Below, piece by piece: positions 1 through 64,000 of a stretch of DNA of 64,000 nt. The DNA is from Streptomyces venezuelae (lineage in GTDB: Bacteria; Actinomycetota; Actinomycetes; Streptomycetales; Streptomycetaceae), in assembly GCF_008642335.1 (NCBI RefSeq), contig NZ_CP029191.1, positions 6,572,001-6,636,000 of the forward strand, written 5' to 3'. How positions within the stretch are numbered: position 1 is the stretch's first letter; every line of letters starts with the position of its first letter. The notes beneath the pieces are model-generated. The model made no database searches. It saw nothing but the letters and a program-made list of their open reading frames with translations, and had not been told where the DNA came from. The position numbers and the translations under genes are program-made.

Positions 1-50
1 TCTTGCGTTCCCCTCATGTCATGACAGCGGCTCGGGTCGTCGGGTTCGGG

Positions 51-992
51 TCACCCGGACATGGCCACCAGGACGCGGCGCGGTCCGGTGTACGGGCGGC
101 GGCCGTGCGCGACGGCCACGTTGTCGATCAGCAGCAGGTCGCCGTCGTACCAGTCGACGTCCACGGCGGCGTCGAGACCGTTGTCCCGCACGTGCGCCAC
201 GTACGCGTCGGGGATGGGGCTGCCGTCGGCGAACGTCACCGACTGCGGCAGCTCGTCCTCCGGCATCAGCTCGGAGAGCATCATCGCGGTGTCGGCGTCG
301 AGACCGGCGAGGTGCCACTGGTCGAACTGGTTGAACCAGACCTCGTCGCCCGTCACCGGATGCCGCACGGTGGCCGGGCGCACCTGTGTGACGCGGAGAC
401 CGCCGTCCGCCTTCCACTCCCAGGACACGTCGGCGTCGGCGAGGTGCGCCTCCACCTCGTCCTTGTCGGACGTCTCGAACGTGTCCTGCCAGCTCTTGCC
501 GAAGCCCGCCCCGCTCTGCAGGTTCTGCGTGTAGCGGATGCCCTTGCTGAAGGCCGCCCTGACCTCCTCGTCGAGGGAGCCGAGCCACACGGTGCCGTCG
601 ACGATGGGCGTCGCGCCGCCGGTCGCCGGCTGCCGCTCGCAGTAGAAGGCGAGCCGGGACGGCCACTTGCGGGCGTAGGACAGCTCGTTGTGCATGGAGA
701 TGGTGAACTCGGACGGGTACTCGGTCGAGGTGTAGACGTTGCTGCCGACCTTCGTGCGGGGCGAGTTGCCGTGCACGTAGGCGAGGCGGTTGGGCAGGAG
801 CAGGTCGAGCGCCGAGTCGACCTGCTCCTTGGACGTGCCGAAGCCGCGGTAGACCAGGGCCTTCTTCGCGAGGAGCAGGTCGGCCGTCCGCGCGGTGTCG
901 CTGATCGCCGCCAGCAGACCTTCGTGGTCCGCGGGCACCCCCGCCGTCTCCGGCGTCACCACGTGGGGCGTCCAGTCGCTCGACTTGCTCAC
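51..992 (-). CDS. TauD/SyrP-like Fe(II)/2-oxoglutarate dioxygenase
   Basis: This is a 313-residue member of the TauD/TfdA clavaminate-synthase-like family. Such enzymes use Fe(II), O2 and 2-oxoglutarate, and in NRPS clusters (SyrP, AsnO) they hydroxylate Asp or Asn. The facial triad is visible: H101-x-E103 in the segment TISMHNELSY and H296 near the end, followed by arginines suited to bind 2-oxoglutarate. I chose the GTG start at 992 because AGAGGAG lies just upstream; the frame is open further but without a ribosome site. It begins 66 bp after the NRPS stop and reads the same way, so it is probably co-transcribed. The preceding NRPS has an Asp-type adenylation pocket in its second module, which makes carrier-bound Asp hydroxylation the leading guess. 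The substrate is inferred. Confidence 0.85.
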   Translation of the reverse strand: MSKSSDWTPHVVTPETAGVPADHEGLLAAISDTARTADLLLAKKALVYRGFGTSKEQVDSALDLLLPNRLAYVHGNSPRTKVGSNVYTSTEYPSEFTISMHNELSYARKWPSRLAFYCERQPATGGATPIVDGTVWLGSLDEEVRAAFSKGIRYTQNLQSGAGFGKSWQDTFETSDKDEVEAHLADADVSWEWKADGGLRVTQVRPATVRHPVTGDEVWFNQFDQWHLAGLDADTAMMLSELMPEDELPQSVTFADGSPIPDAYVAHVRDNGLDAAVDVDWYDGDLLLIDNVAVAHGRRPYTGPRRVLVAMSG

Positions 993-1057
993 GTCACTTC
1001 TCCTCTGATCCCTCGGGCTGCTTCTGTGGTCGGTCGTCTGCTCTGCGGGCGCGGGGC

Positions 1058-4000
1058 TCACGTCGTCCCGCGCGGCCGCGGCCGCAGCTTGGGCCTCGGC
1101 CTCGCCGCGGGCGCGCCCGGAGCGCCGAGGCTCCCGGCCAGCTCCGCCGGCGTCGGTCTGGTGAAGACCGTCCGCAGGTCGACCTCCGCGCCGAGGACGG
1201 TGCGGATGCGGCCGATGAGGCGCGTGGCGAGCAGGGAGTGCCCGCCGAGGTCGAAGAAGTTGTCGTCGACGCCGACCGGCTTCTCCAACCCCAGGACCTC
1301 GGAGAACAGCGCGACGAGCGCCTCTTCCCGGCTGTCGCGCGGGGGCCGGGAGGGGGCGGTGGCGGTGACGCTGGTGTGGTCGGGCGCCGGGAGCGCCTTG
1401 CGGTCCAGCTTCCCGTTGGGCGTCAACGGCAGGGCGTCGAGGGGGACGAGGGCGCCGGGCACCATGTGCTCGGGGAGGGCGCGGCGCAGCCGGTCCTGGA
1501 TGCCGGGCCGGTCGAGCGGTGTCCCGTCCTCCGCCACGACGTAGCCCACCAGACGGTGGTCGCCCGGCCGGTCCTCCCGGATCACGACGGCCGCGGCTGC
1601 GACCGAGGGACAGCCGGTCAACACGGCGGCGACCTCGCCGAGTTCGATGCGGAAGCCGCGCAGCTTCACCTGGTCGTCGGTGCGTCCGAGGTAGCGCAGC
1701 GTGCCGTCGTTGTTCCAGGCCACCAGGTCACCGGTGCGGTACATGCGTGTCCCGGCCGACCCGTAGGGATCGGCGACGAACCGCTCCGCCGTGAGTCCGG
1801 GCCGGTTCAGGTAGCCCCGCGCGAGTCCCGCCCCCGCGAGGTACAGCTCGCCCGCGACACCCGGCGCGACCGGGCGCAGCGCGGCGTCCAGGACGTACAC
1901 CCGCGTGTTCGCGATCGGGCGCCCGATCGGCGGCGCGACCTCGGAGTCACCGTCGGCGGCACACGGGTGGTACGTGACGTCGACCGTCGCCTCCGTCGGC
2001 CCGTACAGATTGTGGAGCCGCGCGGCGGGCAGTACGGCGCGGCAGCGCGACACCGTGTGGGCGTGCAGCGCCTCGCCGCTGCTGAACACGCGGTGCAGGG
2101 ACACGCAGCGCCCGGCGGTCGGCTCGTTGAGGAACGCGTCGAGCATGGACGGCACGAAGTGCAGCGTGGTGACACCCTCCCTCGCCACGAGTCCGGCCAG
2201 GTACGCGGCGTCGTTGTGCCCGCCGGGCTTCGCCAGGACCATGGACGCGCCCTGGAACAGCGGCCAGAAGAACTCCCACACGGACACGTCGAACCCGGCG
2301 GGGGTCTTCTGCAGCACCCGGTCGCCTGCCCCGAGCCCGTACTCCGACTGCATCCACGCCAGCCGGTTCACCACACCGGAGTGCGGCACGGCGACGCCCT
2401 TCGGGGTGCCGGTGGAGCCGGAGGTGTAGATGACGTAGGCGGGGTGGGCGGGATCGGGCGCGATGGCCGGGTCGCCCGGATCCGATGCCGCCGTACGGCT
2501 CCGGAGGGCCGGGTCGTCGAGCAGGACGGCCGGGATGCCCTCGGCCCACGGGCCGGTGGTGCCGGTGTCGGTCAGGACAAGGGTGGGGCGGGCGTCCTCG
2601 ACCATGTGACGGAGGCGTTCCGCCGGGTAGGACGTGTCGAGGGGCAGATACGCGGCGCCCGCCTTGAGGACGGCGAGCAGCGCGACGACCAGCTCCGGCG
2701 ATCGGGGCAGGGCGACGGCGACGATGTGCTCGGGGCCGACGCCGCGCCCGGTCAGGAGCTGCGCCAACGCGTTGGCGCGGGCGTTGAGTTCGCCGTACGT
2801 GAGACGGGTGCCGTCAGCGTTGTCGATGCCGTCGCTGATCAGGGCGACGGCGTCCGGTGTGGCGGCGGCCTGCGCCTGGAACAGCTCGGGCACGGTGGCC
2901 GCGGGCACGGAGGTGACCGTGTCGTTCCACTCCTCGAGGACCCGGTGCCGCTCGCCCTCGGACAGCACGTCGACGGAGCCGACACGCTGCTCCGGGTCGT
3001 CCGCGACGGCCCGCAGCACCCGCAGCAGCCGTTCGACCAGCGCGGTCACCGTGGCCTGCTCGAACAGGTCGGTGCGGTACGCCACCGATCCGGTGATCCC
3101 GTCCGGCGCGTCACCCCCGCCCTGGCGCTCGGCCAGGTGCACCGTCAGGTCCATCCGCGCGGCCCGGATGCGCGCCTCCTGCGGAGTCGCCTTCGCCCCG
3201 GCGAAGGTCAGCTCGCCCCGCGGGTTGCCGTTGAGGCCGAGCATGACCTGGAAGAGCGGGTGGTGGGCAAGTGACCGGGTGGGGTTCAGCGCCTCCACCA
3301 GGCCCTCGAAGGGCACGTCCTGGTGGGCGTAGGCATTGAGGTCGGTCTCGCGGACGCGGTCGAGGAGTTCGGTGAAGGTGGGGTCGCCGGACAGGTCGGT
3401 GCGCAGCACCAACGTATTCACGAAGAAGCCGACCAGGTCGTCCAGCTCCTCCTCGCCACGCCCCGCGACCGGCGTCCCGATGGGGATGTCCGTGCCCGCG
3501 CCGAGCCGGTGCAGGAGCACGGCCAGCGCGGCCTGCAGCACCATGAACACGGTCGTCTGCCGCGACCGCGCCAGCTCGACCAGGGCCTGGTGCAGTCCGG
3601 CGTCGATCCGTACCGGCACGACACCGCCCTCGAACCCGGCCTGCTCCGGATACGGGCGGTCCGTCGGCAGGGCGATGCGCTCCGGCAGCCCGGCCAGCGC
3701 GTCACGCCAGTGGCCGACCTGCGCGGCGAGCAGGCTCTCCGGGTCGCTCTCGGCGCCGAGGAGATCGCGCTGCCACAGGGTGTAGTCCGCGTACTGCACC
3801 GGCAGCGGTGTCCATGCCGGGGCACGGCCGGAACGACGAGCGGCGTAGGCCGCGCTCAGGTCGCGGGAGAGCGGCCCCACCGACCAGCCGTCCCCGGCGA
3901 TGTGGTGGATGACGAGGACGAGCACGTGCTCGTCTGCCGCGTCGTCGACGGTGAACAGCGCCGCGCGGAAGGGCAGTTCCGTCGCGAGGTCGAACGCGTG

Positions 4001-7000
4001 CCGCACCGCGCGGTCCACCGCACCGGACAGCTCCGTCTCGGGCACCGACGCGACGTCGAGCACCGGCCGCGCCTCGTCGACAGGGCGTACGTCCTGATAC
4101 GGCTCGCCGTCCGTCTCCGGGAACACGGTGCGCAGCGCCTCGTGCCGCGCCACCACATCGCCGAGCGCCGCCCGCAGCGCCGCCGCGTCCATCGCACCGG
4201 AGATCCGGAGCACCGCGGCGCCGTTGTACGTCGCGCTGGGCCCCTCGAACCGGTACAGGAACCACAACCGGCGCTGCGCGAACGACAGCGGCATCCGCTC
4301 GGGACGCGCCACCGGCACGATCGGAGGCCGCGCCTCCGGGCTGCCGCCGAGCTGCCGGGTCAGACCGGCCACCGTCGGGGAGTCGAAGAACGCCTTGATG
4401 CCGAGCTGCGCGCCCATGGCACGCCGGATGCGGCCGATCACGCGCGCGGCCAGCAGCGAGTGCCCGCCCAGGTCGAAGAAGCTGTCGTCGACGCCGACCC
4501 GCTCGGGATCGATGCCGAGCACCTCGGCGAACAGGGCGGTGAGGATCTCCTCGTGCGGGCTGCGCGGCGGCCTCTCCTGCCGCCCCTCGGCTCCGGTGCC
4601 GGTGTCGGTGCCGGTGCCTGCGGTGTAGTCGGGTTCGGGCAGCGCTCTGCGGTCCAGCTTCCCGTGCGCGGTCAGGGGCAGCGCGTCGAGGACGACGACG
4701 GCGGTCGGCACCATGTACTCCGGCAGCCGCGCCGCGAGCCGCTCCCGCACCTCGGCGGGGTCGACGTTCCCTTCGGCGTCCGGGACGACGTAGCCGACCA
4801 GGCGCCGGTCGCCCTCCTGCTCCTCGCGCACCACCGCGGCCGCCCGCGCGACATGCTCGCAGCGCGTCAACTCGGCCTCGACCTCCCCGAGTTCGATGCG
4901 GTAACCGCGGAGCTTGACCTGGTCGTCCGCGCGGCCCACGAAGACGAGGGTGCCGTCACCGTTCCACCGCGCCAGGTCGCCGGTGCGGTACATCCGCGAT
5001 CCCGCGGGCCCGTACGGGTCGGCGACGAAGCGCCCCGCGGTCAGACCGGGCCGCCGCAGATAGCCCCGGGCGAGCCCCGCGCCCGCCACGTACAGCTCAC
5101 CGGGCACGCCGGGCGGCACCGGACGCAGGCCCGCGTCCAGCACGTACACCTGGGTGTTGGCCATCGGACGGCCGATCGGCACCGGCCCGTCCGGCAGCTC
5201 GTCGCCGGGCTCGATCCTGAACTCCGTGCAGTTCACCGAGGCCTCGGTCGGCCCGTACACGTTCATGACGGTCACGTCCGGGTGCCCCTGGCGCCACGTG
5301 CGCAGCGCCTCGCCGAGCAGCGCCTCACCGCCGAGCAGCAGCTCCTCGCGCGGCGAGACCTCGTCGGGGAGGCCTTCGAGGAGCGCCAGGTGACTGGGCG
5401 TGGCCTTGAGGAAGTCGCAGCCGAGCGAACGTACCTCCGCGTCGTCCGCGAGGCCGTCCCGCAGCTCGGTGAGGACCACGCGGCCGCCCGAGACGAGCGG
5501 GGTGAGGAGCGCGGTGATCGACAGGTCGAAGGAGAGGGACGTGTGCAGCAGCGCCACGCCCTTGGCGCCCGTGTAGCGCCGGCTCGTGTCCCGCAGGTAG
5601 TCGGTCACGGCCGCGTGCGGCACGACGACGCCCTTGGGGGTGCCGGTGGAGCCGGAGGTGTAGATGACGTAGGCGGGGTGGGAGGGATCCGGCGCGGTGC
5701 CCGGATCGCTCGGGTCGAGCGCCGCGGTCCGGCTCTGTAGCGCCGGGTCGTCGAGGAGGACGACCGGGGTGTCGTCGCTCCAGAGGCCGGTGGTGCTCGT
5801 GGCGGCCAGGACGAGGGTGGGGCGGGCGTCCCGGACCATGTGGCGGATGCGGTCCGCCGGGTACGTCGTGTCGACGGGCAGATACGCGGCGCCCGCCTTG
5901 AGCACCCCGAGGAGCGCGGCGACCGTCCCCGGCGACCGGGGCAGGGCGAGGGCGACGATGTGCTCGGGCCCGACGCCGTGCTCGGTGAGGAGCCGCGCCA
6001 ACCGGTTGGCGCGGGCGTCGAGTTCGCCGTACGTGAGCTGCGTGCCGTCGCCCACGAGGGCGACCGCGTCCGGTGTGGCCGCGACCTGTGCCCGGAACAG
6101 CTCGACGAGCGTGCCGGGCGGGGCGGGCACGGCGGTGTCGTTCCACGTCCGCAGCATCTCGTGCCGCTCGGCGGCCGACAGCAGGTCCACCGACCCCACG
6201 TGCTGCTCGGGGTCGTCGAGGAGGCTCGCGAGGGCCTGGACGAACCAGCGGCCGACGGCTTCGACGCGCTCACGGGAGAACCGTCCCGCGTCGAACTGCA
6301 GGGCGCCGTCGATCCCCAGCGGCGCGCCGTCCGGGCCGAACCGCTCCCGCAATGTCAGCGTCAGGTCCCGGCGCGCGGCCCGCGTGTTCCAGGAGGATGC
6401 CGTGAGGCTCAGGCCGGGGATGTCGAGCTGCTGCGCCTCGTGGTTCTGCAGCGTGAGCATCACCTGGTACAGCGGCTGGTGGTCCGTGGTCCGGGTCGGG
6501 TTGAGGGCCTCCACCAGGCTTTCGAAGGGCACGTCCTGGTGGGCGTAGGCGTTGAGGTCGGCTTCGCGGACGCGGTCGAGGAGTTCGGTGAAGGTGGGGT
6601 CGCCGGACAGGTCGGTGCGCAGCACGAGGGTGTTGACGAAGTTGCCGATGAGGGTGTCCAGCTCCTGCTGGGCACGGCCCGCCGTCGGCGTGCCGATCGG
6701 GATGTCCGTCCCGGCGCCGAGCCGGTGCAGGAGCACGGCGAGAGCGGACTGCAGCACCATGAACACGGTGCTGCGCTGCCCCTTCGCGACCCGCACGAGG
6801 TCCTCGTGCAGCTCGGCCGGCAGGGACAGCTCCGCCACCTCGCCCCGCCGGTCGTCCGCCGCCCGCTCGGGCAGGTCGGTGGGGAGGTCGATGCGGTCGG
6901 GCAGCCCGGCCAGCGCGTCCTTCCAGTGGTCGAGCTGGCGGGCGAGGAGGCTGTCCGGGTCGCTCTCGTCGCCGAGGAGCTCGTGCTGCCACAGGGTGTA

Positions 7001-10000
7001 GTCGGCGTACTGGACCGGCAGCGGCTCCCACACCGGGCTTTCGCCCGCGCAGCGGGCGGCGTAGGCGGTCCCCAGGTCGCGGGCGAGGGGCCCCATGGAC
7101 CAGCCGTCGCCGGCGATGTGGTGGATGACCAGGACGAGCACGTGCTCGTCGGCGGCGTCCTCCATGCTGAACAGGGCGCCACGGAACGGAAGTTCGGCGG
7201 CGAGGTCGAAGGGGTGGCGGACGGCGCGGTCCACGGCTTCGGCCAGCTCGGCCTCGGTGACCGACGAGACGCTCACCTCGGGCCGCGCGTCGGTGGCCGG
7301 GCGGATGTCCTGGTACGGCTGCCCGTCGACGTCCGGGAAGACGGTGCGCAGCGCCTCGTGCCGCCCGACCACGTCGCCCAGCGCGGCGAGCAAAGCCTTG
7401 GCGTCCAGGGCACCGGAGAGCCGCAGCACGACCGGCACGTTGTACGTCGCGCTGGGCCCCTCAAGGCGGTACAGGAACCACAGCCTGCGCTGCGCGAACG
7501 ACAACGGCATGCGGTCGGGGCGCGCGGCGGGCACCAGCGCCGGGCGGTCGGCGGGGTTCGTCGTCGCTGCCACCGTACGGGCGAGGGCGGCGACGGTCGG
7601 CGCCGCGAAGAGGTCACGGACGACCAGGTCCACACCCATCACCGCGCGGACGCGGCCGGTGAGGCGCATGGCGAGGAGGGAGTGTCCGCCGAGGTCGAAG
7701 AAGTTGTCGTCGACGCCGATCCGGTCGAGGCCGAGGACTTCGGTGAAGAGTCCGGCCAGGATTTCCTCGCGTGCGTCGCGCGGGGCGCGGGTCGGCGTCG
7801 TCGTACCGCTGTAGTCGGGTGCGGGCAGCGCCTTGCGGTCCAGCTTCCCGTTCGGCATGAGGGGCAGTTCGCCGACGGTGACGACGGCGGCGGGGACCAT
7901 GTGGTCGGGCAGGCGTGCGGCGACGGCCTGCTTCACCTGGTCGACGTCCAGGGTCTGACCGGCGACGACGTAGCCGACGAGGCGGCGGTCGCCGGGGCGG
8001 TCCTCGCGGATGACGGCAGCGGCGGCCCGTACACCGGGAGCGGCGGCCAACGCGGCCTCGACCTCGCCGAGTTCGATGCGGAAGCCACGCAGCTTCACCT
8101 GGTCGTCGGCGCGCCCCAGGAAGTGCAGGGTGCCGTCCTGGTTCCACCGCGCCAGGTCGCCGGTGCGGTACATCCGTGACCCGGAGGGCCCGTAGGGGTC
8201 GGCGACGAAACGTTCCGCGGTCAGCCCCGGTCGGTTCAGGTAGCCGCGTGCGACACCGGCCCCGGCCACGTACAGCTCACCGGGTACGCCGGGTGGGACG
8301 GGGGACAGACCCTTGTCCAGGACGTATGTGCGTACGTTGCCGACGGGGCGTCCGATCGGCGGTACCCCGGCGCCGGACAGTGGGTCGCTCAGGGTGGCGC
8401 AGACGGTGGCTTCGGTGGGCCCGTAGGCGTTGATCATCCGTCGGCCGGTGGACCAGCGTTCGGCAATGTCGGGTGGGCAGGCCTCGCCGCCCACGACGAC
8501 CGTCAGGGTTTCCGGAACCTGTGTCAGGTCGAGGACGCTCAGGGCGGAGGGCGGCACCATGCAGTACGTGACGCCTGCGGTGTTCACGACGCGCGCGAGA
8601 GCGTCGCCGGGGGCGAGTTCGTGGGCATCGGCCACGACCAGGGCGGCGCCGGTCAGCAGGGCCAGGCTCCAGTCCCAGGTCGCGGCGTCGAAGCTGGGGG
8701 AGGCGAACTGGAGGACGCGGCTGCCGGGGCCCAGGCCGAGGTGGGGCGTGGAGGACGCGACGAGGTTCACCAGGCCTTCGTGCGTGACGACGACGCCCTT
8801 GGGGGTGCCGGTCGAGCCGGAGGTGTAGATGACATAGGCGGGGTGCGTTGGCCCAGGTGCGGAGAGGTCGGCGGGGATGCCTGCGGCCAACTCGGTTTGC
8901 ACGGCGCGGTCGTCGAGGCGTACGACTGCCGTGTCCTGTGTCCACAGTGCGGTGGTCGTCGCATCGGTCAGGACGAGTGACGGGCGGGCGTCTTCGACCA
9001 TGAAGCGGATCCGGTCCACCGGGTAGCCGGTGTCGATCGGCAGGTAGGCGGCTCCGGCCTTCCACACGGCGAGGACGGCGACGACGAGTTCCGGCGAGCG
9101 GGGCAGTGCGAGCGCGACCACCTGCTCGGGTCCGACGCCCCGGTCGACCAGCAGGCGTGCGAGCCGGTCCGCCCGTGCGTCCAGCTCGGCGTACGAGTAA
9201 GCAATGCTGCCGTCCGCCGTTACGATCGCCGGGGCGTCCGGGGCTTGGGCGACCCGCGCCGCGAACATGGCCGACGCCGTCTCCTCCGGTACCTCCACGA
9301 CCGGCCCGGAACCCCATCCGTCCAGAACACGCCCGCGCTCATCGTTCGACAGCAGCTGCACATCCCCCACCCGCTGCCCCGCGTCCTCGGCAACGGACCC
9401 CAGCAGCCGCATGAAGCGGTCGGCGATGGCGGCGACCGTCGGGCGGTCGAAGCGGTCGGCACGGAAGTCCAGCCGCAGCTTGAGCACGTCGCCGGGTGAG
9501 ACGGCGAGGCTCAGCGGGTAGTGGGTGGCGTCGCGGCCTTGGGTGGCGGTGGCCGTGAGGCGCGACGCGTGGTCACCGGCGGAGGTGTCCGGCGCGGCGG
9601 AGCCCTTGCGATTCGCGGGGAAGTTCTCCACGGCCATGACCGTGTCGAAGGCGTCGCCGATGCCGGCCGTCCGCTGAATGTCGGTCAGGGACAGGTGCTG
9701 GTGCGGAAGCAGCGCGGCCTGCTCGTCCTGTACGCGCACCGCCAGGTCGGCCCACGTGTCCAGGGAGTGCAGCCGTACGCGGACGGGCACCGTGTTGATG
9801 AACAGCCCAATCATGCTCTCGACGCCGGGGATCTCCGGTGAACGGCCCGACACCACCGCGCCGAAGACCACGTCGTCCTGACCGGACATCCGGCCGAGGA
9901 GCACACCCCACACGGACTGGACGAGCGTGCTCAGCGTGACGCCGAGACCGCGGGCCCGGGCCTGAAGCGCGGCGGTGGTGTCCTGCGGAAGATGCGCGAC

Positions 10001-10708
10001 GAAACTCTCGGGGAACACAGGTGCCGCGTCGTCAGCGGGGCCTGTGGTGACTGGAGTTGCAAGGTGAGTGGGTTCCGCTCCTGCCAGCGCACGCGTCCAC
10101 GCCTCACGCGCACCCTCGCGGTCCTGCTCGGAGAGCCAGACGAGGTAGTCGCGGTAGGGCGTAACGGGCGGGAGGGCACTGTCGTCGCCCTTGGAGTCGT
10201 ACAGGGCGAGCAGTTCGCGCACCATCAGGGACGAGGACCAGCCGTCGACGAGCACATGGTGCTGGGTGACGACCAGTCGGCTGCCGCCCTCCTGCGGCGA
10301 GTTGTCGCCGCCGGAGTGCCTGAGGAGCGCCATGCGCAGCAGCGGCGGGCGGTCGAGCTCGAACCGGCGGGCCCGCTCGGCGTCCGCGAACGCGCGCAGT
10401 TCGGCCTCGGTCCGCGCGGGCGAAAGGTGGGTGAGGTCGATCTCCTCCCACGGCAACTCCACGTCGCGCGCGACGACTTGGACGGGCTCGTCGAGGTCGT
10501 CCACCCAGAACGCCGCCCGCAGGTTGGCGTGCCGGTCGAGCAGGGCCTGACCGGCCGCGCGCATGGCTCCGGCGTCCAGGGCGCCCTCGAAGTCGAGGAT
10601 CAGCTGCACGACATAGGCGTCAGGCCCTTCGCGGTCGGCGAGGGCGTGGTAGACCAGCCCCTCCTGTAGCGGCGACAGCGGCCAGACGTCCTCGAGCTCA
10701 TGCGACAA
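1058..10708 (-). CDS. Three-module NRPS, C-A-T-C-A-T-C-A-T
   Basis: A 3216-residue peptide synthetase. Approximate domains: C1 9-450 (HHVLVDG at 150-156), A1 476-962, T1 (Ser1010), C2 1067-1510 (HHIAGDG), A2 1536-2026, T2 (Ser2084), C3 2139-2590 (HHIAGDG), A3 2616-3106, T3 (Ser3158). It ends about 55 residues later in a Pro/Arg tail with no thioesterase, reductase or condensation-like release domain. C1 opens with [12 protein letters not shown], a pattern common in C domains that accept a D-residue, which fits the epimerase ending the divergent NRPS. My hand-read ten-residue pockets are DAWMVGAVCK (hydrophobic/aromatic), DLTKLGVVNK (Asp-type) and DVWHFSLVDK (the EntF Ser code). I chose the TTG start at 10708, preceded by GGAGAG; a GTG at 10870 is in frame but adds 54 residues with no family match. 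Confidence 0.93.
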
Positions 10709-11274
10709 GGTTGATCCACTCTCCGTACCAGGCGCCGCAACGTGCCGAGGAAGCCCATTGCCAGTGCGCGCGACCACTTCACCGGAACCGGAATGCGGCC
10801 GTCCGCCCGCTGATTCCCGCGCCGGACCGATAGAGCGGGGGGAAACTGGGCGTCGGTGTGCCGCACACACCGGTCAAGAATGTCTTGGGCAAGCGCGCAC
10901 GGACAGGAAACGGCGCGTGTCGTCAAGGTGGCCCAAGAAGTTGGGAAAGAACGTCAGCTCGGCTTGTTCACCCGATTCGCCGGGCAATGACCCGCCGATG
11001 GGCCAGATGTGCCTGCCGCGCCCCACTGAGGAATGTCTGCACAGCCCCCTCCTCCGCTCATAGAGCTCCCCCCGTATCGGAGCCATGACTTAAAAGGACA
11101 GTACAACCGGCACTGCGAGCTGTACATGTGACCCCCGTCACAAGAGTGCGCGGGGCGGGTCGGAGCGCCGGTTGTGGTGCAATCAATGCGACCGGGACCT
11201 GTCGGCGTGATGTGTGATTATGTGGACCGCCCGGCGAGTGCCGGGGTGGACGCACGTCACTGCGGGGGACTTGG
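10709..11274. other. Divergent NRPS promoter region
   Basis: This 566-bp gap separates the two oppositely directed NRPS genes and should hold both promoters. No convincing gene is present; the short open frames crossing it have no family match. It contains a relatively A/T-rich tract with TTAAAAGG near 11090, and a CRP-like palindrome at 11127-11142 about 135 bp before the rightward ATG. I could not fix -35/-10 pairs with confidence. No regulator gene of its own lies beside it in the window. Confidence 0.6.
11127..11142. promoter_or_regulatory. CRP-like operator (TGTGA-N6-TCACA)
   Basis: TGTGACCCCCGTCACA is a perfect inverted repeat. It matches the enterobacterial CRP half-sites and also the looser GTG-N6-GNCAC form reported for Streptomyces Crp. 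It lies between two divergent NRPS genes. The sequence match is direct; binding is inferred. Confidence 0.55.
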
Positions 11275-14200
11275 ATGACTGGTCCGGTCGATGAGCAATG
11301 GCCCTTGACGGCAGCCCAGTCAGGGGTGTGGTTTTCTGCTTCCCTCGGGCCCGATTCCTCGGTCTACAACGTCGGTGAACGCGTAGAAATCCACGGACCG
11401 ATCGATCCGGAAATTCTCGGAAAGGCGTACGAGGCGGCTCTCGCGGAAGCCGACACTTTGCGGCTGGCCGTCGTGGAGGGACCGGAAGGACCGGTTCAGA
11501 TTTTCGACCGCGCCGACCCGGTGCCTGTTCGGCGACTCGATTTCGCCGGTCGGGAGGGGGCGGCAGCGGCGGCCGAAGCGTGGATCGCGTCGGACGTGCG
11601 GTCCGCGTTCGATCTCGCACAGGGACCGTTGTACGCGCCGGCGCTGCTCACCGTCGGACCGGACTTCCATATCCTCTACAGCCGTTACCACCACGTCGTC
11701 ATGGACGCCTGGAGTTCCGCGCTGATCACCCGGCGCACCGCCCGGCTCTACTCGGACGCGGTGGCGGGTCGGCCGGACAGCGGCACTCCGCTCTCCCCGT
11801 TCCGTGACCTGGTGGAACGTGAGGCGTCCTATCGGGGCTCGGAAGAGTACGAGGACGACCGGCGCTATTGGCTGAAACGGATGCGGGACGCACCCGACCC
11901 GGTCACGCTCTCCGGCCGCCCGTACCGCGCACCCCAGAACATTCTCCGCAGGCGGACCACGCTCGACGCGGGCGTTTCGGAGCGTTTGCGTTCCGCCGCC
12001 GCCGAATTGGGCGTCAGCCTTTCGGTATGGGCGGTGACAGCGACCTCCGCATACGTGAGCGCTGTCACCGGAGAAAGCGCCATAACCGTCGGACTTCCCC
12101 TTTCCGGCCGCCTCGACGAGATCGAGCGGAATACGCCGGGAATGACGGTCAACGTCGTTCCCCTGCACATCACGGTGCGCCCGGAGATTTCCCTGCAAAA
12201 GCTCGCGAGGAAAGTCTGGGCGCAGACGACGAGAGCGTCACGGCACAGCCGTTTCCGCATGGAAGATCTGCGCCGCGAACGCATGGGTGTGTCCGGGGAC
12301 AACCTTCCTTACGGCCCCGTGGTCAATGTCATGGCATTCGATTACGGAATCCTCTTCGACGGCCACCCCGCAAAGGCGAGCAGCCTCTCGCAGCGTCACA
12401 CGGACGACTTCTCCTTCGCCTTCTACGAAGGCGAGCACGAGGGCCCCATCGAGCTGTACTTCGACGCGAACGACCAGATGTACAGCCGGGCGGAAATGGA
12501 CGCCCATGTCGAGCGTTTCCTGCTTTTCCTGGAACGCATGGCGGAAACTCTCCCGGACCGGCCGATCGGCTCGATCAGCCTCCTCGGCGCCGGTGAGCGC
12601 GAGCGCGTCCTGGAGGTGTGGGGCAGCGGTCGCGCGGCGCAGGTGCCGGACGTCACGGCGTCGGCCGCGTTCGAGGCACAGGTCGCGCGGACACCGGACG
12701 CCGCGGCGCTGGTGTCGGCGGACGGCGGCACGGTGTACTCGTACGCCGAACTGAACGCCCATGCGAACCGTGTCGCGCGCCTTCTGGTGGAACAGGGCGT
12801 AGGCCCCGAGCAGTTGGTGGCTCTCGCGCTGCCGCGGTCCCCCGATCTGATCGTGGGCGCGCTGGCCGTGCTCAAGGCGGGCGCGGCCTACTTGCCGCTG
12901 GACGTGGAGTATCCGGCGGAGCGGCTTCGCTTCATGGTCGGAGACGCCCGCCCGAGCGTGCTGCTCGTGAACTCCGACGCGGTCCCTGCCGGGTTGGCCG
13001 ACGACGGCTCCGTGCTCTCCTTGAGCGATCCGGTGGTTGTGGAGCGGCTGGCGGCTATGCCGGTGGCTTCAGCCACAGATCTGACGGACGCGGACCGTCT
13101 GGCGCCGTTGGACGCGGATCATCCCGCGTATGTCGTCTATACGTCGGGTTCGACCGGTACCCCTAAGGGTGTGGTGGCGCAGCATGCGGGGTTGGTGAAC
13201 CTTGCGCTTGCGCAGAGCGCTCTGTGGGGGATCGGCGCGGGCAGCCGCGTGTTGCAGTTCGCGTCGCCGAGTTTCGATGCGGCCGCGTCGGAGGTGTTCA
13301 CGGCGTTGCTGACGGGGGGCGCCCTGGTGGTGGCGGACGCCGATCGGCTCATGCCCGGGGACTCGCTGTCGTCCACCTTCGTCGAGGCGGGCGTTACTCA
13401 TTGCACGCTTCCGCCGTCCGCGCTGGGCGTTCTGGATCCGGCGAAGGTGCCGGGTGCGTTGACGTTGGTCGTGGCGGGTGAGGCCTGCGATCCGGGTGCG
13501 GTGGGGCGTTGGTCTGTTGGGCGGCGGATGTTCAATGCGTACGGGCCGTCGGAGGCGACGGTGTGTGCGACGGTGAGTGATCCGTTGGCGGGGGCGGTGG
13601 TGCCGCCGATTGGCGGGCCGATCGCGAACGTACGGACGTATGTGCTGGATGCGGGGCTGGCGCCGGTGCCGCCCGGGGTGCCGGGTGAGTTGTACGTGGC
13701 CGGGGCGGGTGTCGCGCGTGGGTATCTGAACCGGCCGGGGCTGACCGGGGAGCGGTTCGTCGCCGACCCCTTCGGGCCCGCCGGATCACGGATGTATCGC
13801 ACGGGCGACCTGGCGGCCTGGAACGACGACGGTTCCCTGCGTTTTCTGGGGCGTACGGATGACCAGGTGAAACTGCGCGGTTTCCGTATCGAACTGGGGG
13901 AGGTCGAGGCGGCGTTGGACGCCGCCCCCGGTGTCGCGAGTGCCGCGGCGGTCATCCGCGAGGACCGCCCCGGCGACCGCCGTCTCGTCGGCTATGTCGT
14001 CCCCGACGGGGCTCATGGCGCTGACGGCGTCGTTGGCGTCGACGTCGATCAGGTGAAGAAGGCGGTTGCCGCGCGGCTGCCCGACTTCATGGTCCCCGCG
14101 GCCGTCGTCGCCATCGACGCACTGCCCCTTACACCGAGCGGAAAGGTGGACCGCAAGGCGCTGCCCGCCCCCGACTACATCGGTACGGGGACGTCGTCGT

Positions 14201-17200
14201 CGCGGGCGCCCCGCGACGCACGCGAGGAAATCCTGGCCGCACTCTTCGCGGACGTCCTCGGCGTCGGCCGAGTCGGAGTGGAGGACAGCTTCTTCGAGCT
14301 CGGCGGGCATTCGCTGCTTGCCATGCGCCTCCTCGGTCGCATACGCGCCGTCATGGGCGTGGACCTGGCGATCCGTGACCTGTTCGCGGCGCCGACGATC
14401 TCCGCCCTGGCCCGCACGGTCGACGCGACGACGCACCCGGTGGACCGACCGGCCCTGGCCCCGGCCACGCGCCCCGACCGCATGCCGTTGTCGTTCGCGC
14501 AGCGCAGGCTGTGGTTCCTGTACCGCCTTGAGGGGCCCAGCGCGACGTACAACGTGCCCATGGTGCTGCGCCTGTCCGGCGCCCTGGACGTCGATGCTCT
14601 GCGCGCCGCGCTGAACGACGTGGTGGCGCGGCACGAGGCGCTGCGCACCGTCTTCCCGGAGGTGGACGGGCAGCCGTACCAGGACATCCGGCCGGCCGCC
14701 GACGCGCGGACGCCGATGGATGTAGGGGCGGTCACCGAGGCGGAGCTGTCCGGCGCCGTGGAACGGGCGGTCCGCCGGCCCATCGACCTCGCGACCGAAC
14801 TGCCGCTGCACGTCTCGCTGTTCACCGTCACGGACGCCGTCGACGAGCACGTGCTCGTTCTGGTTCTCCACCACATCGCCGGAGACGGCTGGTCGATGAG
14901 TCCCCTGGCCGGCGACCTCGGCGCGGCCTACGCCGCGCGGTGTGCGGGACGGGTGCCGACGTGGGCACCTCTGCCGGTCCAGTACGCCGACTACACCCTG
15001 TGGCAGCGCCAAGTGCTCGGGGACGAGAGCGACCCGTCGAGTGTGTTGACCGCTCAACTGGGCTACTGGAAGCAGGCGTTGGCCGGGCTGCCGGAACGCC
15101 TGGAGCTCCCCACCGACCACCCGTACCCCGAACAGGCCGGGTACGAGGGCGCGACCGTGCCCGTGTCGGTGGACGCCGATGTCCACCGGGCACTGGTCGA
15201 ACTCGCGCGGTCACGGCAGACGACCGTGTTCATGGTGCTGCAGTCCGCGCTGGCCGTGCTGCTGCACCGGCTCGGCGCGGGCACGGACATCCCCCTGGGG
15301 ACGCCGGTGGCGGGCCGCGGCGAGGAAGAGCTCGACGACCTGGTCGGCTTCTTCGTGAACACGCTCGTGCTGCGCACCGACCTGTCCGGCGACCCCACCT
15401 TCACCGAACTCCTCGACCGGGTCTGCGCGACGAACCTGGGTGCCTACGCTCACCAGGACGTGCCCTTCGAGGGCCTGGTGGAGGCCCTGAACCCGAACCG
15501 GTCCCTCGCCCACCACCCGCTCTTCCAGGTCATGCTGGCCTTCAACAACGTGCCGCGCACGACGCCGGACCTCGTCGGGGTCGAGGTGACGCCCCGGACC
15601 GTGCGCGTCCAGGCCGCCCGGATGGACCTGTCCGTCAGCCTCGCCGAACAGCACGATGCCGACGGAGTCGCCGACGGGATCAGCGGTGTGATCTCGTACC
15701 GCACCGACCTGTTCGAGCACGGCACGGTCACCGCGATGGCCGAGCGGCTCGTCCGCGTGCTCGCGAGCGTCGCCATCGACGCGGAGCGGCGTGTGGGCTC
15801 GATCGAGGTGCTGTCGGGCGAGGAGCGGCACCGGCTCCTGGAGGGGCGGAACGACACGGCGGTGCCGGTGCCCCGCGCCACCGTGCCGGAACTCGTCGAG
15901 GCCCGGGCGCAGGCCGCGCCGGACGCGGTCGCCTTGATCGCCGGCGGAGCCGGTAGTGCTGACAGCGGCAGCCTCACGTACGGCGAACTCAACACCCCCG
16001 CCAACCGGTTGGCGCACCATCTGATCGGGCAGGGCGTCGGCCCCGAGCACATCGTCGCCCTCGCCCTGCCCCGCTCGCCGGAACTGATCACCGCTCTCGT
16101 CGCGGTGCTGAAGACCGGCGCCGCCTACCTGCCCATCGACACGGCCTACCCGCCCGACCGCGTCCGCTTCATGCTGGAGGACTCCCGTCCCGCCCTCGTC
16201 CTGACCCGCACCACCACCAGCGCGCTGTGGCCCGAGGACACCCGTACGGTCTTCCTCGACGACCCCGCCCTCCAGGATCGGTTGTCCATCCGGCCGGGCA
16301 CCGACCCGACGGACGCGGACCGTCTGGCCCCACTGGATCCCGATCATCCCGCGTATGTCGTCTATACGTCGGGTTCGACCGGTACCCCTAAGGGTGTGGT
16401 GGCGCAGCATGCGGGGTTGGTGAACCTTGCGCTTGCGCAGAGCGCTCTGTGGGGCATCGGCGCGGGCAGTCGTGTGTTGCAGTTCGCGTCGCCGAGTTTC
16501 GATGCGGCCGCGTCGGAGGTGTTCACGGCGCTGCTGACGGGGGGCGCGCTGGTGGTGTCGGAGGCCGATCGGCTCATGCCTGGGGACGCGCTGTCGTCCA
16601 CCTTCGTCGGGGCGGGCGTCACCCACTGCACGCTCCCTCCCTCCGCGCTGGGCGTCCTGGATCCGGCGAAGGTGCCGACCGCGATGACGTTGGTCGTGGC
16701 AGGCGAGGCCTGTGACCCGGGCACCGTGGGGCGTTGGTCCGCGGGGCGGCGGATGTTCAATGCGTACGGGCCGTCGGAGGCGACGGTGTGTGCGACGGTG
16801 AGTGATCCGTTGGCGGGGGCCGGGGTGCCGCCCATTGGCGGGCCGATCGCGAACGTACGGACGTATGTGCTGGATGCGGGGCTGGCGCCGGTGCCGCCCG
16901 GGGTGCCGGGTGAGTTGTACGTGGCCGGGGCCGGTGTCGCACGCGGTTACCTGAACCGACCGGTGCTGACCGCGGAACGGTTCGTCGCCGACCCCTACGG
17001 GCCCGCCGGATCACGGATGTACCGCACGGGCGACCTGGCGGCCTGGAACGACGACGGCACCCTTCGCTACCTAGGACGCACCGACGACCAGGTCAAACTG
17101 CGCGGCTTCCGCATCGAGCTCGGCGAGGTCGAGGCGGCACTGTCCGCCGGCCCCGGCGTCACCGCCGCCGCTGCCGTCATCCGCGAGGACCGCCCCGGCG

Positions 17201-19209
17201 ACCGCCGTCTCGTCGGCTACGTCATCGCCGAAGGCGCTGATGGCGCTGACGGCGCCGTGGGCATCGACATCGACCAGGTCAAGAAGACCGTCGCCGTGCG
17301 GCTGCCCGACCACATGGTCCCCGCAGCCGTCGTCGCCATCGACGCACTGCCCCTTACACCGAACGGAAAGGTGGACCGCAAGGCGCTGCCCGCTCCCGAC
17401 TACGCGCCCACCACCCGTACCCGCGCCCCGGGCACCCCGCAGGAGAAGGCCCTGACCGACCTCTTCGCGGACGTCCTGGGGCTCGACCCCGACCGGGTCG
17501 GCGTCGACGACAGCTTCTTCGCGCTCGGCGGCGACAGCATCAGCTCCATCGTCCTGGTCAGCCGCGCCCGCGAACACGGGCTCGACCTGTCGCCGCGTGA
17601 CGTCTTCCGGCACCAGACGGCGCGCCAACTCGCGCATACGACGCGCAGGTTGGCGGGCGCAGGACACGCTCCGGAGGGCGACGACGGAACCGGCACCGTA
17701 CCGTTGACGCCCATCATGCGGTGGCTCGTCGAGCCGGAGCACACGTACGAGGAGTTCTTCCAGGCGCGGCTCGTCCAGGTCCCGGCAGATGTCGGACATG
17801 AGCAGCTCGTCGAGGTGCTTCAGGCCCTCGTCGACCGTCACGACCTGCTGCGGGCACGTCTGACGCGCGAGGGAGACATCGGCGACGGCGACTTGGTCCT
17901 GTCCGTCCCCCCGGCACGGAGCCCCCACGCGCTCACCGCCGACTCGGCCCTTACGCGGGTGGACTGCGCCGACGTGACGGACAGCGAGCGCGAGCGGCTG
18001 CTCGCCGAGCACGCCACGCTCGCGCGGGGCCGTCTGGCGCCGCGCGATGGGGTCATGCTCCAGGCCGTCTGGTTCGACCACGGACCTGAGGTGCCGGGCC
18101 GTCTGCTCCTGACGGTCCACCACCTGGTCGTCGACGGGGTCTCCTGGCGCATCCTGCTGCCCGACCTGGCCGCCGCGGGCGCGGCGGTGCTCGACGGTCG
18201 TACACCGGACCTCGCCCCCGTTCCCACCTCCTTCAAGCGCTGGGCGGAGCAGCTCCACGTGCTGGCGGCCGAACCGCGCACCACGGATGCCCTGGGGCAC
18301 TGGACGGAGAGTCTGACCGGGTCCGAACCCGTCCTCGGCCGTCGTCCGCCGAGCCCGGACGAGGACACCGCGGCACGGCTCGACACGTTGCGCGTGACGG
18401 TTCCGGCGGACTTGTCGGAGGCGCTGCTCACCCGGGTGCCCGACACGCTGCACGCGGGTGTCGAGGACGTGCTGGTGACGGCGTTCGTGCTGGCGGTGAA
18501 CCAGTGGCGGACCGCGTACGGCGTGCCGGGCGGCGCGTCCAGCGCGACGTCTCTCCTGGTCGACGTCGAGGGGCACGGGCGGGAGGACCTGTTCCCGGGC
18601 GCCGACACGTCACGGACGGTGGGCTGGTTCACGGCGGTCGCGCCGGTGCGGCTCGATCCCGGCAGGGTGTCCTGGGGCGAGGTCCGGCGCGGCGGCCCGG
18701 CCGCCGGGCGGGTCCTGCAGCGCGTCAAGGAGCAGCTGAGTGCCGCGTCGGAGCAGCGCATCGCGTACGGCCTGCTCCGCCACCTCAACCCGGAGACCGC
18801 GCCGGGCCTCGCCGCGCTTCCCGGCGCGCAGGTGGCGTTCAACTACTTCGGGCGGACCGGCCGGAACCGGTCGAACCCCGAGGGCGACTGGCTGCAGGTG
18901 GACGGGTTTACGCCCACGGGCGGCCTCGACCCCCGGATGCGTCTGACGCACGCGCTGATGGTCAACGCGGCCGCGACGGAGGGTCCGTCGGGGCCGGAAC
19001 TGTCCGCGACCTGGTCGTGGCCGCGCGACGTGCTGACGCGCGGGGACGTGGCACAGCTCGGCGAGGGCTGGGTCACCCACCTCAAGGCGCTGGCCGCCCA
19101 CGCGGACGGGCCCGACGCCGTCGGCCGGACGCCGTCGGACCTGTCCCTCGTCAACCTCAGCCAGAGCCAGATCAGCCGACTTGAGAAGAAGTGGCGCGGC
19201 AGGCGGTGA
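11275..19209 (+). CDS. Two-module NRPS with starter C and epimerase, C-A-T-C-A-T-E
   Basis: A 2644-residue synthetase starting at an ATG. Domains: C1 8-445, A1 470-965, T1 (Ser1013), C2 1070-1515 (HHIAGDG 1199-1205), A2 1545-2040, T2 (Ser2088 in LGGDSIS, the form usual before an epimerase), E 2140-2620 (HHLVVDG 2282-2288). C1 resembles the EntF condensation domain (opening AAQSGVW, later [11 protein letters not shown]), a type that takes an acyl group from a separate carrier protein. Its active-site motif reads HHVVMDA rather than HHxxxDG. Both A domains give the pocket DASTVAAVCK, which I recall as a tyrosine/beta-hydroxytyrosine code. The product should be acyl-aromatic-D-aromatic passed to the divergent NRPS. 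The two A-domain cores are almost identical in DNA. Confidence 0.94.
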
Positions 19210-19274
19210 CGCCACGCGCGTCGACGCCACGCCACCGCCCCGTAAGAACATGTGAGTTGGAGTGTGATGTTGCA

Positions 19275-19529
19275 GTGACTGCCGTCTACGAGGACGCAGC
19301 CGTCCGGTCCCGCGTGCTCGACTTCCTGTCGCGGTACGTGGACGACCCCGCCGAGCTGGAGGGCATCCAGCTGATCACCGGCGGGGTGCTCAGCTCGCTG
19401 GCGACCGTCGCGCTCGTCAGCCACCTGGAGAAGGAGTTCGGCGTCGACATCGACGACGACGACCTGGAGATCGAGAACTTCGACACGCTGGACAGCATCG
19501 TCGGGTTCGTGCAGGGGAAACAGGCATGA
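19275..19529 (+). CDS. Free-standing acyl carrier protein
   Basis: An 84-residue, acidic carrier protein of the type found with FkbH-like enzymes. The likely phosphopantetheine site is Ser41 in VLSSLATVAL, followed by HLEKEFGVDI, the usual helix after the DSL-type site. I chose the GTG start at 19275, about 12 bases after GGAG; a longer frame begins inside the NRPS and adds only Pro/Arg-rich residues. Its stop overlaps the next ATG (ATGA), so translation is coupled to the acyl-CoA-dehydrogenase-like gene. It is expected to carry a glyceryl group loaded by the FkbH-like protein and to hand the finished acyl group to the starter C domain of the preceding NRPS. Confidence 0.88.
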   Translation: MTAVYEDAAVRSRVLDFLSRYVDDPAELEGIQLITGGVLSSLATVALVSHLEKEFGVDIDDDDLEIENFDTLDSIVGFVQGKQA

Positions 19530-20719
19530 GCGGACCGCCGACGGCCACGGGCGAGCTGGGGCGCCTGCTGCTGCCGCTGGCCGACGAGATCGAGGCGGCG
19601 AAGACGGTCCCCGCGCACGTCTTCGAGGCGGTCGCCGCGTCCGGCGCGCTGGCCGCGATGGTGCCCGAGGCGTACGGGGGACGGCCGCTCGGCCATCTCG
19701 AGTACGGCGAGCTGAACCGGGCGGTGGCCCGTACGTCGGCGTCGCTGCAGAGCCTGCTGACCGTGCACGGAATGGTGTGCGCGAGCCTGAGCCGCTGGGG
19801 ATCGCAGGGCCTGCGGCAGCGTCTGCTGCCGCGCCTCGCTTCCGGGGAGCTGGTCGGGGCGTTCGGCCTCACCGAGGACGGCGCGGGCAGCGACGCGCAG
19901 GCGGTCGGGACGACGGCGACACCGGAGGAGCCCTCGACGACGGCGCCGAAGGGCGCCGACACCACCGAAACCGTCTGGCGGCTGGACGGCACGAAGCGCT
20001 GGCTGTCCTTCGGGCAGCTCGCCCACTGCTTCCTGGTCTTCGCCAAGCACGGCGACCGCAGCGTGGCCTTCCTCGTCCAGCGGGACGACCCGGGCGTCAC
20101 GGTCGTCCCGAGCCGGCCCACCAGCGGCTTCCGCAGCGCCATGCTCGCCGACCTCCACCTGGAGGACTGCCGCGTGCCCGCCGACCGCATGGTGGGCAGG
20201 CCCGGCTTCGGCGTGTCCCAAGTGGCGGGCGGCGCCCTGTCGTTGGGGCGGCTCTGCGTGGCGTACGGTTCACTCGGCCTCGCCGAGGCGTGCTGCGACG
20301 CGATCCTCGCCCACACCAGCAGCCGCAAGCAGTTCGGCGGGCGCCTCATCGACCTGCAGCTCGTCCGCGGTCTGATCAGCGACGCCGTGCTGGACACCGA
20401 GGCGGCGCTGCTCCTGTGCGAGCAGGCGGCCCGGGCCATGGACACCCAGGACGACTGGCTGATCCAGCACGTCCTCACCGCCAAGCTGGCCGCGTCCCGC
20501 GCCGCGGACCGCGCGTCGGCCGCCGCGGCCCAACTGCACGGCGCCGCGGGCATGGTGGAGGGCGGGCCCGTCGACCGCTGGGTGCGGGACGCGCGGGTGA
20601 TGCAGATCATCGAGGGCAGCACGCAGCTGCTCCAGGACCTTCTGGCCGACGAGAGCCTGCAACGCTTCCGGGTACGCAGGCGCCACCCGCAATATCCGTT
20701 CGAAGCAGGCAGGAGCTGA
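19526..20719 (+). CDS. FkbI-type acyl-ACP dehydrogenase
   Basis: A 397-residue flavoprotein of the acyl-CoA dehydrogenase superfamily. Family features seen are GLTEDGAGSDA around 114-124 (substrate/FAD region), SSRKQFGGRL near 265-274, and IIEGSTQLLQ with Glu363 at the catalytic-base position. Homologues in methoxymalonyl-, hydroxymalonyl- and aminomalonyl-ACP routes (FkbI, ZmaE/ZmaI) oxidise carrier-bound C3 units. Here the usual partner, an FkbK-type 3-hydroxyacyl dehydrogenase, is missing, as is an O-methyltransferase. The enzyme may therefore act directly on glyceryl-ACP, giving a dihydroxyacryloyl or semialdehyde thioester. That step is inference. It overlaps the ACP gene by four bases. 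Confidence 0.88.
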   Translation: MSGPPTATGELGRLLLPLADEIEAAKTVPAHVFEAVAASGALAAMVPEAYGGRPLGHLEYGELNRAVARTSASLQSLLTVHGMVCASLSRWGSQGLRQRLLPRLASGELVGAFGLTEDGAGSDAQAVGTTATPEEPSTTAPKGADTTETVWRLDGTKRWLSFGQLAHCFLVFAKHGDRSVAFLVQRDDPGVTVVPSRPTSGFRSAMLADLHLEDCRVPADRMVGRPGFGVSQVAGGALSLGRLCVAYGSLGLAEACCDAILAHTSSRKQFGGRLIDLQLVRGLISDAVLDTEAALLLCEQAARAMDTQDDWLIQHVLTAKLAASRAADRASAAAAQLHGAAGMVEGGPVDRWVRDARVMQIIEGSTQLLQDLLADESLQRFRVRRRHPQYPFEAGRS

Positions 20720-20720
20720 C

Positions 20721-21803
20721 GTGCCTAGTGAGCTGGTCAAGTGTGTCGTCTGGGACCTGGATGACACCGTGTGGGAGGGCATACTCTCCGAAGGCCCCGG
20801 GGTGAAGCTGCGCCCCGGCATCCGTGAGCTGATCGAGACGCTCGACGAGCGCGGCATCCTGCAGTCGATCGCCAGCAAGAACGACGAGAAGGCCGCCCTC
20901 GACGAGCTCGAACGGCTCGGCATCCGCGAATACTTCCTCGTCCCGCACGTCTCGTGGCAGCCGAAGTCGGCGCTGATCCAGAGCATCGCCGAGCGGCTCA
21001 ACATCGGCATCGACACGCTGATGTTCGTGGACGACTCCGCCTTCGAGCGCGCCGAGGTCGAGTTCGTGCACCCGCAGGTGCGGTGCGTGGACGCCGCCGA
21101 GACAGCGGACCTGCTGGACCGCCCCGAGCTGACGAGGCCGGTGACCGAGGACGGGCGCGCCCGCCGCATGCTCTACCTGCAGGCGGAGGAACGCAAGGCC
21201 TACGAGACGTCGTTCGCGGGGCCGCAGGTCGAGTTCCTCAGGTCGCTCGACATGCGGCTCACGATCGCGGTGGCCACACCCGAGGACCTGGAACGCGCCG
21301 CCGAACTCACGGAACGCACCCACCAGTTGAACACGACCGGCCTGACGTTCTCCAAGGCGGAGCTGCGCGAACTGATGGAGCGCCCCGACCAGACCCTCCT
21401 GGTCGCCCGCCTCACCGACCGCTTCGGAACGTACGGCACGATCGGTCTCACGCTGGTGGGCAGGACGCCCGACGAGTGGCGGATTCGCCTGTTCCTGATG
21501 TCCTGCCGCGTGATGGGCCGCAACGTCGGAGGCGCGATCCTGCGCTACCTGGCACAGTCGGCCGAGGCCGAACAGGTGCGCCTGACGGCGGACTTCAGGC
21601 CCACGGACGTCAACAAGGCGATGTACACGGTGTACCGCCTGGCAGGCTTCAAAAAGACCGCAGTCGAGGACCCGGGGGCGGAGGGCTCAGGGCACGACGC
21701 CTCCGTGAAGGTACTGAGAATGGCCACCGGCCTGCCACACACCTACCCCGACTACCTCACCCTGTCGCTGCCCGAGGACCACGCGTTGAGGAGTGCGCCG
21801 TGA
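20721..21803 (+). CDS. FkbH-like glyceryl-ACP synthase
   Basis: A 360-residue FkbH-family protein, the usual length for FkbH. The N-terminal half has the HAD nucleophile motif DLDDT (Asp12, Asp14), and the C-terminal half looks like the GNAT-type domain of this family. FkbH proteins take 1,3-bisphosphoglycerate, dephosphorylate it and load D-glycerate on a carrier protein. GTG start at 20721 with AGGAG six bases before. It follows the dehydrogenase gene by one base and overlaps the ARD-like gene by four (GTGA). This places 3-carbon glyceryl chemistry inside an NRPS cluster that has no polyketide synthase in the window. Confidence 0.92.
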
Positions 21804-22387
21804 CCCTGCTGATCACGTGGCCGGAGTCCGGCCCCGAAACCGTCGTACGCCGCACTGTCGACCCCGGTGAGATCGCCGCCGCGCTGGCCCCCGCGGGCGT
21901 GCGCTACGAACAGTGGCCGCTCCGCGACGGCCTCCCCGAGGACCCGGACCCCGAGATGGTGCTGAGCGCGTACCGGAGCGAGGTGGACGAGCTCGCAGCC
22001 ACCGAAGCCTTCAAGACCATCGACGTCGTGGGACTGCGCCCTCGGCGGGAACTGGGGTGGCGCCTGACCGCCAAGGCCGAGCGGAAGAAGTTCCTCAGCG
22101 AGCACACGCACGACGACGACGATGAGGTGCGGTTCTTCGTCGCGGGCGCCGGCGCGTTCTACCTGCACGTCGGACATGAGGTGCACGCCGTGCTGTGCGA
22201 GGCGGGGGACCTGCTGGGGGTGCCGCGGGGGACCAGGCACTGGTTCGACATGGGGGCCACACCGTCGTACACCGTCATTCGCTTCTTCCACGACGAGGAC
22301 GGCTGGATCGGCAACTTCACCGGCAGCGACATCGCCCTGAGGTTCCCCGACTTCGACGGGCTCATGGCGGCGCGCAAGCCCGGCTGA
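21800..22387 (+). CDS. Acireductone dioxygenase (ARD/MtnD)-like cupin
   Basis: A 195-residue cupin closely resembling acireductone dioxygenase. Visible signatures are EHTH (His102, His104), Glu109 in DEVRFFVAG, and GTRHWFDMG with His147; together these make the 3-His/1-Glu metal site. The spacing here is HxH-x4-E, one longer than the HxH-x3-E I recall for the Klebsiella enzyme. ARD normally cleaves the methionine-salvage acireductone with O2, giving formate and a keto acid (Fe form) or CO as well (Ni form). No other methionine-salvage gene is nearby, and the start codon overlaps the fkbH-like stop, so it most likely acts on the ACP-bound unit. GTG start at 21800 with GAGGAG upstream. It is the last gene of this operon. 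Confidence 0.88.
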
Positions 22388-22420
22388 GCCCGGCGCCCCC
22401 GCGCCGACGCCCTGCCCCGG

Positions 22421-23596
22421 CTACAACCAGTCCCGCCGCTTGAAGATGAAGTACAGACTCACGCACACCACCGCCATCAGCAGGATCGCGAAGGGATACC
22501 CCGCCGCCCACTTCAGTTCCGGCATCGTCTCGAAGTTCATGCCGTAGATCGTGCCGACCAGGGTGGGGGCGAACAGGATGGCCGCCCACGATGAGATCTT
22601 CTTGATCTCCTCGTTCTGTTCGAAACCTGCTTCCGCCAGTGCCCGCATTTCCGCGTTCTGCTGTTGGGTCACCAGGGTCGCGTTGACCGTGAGGATGTCC
22701 GCCAGGGCCTGGCGGAAGCTGTCGACGCGTTCGCTGGTGTGGGTGACGTGGTCGGCCACGTCCCGTAGGTAGCGCTGGAGTTCCTCGTCCGTGCCGTACT
22801 TCGCGAAGCCGGCCATCAAGGAGTGCAGCATGCTGACCAGGGGGCGGGTCGCGCGTTGGAACTCGACCATTTCGCGGGAGAGTTCGTAGATGCGGCGGGA
22901 GACCTCCGGGTCGCCGCGGAAGACCTCGGTCTCGATCTCGTCGATGTCGTTCTGGACGCCGGCGACCACGGGGACGTAGCCGTCGACCACCGCGTCGAGG
23001 ATCGCGTAGAGCACCGCCTCCGGGCCCAGTTTGAGGAGGTCGGGGGTTTCTTCGAGGCGGCGGCGGACGCCGGACAGGTCGGGGGCGGCGCTGTGGCGGA
23101 CCGTGATGACGAAGTCGGGGCCCACGAACACGTGCAGTTCGCCGAAGTCGACCTCTTCGGGGGCGTCGAGGTAGCGGGCGGCGCGGAGGACGACGAAGAG
23201 CGTGTCGCCGTAGCGCTCCAGCTTCGGGCGTTGGTGGGCCTCCATCGCGTCTTCCAGGGCCAGCTCGTGGAGGTCGAATTCCGCGGCCAGGGAGAGGAGC
23301 TCCGCCTCCGTCGGGCGTGCCAGGCCGATCCACGCCATGCCGTCCGGCTGCTCGCGCAGCTCGCGGAACGTGTCCGCCAGGGAGGCCGGCGTCGCCACAC
23401 GGACGCCGTCGCGGTACAGGGCCGCCTCGACGATGCCGGCCGCGGGGGGATGCGGGGGCCGGGGTGCGTCCGGTGCCGGTTGCTGGGAGTGGGGTGTCGG
23501 GGGTGGGGGAGCGGTGGGGCGTGTCGCGCGGCGCCATGTGTGCTTTCTGGCGTTCGCGTTCGCGTTCGGGTCGGGGCGGGCTCGGCGTTCCGTCAT
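22421..23596 (-). CDS. corA: CorA-family magnesium/cobalt transporter
   Basis: A 391-residue CorA channel. It has a low-complexity Asn/Arg/Pro N-terminus, a long acidic cytoplasmic domain rich in helices, and two C-terminal membrane segments. The signature GMN follows the first segment (in TIYGMNFE), and the chain ends with the basic FKRRDWL typical of the family. It moves Mg2+ (and Co2+/Ni2+) across the cytoplasmic membrane as a pentamer. I start it at the ATG at 23596, which gives normal length; the frame stays open far upstream but only as antisense to the next gene. It converges on the NRPS cluster and marks its right border. Confidence 0.92.
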   Translation of the reverse strand: MTERRARPDPNANANARKHTWRRATRPTAPPPPTPHSQQPAPDAPRPPHPPAAGIVEAALYRDGVRVATPASLADTFRELREQPDGMAWIGLARPTEAELLSLAAEFDLHELALEDAMEAHQRPKLERYGDTLFVVLRAARYLDAPEEVDFGELHVFVGPDFVITVRHSAAPDLSGVRRRLEETPDLLKLGPEAVLYAILDAVVDGYVPVVAGVQNDIDEIETEVFRGDPEVSRRIYELSREMVEFQRATRPLVSMLHSLMAGFAKYGTDEELQRYLRDVADHVTHTSERVDSFRQALADILTVNATLVTQQQNAEMRALAEAGFEQNEEIKKISSWAAILFAPTLVGTIYGMNFETMPELKWAAGYPFAILLMAVVCVSLYFIFKRRDWL

Positions 23597-23815
23597 GGCG
23601 GGCGGCCACCTTCGATCGGCGAGGTCCCGCGTTCCGCGGACCGGACCCGAGCAGGATATGCGGCCCTTGTCCTGTGGAGCGGGAGCGGCACCCACGGGTG
23701 CTGATGGGCGGCGACGGATGGCGACCGGCGGTGACGGGTGGCGAACAGGGCTGTGGCGCACGGGTGCCCTCGTCGCGGACCGTACCTGTCCGCAACCACC
23801 GTTAGCGTTCCGTCC

Positions 23816-24991
23816 ATGACGAACACGTCGGCCTCGCGCCCGGCAAGCCCTGTCCTGGGAGCCCGTGCCCTCAACCGTGCCACCCTCGACCGGCAGCTCC
23901 TCCTGCGCCGGTCCCACGATCTGTCGGTCCGTGAAGCCGTCAGCCATCTCGTCGGCCTCCAGGCGCAGAACGTCAAGCCGCCTTATTACGCCCTCGCCGC
24001 GCGCCTCGCGGATTTCCGTCCCGGCGAGCTCTCCGCGCTCCTCGACACACGCGAACTCGTACGTATCGTCACCCTGCGCTCCACCATCCACCTGCACACC
24101 GCCGCCGACGCACTCACTCTGCGGCCCCTTGTCCAGGACGCGCGTGAGGCGGAGTTGTCCGGGTTCCGGAAAGGGCTCGGCGGCGTCGATCTGGCGGAGC
24201 TCGCGGAGATCGCGCGTACGGCCGTCGAGGCCGAGCCGCGCACGATGAAGCAGCTGCGCGAGGTGCTGCTCGTGCGGTGGCCCGATGCCGACCCGCAGTC
24301 CCTCGCCGTCGCCGCCCGCTGTCTCCTGCCGCTCGTCCAGGTCACCCCGCGCGGGCTGTGGCGGCGCAGCGGGCAGGTCGCGCTCACCACGATCGGGACG
24401 TGGGTCGGGGAGCGGGTCGAGGGTGACGGTTCCTTGGACGCCGCGTCCGGTGGCGGGGCCCTCGACGACGCCGTCCTGCGCTACCTCGGCGCCTTCGGGC
24501 CCGCCTCCGTCAAGGACATGCAGACCTGGGCGCGGCTCACCCGGCTCCGGGACGTGTTCGAGCGGCTGCGGCCCCGGCTGCGTACGTTCCGCGACGAGAA
24601 CGGCGTCGAGCTGTTCGACCTGCCCGACGCGCCTCGCCCCGACCCCGACACCCCCGCCCCGCCCCGCTTCCTCCCCGAGTACGACAACCTTCTCCTGTCG
24701 CACGCCGACCGGTCCCGTATCATCCCCGCCGCCTACAAAGGACGTACGTGGAAGGGGAATGTCCCTTACTGCGTCTTCCTGCTCGACGGGGTCCTCGCCG
24801 GAGTGTGGCGGCTTGAAGAGGACCGCAAGTCCGGGGCCGCCGTGCTCACCATGGAGCCGTTCGGGCGGGCGCCCGGACGCGCGCAGCGGGAGGAGTTGGT
24901 GCGGGAGGCGGAGTGGATGCTGACGCGTATCGCGGAGACGTCGTCCTCGTACGACATTCGTTTCGGGAGTGTCATCGATGGTGACGGGTGA
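23816..24991 (+). CDS. AlkZ/YcaQ-like winged-helix DNA glycosylase
   Basis: A 391-residue protein of the HTH_42 (DUF1006) family, which includes AlkZ, the azinomycin-crosslink glycosylase, and E. coli YcaQ. The catalytic Q-x-Q motif is present as Gln49-Ala-Gln51 in VGLQAQNVKPP. Later family features are TLRSTIHLH and FLPEYDNLLLSH. These enzymes excise bulky N7-alkylguanines and unhook interstrand crosslinks. The ATG at 23816 gives the normal length. The gene diverges from corA across 219 bp. Its stop lies inside a GTGACGG tandem repeat, so slippage there could change the last residues. Whether it serves housekeeping repair or self-resistance cannot be told from sequence. Confidence 0.85.
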   Translation: MTNTSASRPASPVLGARALNRATLDRQLLLRRSHDLSVREAVSHLVGLQAQNVKPPYYALAARLADFRPGELSALLDTRELVRIVTLRSTIHLHTAADALTLRPLVQDAREAELSGFRKGLGGVDLAELAEIARTAVEAEPRTMKQLREVLLVRWPDADPQSLAVAARCLLPLVQVTPRGLWRRSGQVALTTIGTWVGERVEGDGSLDAASGGGALDDAVLRYLGAFGPASVKDMQTWARLTRLRDVFERLRPRLRTFRDENGVELFDLPDAPRPDPDTPAPPRFLPEYDNLLLSHADRSRIIPAAYKGRTWKGNVPYCVFLLDGVLAGVWRLEEDRKSGAAVLTMEPFGRAPGRAQREELVREAEWMLTRIAETSSSYDIRFGSVIDGDG

Positions 24992-25057
24992 CGGGTGACG
25001 GGTGACGGGTGACGGGTGACGGGTGACGGGTGATGCGTGACGGGTGATCGGTGATGG
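24981..25057 (+). repeat. GTGACGG heptamer tandem repeat
   Basis: Seven perfect copies of GTGACGG (24981-25029) are followed by four variants (GTGATGC, GTGACGG, GTGATCG, GTGATGG). Each unit contains TGA, so every reading frame is closed within the array. It spans the end of the glycosylase gene and the gap to the convergent response-regulator gene. Confidence 0.95.
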
Positions 25058-25070
25058 CTGAGGGCTTACG

Positions 25071-25739
25071 TCACGCCCGCAAGTACGTCAGCACCGCGAG
25101 CACCCGCCGGTGCGTCTCGTCCGTCTGCGGCAGGTCCAGCTTCGTCAGGATGTTGCCGATGTGCTTGCCGACCGCCGCGTCGGACACCACCAGCTCCCTG
25201 GCTATCGCACCGTTCGACTTGCCCTCGGCGATCAGCGCGAGCACCTCTCGCTCGCGCGGGGTGAGCTGTTCCAGCGGGTCGCGGCGGCGGCGCAGCAGCT
25301 GACGGACCACCTCCGGGTCGACCACCGTCCCGCCGTCCGCCACCTTGCGCAGCGCCTCCACGAACTCCTCGACCTGGCCGACGCGGTCCTTGAGGAGGTA
25401 GCCGATGCCCGTTCCGTCGCCGGAGTCCAGGAGTTCGGCGGCGTACGACCGCTGCACGTACTGGCTGAGGACCAGGACCGGGAGCGCGGGGCGGCGCTCG
25501 CGCAGCCGTACCGCCGCGTGCAGGCCCTCGTCCTGGAAGCCGGGCGGCATGCGTACGTCCGTGACCACGATGTCGGGGGCGTGCTCCTCGACCGCGGTGA
25601 CCAGCGCCCGCGCGTCCCCGACGGCCGCCACCACCTCGTGGCCGCAGCGGGCGAGCAGACCGATGAGGCCCTCGCGCAGCAGCACGCTGTCCTCGGCAAG
25701 TACTACGCGGAGCGGTCGGCCGCCCTGGTCAACTCGCAA
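25071..25739 (-). CDS. NarL/LuxR-type response regulator
   Basis: A 222-residue response regulator. The receiver domain begins LRVVLAEDSVLLREGL and has the phospho-acceptor Asp in VVTDVRMPP and the Lys of YLLKDRV. The C-terminal LuxR helix-turn-helix carries LTPREREVLALIAEGKSN and ends after KLDLPQTDETHRR. I chose the TTG start at 25739, seven bases after GGAG, which lies inside the end of the kinase gene; the overlap of 37 bases suggests coupled translation. It should be phosphorylated by that kinase and probably controls the divergent ABC exporter. Confidence 0.9.
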   Translation of the reverse strand: MRVDQGGRPLRVVLAEDSVLLREGLIGLLARCGHEVVAAVGDARALVTAVEEHAPDIVVTDVRMPPGFQDEGLHAAVRLRERRPALPVLVLSQYVQRSYAAELLDSGDGTGIGYLLKDRVGQVEEFVEALRKVADGGTVVDPEVVRQLLRRRRDPLEQLTPREREVLALIAEGKSNGAIARELVVSDAAVGKHIGNILTKLDLPQTDETHRRVLAVLTYLRA

Positions 25740-27076
25740 GGAAACTCCACACGCAACAGGGTCGGGCCGCCCGGCGGGCTGGTCAGGGCAAGTCTGCCAT
25801 CCAGGACCGACACGCGGTCCGCGAGGCCCGTGAGGCCGCTGCCCGCCGCCGGGTCCGCGCCGCCGCGACCGTCGTCGTGCAGCTCCAAGTGGAGGCGTCC
25901 GGCGCGATGCCCGCCGGATATCCGCGCGCGCGTCGCCCCGCTGTGTTTCTCGATGTTGGCGAGCGCCTCGCAGACCACGAAGTACGCCGCCGATTCGACC
26001 GACCGGGGTGCCCGGTCCGGCAGTCGCAGAGCTACGTCGACGGGGACCGTGCAGCGGTCGGCGGCGTCGGCGACGGCGGCTTCGAGGCCGTAGTCGGTGA
26101 GGACCTTCGGGTAGATGTCCTGGATGAGTTCGCGCAGTTCCGCGAGCGCTGCCCCCGCCTCGCCGTGCGCCTTGGCCAGCTGGTCGGCCAGCGGGCCCGG
26201 CGGGGCGTCGAGCCGGGCCAGGCCCAGGGTCATGGACAGGGCCACGAGGCGTTGCTGGGCGCCGTCGTGCAGATCGCGCTCGATGCGGCGCCGCTCGGAC
26301 TCGAAGGCGTCCACCAACCGGGCGCGGGAGCGGGCCAGTTCGACGACCTTGGCGTCGAGCTCGCCCTCGGGCGGGGCGAGCAGGAGCCGGGTCAGGCCGG
26401 CGCGGGCACCCGCCGCGGCGCCGAGCACGTACGCGCAGAGGGCCAGCAGGAGCAGGCCGAGGACAGCGACGGCGTACGCGGTCGGCCACGAGGTCACCGT
26501 CCACTGCTTCAGGACCTTCGCCTCGTGGCCCCCGCCGACCGTGGCCATCAGCAACGGCGTCGCGACCACCGACAGCGGCAGGAACAGGGCGACCACGACC
26601 GCCGCGGCGTCGACCGGCCACAGGAGCACGGCGAACAGCAGGGCGTACCCGAGCTCCCGCCACGTCATGTGTTCGCGCAGCCGCGTCGTCAGCCATGAGC
26701 GCAGACCCGGCTCGGGCGGCACCTGGTGGCGTCCCGCCGCCGGGGCGCGGTGCATCAGGCGGAGCCTGCGCCGTTCCATGCCCGCCACCGGGATTCCGCC
26801 CAGCGCGGCCACGACGAGCAGCGGCAGCCCCACCACGACGAGGGTGAGCGCGCCGCAGACCGCCGCCACCACCACGATCACCACCAGGGTGAGGACGCCG
26901 GCCACCGCGCCGGTGAGCAGATACGCGGCGGAGCGCCAGGGCCAGGCCGACAGGACGAAGCCGGGCCGGGACATGGCCTGCCACACGGTCCCACGCGTCA
27001 CGTCGGGCCGCCTCACGTTCGGCTGCCTCACGTTGCCCTGCCTGACGTTCCCTTGCCTCACGTTCCGAGCGTGCAT
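25703..27076 (-). CDS. Sensor histidine kinase, HisKA_3 type
   Basis: A 457-residue membrane kinase. It has an actinobacterial sensor domain beginning near SAWPWRSAAYLLTG, with four hydrophobic segments. A dimerisation helix follows with the phospho-acceptor His in RRRIERDLHDGAQQRL. The ATPase domain has NIEKHSGA (N box) and DDGRGGADPAAGSGLTGL (G boxes). The start is uncertain: ATG 27076 follows a TACAGT-like -10 box closely and could be leaderless; ATG 26974 would remove an odd N-terminal peptide repeat and fit relatives better. It overlaps its response regulator at the 3' end and diverges from an ABC exporter. Confidence 0.85.
   Translation of the reverse strand: MHARNVRQGNVRQGNVRQPNVRRPDVTRGTVWQAMSRPGFVLSAWPWRSAAYLLTGAVAGVLTLVVIVVVAAVCGALTLVVVGLPLLVVAALGGIPVAGMERRRLRLMHRAPAAGRHQVPPEPGLRSWLTTRLREHMTWRELGYALLFAVLLWPVDAAAVVVALFLPLSVVATPLLMATVGGGHEAKVLKQWTVTSWPTAYAVAVLGLLLLALCAYVLGAAAGARAGLTRLLLAPPEGELDAKVVELARSRARLVDAFESERRRIERDLHDGAQQRLVALSMTLGLARLDAPPGPLADQLAKAHGEAGAALAELRELIQDIYPKVLTDYGLEAAVADAADRCTVPVDVALRLPDRAPRSVESAAYFVVCEALANIEKHSGATRARISGGHRAGRLHLELHDDGRGGADPAAGSGLTGLADRVSVLDGRLALTSPPGGPTLLRVEFPCELTRAADRSA
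26997..27071 (-). repeat. 15-bp tandem repeat at the kinase start
   Basis: Five head-to-tail 15-bp units, such as CTCACGTTCGGCTGC and CTCACGTTGCCCTGC (plus strand); the last copy towards the kinase body is degenerate. If translated from ATG 27076 they encode NVRQG-like pentapeptides. If the kinase starts at 26974 they are leader DNA. Confidence 0.85.
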
Positions 27077-27235
27077 GCGCAGACTGTACGGGGACGGCAT
27101 CCGCCGCTGCCATCGGGCCGGGACCCGTGTCCGGGGTATGCCTGGCCCTACCTCAGGTCTCGTTCCTGGCGTACTGCGCACCGAGTGGCCGCGGGGGTTG
27201 GGTTGGGGCACCGACGACGAGCCGAGGAGCGAGCG

Positions 27236-28033
27236 ATGCCGGTGGAGAGACGTATGAGGAACGACGATGCCGTCCGATTGCGGGCCGTGTCACGGCGGTT
27301 CGGCTCCGGCGGTACGGCCGTCACCGCCCTCGACGACGTATCGCTCACGTTTCCCAGGGGGACGTTCACCGCCGTGATGGGACCGTCCGGGTCCGGCAAG
27401 TCGACCCTGCTGCAGTGCGCCGCGGGCCTGGACCGGCCCACGTCCGGGTCGGTCACCGTGGGCGGTACGGAGCTGGCCGGGCTGAGCGAGACCCGGCTGA
27501 CGCTGCTGCGCCGCGAGCGCATCGGCTTCGTGTTCCAGGCGTTCAACCTGCTGCCCTCGCTGACCGCCGAGCAGAACGTGGCCCTGCCGCTGCGTCTCGC
27601 GGGGCGCCGGCCGAAGAAGGCGCAGGTGCGCGAGGTGCTCCGGCAGGTCGGACTCGGTGACCGGGCGCGGCACCGGCCGACGGAGCTGTCCGGCGGCCAG
27701 CAGCAGCGGGTGGCCCTCGCCCGCGCGCTGATCACCCGGCCCGACGTGCTGTTCGGCGACGAGCCGACCGGCGCGCTCGACTCACGGACCGGCCGCGAGG
27801 TGCTGGCCCTGCTGCGCGGCCTGGTCGACCGCGAGGGCCAGACGGTCGTCATGGTCACGCACGACCCGGTGGCCGAGGCCCACGCGGACCGTGTGATCTT
27901 CCTCGTCGACGGACGGGTGAACGGTGAGCTGAGCGGGGTCGATGACTCTCGCCTCGGCGAACACTCGCGCCGCGCCGCCTTCGCCGAACTCATCGCCGCC
28001 CGTATGACCAACCTGGAGGCGGCACCGTGCTGA
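27236..28033 (+). CDS. MacB/LolD-type ABC transporter ATPase
   Basis: A 265-residue ATP-binding subunit. Motifs in order: Walker A GPSGSGKST, Q-loop FVFQAFNLLPS, signature LSGGQQQRVALARAL, Walker B VLFGDEPTGALDS and the switch His in MVTHDP. This is the MacB/LolD/BceA class, which works with FtsX-type permeases in antibiotic or peptide export and lipoprotein handling. ATG 27236 is preceded by GAGGAG; a second ATG at 27254 also has a ribosome site. It diverges from the two-component genes and overlaps the permease start by seven bases. Confidence 0.92.
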   Translation: MPVERRMRNDDAVRLRAVSRRFGSGGTAVTALDDVSLTFPRGTFTAVMGPSGSGKSTLLQCAAGLDRPTSGSVTVGGTELAGLSETRLTLLRRERIGFVFQAFNLLPSLTAEQNVALPLRLAGRRPKKAQVREVLRQVGLGDRARHRPTELSGGQQQRVALARALITRPDVLFGDEPTGALDSRTGREVLALLRGLVDREGQTVVMVTHDPVAEAHADRVIFLVDGRVNGELSGVDDSRLGEHSRRAAFAELIAARMTNLEAAPC

Positions 28034-30597
28034 GCGCCATGCCGGGCACCACGCTCCGTAGCCTTCGCCACCGCTGGCCCACCTTCGTCGGCAGCTTCGT
28101 CGCCCTCTCCCTGGGCGTCGCTCTCATCGCCGCCATGGGACTGGCCCTGGCCTCCTCGCGGGACGCACCGGCACGCGGCCCCGAGCGGTTCGCCGCGGCG
28201 CCCGTCGTCGTGAAGGGACAGGACACCCTCACGGTGCCCACCTCGCCGGACGGCCGCACCCGCACCCGCACCCACGAGCTCGCGCAGCCGCGCCCCGTCC
28301 CGGACGCCCTGGTCGCGAAGTTGCGCCACCTCGGGACCGTCGTCCAGGACCGGTCGTACGCCGTGCGGGCGGAGCGCGGCCCCGCCGACCTGGTGGGCCA
28401 CCCCTGGTCGACCGCGGCCTTCGCGCCGTACGAACTGGACGCGGGACGCGCACCCCGCGCCGCGGACGAAGTCGTCGTCAGCGGGGACTGGGCCCGCCCC
28501 GGCACGCGGCTGCGGACCGGCGACGGCACGGTGCGCGTCGTCGGCACCGTGGCGGGACTCGGCTTCGAGAACGCCATGTTCCACACCGACGCGCGCGCGG
28601 CCCAACTGGCGCCGCGCAGCCTCCAACTCGTGGTGGACGCCGACCCGGCAGCCGTGCGGAAGACGCTACGTGGCAGTGGCAGTGGCAGTGGCAGTGGCAG
28701 TGGCAGCGACCGCGGCGGAAGCGGCGTACAGGTTCTCACCGGTGACGCGCGCCGTCACGCCGACGCCGACCCCGACCGGGACAGCGAGGCGCTCACCGCC
28801 CTGAACGCCATGTTCGGCACGGCGGGCGGCGTCTCCGGATTCGTGTCGGTGTTCGTCGTGGCGTCCACCTTCGCCTTCGCGGTGGCCCAGCGGCGCCGCG
28901 AGTTCGGACTGCTGCGCACGGCGGGGGCGAGCCCGGGGCAGATCCGCCGCATGGTCGCGTCCGAGGCGCTCGTGGTCGGCGTGCTCGCGTCGGCCACGGG
29001 GTGCGTGCTCGGCTCCTACGGCGCGCCGAAGCTCGCCGCCTGGGCGGTCCAGGAGGGCCTCGCGCCCCGCTGGTTCACCATCGGCGACCACACCTGGCCC
29101 TACCACGCGGCGTTCTGGACCGGCCTGCTCGTGGCCCTGTGCGGTGCGCTTGCCGCGTCCTGGCGTGGGGGGCGCACCGGCCCCACCGAAGCGCTGCGCG
29201 AGGCGTCCGTCGACACCCGGCCCATGACGTGGGGCCGTTGGCCGACCGGCTCGGTACTCCTGGCCGCCGCCGCGGTGACCCTGGTCCTGGCCCTGGTGAC
29301 GGCTCCGGGCGAGCTGCTGCACCGCAAGACCTACGTGAGCCGACCCATGCTGCTGATCGCCGCGGTCGCGCTGCTCGCGCCGGTCCTTGTACGGCCGCTG
29401 GCCCGGCTGGTCGCCTGGCTGCCCGCCCGGCTGCCGGGCGCGGGCGGGATGCTCGTACGGGAGAACGCCGCCGCCGGGGTGCGCCGTACCGCCGCCGTCG
29501 CCGCTCCCGTGCTGGTCACGGTCGCGCTGGCCGGGTCGCTGCTGGGCGCGACGGCGACCCTCGGCGGGGCGAGGACGACCGAGATGCGGGAGCGGACGTC
29601 CGCCGACTTCGTGGTCACCCCGACGGGCGACGCGGGAGACGCAAGTGGTGCGGGCGATGCCGCCGCGCGCCACGCGGGCTTCGACGAGGTGACGCTGAAG
29701 CGGCTTCGCGCGGCCGTCCCCGACGGCACCGACGTCTCGGCGAGCTCGTCGGGCGCCGTGTACGTCCTGGAGGACGGCGTGGCGCTCATCAAGTCCGGTG
29801 CCAGAGCCGTCGAACCGGGACCGTTCGCCGCGACATCCCGCCTCCCGCTGGCCGCGGGGAAGGTGAGCGACCTGGACGACGACTCAATCATCGTCAACGA
29901 GGAGTGGGCGCGGCACACCGTGGGTGAGCGGGTGGACGTGTGGCTCGGCGACGGGACGAGGAAGTCCCTGCGGATCGCCGCCGTCATGACCACGGGCACG
30001 GGCGACAACGGCGCCTACGTCACCCCGCGCAACGCCTCCACGGCCCCCGTGGACCGCGTCGACGTACGCCTCTCGGCAGGTGCGGACCGGGCCGCCGTGG
30101 CCTCGGGTCTGCGCGAGGCGGTGCGGGCGTCGGGCGGCAAGGTGTTCACGAAGGAGTCGTGGGTGCGGGCGACGTCCCCCGAGACCAACCGGACGACCCG
30201 AATGGGCCTCTTCATGGTCCTCGGGATCGCCCTCCTCTACACGGGCATCTCCCTGGCCAACACGATGGTCATGGCGACCTCCGACCGGATCCGTGAACTG
30301 TCGGTGCTGCGTCTGGCCGGCGCCACCGGGTGGCAGGTGCTGCGCCTCGTGGCGGGGGAGGCCCTGATGGTGGTCGTGGTCGGCGGACTGCTCGGCGCGC
30401 TGGTCGCCGGGCTCAACCTGGTGGGCATGTGGGGCGCGCTGGGGCTGCTCTCGGTGTGGACGCCCGTCGTCATCCCTTGGCCGACGCTCGGAGGCATCCT
30501 GTGCGCCTGCGCGGTGCTCGCCGTGGTCGCGTCGGTCGCCCCGGCCGGTCTGGCGCTGCGGGGCGGGGCGCTGTCGAGGCCGGGCATACGTAAGTGA
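28027..30597 (+). CDS. FtsX-like ABC transporter permease
   Basis: An 856-residue permease with the two-FtsX-domain layout: an N-terminal membrane helix, a large extracytoplasmic domain, three helices (around residues 270-390), two further helices, a second external domain and a final set of three helices ending near the C-terminus. It pairs with the preceding ATPase, with which it overlaps (GTG start inside its last codons, GGAGG upstream). A Gly-Ser linker coded by a hexamer repeat sits in the first external domain. The substrate is unknown; a two-component system next door suggests response to an envelope-active compound. Confidence 0.9.
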   Translation: MLSAMPGTTLRSLRHRWPTFVGSFVALSLGVALIAAMGLALASSRDAPARGPERFAAAPVVVKGQDTLTVPTSPDGRTRTRTHELAQPRPVPDALVAKLRHLGTVVQDRSYAVRAERGPADLVGHPWSTAAFAPYELDAGRAPRAADEVVVSGDWARPGTRLRTGDGTVRVVGTVAGLGFENAMFHTDARAAQLAPRSLQLVVDADPAAVRKTLRGSGSGSGSGSGSDRGGSGVQVLTGDARRHADADPDRDSEALTALNAMFGTAGGVSGFVSVFVVASTFAFAVAQRRREFGLLRTAGASPGQIRRMVASEALVVGVLASATGCVLGSYGAPKLAAWAVQEGLAPRWFTIGDHTWPYHAAFWTGLLVALCGALAASWRGGRTGPTEALREASVDTRPMTWGRWPTGSVLLAAAAVTLVLALVTAPGELLHRKTYVSRPMLLIAAVALLAPVLVRPLARLVAWLPARLPGAGGMLVRENAAAGVRRTAAVAAPVLVTVALAGSLLGATATLGGARTTEMRERTSADFVVTPTGDAGDASGAGDAAARHAGFDEVTLKRLRAAVPDGTDVSASSSGAVYVLEDGVALIKSGARAVEPGPFAATSRLPLAAGKVSDLDDDSIIVNEEWARHTVGERVDVWLGDGTRKSLRIAAVMTTGTGDNGAYVTPRNASTAPVDRVDVRLSAGADRAAVASGLREAVRASGGKVFTKESWVRATSPETNRTTRMGLFMVLGIALLYTGISLANTMVMATSDRIRELSVLRLAGATGWQVLRLVAGEALMVVVVGGLLGALVAGLNLVGMWGALGLLSVWTPVVIPWPTLGGILCACAVLAVVASVAPAGLALRGGALSRPGIRK
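28672..28707 (+). repeat. GGCAGT hexamer repeat (Gly-Ser linker)
   Basis: Six consecutive GGCAGT/GGCAGC units inside the permease gene encode a (Gly-Ser)n stretch in an extracytoplasmic loop. In-frame copy-number change would alter only the linker length. Confidence 0.9.
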
Positions 30598-30651
30598 AGT
30601 GCTGGAACGTCACGTGCCGTCACGTCGGGGCGGGCCTCCCGGCACGGGGCC

Positions 30652-31548
30652 CTAGGGCAGCAGCCCCGCCCGGCGCGCGGCCACCACCGCTTCCCAGCGC
30701 GTGTGCGCGCCCAGCTTCCGCATGGCCGAGCGCAGGTAGCCCTTCACCGTCTCGGGGCGCAGGCCGAGGCGTTCCGCGGCCGTCGCGTTCGTCACGCCGC
30801 CGGCCACGCAGGACAGCACGTCGACCTCGCGGGGAGCGAGGGCCACCGGGCGGTCCCGGGCGTGGTCGGGGAGCAGCGTCGCCGATTCCAGGCGGCCGCA
30901 CACCGCGAGGAGTTCCGCCCGCAGGGACGCGTCGGTGACCCGCGGAGCCAGCGCCCGCAGCGCCCCGTGCGCCTCCCGCACCTGCTCCCACGCCTCCGGC
31001 CCCGGCCCCGAACCCGAAGCCGCGCCCGCACGCGCCCCCGCACCCCGAGCCCCCTCCGGCCCCGCCACCGCCTCCCGCGCCGCCGCCAGCAGCGACCGCA
31101 CCTCGTCCCGTACGACCAGCGCCTGCTCCACGTCGCGCGCCGCGGCCACCGCCGCCGACAGCGTCCGGTCGCCGAGCGGCTGGGCCGCGCGCAGCGCGCC
31201 GTACAGGACTCCGCGCACCCGGCGACGTACCACCACCGGTACCGCGAGCACGGACCGCAGGCCCTCCGCCGCGACCGCCGCGTCGTACTCGTGGCTGATG
31301 TGCCGCGACACGTGGTAGTCGGTGACAGCGCAGGGCCGGGACAGGGCGACCGCCTTGCCGCCGAGGCCGTTCCCGGACGAGATGGCGAGGCCCTGCAGCG
31401 CGCGCGTGCCCGTGCCGACGAGTTCGCCGATGCGGACCTGGCGCGGCCCGTCGAGAAGACCGCCGAACGCCACCGGCAGCCCCGTGCCGCGGCGCAGCCG
31501 CAGCAGAGCGGCCCGCATCTCCACCGTCTCGCCGCCGTCAGCCGACAC
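30652..31548 (-). CDS. GAF-domain LuxR-family transcriptional regulator
   Basis: A 298-residue one-component regulator. Residues 1-140 look like a GAF sensory domain (GLAISSGNGLGGKAVALSRP, then a SHEY/GLRSVLAVPV segment). An Ala/Gly/Pro linker follows, and a LuxR helix-turn-helix at the C-terminus reads LAPREVDVLSCVAGGVTN...GYLRSAMRKLG. The GTG start at 31548 gives a full GAF domain but has only a weak ribosome site. It is divergent from the two acyl-CoA ligase genes, with a GC-rich palindrome in the 141-bp gap, so it probably controls them. The ligand is unknown. Confidence 0.85.
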   Translation of the reverse strand: MSADGGETVEMRAALLRLRRGTGLPVAFGGLLDGPRQVRIGELVGTGTRALQGLAISSGNGLGGKAVALSRPCAVTDYHVSRHISHEYDAAVAAEGLRSVLAVPVVVRRRVRGVLYGALRAAQPLGDRTLSAAVAAARDVEQALVVRDEVRSLLAAAREAVAGPEGARGAGARAGAASGSGPGPEAWEQVREAHGALRALAPRVTDASLRAELLAVCGRLESATLLPDHARDRPVALAPREVDVLSCVAGGVTNATAAERLGLRPETVKGYLRSAMRKLGAHTRWEAVVAARRAGLLP

Positions 31549-31572
31549 GCGCCCGCCCTTTCACCTCGCGAC

Positions 31573-31588
31573 ACCCCCGTCCGGGGGT
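31573..31588. promoter_or_regulatory. Palindrome between luxR and ligase genes
   Basis: ACCCCCGTCCGGGGGT is an inverted repeat with six-base arms, placed between the GAF-LuxR gene and the ligase operon about 25 bp before the luxR start. C-rich/G-rich palindromes of this sort are typical operators for actinobacterial LuxR-type proteins. Binding is inferred. Confidence 0.45.
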
Positions 31589-31689
31589 AGTGAGATCCGC
31601 CCCACGAATTACACGATGTTCCGTAGCGTCCGGCAATGAGTACGGCAGCACGAGCGACGGTACGAGCTTCAGCACAACTAGGGGTGCAC

Positions 31690-33423
31690 ATGACGACTGA
31701 CGGCACGAGCGCCACGGAGCAGTTCCGTACCGCACGGGATTTCCTCCTGCGCAACAGAGAGGACTACGCAGCCGCGTACGAAGGCTTCGCCTGGCCGCGG
31801 CCCGAACGGTTCAACTGGGCGCTCGACTGGTTCGACGTCATCGCGGAGAACAACGACCGCACGGCCCTGCACATCGTCGAGGAGGACGGCACGGAGTCGC
31901 GCTTCTCCTTCGCGCAGCTGTCCGCACGCTCGAACCGCGTCGCCAACTGGCTGCGCGCGCGGGGCGTCCGCGCCGGTGACCGCATCGTCGTCATGCTCGG
32001 CAACCAGGCCGAGCTCTGGGAGATCGCGCTCGCGGCGATGAAGCTGCGCGCCGTCGTCATCCCGGCGACGCCGCTGCTCGGCCCCGTCGACCTGCGCGAC
32101 CGCATCGACCGCGGCCGCGCCCGGCACGTCGTCGTACGCCCGGAGGACACCGCGAAGTTCGACGACGTACCCGGTGACTACACACGGATCGTCGTCGGCG
32201 GGGAGGGAGGGGCAGGGGGCGAGGGGCCGGGCGCGCGCGACGGCTGGGTCGCGTACGCCGGTGTCGACGACGACGCCGCCCACACCACGCCCGCCCCCGA
32301 CGTCTTCGAGCCCGACGGCATCACCCTCGCCGACGACCCCCTGATGCTCTACTTCACCTCGGGCACCACGGCACAGCCCAAGCTCGTCGAGCACACCCAC
32401 GTCTCGTACCCCGTGGGCCACCTCGCCACGATGTACTGGATCGGGCTCAAGCCGGGCGACGTCCACCTGAACATCTCCTCGCCCGGCTGGGCCAAGCACG
32501 CCTGGTCGAACCTCTTCGCCCCGTGGAACGCCGAGGCGACGGTCTTCATCCACAATTACGCCCGCTTCGACGCCGGACGGCTCATGGCGGAGATGGACCG
32601 GGCCGGTGTCACGTCGTTCTGCGCGCCGCCCACCGTGTGGCGCATGCTCATCCAGGCCGACCTGACCCAGCTGCGCACCCCGCCGCGTGAGGTCGTCGCG
32701 GCCGGTGAGCCGCTCAACCCCGAGGTCATCGAGCAGGTGCGGCGCGACTGGGGCGTCACCATCCGCGACGGCTTCGGGCAGACCGAGACCGCCGTGCAGG
32801 TCGCCAACTCGCCGGGGCAGAAGCTGAAGCCGGGTTCCATGGGCCGACCCACCCCCGGCTTCGCCGTCGAGCTCCTCGACCCGGTGACCGGCGCGCCCGG
32901 CGCCGCGGAAGGGGAGATCTCCCTCGACCTCGGTCCGGACCCGGTGGGCCTCATGGCCGGCTACCACGGCGACCCCGAGCGCACCGCGCAGGCGATGGCC
33001 GGCGGTTACTACCGCACCGGTGACATCGGCTCGCGCGACGCCGACGGCTACATCACCTACGTCGGGCGCGCCGACGACGTCTTCAAGGCGTCCGACTACA
33101 AGATCTCCCCGTTCGAGCTGGAGAGCGCGCTCCTGGAGCACGAGGCGGTCGCCGAGGCCGCGGTGGTGCCCGCGCCCGACGCGGTGCGGCTCGCCGTGCC
33201 CAAGGCGTACGTCGTGCTCGCCGAGGGGTTCGAACCCGGGCCGGGAACGGCCAAGTTGCTGTTCGAGCACTCGCGTGCGGTGCTCGCCCCGTACAAGCGC
33301 CTGCGCCGCATCGAGTTCGGCGCGCTGCCCAAGACCGTGTCGGGCAAGATCCGCCGGATCGAGCTGCGCGAGGCGACCGCCGCGGGTTCGGACGCGGAGT
33401 ACCGCGAGGAGGACTTCCGGTGA
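31690..33423 (+). CDS. Acyl-CoA synthetase (medium-chain/benzoate-like AMP-forming)
   Basis: A 577-residue AMP-forming ligase. The P-loop reads [11 protein letters not shown], the A5 segment is [10 protein letters not shown], the hinge region has [23 protein letters not shown], and the C-terminal catalytic lysine is in [10 protein letters not shown]. The overall form is that of the MACS (ACSM) class, which activates medium-chain, aryl or branched acids as CoA thioesters. ATG 31690 follows GGGGTG. Its stop overlaps the next GTG (GTGA), so it is translated together with a second ligase. The acid it uses cannot be read from sequence. Confidence 0.88.
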
Positions 33424-35042
33424 GCGAGCGGACCAGCGCACTTTCCTACGCCCATGGCACGAGCGGCACGCCGCTCCTCGGCGACACCATCGGGCAGAAC
33501 CTCGACCGCGCCGTAGCGGCCTGGCCCGACCGGGACGCGCTCGTGGACGTCGCCGCGGGCACGCGGTGGACGTACGCCGAATTCGGCGCCGCTGTACGGC
33601 AGTTGGCGCGGGCCTTTCTCGGGGCGGGTGTCGCCAAGGGGGACCGCGTCGGGATCTGGGCGGTGAACTGCGCCGAGTGGGTCCTCGTGCAGTACGCCAC
33701 CGCCCGTATCGGCGCCATCATGGTGAACATCAACCCGGCGTACCGAGCGCATGAGTTGGAGTACGTGCTCAACCAGTCCGGCGTCTCCGTCCTGGTCGCC
33801 ACGCAGGCCCACAAGAGCAGCGACTACCGCGCGCTCGTCGACGAGGTGCGGCCCCGCTGCCCCGAACTGCGTGCCGTCCACTACATCGGGGACGGCGAGT
33901 CGTGGGGTGCGCTGCTGGCGGCGGCCGACGCGGTGGAGGAGGGGGAACTCGACGCGCGCGAGGCCGAGTTGAGCTGTGACGACCCCGTCAACATCCAGTA
34001 CACCTCCGGCACCACCGGCTTCGCCAAGGGCGCCACGCTCTCCCACCACAACATCCTCAACAACGGCTACTGGGTGGGGCGTACCGTCGGCTACACCGAG
34101 CAGGATCGCGTCTGCCTGCCCGTGCCCTTCTACCACTGCTTCGGCATGGTGATGGGCAACCTCGGCGCCACCTCGCACGGCGCGTGCATCGTCATCCCCG
34201 CGCCGTCCTTCGACCCGGTCGCCACGCTGCACGCCGTCGAGCGGGAGCGCTGCACCTCGCTGTACGGCGTGCCGACGATGTTCATCGCCGAGCTGAACCT
34301 CGCCGACTTCGCGACGTACGACCTGAGTTCGCTGCGTACCGGGATCATGGCGGGCTCGCCGTGCCCGGTCGAGGTGATGAAGCGCGTGGTCGCCGAGATG
34401 CACATGGAGGAGGTCTCCATCTGCTACGGCATGACCGAGACCTCACCCGTCTCCACGCAGACCCGCCGTGACGACGACCTGGAGCGCCGCACGGGTACGG
34501 TCGGCCGGGTCCTGCCGCACATCGAGGTCAAGGTCGTCGACCCCGCGACCGGCGTGACGCTGCCGCGCGGCGCCTCCGGCGAGCTGTGCACGCGCGGATA
34601 CAGCGTGATGCTCGGCTACTGGGACGAGCCGGAGCGGACCGCCGAGGTCATCGACTCCGGGCGCTGGATGCACACGGGGGACCTCGCGGTCATGCGCGAG
34701 GACGGCTACGTGCAGATCGTCGGCCGCATCAAGGACATGATCATCAAGGGCGGCGAGAACATCTACCCCCGGGAGATCGAGGAGTTCCTGTACGGCCACC
34801 CGAAGGTCGCGGACGTACAGGTGGTGGGCGTCCCCGACGAGCGGTACGGAGAGGTGCCGCTGGCCTGCGTGATCATGCGGGACCCCGACGACGCCCTGAC
34901 ACTGGAGGAGCTCCAGGCCTACTGCAAGGGGCAGTTGGCGCACTACAAGATCCCGGCCGCCCTGCGCATCCTGGAGGCGTTCCCCATGACGGTCTCGGGG
35001 AAGGTCCGCAAGATCGAGCTCAGGGAGCGGTACGGGGAGTGA
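33420..35042 (+). CDS. Fatty-acyl-CoA synthetase, FadD/ACSF2-like
   Basis: A 540-residue AMP-forming acyl-CoA ligase. Motifs: [16 protein letters not shown] (P-loop), [23 protein letters not shown] (A5), [20 protein letters not shown] and [16 protein letters not shown], and Lys in [13 protein letters not shown]. This pattern fits the ACSF2/FadD group that activates medium- to long-chain fatty acids for beta-oxidation. The GTG start overlaps the stop of the preceding ligase by four bases. Having two ligases of different classes in one operon under a GAF-LuxR regulator points to uptake and catabolism of an unusual acid. Confidence 0.9.
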
Positions 35043-35285
35043 GGTCGCGGCGCATGCAGAGGCGGGGCCAGCGGTCGAGACCGAGCTCCGCCTCGTGCGC
35101 GCGGATGGTCCGCAGGGCCGGAGTGAGTTCGGCGTCCGCGAGCGGGCGGAAACCGATGCGGGCGTAATACGGGGCGTTCCACGGCACGTCGGCGAACGTC
35201 GTCAGCGTCAGCGCGGTCACGCCCTCCTCGCGGGCACGGTCCGCGGCGTACGGCGCGGGGGTGCACGGTGACCTGCTCGATGTGG
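35020..35285 (-). pseudogene. GNAT acetyltransferase remnant
   Basis: Only the last part of a GNAT N-acetyltransferase survives. HIEQVTVHP (from 35285) is in one frame, and AREEGVTALTLTTFADVPW plus PYYARIGFRPL down to the stop at 35020 is in another. The acetyl-CoA loop between them is missing. The N-terminal half is absent upstream. The stop overlaps the end of the ligase gene by 23 bases. A short frame starting at 35220 is open but would lack the catalytic core. Confidence 0.6.
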
Positions 35286-35411
35286 AGCGACGGAGCGGAT
35301 CAGCATGGGGGCGAGTATGCCGCGCTTCAATCCTGTTGTGCGGCAGGGGGCCGACCGGGGATCGTTGGCCGGTCCGTCAAGAGAACCATCGCGTCGATCC
35401 GTGAGGTGAGT

Positions 35412-36660
35412 GTGCGCCTGTCCAAGGCCGGTGACCGTGACGCCGAGAGCGTATCCGCCGCTGCCGCGCGACCGCCCGGCCTCAGTCGGGGCATGGTGTT
35501 GCTGCTCGCCGTCACCTGTGGCGTGGCCGTCGGCAATGTCTACTTTCCGCAGGCCGTCAGTCCGCTGGTCGCCGATGGGCTGAACGTCTCGGCCGACACC
35601 GCGGCGCTCGTCGTGACCGCCACGCAGTTCGGGTACGCGGGCGGCATCTTCCTCCTCGTACCGCTCGGCGACCGTGTCCCGTACCGGACGCTCATCGTCA
35701 CGCTCCTCTCCCTCTCCGGCCTCGGTCTCCTCGGCGCGGCCGCGGCGCCCGGGATATCGCCGCTGATCGCCGCGAGCGTCCTCGTCGGCGTGACGACCGT
35801 CGTGGCGCAGGTCATCGCGCCGACGGCGGCGGGTCTCGTACCGGAGGAGCGGCGCGGCGCCGTCGCGGGCACGCTCCTGAGCGGGTCGATCGGCGGGATG
35901 CTGCTGTCGCGTGTCTTCGGCGGGACGGTGGGGGAGTGGCTGGGCTGGCGTGCCCCGTATTTGCTGACGTCCGTGGTCGCGCTGCTCATCGCGTGCGTAC
36001 TGGCCCGCGCTGCCCCGCTGGACGGCGCCCTCCCGGCAGCGCTACCCCGCCCTGCTCGCCGCCTCCCTGCGGCTCCTGCGCACCGAGCCCGACCTGCGCC
36101 GCTCCGGCTTCTACCAGGCGATGATCTTCGGCGGCTTCTCCGCCCTGTGGACCGGCGTCGCGCTGCTCCTGACCGGGCCCGAGTACGGGCTCGGCGCGTC
36201 CGCGGTCGGCGTGCTCGCGCTGGTCAACGCGGCGACGATGCTCTGCATGCCGATCGCGGGGCGGCAGGTGGACCGCCGGGGCTCCGACGCGGTCAATCTC
36301 GTCTGCATGGTCGCGGTCCTGGTGGCCGCCGCCGTCCTCTTCGCGGGCGACCTCGGCGGGGCGGCCGGGCTCGCCGCCCTCGCGGTGGGGTCGCTGCTGC
36401 TCGACGTCGCGATGCAGTCCGGCACGGTCGCCAATCAGGTACGGATATTCGGGCTCAGCGACGAGGCGCGGGCCCGCCTCAACACGGCGTACATGACCTG
36501 CGCGTATCTGGGCGGAAGCGTCGGCTCCTGGCTGTCGGTGCACGCGTACGGAGCCTTCGGCTGGCCGGGCGTGTGCGGCCTGGTCGCCCTCCTGGCGACG
36601 CTGGCCCTGCTCCGTCACCTGGCCCACATGCGTGGCGCCGGGTCCCTCACGCGCCCGTAG
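35412..36660 (+). pseudogene. MFS transporter with a frameshift
   Basis: Two frames together make one 12-helix major facilitator of about 415 residues (YnfM/AraJ-like drug or sugar efflux type). The first part runs from GTG 35412 (GAGGTGAG upstream) through SVVALLIACVLARA. The second continues in another frame from about 36005-36020 (RYPALLAASLRLLRTEPDLR) to the stop at 36660, with good membrane helices throughout. A single missing base in the GCCCGCGCTGCCCC stretch near 36005-36018 would explain the break. It is either a true pseudogene or a sequence error; both halves still look under selection. Confidence 0.75.
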
Positions 36661-37423
36661 CCGCCAGTTCGTACGCCGCTCCGTTGACCGGCTGGGGCGT
36701 GCCCGTCGCGTCCATCGTGAAGAGGGGCACGCCCAAGGAGTCGGCGCGCGTGCGGGCCCCCGACGTGTATCCGGAGAGGGAGAAGAACGCGCACGCCACG
36801 GGGGTGTCGCCCGCCTCCGTCAGCGCGGTCAGCCACAGGCACTCGACGTCCCGCGACGTGGTGGGGCGCAGCGCGGGCTCGACCTGCGCCAGCATGCCGC
36901 GCGCGGCGATCCGGGACCCGGAGGGTGGGCGGCGGGCGGCGCTGCGGGTGTCCAGATACCCGAGCCACCGCAGGTAGAGCGCGGCCACGGTGACGGCGTC
37001 ACGGGCGTCGCGAATCGTGACGGGCCGGAAGGCGGGGCGGGGGCGTGGGGCGGTGCGCGGCAGGGGGATGTGGGAGGGGTGCCCGGGCGGCACCCCACTC
37101 CTCGCGGCGTCGCCGGCCCCGCCCTCTCGCCCGCCCCCCTCGTCCGCCGTTGCCTCCGCCCCGGCGCCGACCACCGGTACCCCCAGCACCGTCCCGCACG
37201 AGCAGTCCAGCTCCGGCCGGGGCCAGTGCCCCTCGTGCCCGCACGCCGCACAGCGTGCCGTGATCCATGCCTCCGCCCAGGTGCGGTCCGTGACCGGCTC
37301 AGGAGTCGCGTCCCGGCACACCGCCGGGGCCACGGGGGCGCCGCACGCGCAGGGATAGGACGGCGGGGCGTACGCATGCTCGCGCCCGCACTTCGGGCAC
37401 CGAATCGACACTGTCGGGCCCAT
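36647..37423 (-). CDS. Zinc-ribbon protein with possible Mrr-like C-terminal domain
   Basis: A 258-residue cytoplasmic protein of unknown role. The N-terminus has two Cys-rich segments (CPKCGREHAY...CACG and CAACGHEGHW...CSCG), which should bind one or two zinc ions. A disordered Gly/Pro linker follows. The C-terminal part (VECLWLTALTEAG...CAFFSLSGYTSGARTRADSL) recalls the core of Mrr-like restriction-endonuclease folds, but I do not see a clear D-ExK pair, so catalysis is not claimed. ATG 37423 follows GGAGAG. It converges on the MFS gene and overlaps its 3' end by 14 bases. Confidence 0.65.
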   Translation of the reverse strand: MGPTVSIRCPKCGREHAYAPPSYPCACGAPVAPAVCRDATPEPVTDRTWAEAWITARCAACGHEGHWPRPELDCSCGTVLGVPVVGAGAEATADEGGGREGGAGDAARSGVPPGHPSHIPLPRTAPRPRPAFRPVTIRDARDAVTVAALYLRWLGYLDTRSAARRPPSGSRIAARGMLAQVEPALRPTTSRDVECLWLTALTEAGDTPVACAFFSLSGYTSGARTRADSLGVPLFTMDATGTPQPVNGAAYELAATGA

Positions 37424-37523
37424 CGGTACGCCGCTCTCCGTCACCGCAACCGTCACCCCCCCTCGGCCGCTCCCCATCCTCCACCCAAGCGTTGCCGGGC
37501 GGCTGCCAGTTGAGGGATCTCTC

Positions 37524-37553
37524 TTGACGCTGTCCGGCGCACCCGCTTACATT
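37524..37553 (+). promoter_or_regulatory. gcl promoter
   Basis: TTGACG (37524-37529) and TACATT (37548-37553) are separated by 18 bases, a good vegetative promoter, about 110 bp before the gcl start. Both operator boxes lie just downstream, where a bound repressor would block transcription. Confidence 0.6.
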
Positions 37554-37555
37554 GC

Positions 37556-37591
37556 TTCCATATAGCAGAACTAAATTTCCACAATGCGGAA
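37556..37591. promoter_or_regulatory. Tandem operator boxes upstream of gcl (AllR-like)
   Basis: Box 1 TTCCATATAGCAGAA (37556-37570) and box 2 TTCCACAATGCGGAA (37577-37591) start 21 bp apart, two helical turns. Box 2 is a near-perfect palindrome. The same box pattern recurs three times before hyi. In S. coelicolor gcl belongs to the regulon of the IclR-type repressor AllR; assignment here is by context. Confidence 0.55.
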
Positions 37592-37663
37592 ACAGAAGCT
37601 CACCGCGGGGCGCGACGGGAGCCGGATCCGCCAGCCGAGAAGCTGTCGAAGCAGGAGAACCCC

Positions 37664-39451
<1,788 letters not shown>

Positions 39452-39470
39452 CGGTCACCACAGCGCTCTG

Positions 39471-39505
39471 AGGGGCGGTCCACCCGTGGGGGGTGGGCCG
39501 CCCCT
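39471..39505 (+). terminator. Hairpin terminator after gcl
   Basis: AGGGGCGGTCCACCC pairs with GGGTGGGCCGCCCCT across a short G-rich loop, 20 bases past the gcl stop, followed by TTCT. This is a strong stem typical of Streptomyces terminators. Confidence 0.75.
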
Positions 39506-40050
39506 TCTGTGTGCTCGGTGCGCGTACGTGCGACATCTCAGGACGGCCCGGAGTGGCCCCGGGGAGGCGCGCGGAAGTGCCGGCGGTACTCCTCCACCCG
39601 GCGCGCCCGCGACAGCGCCACAGGCGCCCGGTGCGCGCGTGACAGAGCCGCGTGGCAGAGCCGCGGGGCAGAGACATGTGTCAGCAGAGGGACCGCGCGC
39701 ACACGAAAGAGCGGCGAGTACGGGGACCGTCCCGTGCTCGCCGCTCTGGCTGAAGTGCCCCGCAGGGCTGTGGAGTTGTAGCCGTCCGACCGCGCGCGAC
39801 TGGCGGAACATGCATACGCGCTGCCGGACGGAGTCTGTGGGCCCCCTGGGAGGGGGCGTCGGCGGGGACCGCGGCGGCTGCGATGGACCGGGGGTTCCCC
39901 TCCCTCAGGTCGAGAAGGGAACCCGTCGGACCTTTACCACCGCACTGGCTCGCAGAGCCGCCGCGGACCCGTGCCTGTCCGCCGGAGCGGACTGCCCGCG
40001 GTGCGCACGGGACCACCCCTCATCCGGGTCCGTGGCGGTGCGGGCTCAGC
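39506..40050. other. Gene-free, hairpin-rich intergenic region
   Basis: No convincing gene is seen; the short frames on both strands lack family features and consistent ribosome sites. It does contain several strong inverted repeats: 39709-39746 (GAGCGGCGAG arms), 39841-39857 (GCCCCCT/AGGGGGC), and 39892-39924 (GGGTTCCC/GGGAACCC). With the terminators at each end this makes five stem-loops in about 620 bp. It could hold a small structured RNA, but no riboswitch class is recognised. Confidence 0.5.
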
Positions 40051-40084
40051 GCCGGCGGGTCGACCTCCCGTCAACCCGCCGGCG
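40051..40084 (-). terminator. Terminator after katA
   Basis: GCCGGCGGGT and ACCCGCCGGC form a perfect 10-bp stem with a 13-base loop, 28 bases beyond the catalase stop. Confidence 0.7.
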
Positions 40085-40111
40085 CAGCCTGGGTGTTGCA
40101 GCAGAACTCGC

Positions 40112-41569
40112 TCAGTCCTCGCGCAGGGCGCGGACCGCCTCCTCGACGCGCTTGCCGTAGTCGGCGTCGGCGGCGTGGAAGTGGGCGAGGTTCTTCTCGA
40201 TGACGTCGTCGCGGGAGACCTGCGAGAGGCCGCCGGCGATGTTCGCCACCAGACGGGACTTCTCGTCCTCGGACATCAGGCGGTAGAGCTCACCGGCCTG
40301 GAAGAAGTCGTCGTCCTTGGTGTGGGTCGCGGCCTCGTGCGTGCCGGTGTAGCCCGCGATCGCGAGCGGCGCCGACAGCGGCTGACCCGTCTCGACGGGA
40401 CCGTCGTACGAGTTGGGCTCGTAGTTCTTGCGGTCGCGGCCGTAGGCGTTGGACGCCATCAGGCCGTCGCGGCCGTAGTTGTCGGCCTTCGTCGCCTTGG
40501 GCGCGTTCACCGCGAGCTGCGTGTGGTTGACGCCCAGGCGGTAGCGGTGCGCGTCCGCGTACGCGAACAGGCGGCCCTGGAGCATCTTGTCGGGGGAGGG
40601 GCCGATGCCCGGCACGAAGTTGTTCGGGGAGAAGGCGGCCTGCTCCACCTCGGCGAACACGTTGTCGGGGTTGCGGTCCAGGACCAGGCGGCCCACACGC
40701 TGCAGCGGGTAGTCCTTGTGCGGCCACACCTTGGTGAGGTCGAACGGGTTGAAGCGGTAGTCGGCCGCCTCCGCCGCGGGCATGATCTGCACGTGCAGCG
40801 TCCAGGACGGGTTCACACCGCGCTCGATGGCCTGCAGCAGGTCCGTCTGGTGCGAGTTGGGGTCCTTGCCCGCGGTCTCGGCGCCCTGCTCGGCGGAGAG
40901 GCAGCGGATGCCCTGGTTCGTCTTGAAGTGGTACTTGACGAAGAAGGCCTCGCCCTTGGCGTTCGTCCACTGGTAGGTGTGCGAGCCGTAGCCGTTCATG
41001 TGACGGTACGAGGCGGGGATGCCGCGGTCGCCCATGAGCCAGGTGATCTGGTGCGTCGCCTCGGGGGCGTGCGCCCAGAAGTCCCAGACGTTGTCCGGCT
41101 CCTGCTTGCCCGTGAACGGGTCACGCTTCTGGGAGTGGATGAAGTCGGGGAACTTCAGCGGGTCCTTGATGAAGAAGACCGGCGTGTTGTTGCCGACGAG
41201 GTCGTAGTTGCCCTCTTCGGTGTAGAACTTCAGCGCGAAGCCACGGGGGTCACGGACGGCGTCCGCGCCACCCAGGTTGTCCGCCACGGTCGAGAAGCGC
41301 AGGAAGACCTCCGTGCGCTTGCCGATCTCGCTGAGGAAGTCGGCGTGGGTGAAACCGGTGACGTCGTCGGTCACCTCGAAGTAGCCGTACGCACCGGAGC
41401 CGCGGGCGTGCACGACACGCTCCGGGATGCGCTCACGGTTGAAGCGGGCGAGCTTCTCCAGCAGGTGCTGGTCCTGCAGGAGGATCGGGCCACCGACGCC
41501 GGCGGTGGCGGAGTTCTGGTTGTCGGCGACGGGGGCGCCGGACTCGGTCGTAAGCACGCGCTTCGACAT
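40112..41569 (-). CDS. katA: Monofunctional heme catalase
   Basis: A 485-residue clade-3 small-subunit catalase that turns H2O2 into water and oxygen in the cytoplasm. The distal His54 is in [14 protein letters not shown], the distal Asn in [12 protein letters not shown], and the proximal heme Tyr in [17 protein letters not shown] 41569 follows GGAAGG. It lies between gcl and the reductase gene, inside the purine-degradation block. Its promoter has the same palindrome that precedes the OHCU decarboxylase-uricase operon, which suggests it removes the H2O2 released by uricase. Confidence 0.96.
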
Positions 41570-41631
41570 CGTGACCTTCCGTGCTGTGACTGCTGAGGTG
41601 TTCGGAGCGTAAGGACCCCTGAACTGCTACG

Positions 41632-41646
41632 TCAACAGTTTGTTGA
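41632..41646. promoter_or_regulatory. TCAACA-N3-TGTTGA operator before katA
   Basis: TCAACAGTTTGTTGA is a perfect inverted repeat. Read towards katA, its right arm merges into TTGACG (41635-41630), a -35 box, with TTACGC 17 bases on. The same arrangement is found at 44400-44414 before the uricase operon. Confidence 0.65.
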
Positions 41647-41752
41647 AGTTGATGATGGAGTTCCGGGCCGCGGCGACGCCTGGGCGCGACAGGACAGGTG
41701 TCAGCGCCGCCACGGCCCGGAAGTTGGAGGGGAGCTCTCTCCGGCGGTGCGG

Positions 41753-42643
41753 TTAGAGCTCGGCGCCCGAGAGGCGCTCGACGGCGCGCAGCAGGGCGGA
41801 GTGGTCGAGGCCGCCGTCACCCTGCGTGCGCAGCGAGGCGACGAGCTGGGCGACGACCGCGCCGACGGGCAGGGCCGCACCGACATTGCGGGCGGCGTCG
41901 GTGACGATGCCCATGTCCTTGTGGTGCAGGTCGATCCGGAAGCCGGGCTTGAAGTCCCGGTTCAGGAAGTTGTCCTTCTTGCGGGTCAGCACGGTCGAGC
42001 CCGCAAGCCCCCCGTTCAGGACGTCGAGCGCGGCCTTCAGGTCCACACCGGACTTCTCCAGGAAGACCACGGCCTCGGCGCACGCCTGGATGTTGACGGC
42101 GACGATGAGCTGGTTGGCGGCCTTCACGGTCTGGCCCGAGCCGTGCGGACCGCACAGCACGATGGTCTTGCCCAGGGCCTCGAGGAGCGGCTTGGCCTCG
42201 TCGAAGTCGGCCTGCTCGCCGCCGACCATGATGGAGAGCACGGCCTCGATCGCACCGGCCTCGCCACCGGAGACGGGGGCGTCCAGGACGCGCAGGCCCT
42301 TCTCCTTGGCAGCCTTGGCCAGGTCCACGGAGGTCTGCGGGGTGATCGACGACATGTCGACGATCAGCGCGCCCGACTTCGCGTTCTCCAGGATGCCGTC
42401 AGGACCGTACGCGATGGCCTCGACCTGCGGGGAGGCGGGCACCATCGTCACGACGACGTCGGCGTCCTTGACGGCCTCCGCGATGGACTTGGCGGCGGTG
42501 CCGCCGGCGGCGGCGAGGCGGTCCAGCTTGTCCTGCTCGAGGGTGAAGCCGGTGACGGAGTAACCCGCCTTGATCAGGTTCTCGGACATGGGCGAGCCCA
42601 TGATGCCGAGGCCGATCCACGCGATCTTGGGAAGGTTGCTCAT
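41753..42643 (-). CDS. glxR: Tartronate semialdehyde reductase (2-hydroxy-3-oxopropionate reductase)
   Basis: A 296-residue beta-hydroxyacid dehydrogenase that reduces tartronate semialdehyde to D-glycerate with NAD(P)H. The nucleotide-binding motif is IAWIGLGIMGSPMSENL, the substrate loop DAPVSGGEAGAI, and the catalytic Lys lies in GSGQTVKAANQL. ATG 42643 follows AGGAGAG. It is 69 bp downstream of hyi and reads the same way, so the two form one operon that takes the product of Gcl to glycerate. It could accept related semialdehydes, but context strongly favours this role. Confidence 0.95.
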   Translation of the reverse strand: MSNLPKIAWIGLGIMGSPMSENLIKAGYSVTGFTLEQDKLDRLAAAGGTAAKSIAEAVKDADVVVTMVPASPQVEAIAYGPDGILENAKSGALIVDMSSITPQTSVDLAKAAKEKGLRVLDAPVSGGEAGAIEAVLSIMVGGEQADFDEAKPLLEALGKTIVLCGPHGSGQTVKAANQLIVAVNIQACAEAVVFLEKSGVDLKAALDVLNGGLAGSTVLTRKKDNFLNRDFKPGFRIDLHHKDMGIVTDAARNVGAALPVGAVVAQLVASLRTQGDGGLDHSALLRAVERLSGAEL

Positions 42644-42712
42644 GAGGGTGTCTCTCCTACTGCTCTCAAGCGGTCGTACGTCGATGAGGGAGCGCGTCGA
42701 TGAGGGGAGCGC

Positions 42713-43552
42713 TCAGCGCGCGGCGCGGGCCTCGGCGGGCAGCCAGCCGAAGGCCTCGGCGCTCGGGGCGTCGCCCGGCTTGTACTCCAGGCCGACCCAG
42801 CCCTCGTAACCCGCCTTCTTGAGCTGGTCGAGAAGGGCTTCGAGGGGGAGCGAGCCGGTGCCGGGGGCGCCGCGCCCGGGGTTGTCCGCGATCTGCACGT
42901 GGCCGGTCTTCGACACGTACTGCTCGATGACCGACGGCAGGTCCTCGCCGTTCATGGACAGGTGGTACAGGTCCATGAGGAACTTCGCGTTGCCGAGCCC
43001 CGTGGCCGCGTTCACCTTGTCCACGATCTCGATCGCCTTGGGGGCGCTCACGATCGGGCAGAGCGGCGACTCCGGCTTGTTGAGCGCCTCGATCAGGAGG
43101 ATCGCGCCGACGCGGTCGGCCTCACGGGCCGCGAGCACCAGGTTCTCCAGGGCGAGCTCGTCCTGGACGGCCGGGTCCACACCGTCGACGCGGTTGCCGT
43201 ACAGCGCGTTCAGTGCCGTGCAGCCGAGCGACTTCGCGAAGTCCGCCGCCACCGCGAGGTTGGCGCGGAACTTCTCGCTCTCCTCGCCGGGGATCGACAG
43301 GGCGCCGCGGTCCGGGCCCGGCAGCTGACCGGCGTAGAAGTTCAGGCCCACCAGCCGCACGCCCGCGTCCTCGATCGCCTTCTTCAGGGCGTCGAGCTCG
43401 GACTGCTCGGGGGTGGGGGCGTCGACCCAGGGCCACCACAGCTCGACCGCGCCGAAGCCCGCCTTCGCGGCGGCCGCGGGGCGCTCCAGGAGCGGGAGCT
43501 CGGTGAAGAGGATCGACAGGTTCACATTGAAGCGCTGGTCGGAGTATCCCAT
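42713..43552 (-). CDS. hyi: Hydroxypyruvate isomerase
   Basis: A 279-residue TIM-barrel protein of the AP-endonuclease-2/sugar-isomerase fold. Hydroxypyruvate isomerase interconverts hydroxypyruvate and tartronate semialdehyde. Family segments are FNVNLSILFTELPLLERP at the start, GAVELWWPW, the acid residues in LIEALNK, FLMDLYHLS and WVGLEYKPG. ATG 43552 follows AGGAG at a slightly long distance. It heads the hyi-glxR operon, and three 21-bp-spaced operator boxes sit directly upstream. Confidence 0.93.
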   Translation of the reverse strand: MGYSDQRFNVNLSILFTELPLLERPAAAAKAGFGAVELWWPWVDAPTPEQSELDALKKAIEDAGVRLVGLNFYAGQLPGPDRGALSIPGEESEKFRANLAVAADFAKSLGCTALNALYGNRVDGVDPAVQDELALENLVLAAREADRVGAILLIEALNKPESPLCPIVSAPKAIEIVDKVNAATGLGNAKFLMDLYHLSMNGEDLPSVIEQYVSKTGHVQIADNPGRGAPGTGSLPLEALLDQLKKAGYEGWVGLEYKPGDAPSAEAFGWLPAEARAAR

Positions 43553-43568
43553 GGGGCTTCCGCGCTCC

Positions 43569-43625
43569 TTCCGTATTGCGGAAGTTCATTTCTGTCTGGT
43601 GGAAGACTGCCTCCGATCTGCGGAA
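43569..43625. promoter_or_regulatory. Three 21-bp-spaced operator boxes upstream of hyi
   Basis: Reading towards hyi: TTCCGCAGATCGGAG (43625-43611), TTCCACCAGACAGAA (43604-43590) and TTCCGCAATACGGAA (43583-43569). Each is 15 bp with a 6-bp spacer. They match the pair before gcl. The period of exactly two helical turns suggests cooperative binding by one repressor, probably an IclR-type AllR. Confidence 0.6.
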
Positions 43626-43684
43626 GCTGTCAAGAGGGGGCTGCCGAAAATTCCGACGGCGGCACTAGGTTGTGGAGCGTGCGA

Positions 43685-43957
43685 TTGAGAGTGGAGTTCA
43701 CGACCGAACCCTTCGATCTCGACGAGGCCCCCGCCCATGCGGTGGTGGCCCGTGAGGTCATTCAGGGGGCCCCGCTGGACACCGTGGACGTAGGCCCGTT
43801 CGGCAATACGGCCGAGGGTGACGTCGACGCGGTGCTGAATGCCGTCGACGCGATGCTGCGCCGGTCCCTGGGGGCGGGCGCCACCCGCGTCTCGCTCCAG
43901 GTCAACGTGATCGGCGAGCCGGAAGAGCCGGCGGACCCGGGGGAGGCGGATAAGTGA
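43685..43957 (+). CDS. Thiamine-binding-like (MTH1187/YkoF) small protein
   Basis: A 90-residue protein resembling the MTH1187/YqgV group of the Thiamine_BP family: an alternating strand-helix fold with VGPFGNTAEGDVDAVLNAVD followed by LGAGATRVSLQVNV, the usual C-terminal strand pattern. Relatives bind thiamine or related small molecules, but a function is not established. I chose TTG 43685, seven bases after GGAG; a GTG at 43679 is too close to it. The stop overlaps the next GTG (GTGA), so it is coupled to an HTH gene. It diverges from hyi and lies near the ThDP enzyme Gcl, which makes thiamine sensing an attractive guess. Confidence 0.65.
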   Translation: MRVEFTTEPFDLDEAPAHAVVAREVIQGAPLDTVDVGPFGNTAEGDVDAVLNAVDAMLRRSLGAGATRVSLQVNVIGEPEEPADPGEADK

Positions 43958-44331
43958 CCGGCTTCGGGGACGACCCCTTCGTCACCGCGGTGAAACCGCT
44001 GGTGGACGCCATGGGCGGCGAGATGGTGCCGCCCGACCAGGCGGGGACCGACGACGTCGTGCTCGCCTGGGAGGGCGAGGACGTGGTGGCCGTACGGCTG
44101 CCGCAGCTCGCCGACTCGCTGGACCACATTCTGCTCGCCCTGGAGCGGAAGCAGGGCCGGCCCCTGTCCGAGCTGGACCGCAAGGCGAAACAGGAGGTCG
44201 TACGGATACTGGAGGCGCGCGGCGCCTTCTCCGTCCGGCACGGCGTCGAGACGGTGGCGGGCGCGCTCGGCGTCAGCCGTTTCACCGTTTACAACTACCT
44301 GAACAGGGAGAACGCCGCGAAAGGCGAGTGA
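43954..44331 (+). CDS. YheO-like helix-turn-helix protein
   Basis: A 125-residue protein whose last 55 residues form an HTH_22 (YheO-type) DNA-binding domain: LSELDRKAKQEVVRILEARG, then VETVAGALGVSRFTVYNYL. The N-terminal 65 residues are acidic with a strand pattern (DDVVLAWEGEDVVAVRLP) and lack the PAS domain of full-length YheO proteins. It is translationally coupled to the thiamine-binding-like gene. Placed between the glyoxylate and urate operons, it is the only DNA-binding protein in this block and so a candidate regulator for one of the two operator families found here. Confidence 0.7.
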   Translation: MTGFGDDPFVTAVKPLVDAMGGEMVPPDQAGTDDVVLAWEGEDVVAVRLPQLADSLDHILLALERKQGRPLSELDRKAKQEVVRILEARGAFSVRHGVETVAGALGVSRFTVYNYLNRENAAKGE

Positions 44332-44399
44332 ACTCCCTCACGGTACGCAGTCGAGCCGTCACCCGTTCCGCGGGTGGCGGTTTCTTTGTTCAAGTTATT

Positions 44400-44439
44400 T
44401 CAACAAAGTGTTGACGCTGCGTTGTTCAAGGTCTTAGCT
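44400..44439 (+). promoter_or_regulatory. Promoter and operator of the uricase operon
   Basis: Palindrome TCAACAAAGTGTTGA (44400-44414) overlaps the -35 TTGACG (44411-44416). TTAGCT (44434-44439) lies 17 bases on as -10. The geometry matches the katA promoter, so one repressor could cover both -35 boxes. Confidence 0.65.
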
Positions 44440-44479
44440 GTTCCGCAGCCCGTCCAGCACAAGGCCACGGAGGCTCCCC

Positions 44480-44992
44480 GTGACTTCGAGTACGACACCG
44501 GGTCTCACCCGGTTCAACGCCTTGGAAGAGGCCGCGGCCACCGCCGCCCTCCACGAGGCCTGCGCCTCTTCGGCCTGGGGAAGCAAGCTGCTTGCCCAGC
44601 GCCCCTACGCCACCGCCGAAGACCTCTTCGCCGCCAGCGACGCCGCCATGGCCGAGCTCACCGCGGACGACCTGGCCGAGGCGATGGCGGGGCACCCGCC
44701 GATCGGGCGCCCGAAGCCCGGGGACCCGACCTCGTCCCGCGAACAGCGGGGCATGGCGGGCGCCTCCGAGGAACTCAAGACCGAAATGCTCGAACTGAAC
44801 CTGGCCTACCAGGAGAAGTTCGGTCACGTCTTCCTGATCTGCGCCACCGGACGCACCGGTGAGCAGATGCGGGACGCGGTCAAGGAACGGATCGGCAACT
44901 CGCCCGAACAGGAGCGGGAGATCGTCCGCGCCGAACTGGGCAAGATCAACCGCATCCGCCTGACCCGCCTCCTGGAGGAGCAGACCGCATGA
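44480..44992 (+). CDS. OHCU decarboxylase
   Basis: A 170-residue 2-oxo-4-hydroxy-4-carboxy-5-ureidoimidazoline decarboxylase, the third step from urate to S-allantoin. The catalytic His72 is in AGHPPIGRP, and the following SREQRGM and GHVFLICATGRT segments are family hallmarks. GTG start at 44480 with GGAGG in front. It is the first gene of a three-gene operon (decarboxylase, HIU hydrolase, uricase); its stop overlaps the next ATG (ATGA). Confidence 0.95.
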   Translation: MTSSTTPGLTRFNALEEAAATAALHEACASSAWGSKLLAQRPYATAEDLFAASDAAMAELTADDLAEAMAGHPPIGRPKPGDPTSSREQRGMAGASEELKTEMLELNLAYQEKFGHVFLICATGRTGEQMRDAVKERIGNSPEQEREIVRAELGKINRIRLTRLLEEQTA

Positions 44993-45396
44993 GCACGGAA
45001 ACCACCGCTTCGGTGTCCACGCACATCCTGGACACCAGCGTCGGCCGCCCCGCCGAGGGCGTCGCCATCTCCCTGTCCGCCCGCAGTGGTGCGGGGGATG
45101 AGTGGAAGGCGCTCGGCGGCAGCGCGACCGACGCGGACGGGCGCTGCAAGGACCTGCCGGCCCTGCCGGAAGGCACCAGCCATGTACGTCTCGACTTCGA
45201 GACCGAGGCGTACTTCCTGAGCAAGAACAACCAGCAAGCCGAGGCGCAGCAGGACGCCCCCGCGAATCGGGACAGCGGTGCGACCGGAGCGTTCTTCCCG
45301 GAGGTGGCGATCACGTTCGCCGTCACGCCGGGCGAGCACTACCACGTACCGCTGCTGCTCAACCCGTTCGGCTACTCCGTTTACCGAGGGAGCTAG
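44989..45396 (+). CDS. uraH: 5-hydroxyisourate hydrolase (transthyretin-like)
   Basis: A 135-residue HIU hydrolase that opens 5-hydroxyisourate, the unstable product of uricase, to OHCU. It begins with the strand STHILDTSVGRPA (catalytic His), carries a longer than usual middle loop rich in Gln/Asp, then FFPEVAITFAV and HYHVPLLLNPFGYSVYRGS, ending in the diagnostic YRGS. It overlaps the decarboxylase stop by four bases and is followed by uricase after five. Confidence 0.96.
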   Translation: MSTETTASVSTHILDTSVGRPAEGVAISLSARSGAGDEWKALGGSATDADGRCKDLPALPEGTSHVRLDFETEAYFLSKNNQQAEAQQDAPANRDSGATGAFFPEVAITFAVTPGEHYHVPLLLNPFGYSVYRGS

Positions 45397-45401
45397 CAGA
45401 C

Positions 45402-46334
45402 ATGCCCACCATTCTGGGACAGAACCAGTACGGCAAGGCTGAGAACCGGGTCGTAAAGATCACGCGGGACGGCGACACCCATCACATCAAGGACCTGAAC
45501 GTCTCCGTCGCCCTCTCCGGCGACCTGGACGACGTCCACTACAACGGCTCGAACGCCAACTGCCTGCCGACGGACACGACGAAGAACACCTGCTTCGCGT
45601 TCGCCAAGGAGTACGGCATCGAGTCCGCCGAGCAGTACGGCATCCACCTCGCCCGGCACTTCGTGGACAGCCAGCCCTCGATCCACCGCGCGCGCATCCG
45701 GATCGAGGAGTACTCCTGGGAGCGCATCGGCGGCTCCGACAGCAACGCCAAGTTCATCGGCGCCGACGAGGTCAACCACTCCTTCGTCCGCAAGGGCCAG
45801 GAGACGCGGCTCGCCCAGATCACCTACGACGGCGAGAACTTCGAGGTCCTCTCGGGTCTGAAGGACCTGACCGTGATGAACTCCACGAACTCCGAGTTCT
45901 GGGGCTTCATCAAGGACAAGTACACGACCCTCCAGGAAGACTACGACCGCATCCTCGCCACCTCCCTGTCCACCTGGTGGCGGCACAACTGGACCAACGA
46001 CGAGCAGCGCATGCCGAGTTGGGAGCGGTCGTACGAGCAGGCGAAGAAGCACATCCTGCACGCCTTCGTGGAGACCTACTCCCTCTCCCTGCAGCAGACG
46101 CTGTACCAGATGGGCTCGCGGGTCATCAACAACCGCAGCGAGATCGACGAGATCCGCTTCTCCGCGCCCAACAAGCACCACTTCCGTCAGGACCTCTCGC
46201 CCTTCGGCCTCGACAACGAAGCCAAGGACGGAGCCGTCTACTACGCCGCCGACCGCCCGTACGGCCTCATCGAGGCCACGATCCTGCGGGACGGCGTCGA
46301 GCCGAAGATCCCGGTCGACATGACCAACCTCTGA
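45402..46334 (+). CDS. Urate oxidase (uricase)
   Basis: A 310-residue cofactor-free uricase that oxidises urate to 5-hydroxyisourate and releases H2O2. The catalytic Lys is in QYGKAENRVVK and the Thr in LPTDTTKNTCFAFAKE. The second T-fold has TNSEFWGFIKDKYTTL and HHFRQDLSPFGLDN. ATG 45402; length is normal. It closes the operon and is followed by a strong hairpin. The peroxide it makes gives a reason for the shared operator with katA. Confidence 0.97.
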   Translation: MPTILGQNQYGKAENRVVKITRDGDTHHIKDLNVSVALSGDLDDVHYNGSNANCLPTDTTKNTCFAFAKEYGIESAEQYGIHLARHFVDSQPSIHRARIRIEEYSWERIGGSDSNAKFIGADEVNHSFVRKGQETRLAQITYDGENFEVLSGLKDLTVMNSTNSEFWGFIKDKYTTLQEDYDRILATSLSTWWRHNWTNDEQRMPSWERSYEQAKKHILHAFVETYSLSLQQTLYQMGSRVINNRSEIDEIRFSAPNKHHFRQDLSPFGLDNEAKDGAVYYAADRPYGLIEATILRDGVEPKIPVDMTNL

Positions 46335-46342
46335 CGCGGGAT

Positions 46343-46380
46343 GCGCGCCCCCGTCCCGCCCGCAGTGGGCGGGGGCGCGC
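46343..46380 (+). terminator. Hairpin after uricase
   Basis: GCGCGCCCCC (46343-46352) pairs with GGGGGCGCGC (46371-46380), with an inner CCCGCCC/GGGCGGG option, nine bases past the uricase stop. It separates the catabolic genes from the permease. Confidence 0.75.
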
Positions 46381-46402
46381 CACACCGGAGGGAACATCCG
46401 CA

Positions 46403-47821
46403 ATGGCACAGCCTGCACAGGGGCCGGCAGCAGCCGAAGGCCCGTGTTCCACCCCACCGGACACAGCTGACAGCGCGGCAACTCCCGACTGTCATCCGGT
46501 GGACGAGAAGCTCCACCCCTCGCGGCTCGTCCCCGCCGCGCTCCAGCACATCGCCGCCATGTACGCGGGCGTGGTCACCCCTCCGCTCATCATCGGCCAG
46601 GCCTGCGGTCTCGACACCGTGGCCCAGACCCGGCTCATCGCCGCCGGGCTCCTGATCGCCGGTCTCGCCACCATCCTGCAGACCCTCGGCGTCAAAGGCT
46701 TCGTGGGCAACCGCCTGCCGTTCGTGAACGCCGCCTCCTCGGCCGGTATCGCACCCATCCTCGCGATCGCCGAGACCAACGCCAAGGGCGACCAACTCCC
46801 CGCGATCTACGGCGCGGTGATGGTCGCGGGCGTCTTCTGCCTCGCCGTCGGACCCTTCTTCGGCAAGCTGCTCCGCTTCTTCCCGCCGCTCGTCACCGGC
46901 GTCGTCATCACCCTCATCGGCGTCACGCTGATGCCCGTGCCCGTGAAGTGGGCGCAGGGCGGCGACGACACCGACCCGACGTTCGGCGACATGAAGTACC
47001 TGGCGCTCGCCGCCTTCACGCTCGTCGTGATCCTGCTCTTCCAGCGGTTCGGACGCGGCTTCCTCAAGCAAGTCGCCCTGCTGGCAGGCATGTTCATCGG
47101 CACGCTCGCCGCGATCCCGTTCGGCATGGCCGACTTCACGTCGGTGCAGACGGCCCCGCTCGCCGCCCTGCCCACGCCGTTCGCCTCCGGTGCCCCCGTC
47201 TTCCAGCCCGCCGCGATCCTGTCGCTCTGCATCGTCATGCTGGTCCTGATGACCGAGTCCGCGGCCGGCATGCTCGCCCTCGGCGAGATCTGCGAGCGCA
47301 AGACCGACGGGAAGACCATCACCCGCGGCCTGCGCACCGACGGCATCGCCACCCTGGTGGGCCCCGTCTTCGGCGGCTTCCCCACCTCGGCCTTCGCGCA
47401 GAACGTCGGCGTGGTCTCACTGACCCGCGTACGCAGCCGCTACGTCGTCGCGGTCGCGGGCGGCGCGCTCATCGTGCTCGGCGCCTTCCCGGTGCTCGGC
47501 GCCGTCGTGAACGTCGTCCCGATGCCGGTCCTCGGCGGTGCGGGCATCGTCCTCTTCGGCTCCATCGCGGTCAGCGGCATCCGTACGCTCTCCGAGGCGG
47601 GTCTCGACGACAGCTCCAACATCATCCTGGTGGCCGTGGCGCTCGGTGCGGGCATCATCCCGCTCGCCGCCCCCACCTTCTACGCGGAGTTCCCCGCCTG
47701 GGCGCAGACCGTGCTCGGCTCCGGCATCAGCGCCGGCGCGCTCGTCGCGGTCACGCTCAACCTGTTCTTTCACCATCTCGGCACCCGTGGCTCCACCGCC
47801 GCGGCACTCAAATCTTCCTAG
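46403..47821 (+). CDS. NCS2 purine (urate/xanthine) permease
   Basis: A 472-residue NCS2 (uracil-xanthine permease family) transporter with about 14 membrane segments. Family signatures: AALQHIAAMYAGVVTPP at the first helix, LPFVNAASSAGIAP, MTESAAGMLALGE with the conserved Glu, and GGFPTSAFAQNVGVVSLT. The N-terminal 45 residues are soluble. ATG 46403 follows GGAGGGA. It lies directly after the uricase operon and before 8-oxoguanine deaminase, so urate or xanthine import by proton symport is likely. Confidence 0.92.
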   Translation: MAQPAQGPAAAEGPCSTPPDTADSAATPDCHPVDEKLHPSRLVPAALQHIAAMYAGVVTPPLIIGQACGLDTVAQTRLIAAGLLIAGLATILQTLGVKGFVGNRLPFVNAASSAGIAPILAIAETNAKGDQLPAIYGAVMVAGVFCLAVGPFFGKLLRFFPPLVTGVVITLIGVTLMPVPVKWAQGGDDTDPTFGDMKYLALAAFTLVVILLFQRFGRGFLKQVALLAGMFIGTLAAIPFGMADFTSVQTAPLAALPTPFASGAPVFQPAAILSLCIVMLVLMTESAAGMLALGEICERKTDGKTITRGLRTDGIATLVGPVFGGFPTSAFAQNVGVVSLTRVRSRYVVAVAGGALIVLGAFPVLGAVVNVVPMPVLGGAGIVLFGSIAVSGIRTLSEAGLDDSSNIILVAVALGAGIIPLAAPTFYAEFPAWAQTVLGSGISAGALVAVTLNLFFHHLGTRGSTAAALKSS

Positions 47822-47896
47822 GGTCATGCCGTGCCCTCCCCCAAGCTCTTAAGGAGCAGGGGGGACCCCCATTGCCACACACAGTAAGGAAGCACC

Positions 47897-49297
47897 ATGG
47901 CAGCATCGGCAACCCCTGAAGGCGCCGTCGAGCGCATCGTCATCGAGAACGCCGCGATCGCGACGGTCGACGCCAACGACACCGAGTACGCCTCGGGATA
48001 CGTGGTCGTCGCCGGGAACAAGATCGAGTCGATCGGCGCCGGCAAGGCCCCCGAGGGCCTGGCGAACGTCGTGCGCCGTGTCGACGCCACCGGCCACCTC
48101 GTCACCCCCGGCCTGGTCAACACGCACCACCACTTCTACCAGTGGATCACCCGCGGCCTGGCCACGGACCACAACCTGTTCAACTGGCTGGTGGCGCTGT
48201 ACCCGACGTGGGCGCGCATCGACGAGCAGATGACGTACGCGGCGGCGCAGGGTTCCCTCGGCATGATGGCCCGCGGCGGCGTCACCACCGCCATGGACCA
48301 CCACTACGTGTTCCCGCGGGGCTCCGGCGACCTCTCCGGGTCCATCATCCGTGCCGCCTCCGAGATGGGCGTCCGCTTCACCCTGGCCCGCGGTTCCATG
48401 GACCGCAGCGAGAAGGACGGCGGCCTGCCGCCGGACTTCGCCGTCGAGACCCTCGAGGGCGCGCTCGCCGCCACCGAGGAGACCGTCAAGAAGCACCACG
48501 ACGCGTCCTTCGACGCGATGACGCAGGTCGCCGTCGCGCCGTGCTCGCCGTTCTCCGTCTCCACCGAACTCCTCAAGCAGGGCGCCGAGTTGGCCCGCCG
48601 CCTGGGCGTGCGTCTGCACACCCACGGCAGCGAGACGGTCGAGGAGGAGAAGTTCTGCCACGAGCTGTTCGGCATGGGTCCGACGGACTACTTCGAGTCC
48701 ACCGGCTGGCTCGGCGAGGACGTGTGGATGGCGCACTGCGTCCACATGAACGACTCCGACATCGAGGCGTTCGCCCGGACGAAGACCGGTGTCGCCCACT
48801 GCCCGTCGTCCAACGCCCGCCTCGCCGCCGGCATCGCCCGCGTCCCCGACATGCTCAAGGCGGGCGTCCCCGTCGGCCTCGGCGTCGACGGCACCGCGTC
48901 CAACGAGTCCGGCGAACTCCACACCGAGCTGCGCAACGCCCTGCTGATCAACCGCCTCGGCGCCCACAAGGAAGCCGCCCTCAACGCCCGCCAGGCCCTG
49001 CGCCTCGGCACGTACGGCGGCGCGCAGGTCCTCGGCCGCGCCACGCAGATCGGCTCCCTGGAGGCCGGCAAGCTCGCCGACCTGGTCCTGTGGAAGATCG
49101 ACGGCATCGGGCACGCCTCGATCGCCGACCCGGTGACCGCCATCGTCTTCGGTGCCGCCGCCCCCGTCACGCTCTCCCTCGTCAACGGCAAGCCGGTCGT
49201 CGAGAACGGCACCCTGCTGCACGCCGACGAGGACGCCATCGCCCGCTCCACCCGCGAGCAGGCGCAGCGCCTCGCGCGGATCGCCGCCGAGAGCTGA
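47897..49297 (+). CDS. 8-oxoguanine deaminase
   Basis: A 466-residue amidohydrolase that matches 8-oxoguanine deaminases: VTPGLVNTHHHFYQWITRG (metal site, then the Phe/Tyr/Gln typical of this group), VFPRGSGDLSGSIIRAA, RLHTHGSETVEEEKFC, MAHCVHMND and GVDGTASNESGEL. It turns 8-oxoguanine into urate, which then enters the uricase operon just upstream. ATG 47897 with AAGGAAG in front. Other cytosine/isoguanine-type amidohydrolases are close relatives, but context supports the urate-forming role. Confidence 0.88.
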   Translation: MAASATPEGAVERIVIENAAIATVDANDTEYASGYVVVAGNKIESIGAGKAPEGLANVVRRVDATGHLVTPGLVNTHHHFYQWITRGLATDHNLFNWLVALYPTWARIDEQMTYAAAQGSLGMMARGGVTTAMDHHYVFPRGSGDLSGSIIRAASEMGVRFTLARGSMDRSEKDGGLPPDFAVETLEGALAATEETVKKHHDASFDAMTQVAVAPCSPFSVSTELLKQGAELARRLGVRLHTHGSETVEEEKFCHELFGMGPTDYFESTGWLGEDVWMAHCVHMNDSDIEAFARTKTGVAHCPSSNARLAAGIARVPDMLKAGVPVGLGVDGTASNESGELHTELRNALLINRLGAHKEAALNARQALRLGTYGGAQVLGRATQIGSLEAGKLADLVLWKIDGIGHASIADPVTAIVFGAAAPVTLSLVNGKPVVENGTLLHADEDAIARSTREQAQRLARIAAES

Positions 49298-49308
49298 ACC
49301 CGAGAACT

Positions 49309-49408
49309 CCGGTCGGGGGGGACGGCCCTCGACCGGACTTGAGCAGCCGAGCGGGCTGCTCAAGTGCCGCCCCGGAACGCGGCCCAACACTTCGCGTTCC
49401 CGGGGCGG
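49309..49408 (+). terminator. Three consecutive hairpins after the deaminase gene
   Basis: Hairpin 1 CCGGTCG/CGACCGG (49309-49336). Hairpin 2 ACTTGAGCAGCC/GGCTGCTCAAGT, a perfect 12-bp stem with a GAGCG loop (49337-49365). Hairpin 3 CCGCCCCGGAACGCG with CGCGTTCC-C-GGGGCGG, 15 bp with one bulge (49366-49408). They abut with no spacing, just past the stop codon. Confidence 0.7.
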
Positions 49409-49534
49409 TCAGCACTACCTGGGCGCATTCCCCACAACTGCATACCGAGCAAGTCCTTGCACCATGCACCACCTCCCAGAAGCGAAAAGTGCCGGCGGCC
49501 CCGCCGGGACCGGAAAACAACCGGAGGAGCCACA

Positions 49535-51022
49535 GTGGCCACTCAGCCCAGGTTCACCAAGCAAGGCACCACCCCGGACCCAGAGACCGACGACGGGTCC
49601 ATACGCGGCGACGGACCGATACACCCCGTCGACGAGAAACTCCCCGCCCTCAAGATGGCGACGACCGGCCTCCAGCACGTCGCCGCCATGTACGCCGGAG
49701 TCGTCGCGCCGCCGCTGATCGTCGGCGCCGCCATCGGCCTCTCGGCCAAGGACCTCACCTTCCTGACCGGCGCCTGCCTCTTCACCGCGGGCCTCGCCAC
49801 CTTCCTCCAGACCCTCGGCTTCTGGAAGATCGGCGCGCGGCTGCCCTTCGTCAACGGCGTCACGTTCGCCGGTGTCGCCCCGATGATCGCGGTCGTCGAG
49901 TCGACCGACAACAAGGACGACGCGCTGCCCATCATCTTCGGCGCGGTGATCGTGGCGGGCATCCTCGGCTTCATCGCCGCCCCGTTCTTCTCGAAGATGA
50001 TCCGCTTCTTCCCGCCGGTCGTGACCGGCACGGTCATCACCCTCATCGGCATCTCGCTGATGCCGGTCGCCTTCGGCTGGGCACAGGGACCCGTCCCCGG
50101 CGCCGACGACTACGGCTCGATGAAGAACCTGGGCCTCGCCGGCATCACCCTCGTCATCGTCCTGCTGCTGCGCCGCTTCACCACCGGGTTCGTGAAGCAG
50201 ATCGCCGTCCTGCTCGGCCTCGTCCTCGGCACGCTCGTCGCCATCCCGTTCGGCGTCACGGACTTCGGCCCGGTCGGCGACGCGGACGTCGTGGGCTTCC
50301 CGACGCCGTTCCACTTCGGCGCCCCGCAGTTCGCGGCCGCCGCGATCGTCTCGCTCTGCGTCGTCATGGTCGTCTCGATGACCGAGTCGACGGCCGACAT
50401 GCTCGCCCTCGGCGAGATCGTGGACCGTCCCGCCGACGAGAAGACCATCGCCGCCGGTCTGCGCGCCGACACCCTCGGCTCCGCGGTCAGCCCGCTCTTC
50501 AACGGCTTCATGTGCAGCGCCTTCGCGCAGAACATCGGCCTGGTCGCGATGACGAAGATCCGCAGCCGGTACGTGGTCGCCGTCGGCGGCGGCTTCCTCG
50601 TCCTGATGGGTCTCTGCCCGATGGCCGCCTCGCTCATCGCGGTCGTGCCGCGCCCCGTGCTCGGCGGTGCCGGTGTCGTCCTCTTCGGCTCGGTCGCGGC
50701 GAGCGGCATCCAGACGCTGGTCAAGGCGAACCTGGAGAAGGACAACAACGTCCTGATCGTCGCCGTCTCGCTCGCCGTCGGCCTCATCCCGATCGCGGCG
50801 CCGGAGTTCTACCACGCGTTCCCGGAGACCGCGAAGATCATCCTCGACTCGGGCATCTCGACGGGCTGTGTGGCCGCCGTGCTCCTGAACCTGGTCTTCA
50901 ACCACATCGGCAAGGGCCGCGACGAGGACGACGTGACGGCACCGATGGAGCCGGGCGGTGAGATCGCGCAGACGCGCGTGCCGGGCCAGGGCCACGGCCA
51001 GAGTGAGGCGGTAGCGCACTGA
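49535..51022 (+). CDS. NCS2 purine permease, second copy
   Basis: A 495-residue NCS2 transporter, clearly a paralogue of the one at 46403 (TGLQHVAAMYAGVVAPP, LPFVNGVTFAGVAP, MTESTADMLALGE, NGFMCSAFAQNIGLVAMT). It differs in the signature residues that shape specificity (MCSAFAQN against PTSAFAQN), so the two probably carry different purines, for example xanthine and urate. GTG 49535 follows GGAGGAG. The 126 bp between the hairpin array and its start probably hold its own promoter. It ends at a bidirectional terminator shared with the toxin gene. Confidence 0.92.
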   Translation: MATQPRFTKQGTTPDPETDDGSIRGDGPIHPVDEKLPALKMATTGLQHVAAMYAGVVAPPLIVGAAIGLSAKDLTFLTGACLFTAGLATFLQTLGFWKIGARLPFVNGVTFAGVAPMIAVVESTDNKDDALPIIFGAVIVAGILGFIAAPFFSKMIRFFPPVVTGTVITLIGISLMPVAFGWAQGPVPGADDYGSMKNLGLAGITLVIVLLLRRFTTGFVKQIAVLLGLVLGTLVAIPFGVTDFGPVGDADVVGFPTPFHFGAPQFAAAAIVSLCVVMVVSMTESTADMLALGEIVDRPADEKTIAAGLRADTLGSAVSPLFNGFMCSAFAQNIGLVAMTKIRSRYVVAVGGGFLVLMGLCPMAASLIAVVPRPVLGGAGVVLFGSVAASGIQTLVKANLEKDNNVLIVAVSLAVGLIPIAAPEFYHAFPETAKIILDSGISTGCVAAVLLNLVFNHIGKGRDEDDVTAPMEPGGEIAQTRVPGQGHGQSEAVAH

Positions 51023-51058
51023 GGCCCCGGTTACAGCCCCCCCCGCACAGCTACACCG

Positions 51059-51091
51059 TTCCCTCGCGCGGTCAGGTCCCGCGCGAGGGAA
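51059..51091. terminator. Bidirectional terminator
   Basis: TTCCCTCGCGCGG and CCGCGCGAGGGAA form a perfect 13-bp stem with a 7-base loop between two convergent genes (permease and ADP-ribosyltransferase). Confidence 0.8.
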
Positions 51092-51112
51092 CACCCATGT
51101 GGTGGCGGAGCC

Positions 51113-52024
51113 TCAGTCGATGTCCATCGCGTCCTCGCCGCCGCTCTTGACGACCTTGATGACGTTGCCGCCCGCGTCGCACAGCTCGGCGCGGACGACG
51201 TACCCCGCCTGGATGCCCTTCCAGAAGATGACTTCCTGCTGTTGGGCGAAGGACGTGGTCCCCAGCGTGTCCACCAGGTCGATCCCACCGGGCGCGTGGA
51301 TCACGTAACGCCAGCCGCTGCCGTCCGGCTGCCGCGCCCAGTCGGGCACGTACCCGCCCGGCGAACGGGTGGTGCTGACGAACCCCGTCCTCTGCAGCAG
51401 CTTCTGATAGTGCCGCAGGCTCGCCGGCAGCTTCTCGTTCCAGGGCTTGAACCCCTTGCCGAGGATCTGGTCCGGCGTCCTGCCGTCCCAGCGGTACAGG
51501 GGTTCGTTGTCCTTGCGGTACCGCAGCGGCGGCACCTCGCGGCCCTGCTTCCTGTCCTCGCGCATCGTCTTCACCTTGGCCGGGTCGATGCCGTAGGTGC
51601 TCTCACCGAATCCCGCCGCTTCCTGGGGAGTCGGTGTGGTGGAGCGGGGGTGCTTGCCGCGCTCGGCCATGAACGACGGGTAGTCGTACTCGCCGGCCTC
51701 CGAGTCGGTGCCCCCGTCCGACAGCTCCTCCGCGTCGGAGAAGTCCAGCCGGTCGATGTCCATGGCGTTCGGGTCCTGCCCGCCCGCGCGCTGCACCACG
51801 GCCTCTTCGGTCTGCTGGTGGCCGCAGCCCGCACCGTGCTGGTGCTGCTCCTGCCCCGCGGCCTGCCCGCCCCGGCGGAGCATCTGGACGACTGCGGCGT
51901 TGCCCGCCGCGCCCTGCAGTCCGAGAAGCCCCGGGAGCGGGGCGTCCGCGGGGGCGGCGGCTCTGCGGGCCGCGGCCCGCGCTTTCGCGGCGGCGTGCTT
52001 TCCGGCGTGGTCGTGGTCGCGCAA
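51113..52024 (-). CDS. Pierisin/Scabin-type ADP-ribosyltransferase with injection-system-like leader
   Basis: A 303-residue predicted toxin. Residues 170-285 form a mono-ADP-ribosyltransferase domain of the pierisin/Scabin (guanine-modifying) type: Arg178 in EPLYRWDGR, Ser-Thr-Thr 217-219 in GFVSTTRS, HAPGGIDLVDTLG, and the catalytic Q-x-E as Gln262/Glu264 before VIFWKGI. The N-terminus has no secretion signal. Instead it has LLGLQGAAGNAAVVQMLRR (33-51), HQHGAGCGHQ and VQR, a leader I associate with DUF4157 and other contractile-injection-system-linked proteins of Streptomyces. The word AMDID occurs twice (87-91 and at the very end). TTG 52024 is seven bases after GGAGG. No clear immunity gene is seen. 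Confidence 0.8.
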   Translation of the reverse strand: MRDHDHAGKHAAAKARAAARRAAAPADAPLPGLLGLQGAAGNAAVVQMLRRGGQAAGQEQHQHGAGCGHQQTEEAVVQRAGGQDPNAMDIDRLDFSDAEELSDGGTDSEAGEYDYPSFMAERGKHPRSTTPTPQEAAGFGESTYGIDPAKVKTMREDRKQGREVPPLRYRKDNEPLYRWDGRTPDQILGKGFKPWNEKLPASLRHYQKLLQRTGFVSTTRSPGGYVPDWARQPDGSGWRYVIHAPGGIDLVDTLGTTSFAQQQEVIFWKGIQAGYVVRAELCDAGGNVIKVVKSGGEDAMDID

Positions 52025-52161
52025 CGGGACTCCTCCAGGTACAGAGCGACCCACTCTTCCCGTACGACCCCCACCGGCACCAGGGACCGAAGGGCAGCAC
52101 CGCGTGCAGTCTTCGTGGTCCGCGGGGTCTTCCGCCGCCGGGGCGCACTCCTGATCACTTG

Positions 52162-52181
52162 ACCTCAAGTGCCCTTGAGGT
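52162..52181 (+). promoter_or_regulatory. SoxR box in a MerR-type promoter
   Basis: ACCTCAAGTGCCCTTGAGGT is a perfect palindrome with 8-base arms. Its inner 18 bp match the SoxR consensus CCTCAAG-N4-CTTGAGG. It lies between TTGACC (52159-52164) and GAGGAT 19 bases later, the long spacing SoxR/MerR activators need. The ATG of the NTF2-like gene is about 65 bp downstream. Confidence 0.75.
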
Positions 52182-52246
52182 ATGAGGATGTGGATCAGGG
52201 AAGCCCGCACGGGGCGTCCCACTCCAGACCTCCACGGGGAGCCGTC

Positions 52247-52678
52247 ATGCGTACCGAGTCGTCCACTGTTCAGGCTGCCGACATCGCCGCGATCCGCCGA
52301 GTCGTCGCGGACGCGAGCGAGTTCCAGAACGACGTCGAGCGTTTCCTTCCCCTGTTCACCGCCGACACCACCGTCGTGAACTTCGGCGGGCGCCGCGTCG
52401 TCGGGCGGGACACGCTGGAGGAGGCGATGCGGCAGGCGCTGGCTTCGCCGCTCGCCGACGTCGTCACCACGGTCGAGGAGGAGGACATCCGCTTCGTCCG
52501 GGACGACGTGGCGATCGTGGCGAGCATCAAGCGGGTCTCCGACGGGCGGCGGCCGGGGGCCGACGGTGAGGCGGTCACCCCGCTGCCGGCCTCCGCGGGA
52601 CGCCTCACGCACGTGCTGGTGAAGGAGGACGGGACCTGGCGGATCACGTCCTCCCAGACCACCCCGATCCTCGGCTGA
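52247..52678 (+). CDS. NTF2-fold (SnoaL/SgcJ-like) protein behind a SoxR box
   Basis: A 143-residue protein of the SnoaL/DUF4440 (SgcJ/EcaC) group: an N-terminal helical part (DIAAIRRVVADASEFQ), NDVERFLPLFTADTTVVNF, the GRDTLEEAMRQ strand-helix, and the final strands HVLVKEDGTWRITSSQTTPI. Such proteins form cone-shaped dimers with a ligand pocket; some are cyclases or isomerases, many have no known reaction. ATG 52247. The upstream SoxR box predicts induction by redox-cycling compounds, so a role in handling quinones or phenazines is plausible. It converges on another NTF2-fold gene 37 bp away. Confidence 0.75.
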   Translation: MRTESSTVQAADIAAIRRVVADASEFQNDVERFLPLFTADTTVVNFGGRRVVGRDTLEEAMRQALASPLADVVTTVEEEDIRFVRDDVAIVASIKRVSDGRRPGADGEAVTPLPASAGRLTHVLVKEDGTWRITSSQTTPILG

Positions 52679-52715
52679 GAGTGGGGCGGGTGGCCGTCGT
52701 CAGGGGTGGCCGCCG

Positions 52716-53156
52716 TCAGGGGTGGTCGTACCAGGAGAACGCGGCGATCCGCCAGCCCTCCGGCGTGCGGACGAACTGCATCGTCTTCGTGCCGCCGCCC
52801 TCGAACGGCTCGCCGTCCATGACGCCCGCCTTCGCGTACTCGCCGAACCGGCACGCGATGTCGCCGACGACGTCGGTGCGTTCCGAGACCTCCCACTCGG
52901 CGAACTCGACGAGGCGCCCGTCGGCGAGCAGCCGCTCGCGGGGCTCGATGAACTCCTCCACGGTGTAGGCCGCGTACTGCGGGCCCGTCACGACGATCAC
53001 GCCGCCGGGCAGCATGAGCCGACGGATCCTGGCGACGTCCGCGGCCTTGCCGCCGCGATTGTCGAAGGCCCCGAAGAACTCGGCGGTCAGTGCGTCGATT
53101 TCGGCCTTGGAGTGCTCGGCGGAGTGCTCGGCCGCGGGTATCTCGATCTCGGACAT
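52716..53156 (-). CDS. NTF2-fold DUF4440-like protein
   Basis: A 146-residue cytoplasmic protein with the NTF2-like pattern: ALTAEFFGAFDNRGG, LMLPGGVIVVTG, YTVEEFIEPRERLLADGRL, then strands RTDVVGDIACRFGEYAKAG and TMQFVRTPEGWRIAAFSWYDHP. The function is unknown; relatives are annotated as DUF4440 or nuclear-transport-factor-2 proteins. ATG 53156 gives a normal length. It is unlike the neighbouring NTF2-fold protein in sequence, so the two are not a recent duplication. The SoxR box does not point at it. Confidence 0.7.
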   Translation of the reverse strand: MSEIEIPAAEHSAEHSKAEIDALTAEFFGAFDNRGGKAADVARIRRLMLPGGVIVVTGPQYAAYTVEEFIEPRERLLADGRLVEFAEWEVSERTDVVGDIACRFGEYAKAGVMDGEPFEGGGTKTMQFVRTPEGWRIAAFSWYDHP

Positions 53157-53175
53157 GCCGGGACCGTAACACCGC

Positions 53176-54126
53176 CTACCGCCCGCAGACCGAAGCGGAG
53201 TTGACCGAGCCGCCCGCGTTCTCGTCGTCCGTGCCGAGCAGGGCCTTGCCACCGGAGCCCGGCAGGCACTCGACCGCCTCGATCTTGACGCCCTTGAACT
53301 TACGCACCACCGCAGGTGACTTGGAGACGGACAGCCGCACCTTGCCGGACCGGCTCACCGTGAGCTCGCCCGCGTTCAGGACCGCCGAGGCGAAGGGGCC
53401 GTCGTCGCCCGCGTCGGACGCCGAGCTGATCACGAGGCGGCCCGACGGGGTGACGGAGATGTCCGAGGCGTGCCGGACGTCACCGGTCGGCCAGGGGGCG
53501 CGGAGCCGGGCCGTGGTGACCGGGCCGAAGTCGGCCTCGCCGTACTCGTTGAAGGAGAACGGCGCGGCGCGCAGCGTCGCCGGACGCTTCTCGCCGGCTC
53601 CCCGGTCCGCCCAGACCGCCGCGAGCTTTCCGTGCCGCGAGGTCAGCGCGAAGCTCTCGTAGTCGTCGCCGTCGGCGATCGCGGGGAGCGGGGAGGTGTC
53701 GAGGACCTGGATGTCGGGGCCGGTCACCTTCAGGTGGTAGACGAGCCCGCGGCTGGACAGCGCCATGTACTCGTCGCGGGCGCCCGGCACCGCCTCTATC
53801 GCCTCCAGGTCGATGGGTTCGGCGGTTCCCTTCCAGGTGAGCGGTTCGACGGAGGCGGGGGCCGAGCGGTCGGCGCCGGGCGCGTGCGTCAGCCGCGCCA
53901 AGCGGTTCTCGCCGGGCTTCTTGTTGTCGCGCACGACGACGGCGTCCGTCCCTCCCTGCCGCCGGCCGCCACTCGTGACGGCGAGCCCGCTGATGCCCGA
54001 CTTGATGTCGTCGCCGACCTTCTGCCAGCCGCCGCCCGGGGCGTGCGCCGCGGACGCCGTGAGGCCACCGGCCGACAGGAGGGCGGCGGTAGCGGTCAGC
54101 ACGGTCGTGGTCGTACGGAGGAACAT
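53176..54126 (-). CDS. Secreted protein of unknown function
   Basis: A 316-residue protein with a clear Sec signal peptide (Arg/Thr start, hydrophobic TATAALLSAGGLTASA, cut near ASAAHA). The rest is made of repeated strand-turn units (ARLTHAPG, YMALSSRGLVYHLKV, SFALTSRHGKLAAVW, DISVTPSGRLVISSA), which suggests a beta-propeller-like fold with DxxDxS-type turns. It ends with a pair of cysteines (VECLPG and SVCGR). I do not recognise a family. It follows the chitosanase gene on the same strand, 132 bp behind a terminator, so it is likely transcribed separately. Confidence 0.7.
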   Translation of the reverse strand: MFLRTTTTVLTATAALLSAGGLTASAAHAPGGGWQKVGDDIKSGISGLAVTSGGRRQGGTDAVVVRDNKKPGENRLARLTHAPGADRSAPASVEPLTWKGTAEPIDLEAIEAVPGARDEYMALSSRGLVYHLKVTGPDIQVLDTSPLPAIADGDDYESFALTSRHGKLAAVWADRGAGEKRPATLRAAPFSFNEYGEADFGPVTTARLRAPWPTGDVRHASDISVTPSGRLVISSASDAGDDGPFASAVLNAGELTVSRSGKVRLSVSKSPAVVRKFKGVKIEAVECLPGSGGKALLGTDDENAGGSVNSASVCGR

Positions 54127-54224
54127 GGGGATCTCTCACCTCGGTGCAGGTAGACGCGCGTAGACGGGGAGTTGGCCGGGACCGTACCCAGGTCGACGCG
54201 CAAGAGGCAAGAGGTGAGGAAGGT

Positions 54225-54251
54225 GCGCGGGACGCCTTGGGCGTCCCGCGC
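54225..54251 (-). terminator. Terminator after chitosanase
   Basis: GCGCGGGACGCC and GGCGTCCCGCGC form a perfect 12-bp stem with a TTG loop, eight bases beyond the chitosanase stop. Confidence 0.8.
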
Positions 54252-54258
54252 GTCCGGC

Positions 54259-55122
54259 CTAGCCGATGTGGTACGGGTCGCCGTAGACCTTCCAGTCCAG
54301 CGGCGGGTCCAGATTCAGGTTCCGCTTCTTCAGGAAGACGCGTTGTGCCGTGTCGACCCGGCTGGTGTCCTCGTGGGCCTCCTCCTGCTTCATCGCCCAG
54401 ACGCGCGCGTCGAGGAAGGCGTTCAGGTACGTCACCTCGTCGCCGCCCTGGGCCGGCGGCTTGGCCGAACGCAGGGCGCGCTTGCGGATGTTGCGGAAGC
54501 TGGTGGAGTCGCCGCCGTCACCGTGCATGACGATGGCGTCGTAGTAACAGAACTGGCCGAGCGTGCCGATGCCGTCCGCCTTGCCCTGCTTGACGGCGGG
54601 GTTGAAGTAGACCCGGTCGCGCTCGTCGTTCTGCGCCTTGCGGAACTCCGCGTCCGTGTCGGCGGCCCGCTCCCAGTCGCGCTTGAAGTTCGGGTCGAGC
54701 CCGTCGTGCGAGTCGGTGCCGTCGACCCGGCGCAGCGCGGGCAGGTACTTGGCGAGGATGTTGCCCGGCTTGCGCTGCGTGTAGAGCTCGACGAGGTCGA
54801 GCATGTCGCCGGTGCCGGAGCAGAACCCGATGATGCCCGCGGTGTAGCCGCGGCCGTCGTCGATGTCCTCGCAGTACCGGTACTGCTTCTTCCATTCGAG
54901 CGAGGAGTTCTCCGCGCTGCAGACGATCTGCATCGCGATCTCCTTCTTCGCCGGGTCGTCGAGGCCGCCCGCCGTGATGAGGGAGGAGAACGGCGTGGCC
55001 GCGCCCGCCGACTGCGTGGCGAGGAGCGGACCCGCGACGGCCGCCGCGCCGATGAAGGCGAGCAGCGTGCGACGGGAGGTTTCGGTGGTGCGCGGGCGTA
55101 TGGGGCGGTGGGGGGTTTCCAC
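54259..55122 (-). CDS. csnA: GH46 chitosanase, Tat-exported
   Basis: A 287-residue secreted family-46 chitosanase that hydrolyses beta-1,4-glucosamine polymers. The leader carries twin arginines (SRRTLLAFIGAAAVAG) and ends near QSAGA. The general acid Glu71 (SAENSSLEW) and Asp89 (EDIDDGRGYTAGI) line up with Glu22 and Asp40 of the S. sp. N174 enzyme. GTG start at 55122 behind GGAGG. A palindrome upstream matches the operator of the CsnR repressor known for Streptomyces chitosanase genes, so expression should be induced by chitosan oligomers. Confidence 0.95.
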   Translation of the reverse strand: METPHRPIRPRTTETSRRTLLAFIGAAAVAGPLLATQSAGAATPFSSLITAGGLDDPAKKEIAMQIVCSAENSSLEWKKQYRYCEDIDDGRGYTAGIIGFCSGTGDMLDLVELYTQRKPGNILAKYLPALRRVDGTDSHDGLDPNFKRDWERAADTDAEFRKAQNDERDRVYFNPAVKQGKADGIGTLGQFCYYDAIVMHGDGGDSTSFRNIRKRALRSAKPPAQGGDEVTYLNAFLDARVWAMKQEEAHEDTSRVDTAQRVFLKKRNLNLDPPLDWKVYGDPYHIG

Positions 55123-55162
55123 GGGGGCCTCCAGATGGGGGAGTTCACGTGCCGCGTACTGT

Positions 55163-55177
55163 TAGGAAGGTTTCCTA
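55163..55177. promoter_or_regulatory. CsnR-like operator (TAGGAA-N3-TTCCTA)
   Basis: TAGGAAGGTTTCCTA is a perfect palindrome 41 bp before the chitosanase start. It agrees with the GGAAA/TTTCC-type operator of the ROK-family repressor CsnR described for Streptomyces chitosanases; I recall the consensus only approximately. Confidence 0.65.
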
Positions 55178-55374
55178 CCAGAGATCTGGGGTGACGTATA
55201 CCCGTCAAGACACGATGAGCCGAGGATTCCGAATGGCCGGACATCGCTCTGTGCGCCGGGCCCATTGGTCCATACGATCCCCTCGCTCACGCATTCCGCT
55301 CCAGGCACCCGCACCGCGTTCCACGCACACAGGCACTTCTCCAACCCCCCTCCTCAGTAAAGGAACGGAGAACC

Positions 55375-56022
55375 ATGGCCGGTGCACTGCTGCTGGGCGG
55401 CGCCGTCGCGGCGCTGTTCGGTTCGACTCTCCCCGCGCAGGACACGATGTCGATCCTCGATCCGCCCCCGGACAAGATCGTGATCGAGATCGCCACGGTG
55501 AACGGTTCCGGCTGCCCCAGGGGCACCGCGGCCGTCGCCGTCTCCCAGGACAACACGGCCTTCACCGTGACCTACAGCGACTACCTCGCCAAGGCGGGCG
55601 CGGGCGCGGACCCCACCGCGTTCCGCCGCAACTGCCAGCTCAACCTGATCGTGCACGTCCCCTCGGGCTTCACGTACGCGATCGCGAGCGCGGACTACCG
55701 CGGCTACGCCTCGCTCCAGCCCGGCGCCAAGGGCACGGAGAAGGCGTCGTACTACTTCCAGGGCTCGCCCCAGACGGCCGCGATCAGCCATGAGTTCAAG
55801 GGCGTCTACAACGACAACTGGCAGGCGACCGACACGACGGACTGGGCGCAGCTCGTGTGGGCGCCGTGCGGCGTGAAACGGAACTTCAACATCAACACGG
55901 AGCTGCGGGTCGATCTGGGGACGTCCGACCCCGCGAAGTCGAGCTTCATGACGATGGACTCGACGGACGGCGACATCAGCACGATCTACCACATGGCGTG
56001 GAAGGAGTGCCCTCGCGCCTGA
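55375..56022 (+). CDS. DUF4360 secreted protein
   Basis: A 215-residue exported protein of the DUF4360 family. After a short hydrophobic leader (AGALLLGGAVAALFGSTLPA) come the family segments VNGSGCPRGTAAVAVSQDNTAF, RRNCQLNLIVHVPSGFTYAI, DYRGYASLQPGA, and CGVKRNFNINTELRVDLG. Cysteines at CPRG, NCQL and CGVK are placed for disulfides. Its role is unknown; it is a common small extracellular protein in actinomycetes and fungi. ATG 55375 follows GGAACGGAG. It diverges from the chitosanase gene across 252 bp. Confidence 0.8.
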   Translation: MAGALLLGGAVAALFGSTLPAQDTMSILDPPPDKIVIEIATVNGSGCPRGTAAVAVSQDNTAFTVTYSDYLAKAGAGADPTAFRRNCQLNLIVHVPSGFTYAIASADYRGYASLQPGAKGTEKASYYFQGSPQTAAISHEFKGVYNDNWQATDTTDWAQLVWAPCGVKRNFNINTELRVDLGTSDPAKSSFMTMDSTDGDISTIYHMAWKECPRA

Positions 56023-56029
56023 GGGCCTG

Positions 56030-56587
56030 TCACCGGGTCAGGGCGGCGTCCCCGCGCCGGACGCCCTTGCCGGCCGGTGCCCCCTCCGGGGTGAACGGCC
56101 GGTGGAAGGTGAAGGCGTGCGGCGCGGGGTCGCCGTCGCGGAGGTACTCCAGCGCGGACACCCCGTCCTGCCAGGTGGGCGCCGCGTCGTCGGAGACCCA
56201 CCAGAGCACGTGGTTCGGGTGGCCCGTCCGCTCGAACCAGTCGTACCGCCGGTTCAGCGCCGTGCGGTGCAGGCCGGTGTAGAGGGCGTCGAAGGCGGGG
56301 CGCAGCCCGGTCCAGAGCGACAGGGTCGCCGCCAGGGCGGTGGTCTCCGGCGTGCGGCCCTTGTCGTACCAGGCGGGTACGGCGAACTCGCCCCACGCGC
56401 CCCAGTCCGCCCCGAAGAGCTTGCCCCGGTCGTCGCCCGCCGGCTCGGCGTGCGCGAGGTAACCGGGGTGCCGGGCGATCTGCTGGTAGACGGTCCCGCC
56501 GATGTCGTAGAACTCGCGCGTCCGGGGTGACGTGTCGGCGAGCGGGGTCTTCAGGACGCCGAAGGTGTACAGAGCAAGCTGGGGCAC
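56030..56587 (-). CDS. DUF3291 domain protein
   Basis: A 185-residue cytoplasmic protein of the DUF3291 family, a heme-oxygenase/monooxygenase-like ferredoxin fold. Key segments: QLALYTFGVLKTPL, ATLSLWTGLRPAFDALYTGLHRTAL, RYDWFERTGHPNHVLWWV and a C-terminal ALEYLRDGDPAPHAFTFHRPF. No reaction is known for the family. I chose GTG 56587, just after AGGGAGAG. It sits 84 bp downstream of the GH89 gene on the same strand and converges on the DUF4360 gene. Confidence 0.75.
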   Translation of the reverse strand: MPQLALYTFGVLKTPLADTSPRTREFYDIGGTVYQQIARHPGYLAHAEPAGDDRGKLFGADWGAWGEFAVPAWYDKGRTPETTALAATLSLWTGLRPAFDALYTGLHRTALNRRYDWFERTGHPNHVLWWVSDDAAPTWQDGVSALEYLRDGDPAPHAFTFHRPFTPEGAPAGKGVRRGDAALTR

Positions 56588-56671
56588 GCATCTCTCCCTG
56601 GTTGAGGACCAGGTGAAGGTAGCCGTCTGCGCGGGCAAAGTCGACGTTGCGTTTCACCGCCGCAAATGCCC

Positions 56672-58903
56672 TCAGTTGCCTTCGAGATGGGCCCGTACCT
56701 TTGCTGCGATTTTGTACGTGTTTCCCTTCGGCCGGGTCGCCAGGCGTCCCGGGTCCTTGATCCAGGCCTCCTCCACCGCGAACCAGTCGATCTCTTCCGG
56801 CGCACGGCCCTCCGCGAGGGCGGCCCGCAGCGCTGTGAAGTACCGCTCCCAGCGCAGCCGGTACAGCCCGCCCACGAGCCCCGCCCACTCGCGGTTCGCG
56901 TAGTCGCGCAGTCCGGCGTCGGCGCCGGAGCGCGTGCCCCACACGGTGAGCAGGGTCAGCTGGTCGTACGCGAGCCGGTCCCGTTCCGCCGCGTCGGCAC
57001 CCCACGCGCGGGCGTCCGCGACCCAACGCCCGAGCAGATGCCGGGAGTCGGTGGCCACCAGCCGTTCGAGCAGGTCCATCAGGGTGAGCCACTCGCGGGT
57101 GAGGCGGTCGAAACGGGCGGCGTCCCCGGCGTCGTACGCCTCCTTGACGCGCGGCAGCAGGACACGGCTGCGGTTGGAGAGGGCCTGCCGGGCGACGTCG
57201 AGCAGGTCGCGGCGGTACGCGGACGAGTCCCGCAACTCAGGGCGCACCGTCAGGAGTTCGCCGAGCGCGGGCTCGAAGTCCGCCGCCTCGTACCGCAGCT
57301 TCTTCGGCGACCAGGCAGCCGCCGACTTCGCGGAGAGGTCGGGCCGGGCCCCGAAGAGCCCGTCGGCGCCCTCGGCCCACTCGTCGGCGCGGGTCGTTCC
57401 GTAGGCCGTACGGCGAAGGGTGTCCCAGGCGGCCTCGGCGTGCGGGTCGGCGGCACCGTATCGCGAAGTGGACCACTCCTTGAACCATGACGTCAGGTCC
57501 AAGTCGCCGTCGCTCCAGGCCAGTTCCGAGAAGAGTTCGAAGGCGGCCGGGTTGTTGTCGGCGGCCTCCGGCATCAGGGAGATGCCGCGCAGCGTGCTGC
57601 CCTTCCTGGTGCGCCACTTCTCGTACAGGGCGGCCCAGTCGGGAGTGTTGGCGCCCAGGGTCGTGTGGCCGCCGAAGTTCCAGATGGAGCCGAAGGTGTA
57701 GGGCGTCGAGCCCCAGTCGGACTCGCGGTCGGTGATGTGCGGGAAGCGGTCGGAGAGACCGTCGACGACGAGCATCCGCTCCTTGTCGACGGCGTCGGTG
57801 ATGGCCTTCGGCGGATTGTGCTGCCAGCCGAGGATCACCCAGGTGGCGCCCGGGTGGGCGGCCCGCAACGCCTTCTCGACGCCCTTCGCCGCGTCGCCGA
57901 CGGGGACGTCGCCGGGCTTGCCGCCCTCGTGGAGCAGGTCCATCTTGTACATCGTGGTCGGTCCGTACAGCTCGTCCTGCGCGCGGTAGAACGCGGCGGC
58001 GACGCGCGCGAAATGGCCGGTGCGCGGATCCAGCCACTCCGGCCGCGCGAACCCCACCCAGTCGCCCTGCGGAACGGTCCGCGCGCCCGGGTTCTTCTTC
58101 TCGAAGTCCGGCGGCACGGTCCCGAACCAGCCCGGAAGCACCGGCGTCATGCCGAGGTCCCGCAGCCGGTCGCAGATGCGGCGCCCCAGCCTGGCGCGGG
58201 CGTCGAGCAGCTGCCGGGAGACCGGGTGCGGGAACGACGACATGTTCTGCAGGAGCCACCACGGCTGGTGGGCGGGCCCCGGTATCCACGCCCGCAGTTC
58301 GGCGTCCGTGTACCCGAACTCCTGGAAGGCGCGGTGATGGACGGCGTCCGCGCCCGCGTACACGAGGACTTCGTTGTAGCCGTGGAGCGCGAGCACGTCG
58401 ATCTCGTGCTCCCAGTACTCCCAGTCGGCATACGCGCCCGTGTACCCGTCGTTGGTGTCGTTGAGGACGAAGCGGTGCGGGGTGTTGGCCGCCCCGGCGA
58501 GGGGTGCGGCGGGCGCGGGGAGCCGGTCCGGGAGGTGATCGGTGCGGCTGCCCGCCCAGGTGATGTTGGCGTGTGTGACGTGTTTCAAGTAGTGGCGCAG
58601 GCCCGTGAGCTGGGTGCTTGGGGTGGTCCCTGTGACGGTGATGCGACCGCGGCGGCCGGTGACCCGGAAGGAGTCCTCGGCGCCCGCCTTCTCGGACGCG
58701 GTTCTGAACTCGATCTGGCCCCAGTGGCGGGGGAGCAGACGCCGGGCGGCCTCGGCGGCGGCGGTGCGGCTCGGGGCGCGGGCCGCGCCGGACGCGGGGG
58801 AGTGAGGGGTGACGCCGTCGGCCGGTGTGCCGGAACAGGAGACGGCCGCGACGCCGGCGGTCCCGGCGAGGCCGGTGAGGAAGGTGCGGCGGGGCAGGGG
58901 CAT
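56672..58903 (-). CDS. GH89 alpha-N-acetylglucosaminidase, lipoprotein
   Basis: A 743-residue family-89 glycosidase (NAGLU type) that removes terminal alpha-linked N-acetylglucosamine. The N-terminus has RRTFLTG, a hydrophobic stretch and AAVSCSG, which reads as a Tat leader with a lipobox, so the enzyme is probably anchored outside the membrane. Family segments: NDTNDGYTGAYADWEYWEHEID, LALHGYNEVLVYAG, WWLLQNMSSF, YKMDLLHEGGKPGDVP, WVILGWQHNP and GSIWNFGGHTTLGAN. ATG 58903 follows GGAG. With the chitosanase and the next permease it suggests use of amino-sugar polymers, though the natural substrate is not known. Confidence 0.9.
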   Translation of the reverse strand: MPLPRRTFLTGLAGTAGVAAVSCSGTPADGVTPHSPASGAARAPSRTAAAEAARRLLPRHWGQIEFRTASEKAGAEDSFRVTGRRGRITVTGTTPSTQLTGLRHYLKHVTHANITWAGSRTDHLPDRLPAPAAPLAGAANTPHRFVLNDTNDGYTGAYADWEYWEHEIDVLALHGYNEVLVYAGADAVHHRAFQEFGYTDAELRAWIPGPAHQPWWLLQNMSSFPHPVSRQLLDARARLGRRICDRLRDLGMTPVLPGWFGTVPPDFEKKNPGARTVPQGDWVGFARPEWLDPRTGHFARVAAAFYRAQDELYGPTTMYKMDLLHEGGKPGDVPVGDAAKGVEKALRAAHPGATWVILGWQHNPPKAITDAVDKERMLVVDGLSDRFPHITDRESDWGSTPYTFGSIWNFGGHTTLGANTPDWAALYEKWRTRKGSTLRGISLMPEAADNNPAAFELFSELAWSDGDLDLTSWFKEWSTSRYGAADPHAEAAWDTLRRTAYGTTRADEWAEGADGLFGARPDLSAKSAAAWSPKKLRYEAADFEPALGELLTVRPELRDSSAYRRDLLDVARQALSNRSRVLLPRVKEAYDAGDAARFDRLTREWLTLMDLLERLVATDSRHLLGRWVADARAWGADAAERDRLAYDQLTLLTVWGTRSGADAGLRDYANREWAGLVGGLYRLRWERYFTALRAALAEGRAPEEIDWFAVEEAWIKDPGRLATRPKGNTYKIAAKVRAHLEGN

Positions 58904-58974
58904 ACGGGCTCCGTCGGTCGGGTGATGCCGCCGGAGCAACTCCTGCCCGGAGAGTTTGTGGCGAAACGGGTCTC

Positions 58975-58996
58975 AAGTCCCTCGGATCAGGGACTT
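58975..58996. promoter_or_regulatory. Perfect inverted repeat between GH89 and MHS permease genes
   Basis: AAGTCCCTCGGATCAGGGACTT has 8-base arms and a 6-base centre, in the 195-bp divergent gap. It may be an operator or a leader hairpin of the rightward gene; there is no T-tract. Neither role is proven. Confidence 0.45.
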
Positions 58997-59098
58997 CAGG
59001 CCACGTTCGTAAGGACCAACAGCGGGCACGTTGCCTCACCGGGGTTGGCAATGTTGATCGACGACGTCCACCCCGACGGACCCGTGTGCCGAGAGAGA

Positions 59099-60580
59099 GT
59101 GACTGACCGAGTGAGCGCGCCCGAAGCACCTGAAACACCGGCACCGCCGGCTCCCGAAGCCGTGGCACGGCACCGGGCGCTCTTCCGGGCGATCCACCGC
59201 CGCAAGAACCCGCGCCTGCGCCAGACGGACATCACCGTCACCGAGGAAGCCCAGGTCAAGCGCGCGGTGAAGGCGACCGCGCTGGGCAACGCGATGGAGT
59301 GGTACGACTTCGGTGTCTACGCGTACCTCGCCGTCATCATCGGCAAGGAGTTCTTCCCGTCCGGGAACGACACCGCGCAGACCCTCTCCTCCCTCGCGAC
59401 CTTCGCCGCGGCGTTCCTCGTGCGCCCCATCGGCGGCATGTTCTTCGGCCCGCTCGGCGACCGCGTGGGCCGCAAGAAGATCCTCGCCCTCACCATGATC
59501 ATGATGTCGACGGCGACGCTGGCGATCGGCCTGATCCCGAGCTACGCGTCGATCGGGGTCTGGGCGCCGGTCCTCCTCGTCCTCTGCCGCATGGTGCAGG
59601 GCTTCTCGACGGGCGGCGAGTACGGGGGTGCCGCGACGTTCATCGCGGAGTACGCGCCCGACAAGCGCCGCGGCTTCTGGGGTTCGTTCCTGGAGTTCGG
59701 CACGCTGATCGGCTACACGGTCGCCGCGGTCCTCGTCACCGCGCTCACCGCGGGGCTCAGCGACGACGCCATGCAGTCGTGGGGCTGGCGCATCCCGTTC
59801 CTGGTGGCGGCGCCGCTCGGCCTCATCGGCCTCTACCTGCGGATGAAGCTCGACGAGTCGCCCGCGTTCCAGAAGATGGAGGAGGGCGGACCGGCCGCCG
59901 AGCGCGACAAGAAGTCGTTCAAGGAGTCCTTCTTCGGCCAGTGGCGCGCGATGCTGCTGTGCATCGCGCTGGTCGCGGCGTTCAACATCACCGACTACAT
60001 GCTCCTGTCGTACATGCCGACGTACCTCACGCAGCTGGGCTTCGGCGAGACCGGCGGTCTGATGTCGATCGTCATCGTCATGCTGATCCTGATGGCGCTG
60101 ATCAACTCCGTCGGCCGCCTCTCCGACCGCATCGGCCGCAAGCCGGTCCTCATGGCGGGCTCGATCGGCTTCTTCGTCCTCGCGTTCCCCGCGTTCCTCC
60201 TCATCAAGCAGGGCGGAACGGTCGCGGTCTTCGCGGGCCTGCTGATCCTCGGCCTCTCTCTGGTCTGCTACCTGGGCGTCATGTCCTCGTCGCTGCCGGC
60301 CCTCTTCCCGACGGACGTGCGCTACGGCTCGCTCTCCATCGGCTTCAACATCTCCGTCTCGCTCTTCGGCGGTACGACTCCGCTGGTCGTGGCCGCGCTG
60401 ATCGGCGCGACCGGCAACGACCTGATGCCCGCGTTCTACACGATGCTCGCCGGACTCGTCGGCATCATCGCGGTCGCCGCGATGAAGGAGACCGCCCGCA
60501 AGCCGCTGGAGGGCTCGCCTCCGTCGGTGGCGACGGACGAGGAGGCGCGGGAGCTGGTGGAGACGCAGCGGGTGTCCTGA
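59099..60580 (+). CDS. MHS-family major facilitator (ProP/ShiA-like proton symporter)
   Basis: A 493-residue 12-helix transporter of the metabolite:H+ symporter family. The first helix has NAMEWYDFGVYAYLAVIIG, and loop 2-3 carries GPLGDRVGRKKIL, the MFS signature. RMVQGFSTGGEYGGAATFIAEYAP, GRLSDRIGRKPVLM and PALFPTDVRYGSLSIGFNISV are typical of ProP/KgtP/ShiA. The solute cannot be decided; proline/betaine or a small carboxylate are usual. GTG 59099 lies against GAGAGAG; GTG 59111 is an alternative. The stop is inside a palindrome shared with the convergent padR gene. Confidence 0.88.
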   Translation: MTDRVSAPEAPETPAPPAPEAVARHRALFRAIHRRKNPRLRQTDITVTEEAQVKRAVKATALGNAMEWYDFGVYAYLAVIIGKEFFPSGNDTAQTLSSLATFAAAFLVRPIGGMFFGPLGDRVGRKKILALTMIMMSTATLAIGLIPSYASIGVWAPVLLVLCRMVQGFSTGGEYGGAATFIAEYAPDKRRGFWGSFLEFGTLIGYTVAAVLVTALTAGLSDDAMQSWGWRIPFLVAAPLGLIGLYLRMKLDESPAFQKMEEGGPAAERDKKSFKESFFGQWRAMLLCIALVAAFNITDYMLLSYMPTYLTQLGFGETGGLMSIVIVMLILMALINSVGRLSDRIGRKPVLMAGSIGFFVLAFPAFLLIKQGGTVAVFAGLLILGLSLVCYLGVMSSSLPALFPTDVRYGSLSIGFNISVSLFGGTTPLVVAALIGATGNDLMPAFYTMLAGLVGIIAVAAMKETARKPLEGSPPSVATDEEARELVETQRVS

Positions 60581-60594
60581 CGTACGTACGTCAG
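60577..60594. repeat. 18-bp perfect palindrome holding two stop codons
   Basis: CTGACGTACGTACGTCAG is self-complementary with no loop. It contains the TGA of the rightward permease and, on the other strand, the TGA of the leftward padR gene, 10 bp apart. Confidence 0.85.
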
Positions 60595-61121
60595 CTCTTC
60601 ACCTCCAGGGTGGCGATGGCCTCGGCCAGCCACGCCTTCTCCTCCGTGCCGGTGGCGCGCGCGATGCGCAGCATCCCCTGGCGGAAGAGGTCCGGTGCCT
60701 CTTCCGCCCGCACGGGTTTCCCGTCGCGGTAGAAGAAGCTGGCGGGGGTGGACAGGAACGCCTGCCGACGGCGGAGGACGGCGGCCTGTTCGGCCGGGTC
60801 CGGAAGGTGGCGCAGAAACGCGAGGAGCGTGAAGAAGCGCTGCCCGTCCGTGATCTCCACGTCCTTGGGTTCGCGCAGCCGGGCTAGCAGCCGCGTGCGC
60901 CCGGCGTCGGTGAGGGAGAGGACCCGGCGGGGCGCGGCGCTGCTGCCGGGTTCGATGCGTTGGTCGATGTACCCCGCCGCCGTGAGCCGGCTGATCGCCG
61001 GATAGAGCGCGCCGTCGCTCACGGGCCGGATGTGCCCGTTCAGGTCCTGGATACGAGCCTTCAGCTCATACCCGTGCAGGGGCTCCTCGCGCAGGAACCC
61101 GAGAATCGCCAACTCCAGCAT
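60591..61121 (-). CDS. PadR-family transcriptional regulator
   Basis: A 176-residue PadR protein. The winged helix is clear: LELAILGFLREEPLHGYELKARI, then DGALYPAISRLTAAGYIDQR, ending RRVLSLTDAGRTRLLARL. A C-terminal helical domain (FFTLLAFLRHLPDPAEQAAVL) gives dimerisation, as in Vir-like PadR subfamily 2. It is divergent from the MATE gene with 93 bp between them, so it most likely represses that exporter and releases it on binding a drug or phenolic ligand. ATG 61121. Confidence 0.9.
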   Translation of the reverse strand: MLELAILGFLREEPLHGYELKARIQDLNGHIRPVSDGALYPAISRLTAAGYIDQRIEPGSSAAPRRVLSLTDAGRTRLLARLREPKDVEITDGQRFFTLLAFLRHLPDPAEQAAVLRRRQAFLSTPASFFYRDGKPVRAEEAPDLFRQGMLRIARATGTEEKAWLAEAIATLEVKS

Positions 61122-61214
61122 GAGCGATGCCCTTTCACCCTTGTACGTTCCGTGCCGGTGATGCTATCTCTTTTCGCGGTACCTCGTTTCGAGGTTCGGG
61201 GGAGGGGATGGGGC

Positions 61215-62579
61215 ATGGGCCCGACGGAACATCGACGCCGACTGGTGTCGCTCGCGCTGCCGGTCTACGGCGAGCTGCTCGCGGGAGTGGCGGCCGGGAT
61301 CATCAACATGGTCTGGGTGGCCGGGCTCGGCGGGGACGCGGTGGCCGCGGTGGCCGTCGCGACGAACATCGAGAACGTGCTGCTCGGCGTGATCCTCATG
61401 GCGGGCTCCGGTACGACCGTGCGGTTGGCGCGTGCGCGGGGGGCGGGGGACGTGGTGGCGGAGCGCTCGGCCGTGCGGGGCGGCTGGGTGCTGTGGGCGC
61501 TGATCACGCCGGTCGTCGCGGTCGGCGGCTACGTCTGCCGGGAGCGACTGGCCGGGTGGGTCCTCGGCGAGGACGGCGGCGCCTCCGTGCGCCTCGCCAC
61601 GGAGTACTTCGCGATCGCGCTGCCGGGCATGGCGGTCTACTTCGCCACGAACGTGGTCGACGGAATCCTGAAGGGGTCGGGGGACACGCGTACCCCGATG
61701 CGGCTCGCGTTGCTGTCCAATGGGCTGATCCTCGTCCTGGACCCGGTCCTGATCCTCGGCTGCGACCTGGGCGTGCGGGGCGCGGCGATCGCCACGGTGA
61801 CCGGCCGCTCGGCGGCGCTGATCTGCGGTCTGCTGGTGCTGCGGCCGTCGCTGCGGCCGTCAGGTCTGCGGGTCCGCGCCCTCGCCGGGGACGCGCGTCG
61901 GACGGCGGCGATCGGTCTGCCCATGTCCGCCGACTTCGTCGTCCGCATGACGGGCACGTTGGCGCTGGTCGCGGTCGTGGCCCGGATCGGCGTGGACGAG
62001 GTCGCCGCGTACGGCATCGCGACGAAGGCGACGTACGTCGCGACGATGGCGTTCTACTCCGTGCGCCAGGCGGCCGCGATCCACACGGCCCACCTGCTGG
62101 GCGCGGGCCGGGACGAACGGAGGGCCGTTGCCCGTGAGGCGCTGCGCATCGCCGGTGCGGCCGGTTCGACTGCGGCGGTGGTGCTGCTCGCCGCCGCGCC
62201 CTGGGTCATGCGGGGGTTCGGGGCGGAGGGCGCGGTGGCGGATGCGGGCGTGTTGTACCTGCGATGCCTCGGTCCGTACCTGGTGCTGCTCGCCTGCTTC
62301 ATCGGCGTGGCCGGGGTCTACGAGGGGAGCGGCAGCAGCCCGGCGCTGGCCCGCATCACGACGGGCGGTGTCGTGGTCCAACTGGGCTTGGCGTACGCCC
62401 TGTTGGACCACGGCCTTCCCGGCATCTGTGCGGCGATGGCATTCGCGGTGGCTCTGCAATGCGCGGCGCTGACGCGCGTCAGCGGAGGGAGGCGTACGCG
62501 ACGAACTCCGTCCAGGCGCGGGGGGAAAGGGCGAGTTGGGGGCCGTCGGGGTTCTTGGAGTCGCGTACGTGGAGGGTAG
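61215..62579 (+). CDS. MATE-family multidrug exporter
   Basis: A 454-residue MATE transporter with 12 membrane helices: RRLVSLALPVYGELLAGVAAG, IINMVWVAGLGGDAVAA, GSGTTVRLARARGAGD, DGILKGSGDTRTPMRLAL (family hallmark) and GIATKATYVATMAFYSVRQAA. It exports cationic or other drugs using Na+ or H+. ATG 61215 is seven bases after GGAGGGG. Membrane-like sequence ends at about ALQCAALTRVSG; the last 35 residues are Arg/Gly-rich and lie antisense to the DUF397 gene, so the original stop may have been lost. Confidence 0.88.
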   Translation: MGPTEHRRRLVSLALPVYGELLAGVAAGIINMVWVAGLGGDAVAAVAVATNIENVLLGVILMAGSGTTVRLARARGAGDVVAERSAVRGGWVLWALITPVVAVGGYVCRERLAGWVLGEDGGASVRLATEYFAIALPGMAVYFATNVVDGILKGSGDTRTPMRLALLSNGLILVLDPVLILGCDLGVRGAAIATVTGRSAALICGLLVLRPSLRPSGLRVRALAGDARRTAAIGLPMSADFVVRMTGTLALVAVVARIGVDEVAAYGIATKATYVATMAFYSVRQAAAIHTAHLLGAGRDERRAVAREALRIAGAAGSTAAVVLLAAAPWVMRGFGAEGAVADAGVLYLRCLGPYLVLLACFIGVAGVYEGSGSSPALARITTGGVVVQLGLAYALLDHGLPGICAAMAFAVALQCAALTRVSGGRRTRRTPSRRGGKGRVGGRRGSWSRVRGG

Positions 62580-62724
62580 TGGGGCAGGGGGCGATCTCTA
62601 CGCAGTCGTCTCCCGAACCGCTGCTGTAACTGGATTTGCGCCAATCCGGCGCCACTTCCACGCAGTTGTCACCATCGCCGCTGCTGTAGCTGCTCTTGAA
62701 CCAGGCCAGTTCGGGGGTGCTCAT
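62479..62724 (-). CDS. DUF397 protein with a duplicated motif
   Basis: An 81-residue protein of the DUF397 family, the small partner of whiJ-type regulators in streptomycetes. The core W-x-KSSYSSG-x-G-x-x-CVE-x-AP occurs twice (residues 8-26 and 28-46), followed by VRDSKNPDGPQLALSP and the WTEFVAYA end. Its ATG overlaps the stop of the regulator (ATGA). DUF397 proteins are thought to bind or antagonise their cognate XRE regulator. Confidence 0.9.
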   Translation of the reverse strand: MSTPELAWFKSSYSSGDGDNCVEVAPDWRKSSYSSGSGDDCVEIAPCPTTLHVRDSKNPDGPQLALSPRAWTEFVAYASLR

Positions 62725-63554
62725 GCCGCTCCTCGCATTCGCTTCAGCAGGCTCACCGAGTCCTCGAACGTGAGAGCCTGTGCGCGCATCCTGGCATACC
62801 GCATCTGGAGAACGCTGACCTCATGCGGATTGGAGATGAATTGGCCGAAGCGCTGTCCCTCGGAGTACGCGCACCACTTATGCTCCGGGGTCTCAAGTAG
62901 GCAGATGGGGCCGTGCAGCCCAGCGTGGCTTTCCCTCACCACCGGCATGACCTGAACCTCGATGTTGCGGCGCTCGGCAAGACCAAGAACGTGGTCGATG
63001 AGTTCCATGGTGACTTCATGCCCGCCCACGCGACGCAGGAACAAATGTTCCTCAAGGATGAAGCTGTACGCCGTGTTCGGCCGCTCCGTGAGAAGCTGTT
63101 GGCGCTCGATACGCGCCTCAAGTTGCGCCTCGACCTGATCGTCCCCCAGCGGTGGAAGTTGATTGACGAATAGCGTCCGTGCGTATGCCCTGGTCTGCAA
63201 CAAGCCGGGCAGCGACCGGCACTCATACGTCGACAGCGCCACTGCCTCCTTTTCCAGCCGTGCCCACTGGCGGAACCAGGACGCCAACCCCCGTTGCCGC
63301 GACAGCTGGTTCGCCGCCAGCCTCAGCGTCCCGAACGCGTCCAGCGCCATCTCGCACTGGTCGACGAAGCGGGGCGGCGGAAAGCGGCGGCCTTGCTCGA
63401 CGGAGGCGATGAAATGGGCCGAGTAGCCGATTTCGGGGGCCAGGGACTCCTGCGTGTACCCGGCGCGCTTGCGGAAGCTCTTCAGGACGGCACCGAAGGC
63501 CTTGAGGCCATCGGTCGGTTCGGGCTCATTACTGCTCGTCGTACTTGACGACAT
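62721..63554 (-). CDS. WhiJ-type XRE regulator with DUF5753
   Basis: A 277-residue regulator. The N-terminal helix-turn-helix reads FGAVLKSFRKRAGYTQESLAPEIGYS...SVEQGRRFPP. The rest is a DUF5753 domain with YECRSLPGLLQTRAYAR, ERPNTAYSFILEEHLFLRRVG, NIEVQVMPVVRESHAGLHGP and a C-terminal DSVSLLKRMR. This class controls development and antibiotic genes in Streptomyces together with DUF397 partners. ATG 63554 (a GTG just before it is also possible). It is coupled to the DUF397 gene and divergent from an ATPase gene. Confidence 0.9.
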   Translation of the reverse strand: MSSSTTSSNEPEPTDGLKAFGAVLKSFRKRAGYTQESLAPEIGYSAHFIASVEQGRRFPPPRFVDQCEMALDAFGTLRLAANQLSRQRGLASWFRQWARLEKEAVALSTYECRSLPGLLQTRAYARTLFVNQLPPLGDDQVEAQLEARIERQQLLTERPNTAYSFILEEHLFLRRVGGHEVTMELIDHVLGLAERRNIEVQVMPVVRESHAGLHGPICLLETPEHKWCAYSEGQRFGQFISNPHEVSVLQMRYARMRAQALTFEDSVSLLKRMRGAA

Positions 63555-63639
63555 CACGGGTATCCCCTGACGCTCGGCTATCGGTCTGCGCCAACGCGCC
63601 CATGCTCACGTTCCGTCACCCGTACTGTCCACCCTTCGC

Positions 63640-63666
63640 ACTCGTACAATTACGCAGCGTACGAGT
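63640..63666. promoter_or_regulatory. Inverted repeat between whiJ-type and ATPase genes
   Basis: ACTCGTAC and GTACGAGT are perfect 8-base arms around an 11-base centre, within the 156-bp divergent gap. The position suits an operator for the XRE regulator acting on both directions. Confidence 0.5.
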
Positions 63667-63710
63667 TTCGTGCCTGGTGTACTCGCCCGCGTACGGCCAC
63701 CGTTGCCGCC

Positions 63711-64000
63711 ATGTCGACGCAAGCGCGCCCCGCCGCCGCACCCCGCACCTTCGCGCAACGCTTCAGTCCCACGCCTCGGGGCGCCCGCCTCGCAAGGAGG
63801 TTGACCAGGTACCACCTGGACGGCTGGGGCATCGCGTACGACACCGAACTCTCCGACGCCGCCGAGGCGATCGTCGCCGAGCTCGCGGCGAACGCCGTGA
63901 CCCACGGTCGCGTACCGGGCCGCGACTTCGAGCTCGGATTGACGCTGCGCGCCGACACGCTGCGTATCGAGGTCGCCGACGCGCGCGCGGACGTCGTCTC
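63711..64000 (+). CDS. RsbW-like ATP-binding protein (partial, cut by window end)
   Basis: The first 96 codons of a protein with a serine-kinase/anti-sigma-type ATPase domain. After an Arg-rich start come RLTRYHLDGWGIAYDTELSD, then the N box EAIVAELAANAVTHG with the Mg-binding Asn, and LRIEVADAR leading into the first G box. Such small ATPases accompany whiJ/DUF397 pairs in Streptomyces. ATG 63711 fits the family start. The 3' end lies outside the window. Confidence 0.85.
   Translation, partial: MSTQARPAAAPRTFAQRFSPTPRGARLARRLTRYHLDGWGIAYDTELSDAAEAIVAELAANAVTHGRVPGRDFELGLTLRADTLRIEVADARADVV

What the first reader, a model, noticed from the sequence alone, without database searches (positions are those of the whole stretch)
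19275..22387. Acireductone dioxygenase homologue built into a glyceryl-ACP operon
The four genes ACP, FkbI-type dehydrogenase, FkbH and ARD-like cupin are translationally coupled or nearly so, but the usual FkbK dehydrogenase and FkbG methyltransferase are missing. FkbH should give glyceryl-S-ACP. If the flavoenzyme dehydrogenates C2-C3, the product is 2,3-dihydroxyacryloyl-S-ACP, HO-CH=C(OH)-CO-S-ACP. That is exactly an acireductone in which the thioester replaces the side chain. Fe-ARD chemistry would then split C2-C3 of the acyl unit with O2 and give formate plus oxalyl-S-ACP. I know of no described route to an oxalyl (or otherwise shortened) carrier-bound starter of this kind. Motifs and operon are seen; the reaction is inference.
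Basis: partly seen in the sequence, partly recalled or inferred. Interest (0 to 1): 0.88.

Follow-up and report, generated by a model that had tools for sequence, protein, structure and literature searches.

The report
ARD paralogue in glyceryl-ACP starter operon
In a few Streptomyces genomes, a second copy of a methionine-recycling dioxygenase sits in a peptide-making gene cluster beside three genes that prepare a small carrier-bound acid, which suggests, but does not prove, a new way of making a two-carbon starter unit.

Summary
At 19275-22387 lie ACP, FkbI-type dehydrogenase, FkbH and acireductone dioxygenase (ARD), behind an NRPS that opens with a starter-like condensation domain. No FkbK or FkbG relative was found in 111 kb. 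The ARD is a paralogue: the genome has a separate mtnD-C-B operon with mtnA facing it. The cluster occurs in three more Streptomyces genomes, each with ARD and no FkbK found. In two of the four, ARD faces the other way. In one (G196) the searches find no MtnC and no close MtnB or MtnA, so methionine salvage is an unlikely role there. ACAD and FkbH group with ordinary FkbK-bearing cassettes, so FkbK was most simply lost in this lineage. ARD keeps the metal ligands and is under purifying selection. I judge pathway membership about 0.9 likely. It is a new variant of a known cassette.

The parts
11275..19209 (+). NRPS of 2644 aa: starter-like C-A-T-C-A-T-E; the receiver of the acyl starter (inferred)
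   Evidence: Pfam; motif reading (both A domains read DASTVAAVCK, Tyr-like by recalled codes); first domain (11275-12630) matches 7c1k, ObiF1, EntF and CDA C1 domains
19275..19529 (+). stand-alone acyl carrier protein, 84 aa; Ser41 in GVLSSLATV is the expected phosphopantetheine site
   Evidence: Pfam PP-binding, alignment
19526..20719 (+). FkbI/ZmaE-type FAD acyl-ACP dehydrogenase, 397 aa, catalytic Glu present (IIEGST)
   Evidence: (best solved relatives are short-chain acyl-CoA dehydrogenases, E 8.4e-50; FkbI 1r2j E 9.5e-45); Glu in 54 of 54 aligned rows
20721..21803 (+). FkbH glyceryl transferase/phosphatase, 360 aa; DLDDT and SCRVMGR motifs
   Evidence: TIGR01686; both Asp of DxD, the Thr and the Cys in 53 of 53 aligned rows
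21800..22387 (+). acireductone dioxygenase paralogue, 195 aa; H102, H104, E109, H147 and R111
   Evidence: PF03079; 1zrr; invariant in 15 of 15 rows
1058..10870 (-). NRPS of 3270 aa, C-A-T three times (codes read as unknown aromatic, Asp, Ser)
   Evidence: Pfam
51..1061 (-). TauD/SyrP-like dioxygenase, probable Asp beta-hydroxylase
   Evidence: Pfam PF02668; 86% counterpart in G666

Best explanation
The four genes form a dedicated starter-unit pathway for the adjacent NRPS. FkbH loads glycerate from 1,3-bisphosphoglycerate on the ACP (inferred from the family). The FkbI-type flavoenzyme, without FkbK, removes two electrons across C2-C3 and gives the enediol 2,3-dihydroxyacryloyl-S-ACP, which is also the enol of the tartronate-semialdehyde-ACP that FkbK would make (inferred). 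The ARD, a duplicated and modified MtnD, splits C2-C3 of this acireductone with O2 to formate and oxalyl-S-ACP (inferred). The starter C domain passes the shortened acyl unit to the first amino acid (inferred). What the calls bear out: the ARD goes with the cluster in four genomes, is separate from a salvage operon, is found where FkbK is missing, and the catalytic residues looked at are intact. My estimates by layer: dedicated pathway member 0.9; acts on the glyceryl-derived unit 0.6; oxalyl-ACP as product 0.4.
For: Same cluster in four genomes, ARD present and no FkbK found in each. Two orientations of ARD, no blastn similarity at E 1e-10 among the 3 kb beyond the ARD in the four genomes. 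G196 has one ARD only, no MtnC by profile, no MtnB above 32% and no MtnA above 48%. The window genome has mtnD-C-B with mtnA elsewhere. 50 of 60 FkbH+ACAD loci have FkbK; the 10 without are two family members, one with only a distant ACAD, and seven near contig ends. ACAD+FkbH form a clade, SH-aLRT 100, with seven FkbK-bearing cassettes. The ARDs sit in the Streptomyces MtnD group (support 94) with a stem of 0.32, metal ligands intact, dN 0.079 against dS 0.28. A119 and V159 in four of four cluster ARDs. An enediol suggested for the ZmaE step. Starter-like C domain.
Against: No product or activity is known. The dehydrogenase of the three aligned clusters shows only three changes at columns conserved in at least 85% of its relatives, and its closest solved relatives are short-chain acyl-CoA dehydrogenases, not FkbI, so nothing in it marks a new substrate. 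The genome has nine matches to FkbK, the best 39% identical and all outside the cluster, so a trans-acting alcohol dehydrogenase is not excluded. ARD is not known to accept carrier-bound thioesters (recalled). ARD and FkbH are not co-directional in two genomes. In another kind of biosynthetic neighbourhood an ARD has been read as methionine supply (PMC2922099).
Confidence: 0.4

Rival explanations
1. The ARD belongs to the pathway but acts on another enediol or ketol, for example on one derived from the hydroxylated Asp or from the amino acid handled by the upstream P450-A-T protein. The starter is then glyceryl, hydroxypyruvoyl or hydroxymalonyl.
For: The cluster has other oxidative enzymes: a TauD hydroxylase and a P450-A-T fusion. 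The ARD is a separate gene in two orientations.
Against: ARD lies next to FkbH in all four genomes, and FkbK is missing in the same four.
Confidence: 0.25
2. A housekeeping 3-hydroxyacyl dehydrogenase replaces FkbK in trans, hydroxymalonyl-ACP is made as usual, and the ARD removes stray enediol or reductone that would otherwise block the carrier.
For: Nine FkbK-like matches in the genome, best 39%. FkbI catalytic residue unchanged.
Against: 49 of 50 FkbK-bearing loci show no ARD in the stretch held; the exception, L102, also has MtnA and MtnB. No acyltransferase domain that would use hydroxymalonyl-ACP was found by Pfam in the three NRPSs and the P450-A-T protein.
Confidence: 0.15
3. The ARD is a spare methionine-salvage enzyme that supports SAM or methionine supply during production.
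For: It is of MtnD descent; 37 of the 45 ARD places in 199 genomes lie beside mtnC; PMC2922099 reads an ARD in another peptide neighbourhood this way. G196 keeps an MtnA-like protein (48%), of a kind that all four genomes have.
Against: In G196 no MtnC, no close MtnB and no second ARD were found. The cluster lacks MtnA, MtnB and MtnC. The MtnW/MtnX by-pass of MtnC (named in PMC8102628) was not searched, but it too needs MtnB.
Confidence: 0.08
4. Chance neighbour at the cluster edge, without function in the pathway.
For: It is the last shared gene at the edge in all four genomes. In G081 a 90% counterpart of the window's next gene (CorA-like) lies 23 kb further on, so these two genomes may share a flank.
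Against: Kept in four genomes and in two orientations, under purifying selection in the three pairs tested.
Confidence: 0.07
5. Ni-type ARD chemistry: formate, CO and loss of the acyl unit, i.e. an off-switch or a CO source.
For: ARD products depend on the bound metal (PMC8315008 passages).
Against: It would waste the unit that the operon has just made (inference).
Confidence: 0.05

Closest known systems
Methoxymalonyl/hydroxymalonyl-ACP cassette (BafAI-AV, FkbG-K, Zma genes)
   Same: ACP, FAD dehydrogenase and FkbH, in the order ACP-ACAD-FkbH given for bafilomycin (PMC3679948 passages)
   Different: No 3-hydroxyacyl dehydrogenase before the ACP and no methyltransferase after FkbH; ARD in that place; beside an NRPS with a starter-like C domain
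MtnD acireductone dioxygenase of methionine salvage
   Same: 71% identity to the genome's own MtnD, all metal ligands
   Different: No MtnA, MtnB or MtnC beside it; present in G196 where MtnC and close MtnB were not found; A119 and V159
FkbH-loaded glyceryl units in NRPS lines (vioprolide, cystomanamide; PMC8949500 passages)
   Same: Glycerate used by an NRPS
   Different: There FkbH is a domain inside the NRPS and loads a glyceryl moiety; here it is a separate enzyme with a dehydrogenase and a dioxygenase
Kibdelosporangium persicum FkbK-ACP-ACAD-FkbH-MtnA-MtnB-ARD cluster (L102)
   Same: ARD beside an FkbH cassette near NRPS/PKS genes; A119 shared
   Different: FkbK retained, MtnA-like and MtnB-like genes present; ARD probably acts on a ribose-derived acireductone (inference)
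ARD in neighbourhoods of a methionyl-tRNA-synthetase paralogue (PMC2922099, one passage)
   Same: An ARD gene in a predicted peptide-making neighbourhood
   Different: Other ligation machinery, ARD read there as methionine supply; the word FkbH does not occur in the paper

Membership tests
Acireductone dioxygenase (PF03079) | Profile match above curated cut-off | tested here: met
   83.4 bits against 27
Acireductone dioxygenase (PF03079) | Three His, one Glu metal site and the Arg | tested here: met
   H102, H104, E109, H147, R111 invariant in 15 of 15 rows chosen (the divergent L186-L188 were not among them); identity of the ligands recalled, aligned to 1zrr
Acireductone dioxygenase (PF03079) | Dioxygenase activity on an acireductone | not testable with these tools
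   no assay
Methionine salvage enzyme (MtnD) | Lies with, or in a genome with, MtnA/B/C | tested here: not met
   None beside it; in G196 no MtnC and no close MtnB or MtnA. The window's own genome does have them elsewhere.
Hydroxymalonyl/methoxymalonyl-ACP cassette | ACP + FkbI + FkbH | tested here: met
Hydroxymalonyl/methoxymalonyl-ACP cassette | FkbK 3-hydroxyacyl dehydrogenase | tested here: not met
   none in 111 kb; none in the stretches held of the three related clusters
Hydroxymalonyl/methoxymalonyl-ACP cassette | FkbG methyltransferase (methoxymalonyl only) | tested here: not met
   none in 111 kb; a Methyltransf_2 O-methyltransferase of another family lies about 16 kb left of the window
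NRPS acyl starter system | Starter-type condensation domain | tested here: met
   best matches 7c1k, 6n8e ObiF1, 5ja1 EntF, CDA C1; that these are starter domains is recalled

The most novel reading that the evidence does not exclude
A methionine-salvage dioxygenase was duplicated and turned into a carrier-protein enzyme that cleaves a glyceryl-derived enediol-ACP to oxalyl-ACP and formate. This would be a route from glycolysis to a two-carbon oxalyl (oxamate) cap, or after decarboxylation a formyl cap, on a nonribosomal peptide.
Probability: 0.4. Interest if true: 0.86.

Novelty: new variant of a known kind. Interest (0 to 1): 0.74.

Why it matters
If the chemistry is right, it is oxygenative carbon-carbon cleavage of an acyl unit on a carrier protein, by an enzyme family best known from methionine salvage, and a new entry to oxalyl-capped peptides. 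Even if the exact product differs, ARD in place of FkbK/FkbG is a clear, testable case of a primary-metabolism enzyme recruited beside a starter pathway. G196, which has the ARD but apparently no salvage pathway, offers a clean background for the test.

Tried and rejected
Methionine salvage as the role of the ARD was tested and judged unlikely because of G196. When I checked the report I added the MtnA search: G196 has a 48% match, but all four genomes have such a second protein (48-50%), while the close MtnA (86-100%) of the other three is missing in G196. With that, the unsearched MtnW/MtnX by-pass and PMC2922099, I raised the salvage rival from 0.06 to 0.08 and lowered the best explanation from 0.42 to 0.40. 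Assembly error as the cause of the inverted ARD in G196 became unlikely when G666 showed the same convergent order. The Kibdelosporangium locus L102 was first taken as a second instance of the same system. With FkbK, MtnA-like and MtnB-like genes present and a salvage set on another contig, I do not count it. Plasmid records gave FkbH relatives below 60% identity only, 115 records; their neighbours were not examined. A phylum-wide FkbH search gave 17 of 396 genomes, none above 50% apart from the window's own. Structure prediction was not possible. The Chem Rev article on ARD is not held, so a role of positions 119 and 159 in the substrate pocket is recalled and unproven. I considered colibrimycin as a product; the search listed papers that I did not read and do not rely on.
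Full report
What is there. The ACP ends inside the ACAD start (ATGA), FkbH begins one base after the ACAD, and the ARD start overlaps the FkbH stop (GTGA). The NRPS stop is at 19209, 65 bases before the ACP. The first domain of that NRPS matches solved C domains of 7c1k, ObiF1, EntF and CDA, in line with a starter C domain. To the left run two more NRPSs, a SyrP-like TauD dioxygenase, MbtH, a P450-A-T fusion, an alpha/beta hydrolase and a Methyltransf_2 protein.

The ARD is a second copy. The genome of 8.05 Mb holds two ARDs. The other, 71% identical, is at 1.417 Mb in an operon with MtnC and MtnB, with MtnA facing them. MtnC there passes its curated profile. MtnB and MtnA match the class II aldolase and IF-2B families; their names rest on that, their place and recall. 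In 199 genomes of the genus, 43 hold an ARD, 45 places in all. I looked at the surroundings of all 45. Three lie beside this cluster's ACAD and FkbH, 37 beside MtnC, one beside an MtnB-like gene only, and four beside none of these.

The same cluster elsewhere. A scan of named genomes with FkbH found 146 relatives and kept the best 80. ARD lies near FkbH in three of the 80: Streptomyces atriruber (L043), Streptomyces sp. F001 (L044), and Kibdelosporangium persicum (L102). The first two are genomes G081 and G196. G196 shares two NRPS genes in the stretch read (the first in two open frames); the G081 contig begins inside the first NRPS, so only its end was seen. A second search of 392 genomes of the genus gave seven with an FkbH match at E 1e-100 or better. 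Four are the window's genome, G081, G196 and a new one, G666 (80%). The other three (54%) have FkbK-ACP-ACAD-FkbH and no ARD in the 20 kb read. G666 has the NRPS genes (70-82%), the TauD gene, and ACP, ACAD, FkbH and ARD at 78-82%. In G196 and G666 the ARD is on the other strand, facing FkbH. The 3 kb beyond the ARD share no blastn match at E 1e-10 among the four genomes. A 90% counterpart of the window's next gene (CorA-like) does lie 23 kb further on in G081.

It is probably not for salvage. In G196 (99% complete, 170 contigs) the ARD of the cluster is the only one. The MtnC profile finds nothing there, the MtnC protein finds one 31% match at E 7.4e-4, and the MtnB protein finds a 32% match of the kind also seen in the other three genomes searched. 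The MtnA protein finds a 48% match, again of a kind shared by all four genomes searched, while the close MtnA (86-100%) of G000, G081 and G666 is absent. A gap in the assembly could hide genes. The MtnW/MtnX by-pass was not searched.

FkbK was lost. Of the 80 loci, 60 have an ACAD within 4 kb of FkbH, and 50 of the 60 have an FkbK relative within 10 kb. The ten without are L043 and L044; L046, whose ACAD is distant (28%) and on the other strand; and seven with 7.1 kb or less on one side at least, so untested. In a joint tree of ACAD and FkbH (53 rows, quick method, midpoint root), the window with L043 and L044 forms one clade (100), which shares a clade (100) with seven FkbK-bearing cassettes. 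Loss is therefore simpler than seven gains, though the root is not fixed. Bafilomycin has the order 3-hydroxyacyl dehydrogenase, ACP, ACAD, FkbH, methyltransferase (PMC3679948, passages). The window cluster thus looks like that cassette without its first and last members, with ARD beside FkbH. I did not test on the tree whether FkbG was lost at the same time.

The enzymes look active. The ACAD catalytic Glu is present in 54 of 54 aligned rows, and the FkbH Asp, Asp, Thr and Cys in 53 of 53. ARD ligands and Arg are invariant in the 15 rows that I chose. The ARD is one residue longer between the second His and the Glu than Klebsiella ARD, as is the genome's own MtnD. The cluster ARDs evolve under constraint (dN/dS about 0.28, 0.12 and 0.13 in the three pairs, simple counting method). 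They form one clade (100) in the Streptomyces MtnD group (support 94) on a stem of 0.32 (the sister relation to L008 and L009 has only 82). Sixteen positions set three cluster ARDs apart from 27 Streptomyces MtnD-type ARDs. Among them are 119 (Ala; Ile or Val in the 27) and 159 (Val; Ala in 42 of 43 others). G666 shares both but not all sixteen. L102 shares Ala119. I recall that the equivalent of 159 may line the substrate pocket; no call shows this.

How it may work. FkbH gives glyceryl-ACP (family knowledge). The FAD enzyme ZmaE, a relative, may pass through an enediol on the way to hydroxymalonyl-ACP (PMC4207774, passages). The enediol thioester is by structure an acireductone; Fe-ARD splits the salvage acireductone to formate and an oxo acid (PMC8315008, passages), which here would be oxalyl thioester. 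Loss of FkbK with gain of ARD fits direct dehydrogenation of glyceryl-ACP. If a general dehydrogenase acts in trans, the enol tautomer of its product is the same compound, so the ARD step does not depend on which is true. None of these steps was observed. By recalled specificity codes read, the peptide would be acyl-Tyr-D-Tyr-X-(OH)Asp-Ser-D-Tyr-X-Gly, released by a TE domain; this is a rough guide only.

Literature. Searches of the held open-access library for ARD with FkbH, ARD with NRPS clusters, and glyceryl-ACP, acireductone and oxalyl terms gave no paper on such a pathway: none at all, four unrelated titles. Searches returned 224, 8224 and 167 papers, of which 20, 25 and 20 were listed. 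I judged those from the listings and then read passages on ARD in three papers listed (PMC6302742, PMC2922099, PMC8102628). PMC2922099 notes an ARD gene in some peptide-ligation neighbourhoods and reads it as methionine supply. In no passage seen is an ARD said to act on a carrier-bound acyl unit.

Verdict. Observation confirmed. Membership of the ARD in the pathway is well supported. The oxalyl-ACP reaction is the leading but unproven reading.

Noticed in passing
L102:7686-14977 (Kibdelosporangium persicum; also L189): FkbK-ACP-ACAD-FkbH followed by MtnA-like (36%), MtnB-like (62%), ARD (53%) and an IlvD/Edd dehydratase near PKS/NRPS-like genes, while MtnB, MtnC, ARD and an MtnA-like gene (35%) lie together on another contig. 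It may build an unusual amino acid by a copied salvage route.
   Followed up: partly
L186-L188 (G086, G066, G056), ARD near 9.6-10.3 kb: Divergent ARDs (41-48% to the window ARD) beside an MtnB-like or aldolase-like gene, with a cysteine-synthase-like gene in L187 and L188, an EamA-like transporter in L186 and L187, and a methyltransferase in all three (names by eye). In L187 and L188 the residue at the usual Glu ligand is not Glu in the alignment. Perhaps another recruited ARD.
   Followed up: no
L044:10880-11160 (G196): The FkbH C-terminus differs from the others after about residue 320, as if the frame had shifted there, and the ARD lies inverted just beyond. Described only.
   Followed up: partly
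G000:C1:5444284-5445249: A second FkbH-like stretch (36%) within an open frame of 2825 aa, so the strain may have another glycerate-using assembly line.
   Followed up: no
about 15.4-12.2 kb left of the window (L042:12053-15292, minus): A P450 fused to an A-T didomain, 1079 aa, with an alpha/beta hydrolase, an O-methyltransferase and MbtH close by; looks like a tailored amino acid supply for the same peptide.
   Followed up: partly
L032, L033 (G111, G003; wider in L039, L040): ARDs with 63-64% identity but no Mtn gene found within about 7 kb; neighbours look like a peptidase and oxidoreductases (by eye).
   Followed up: no
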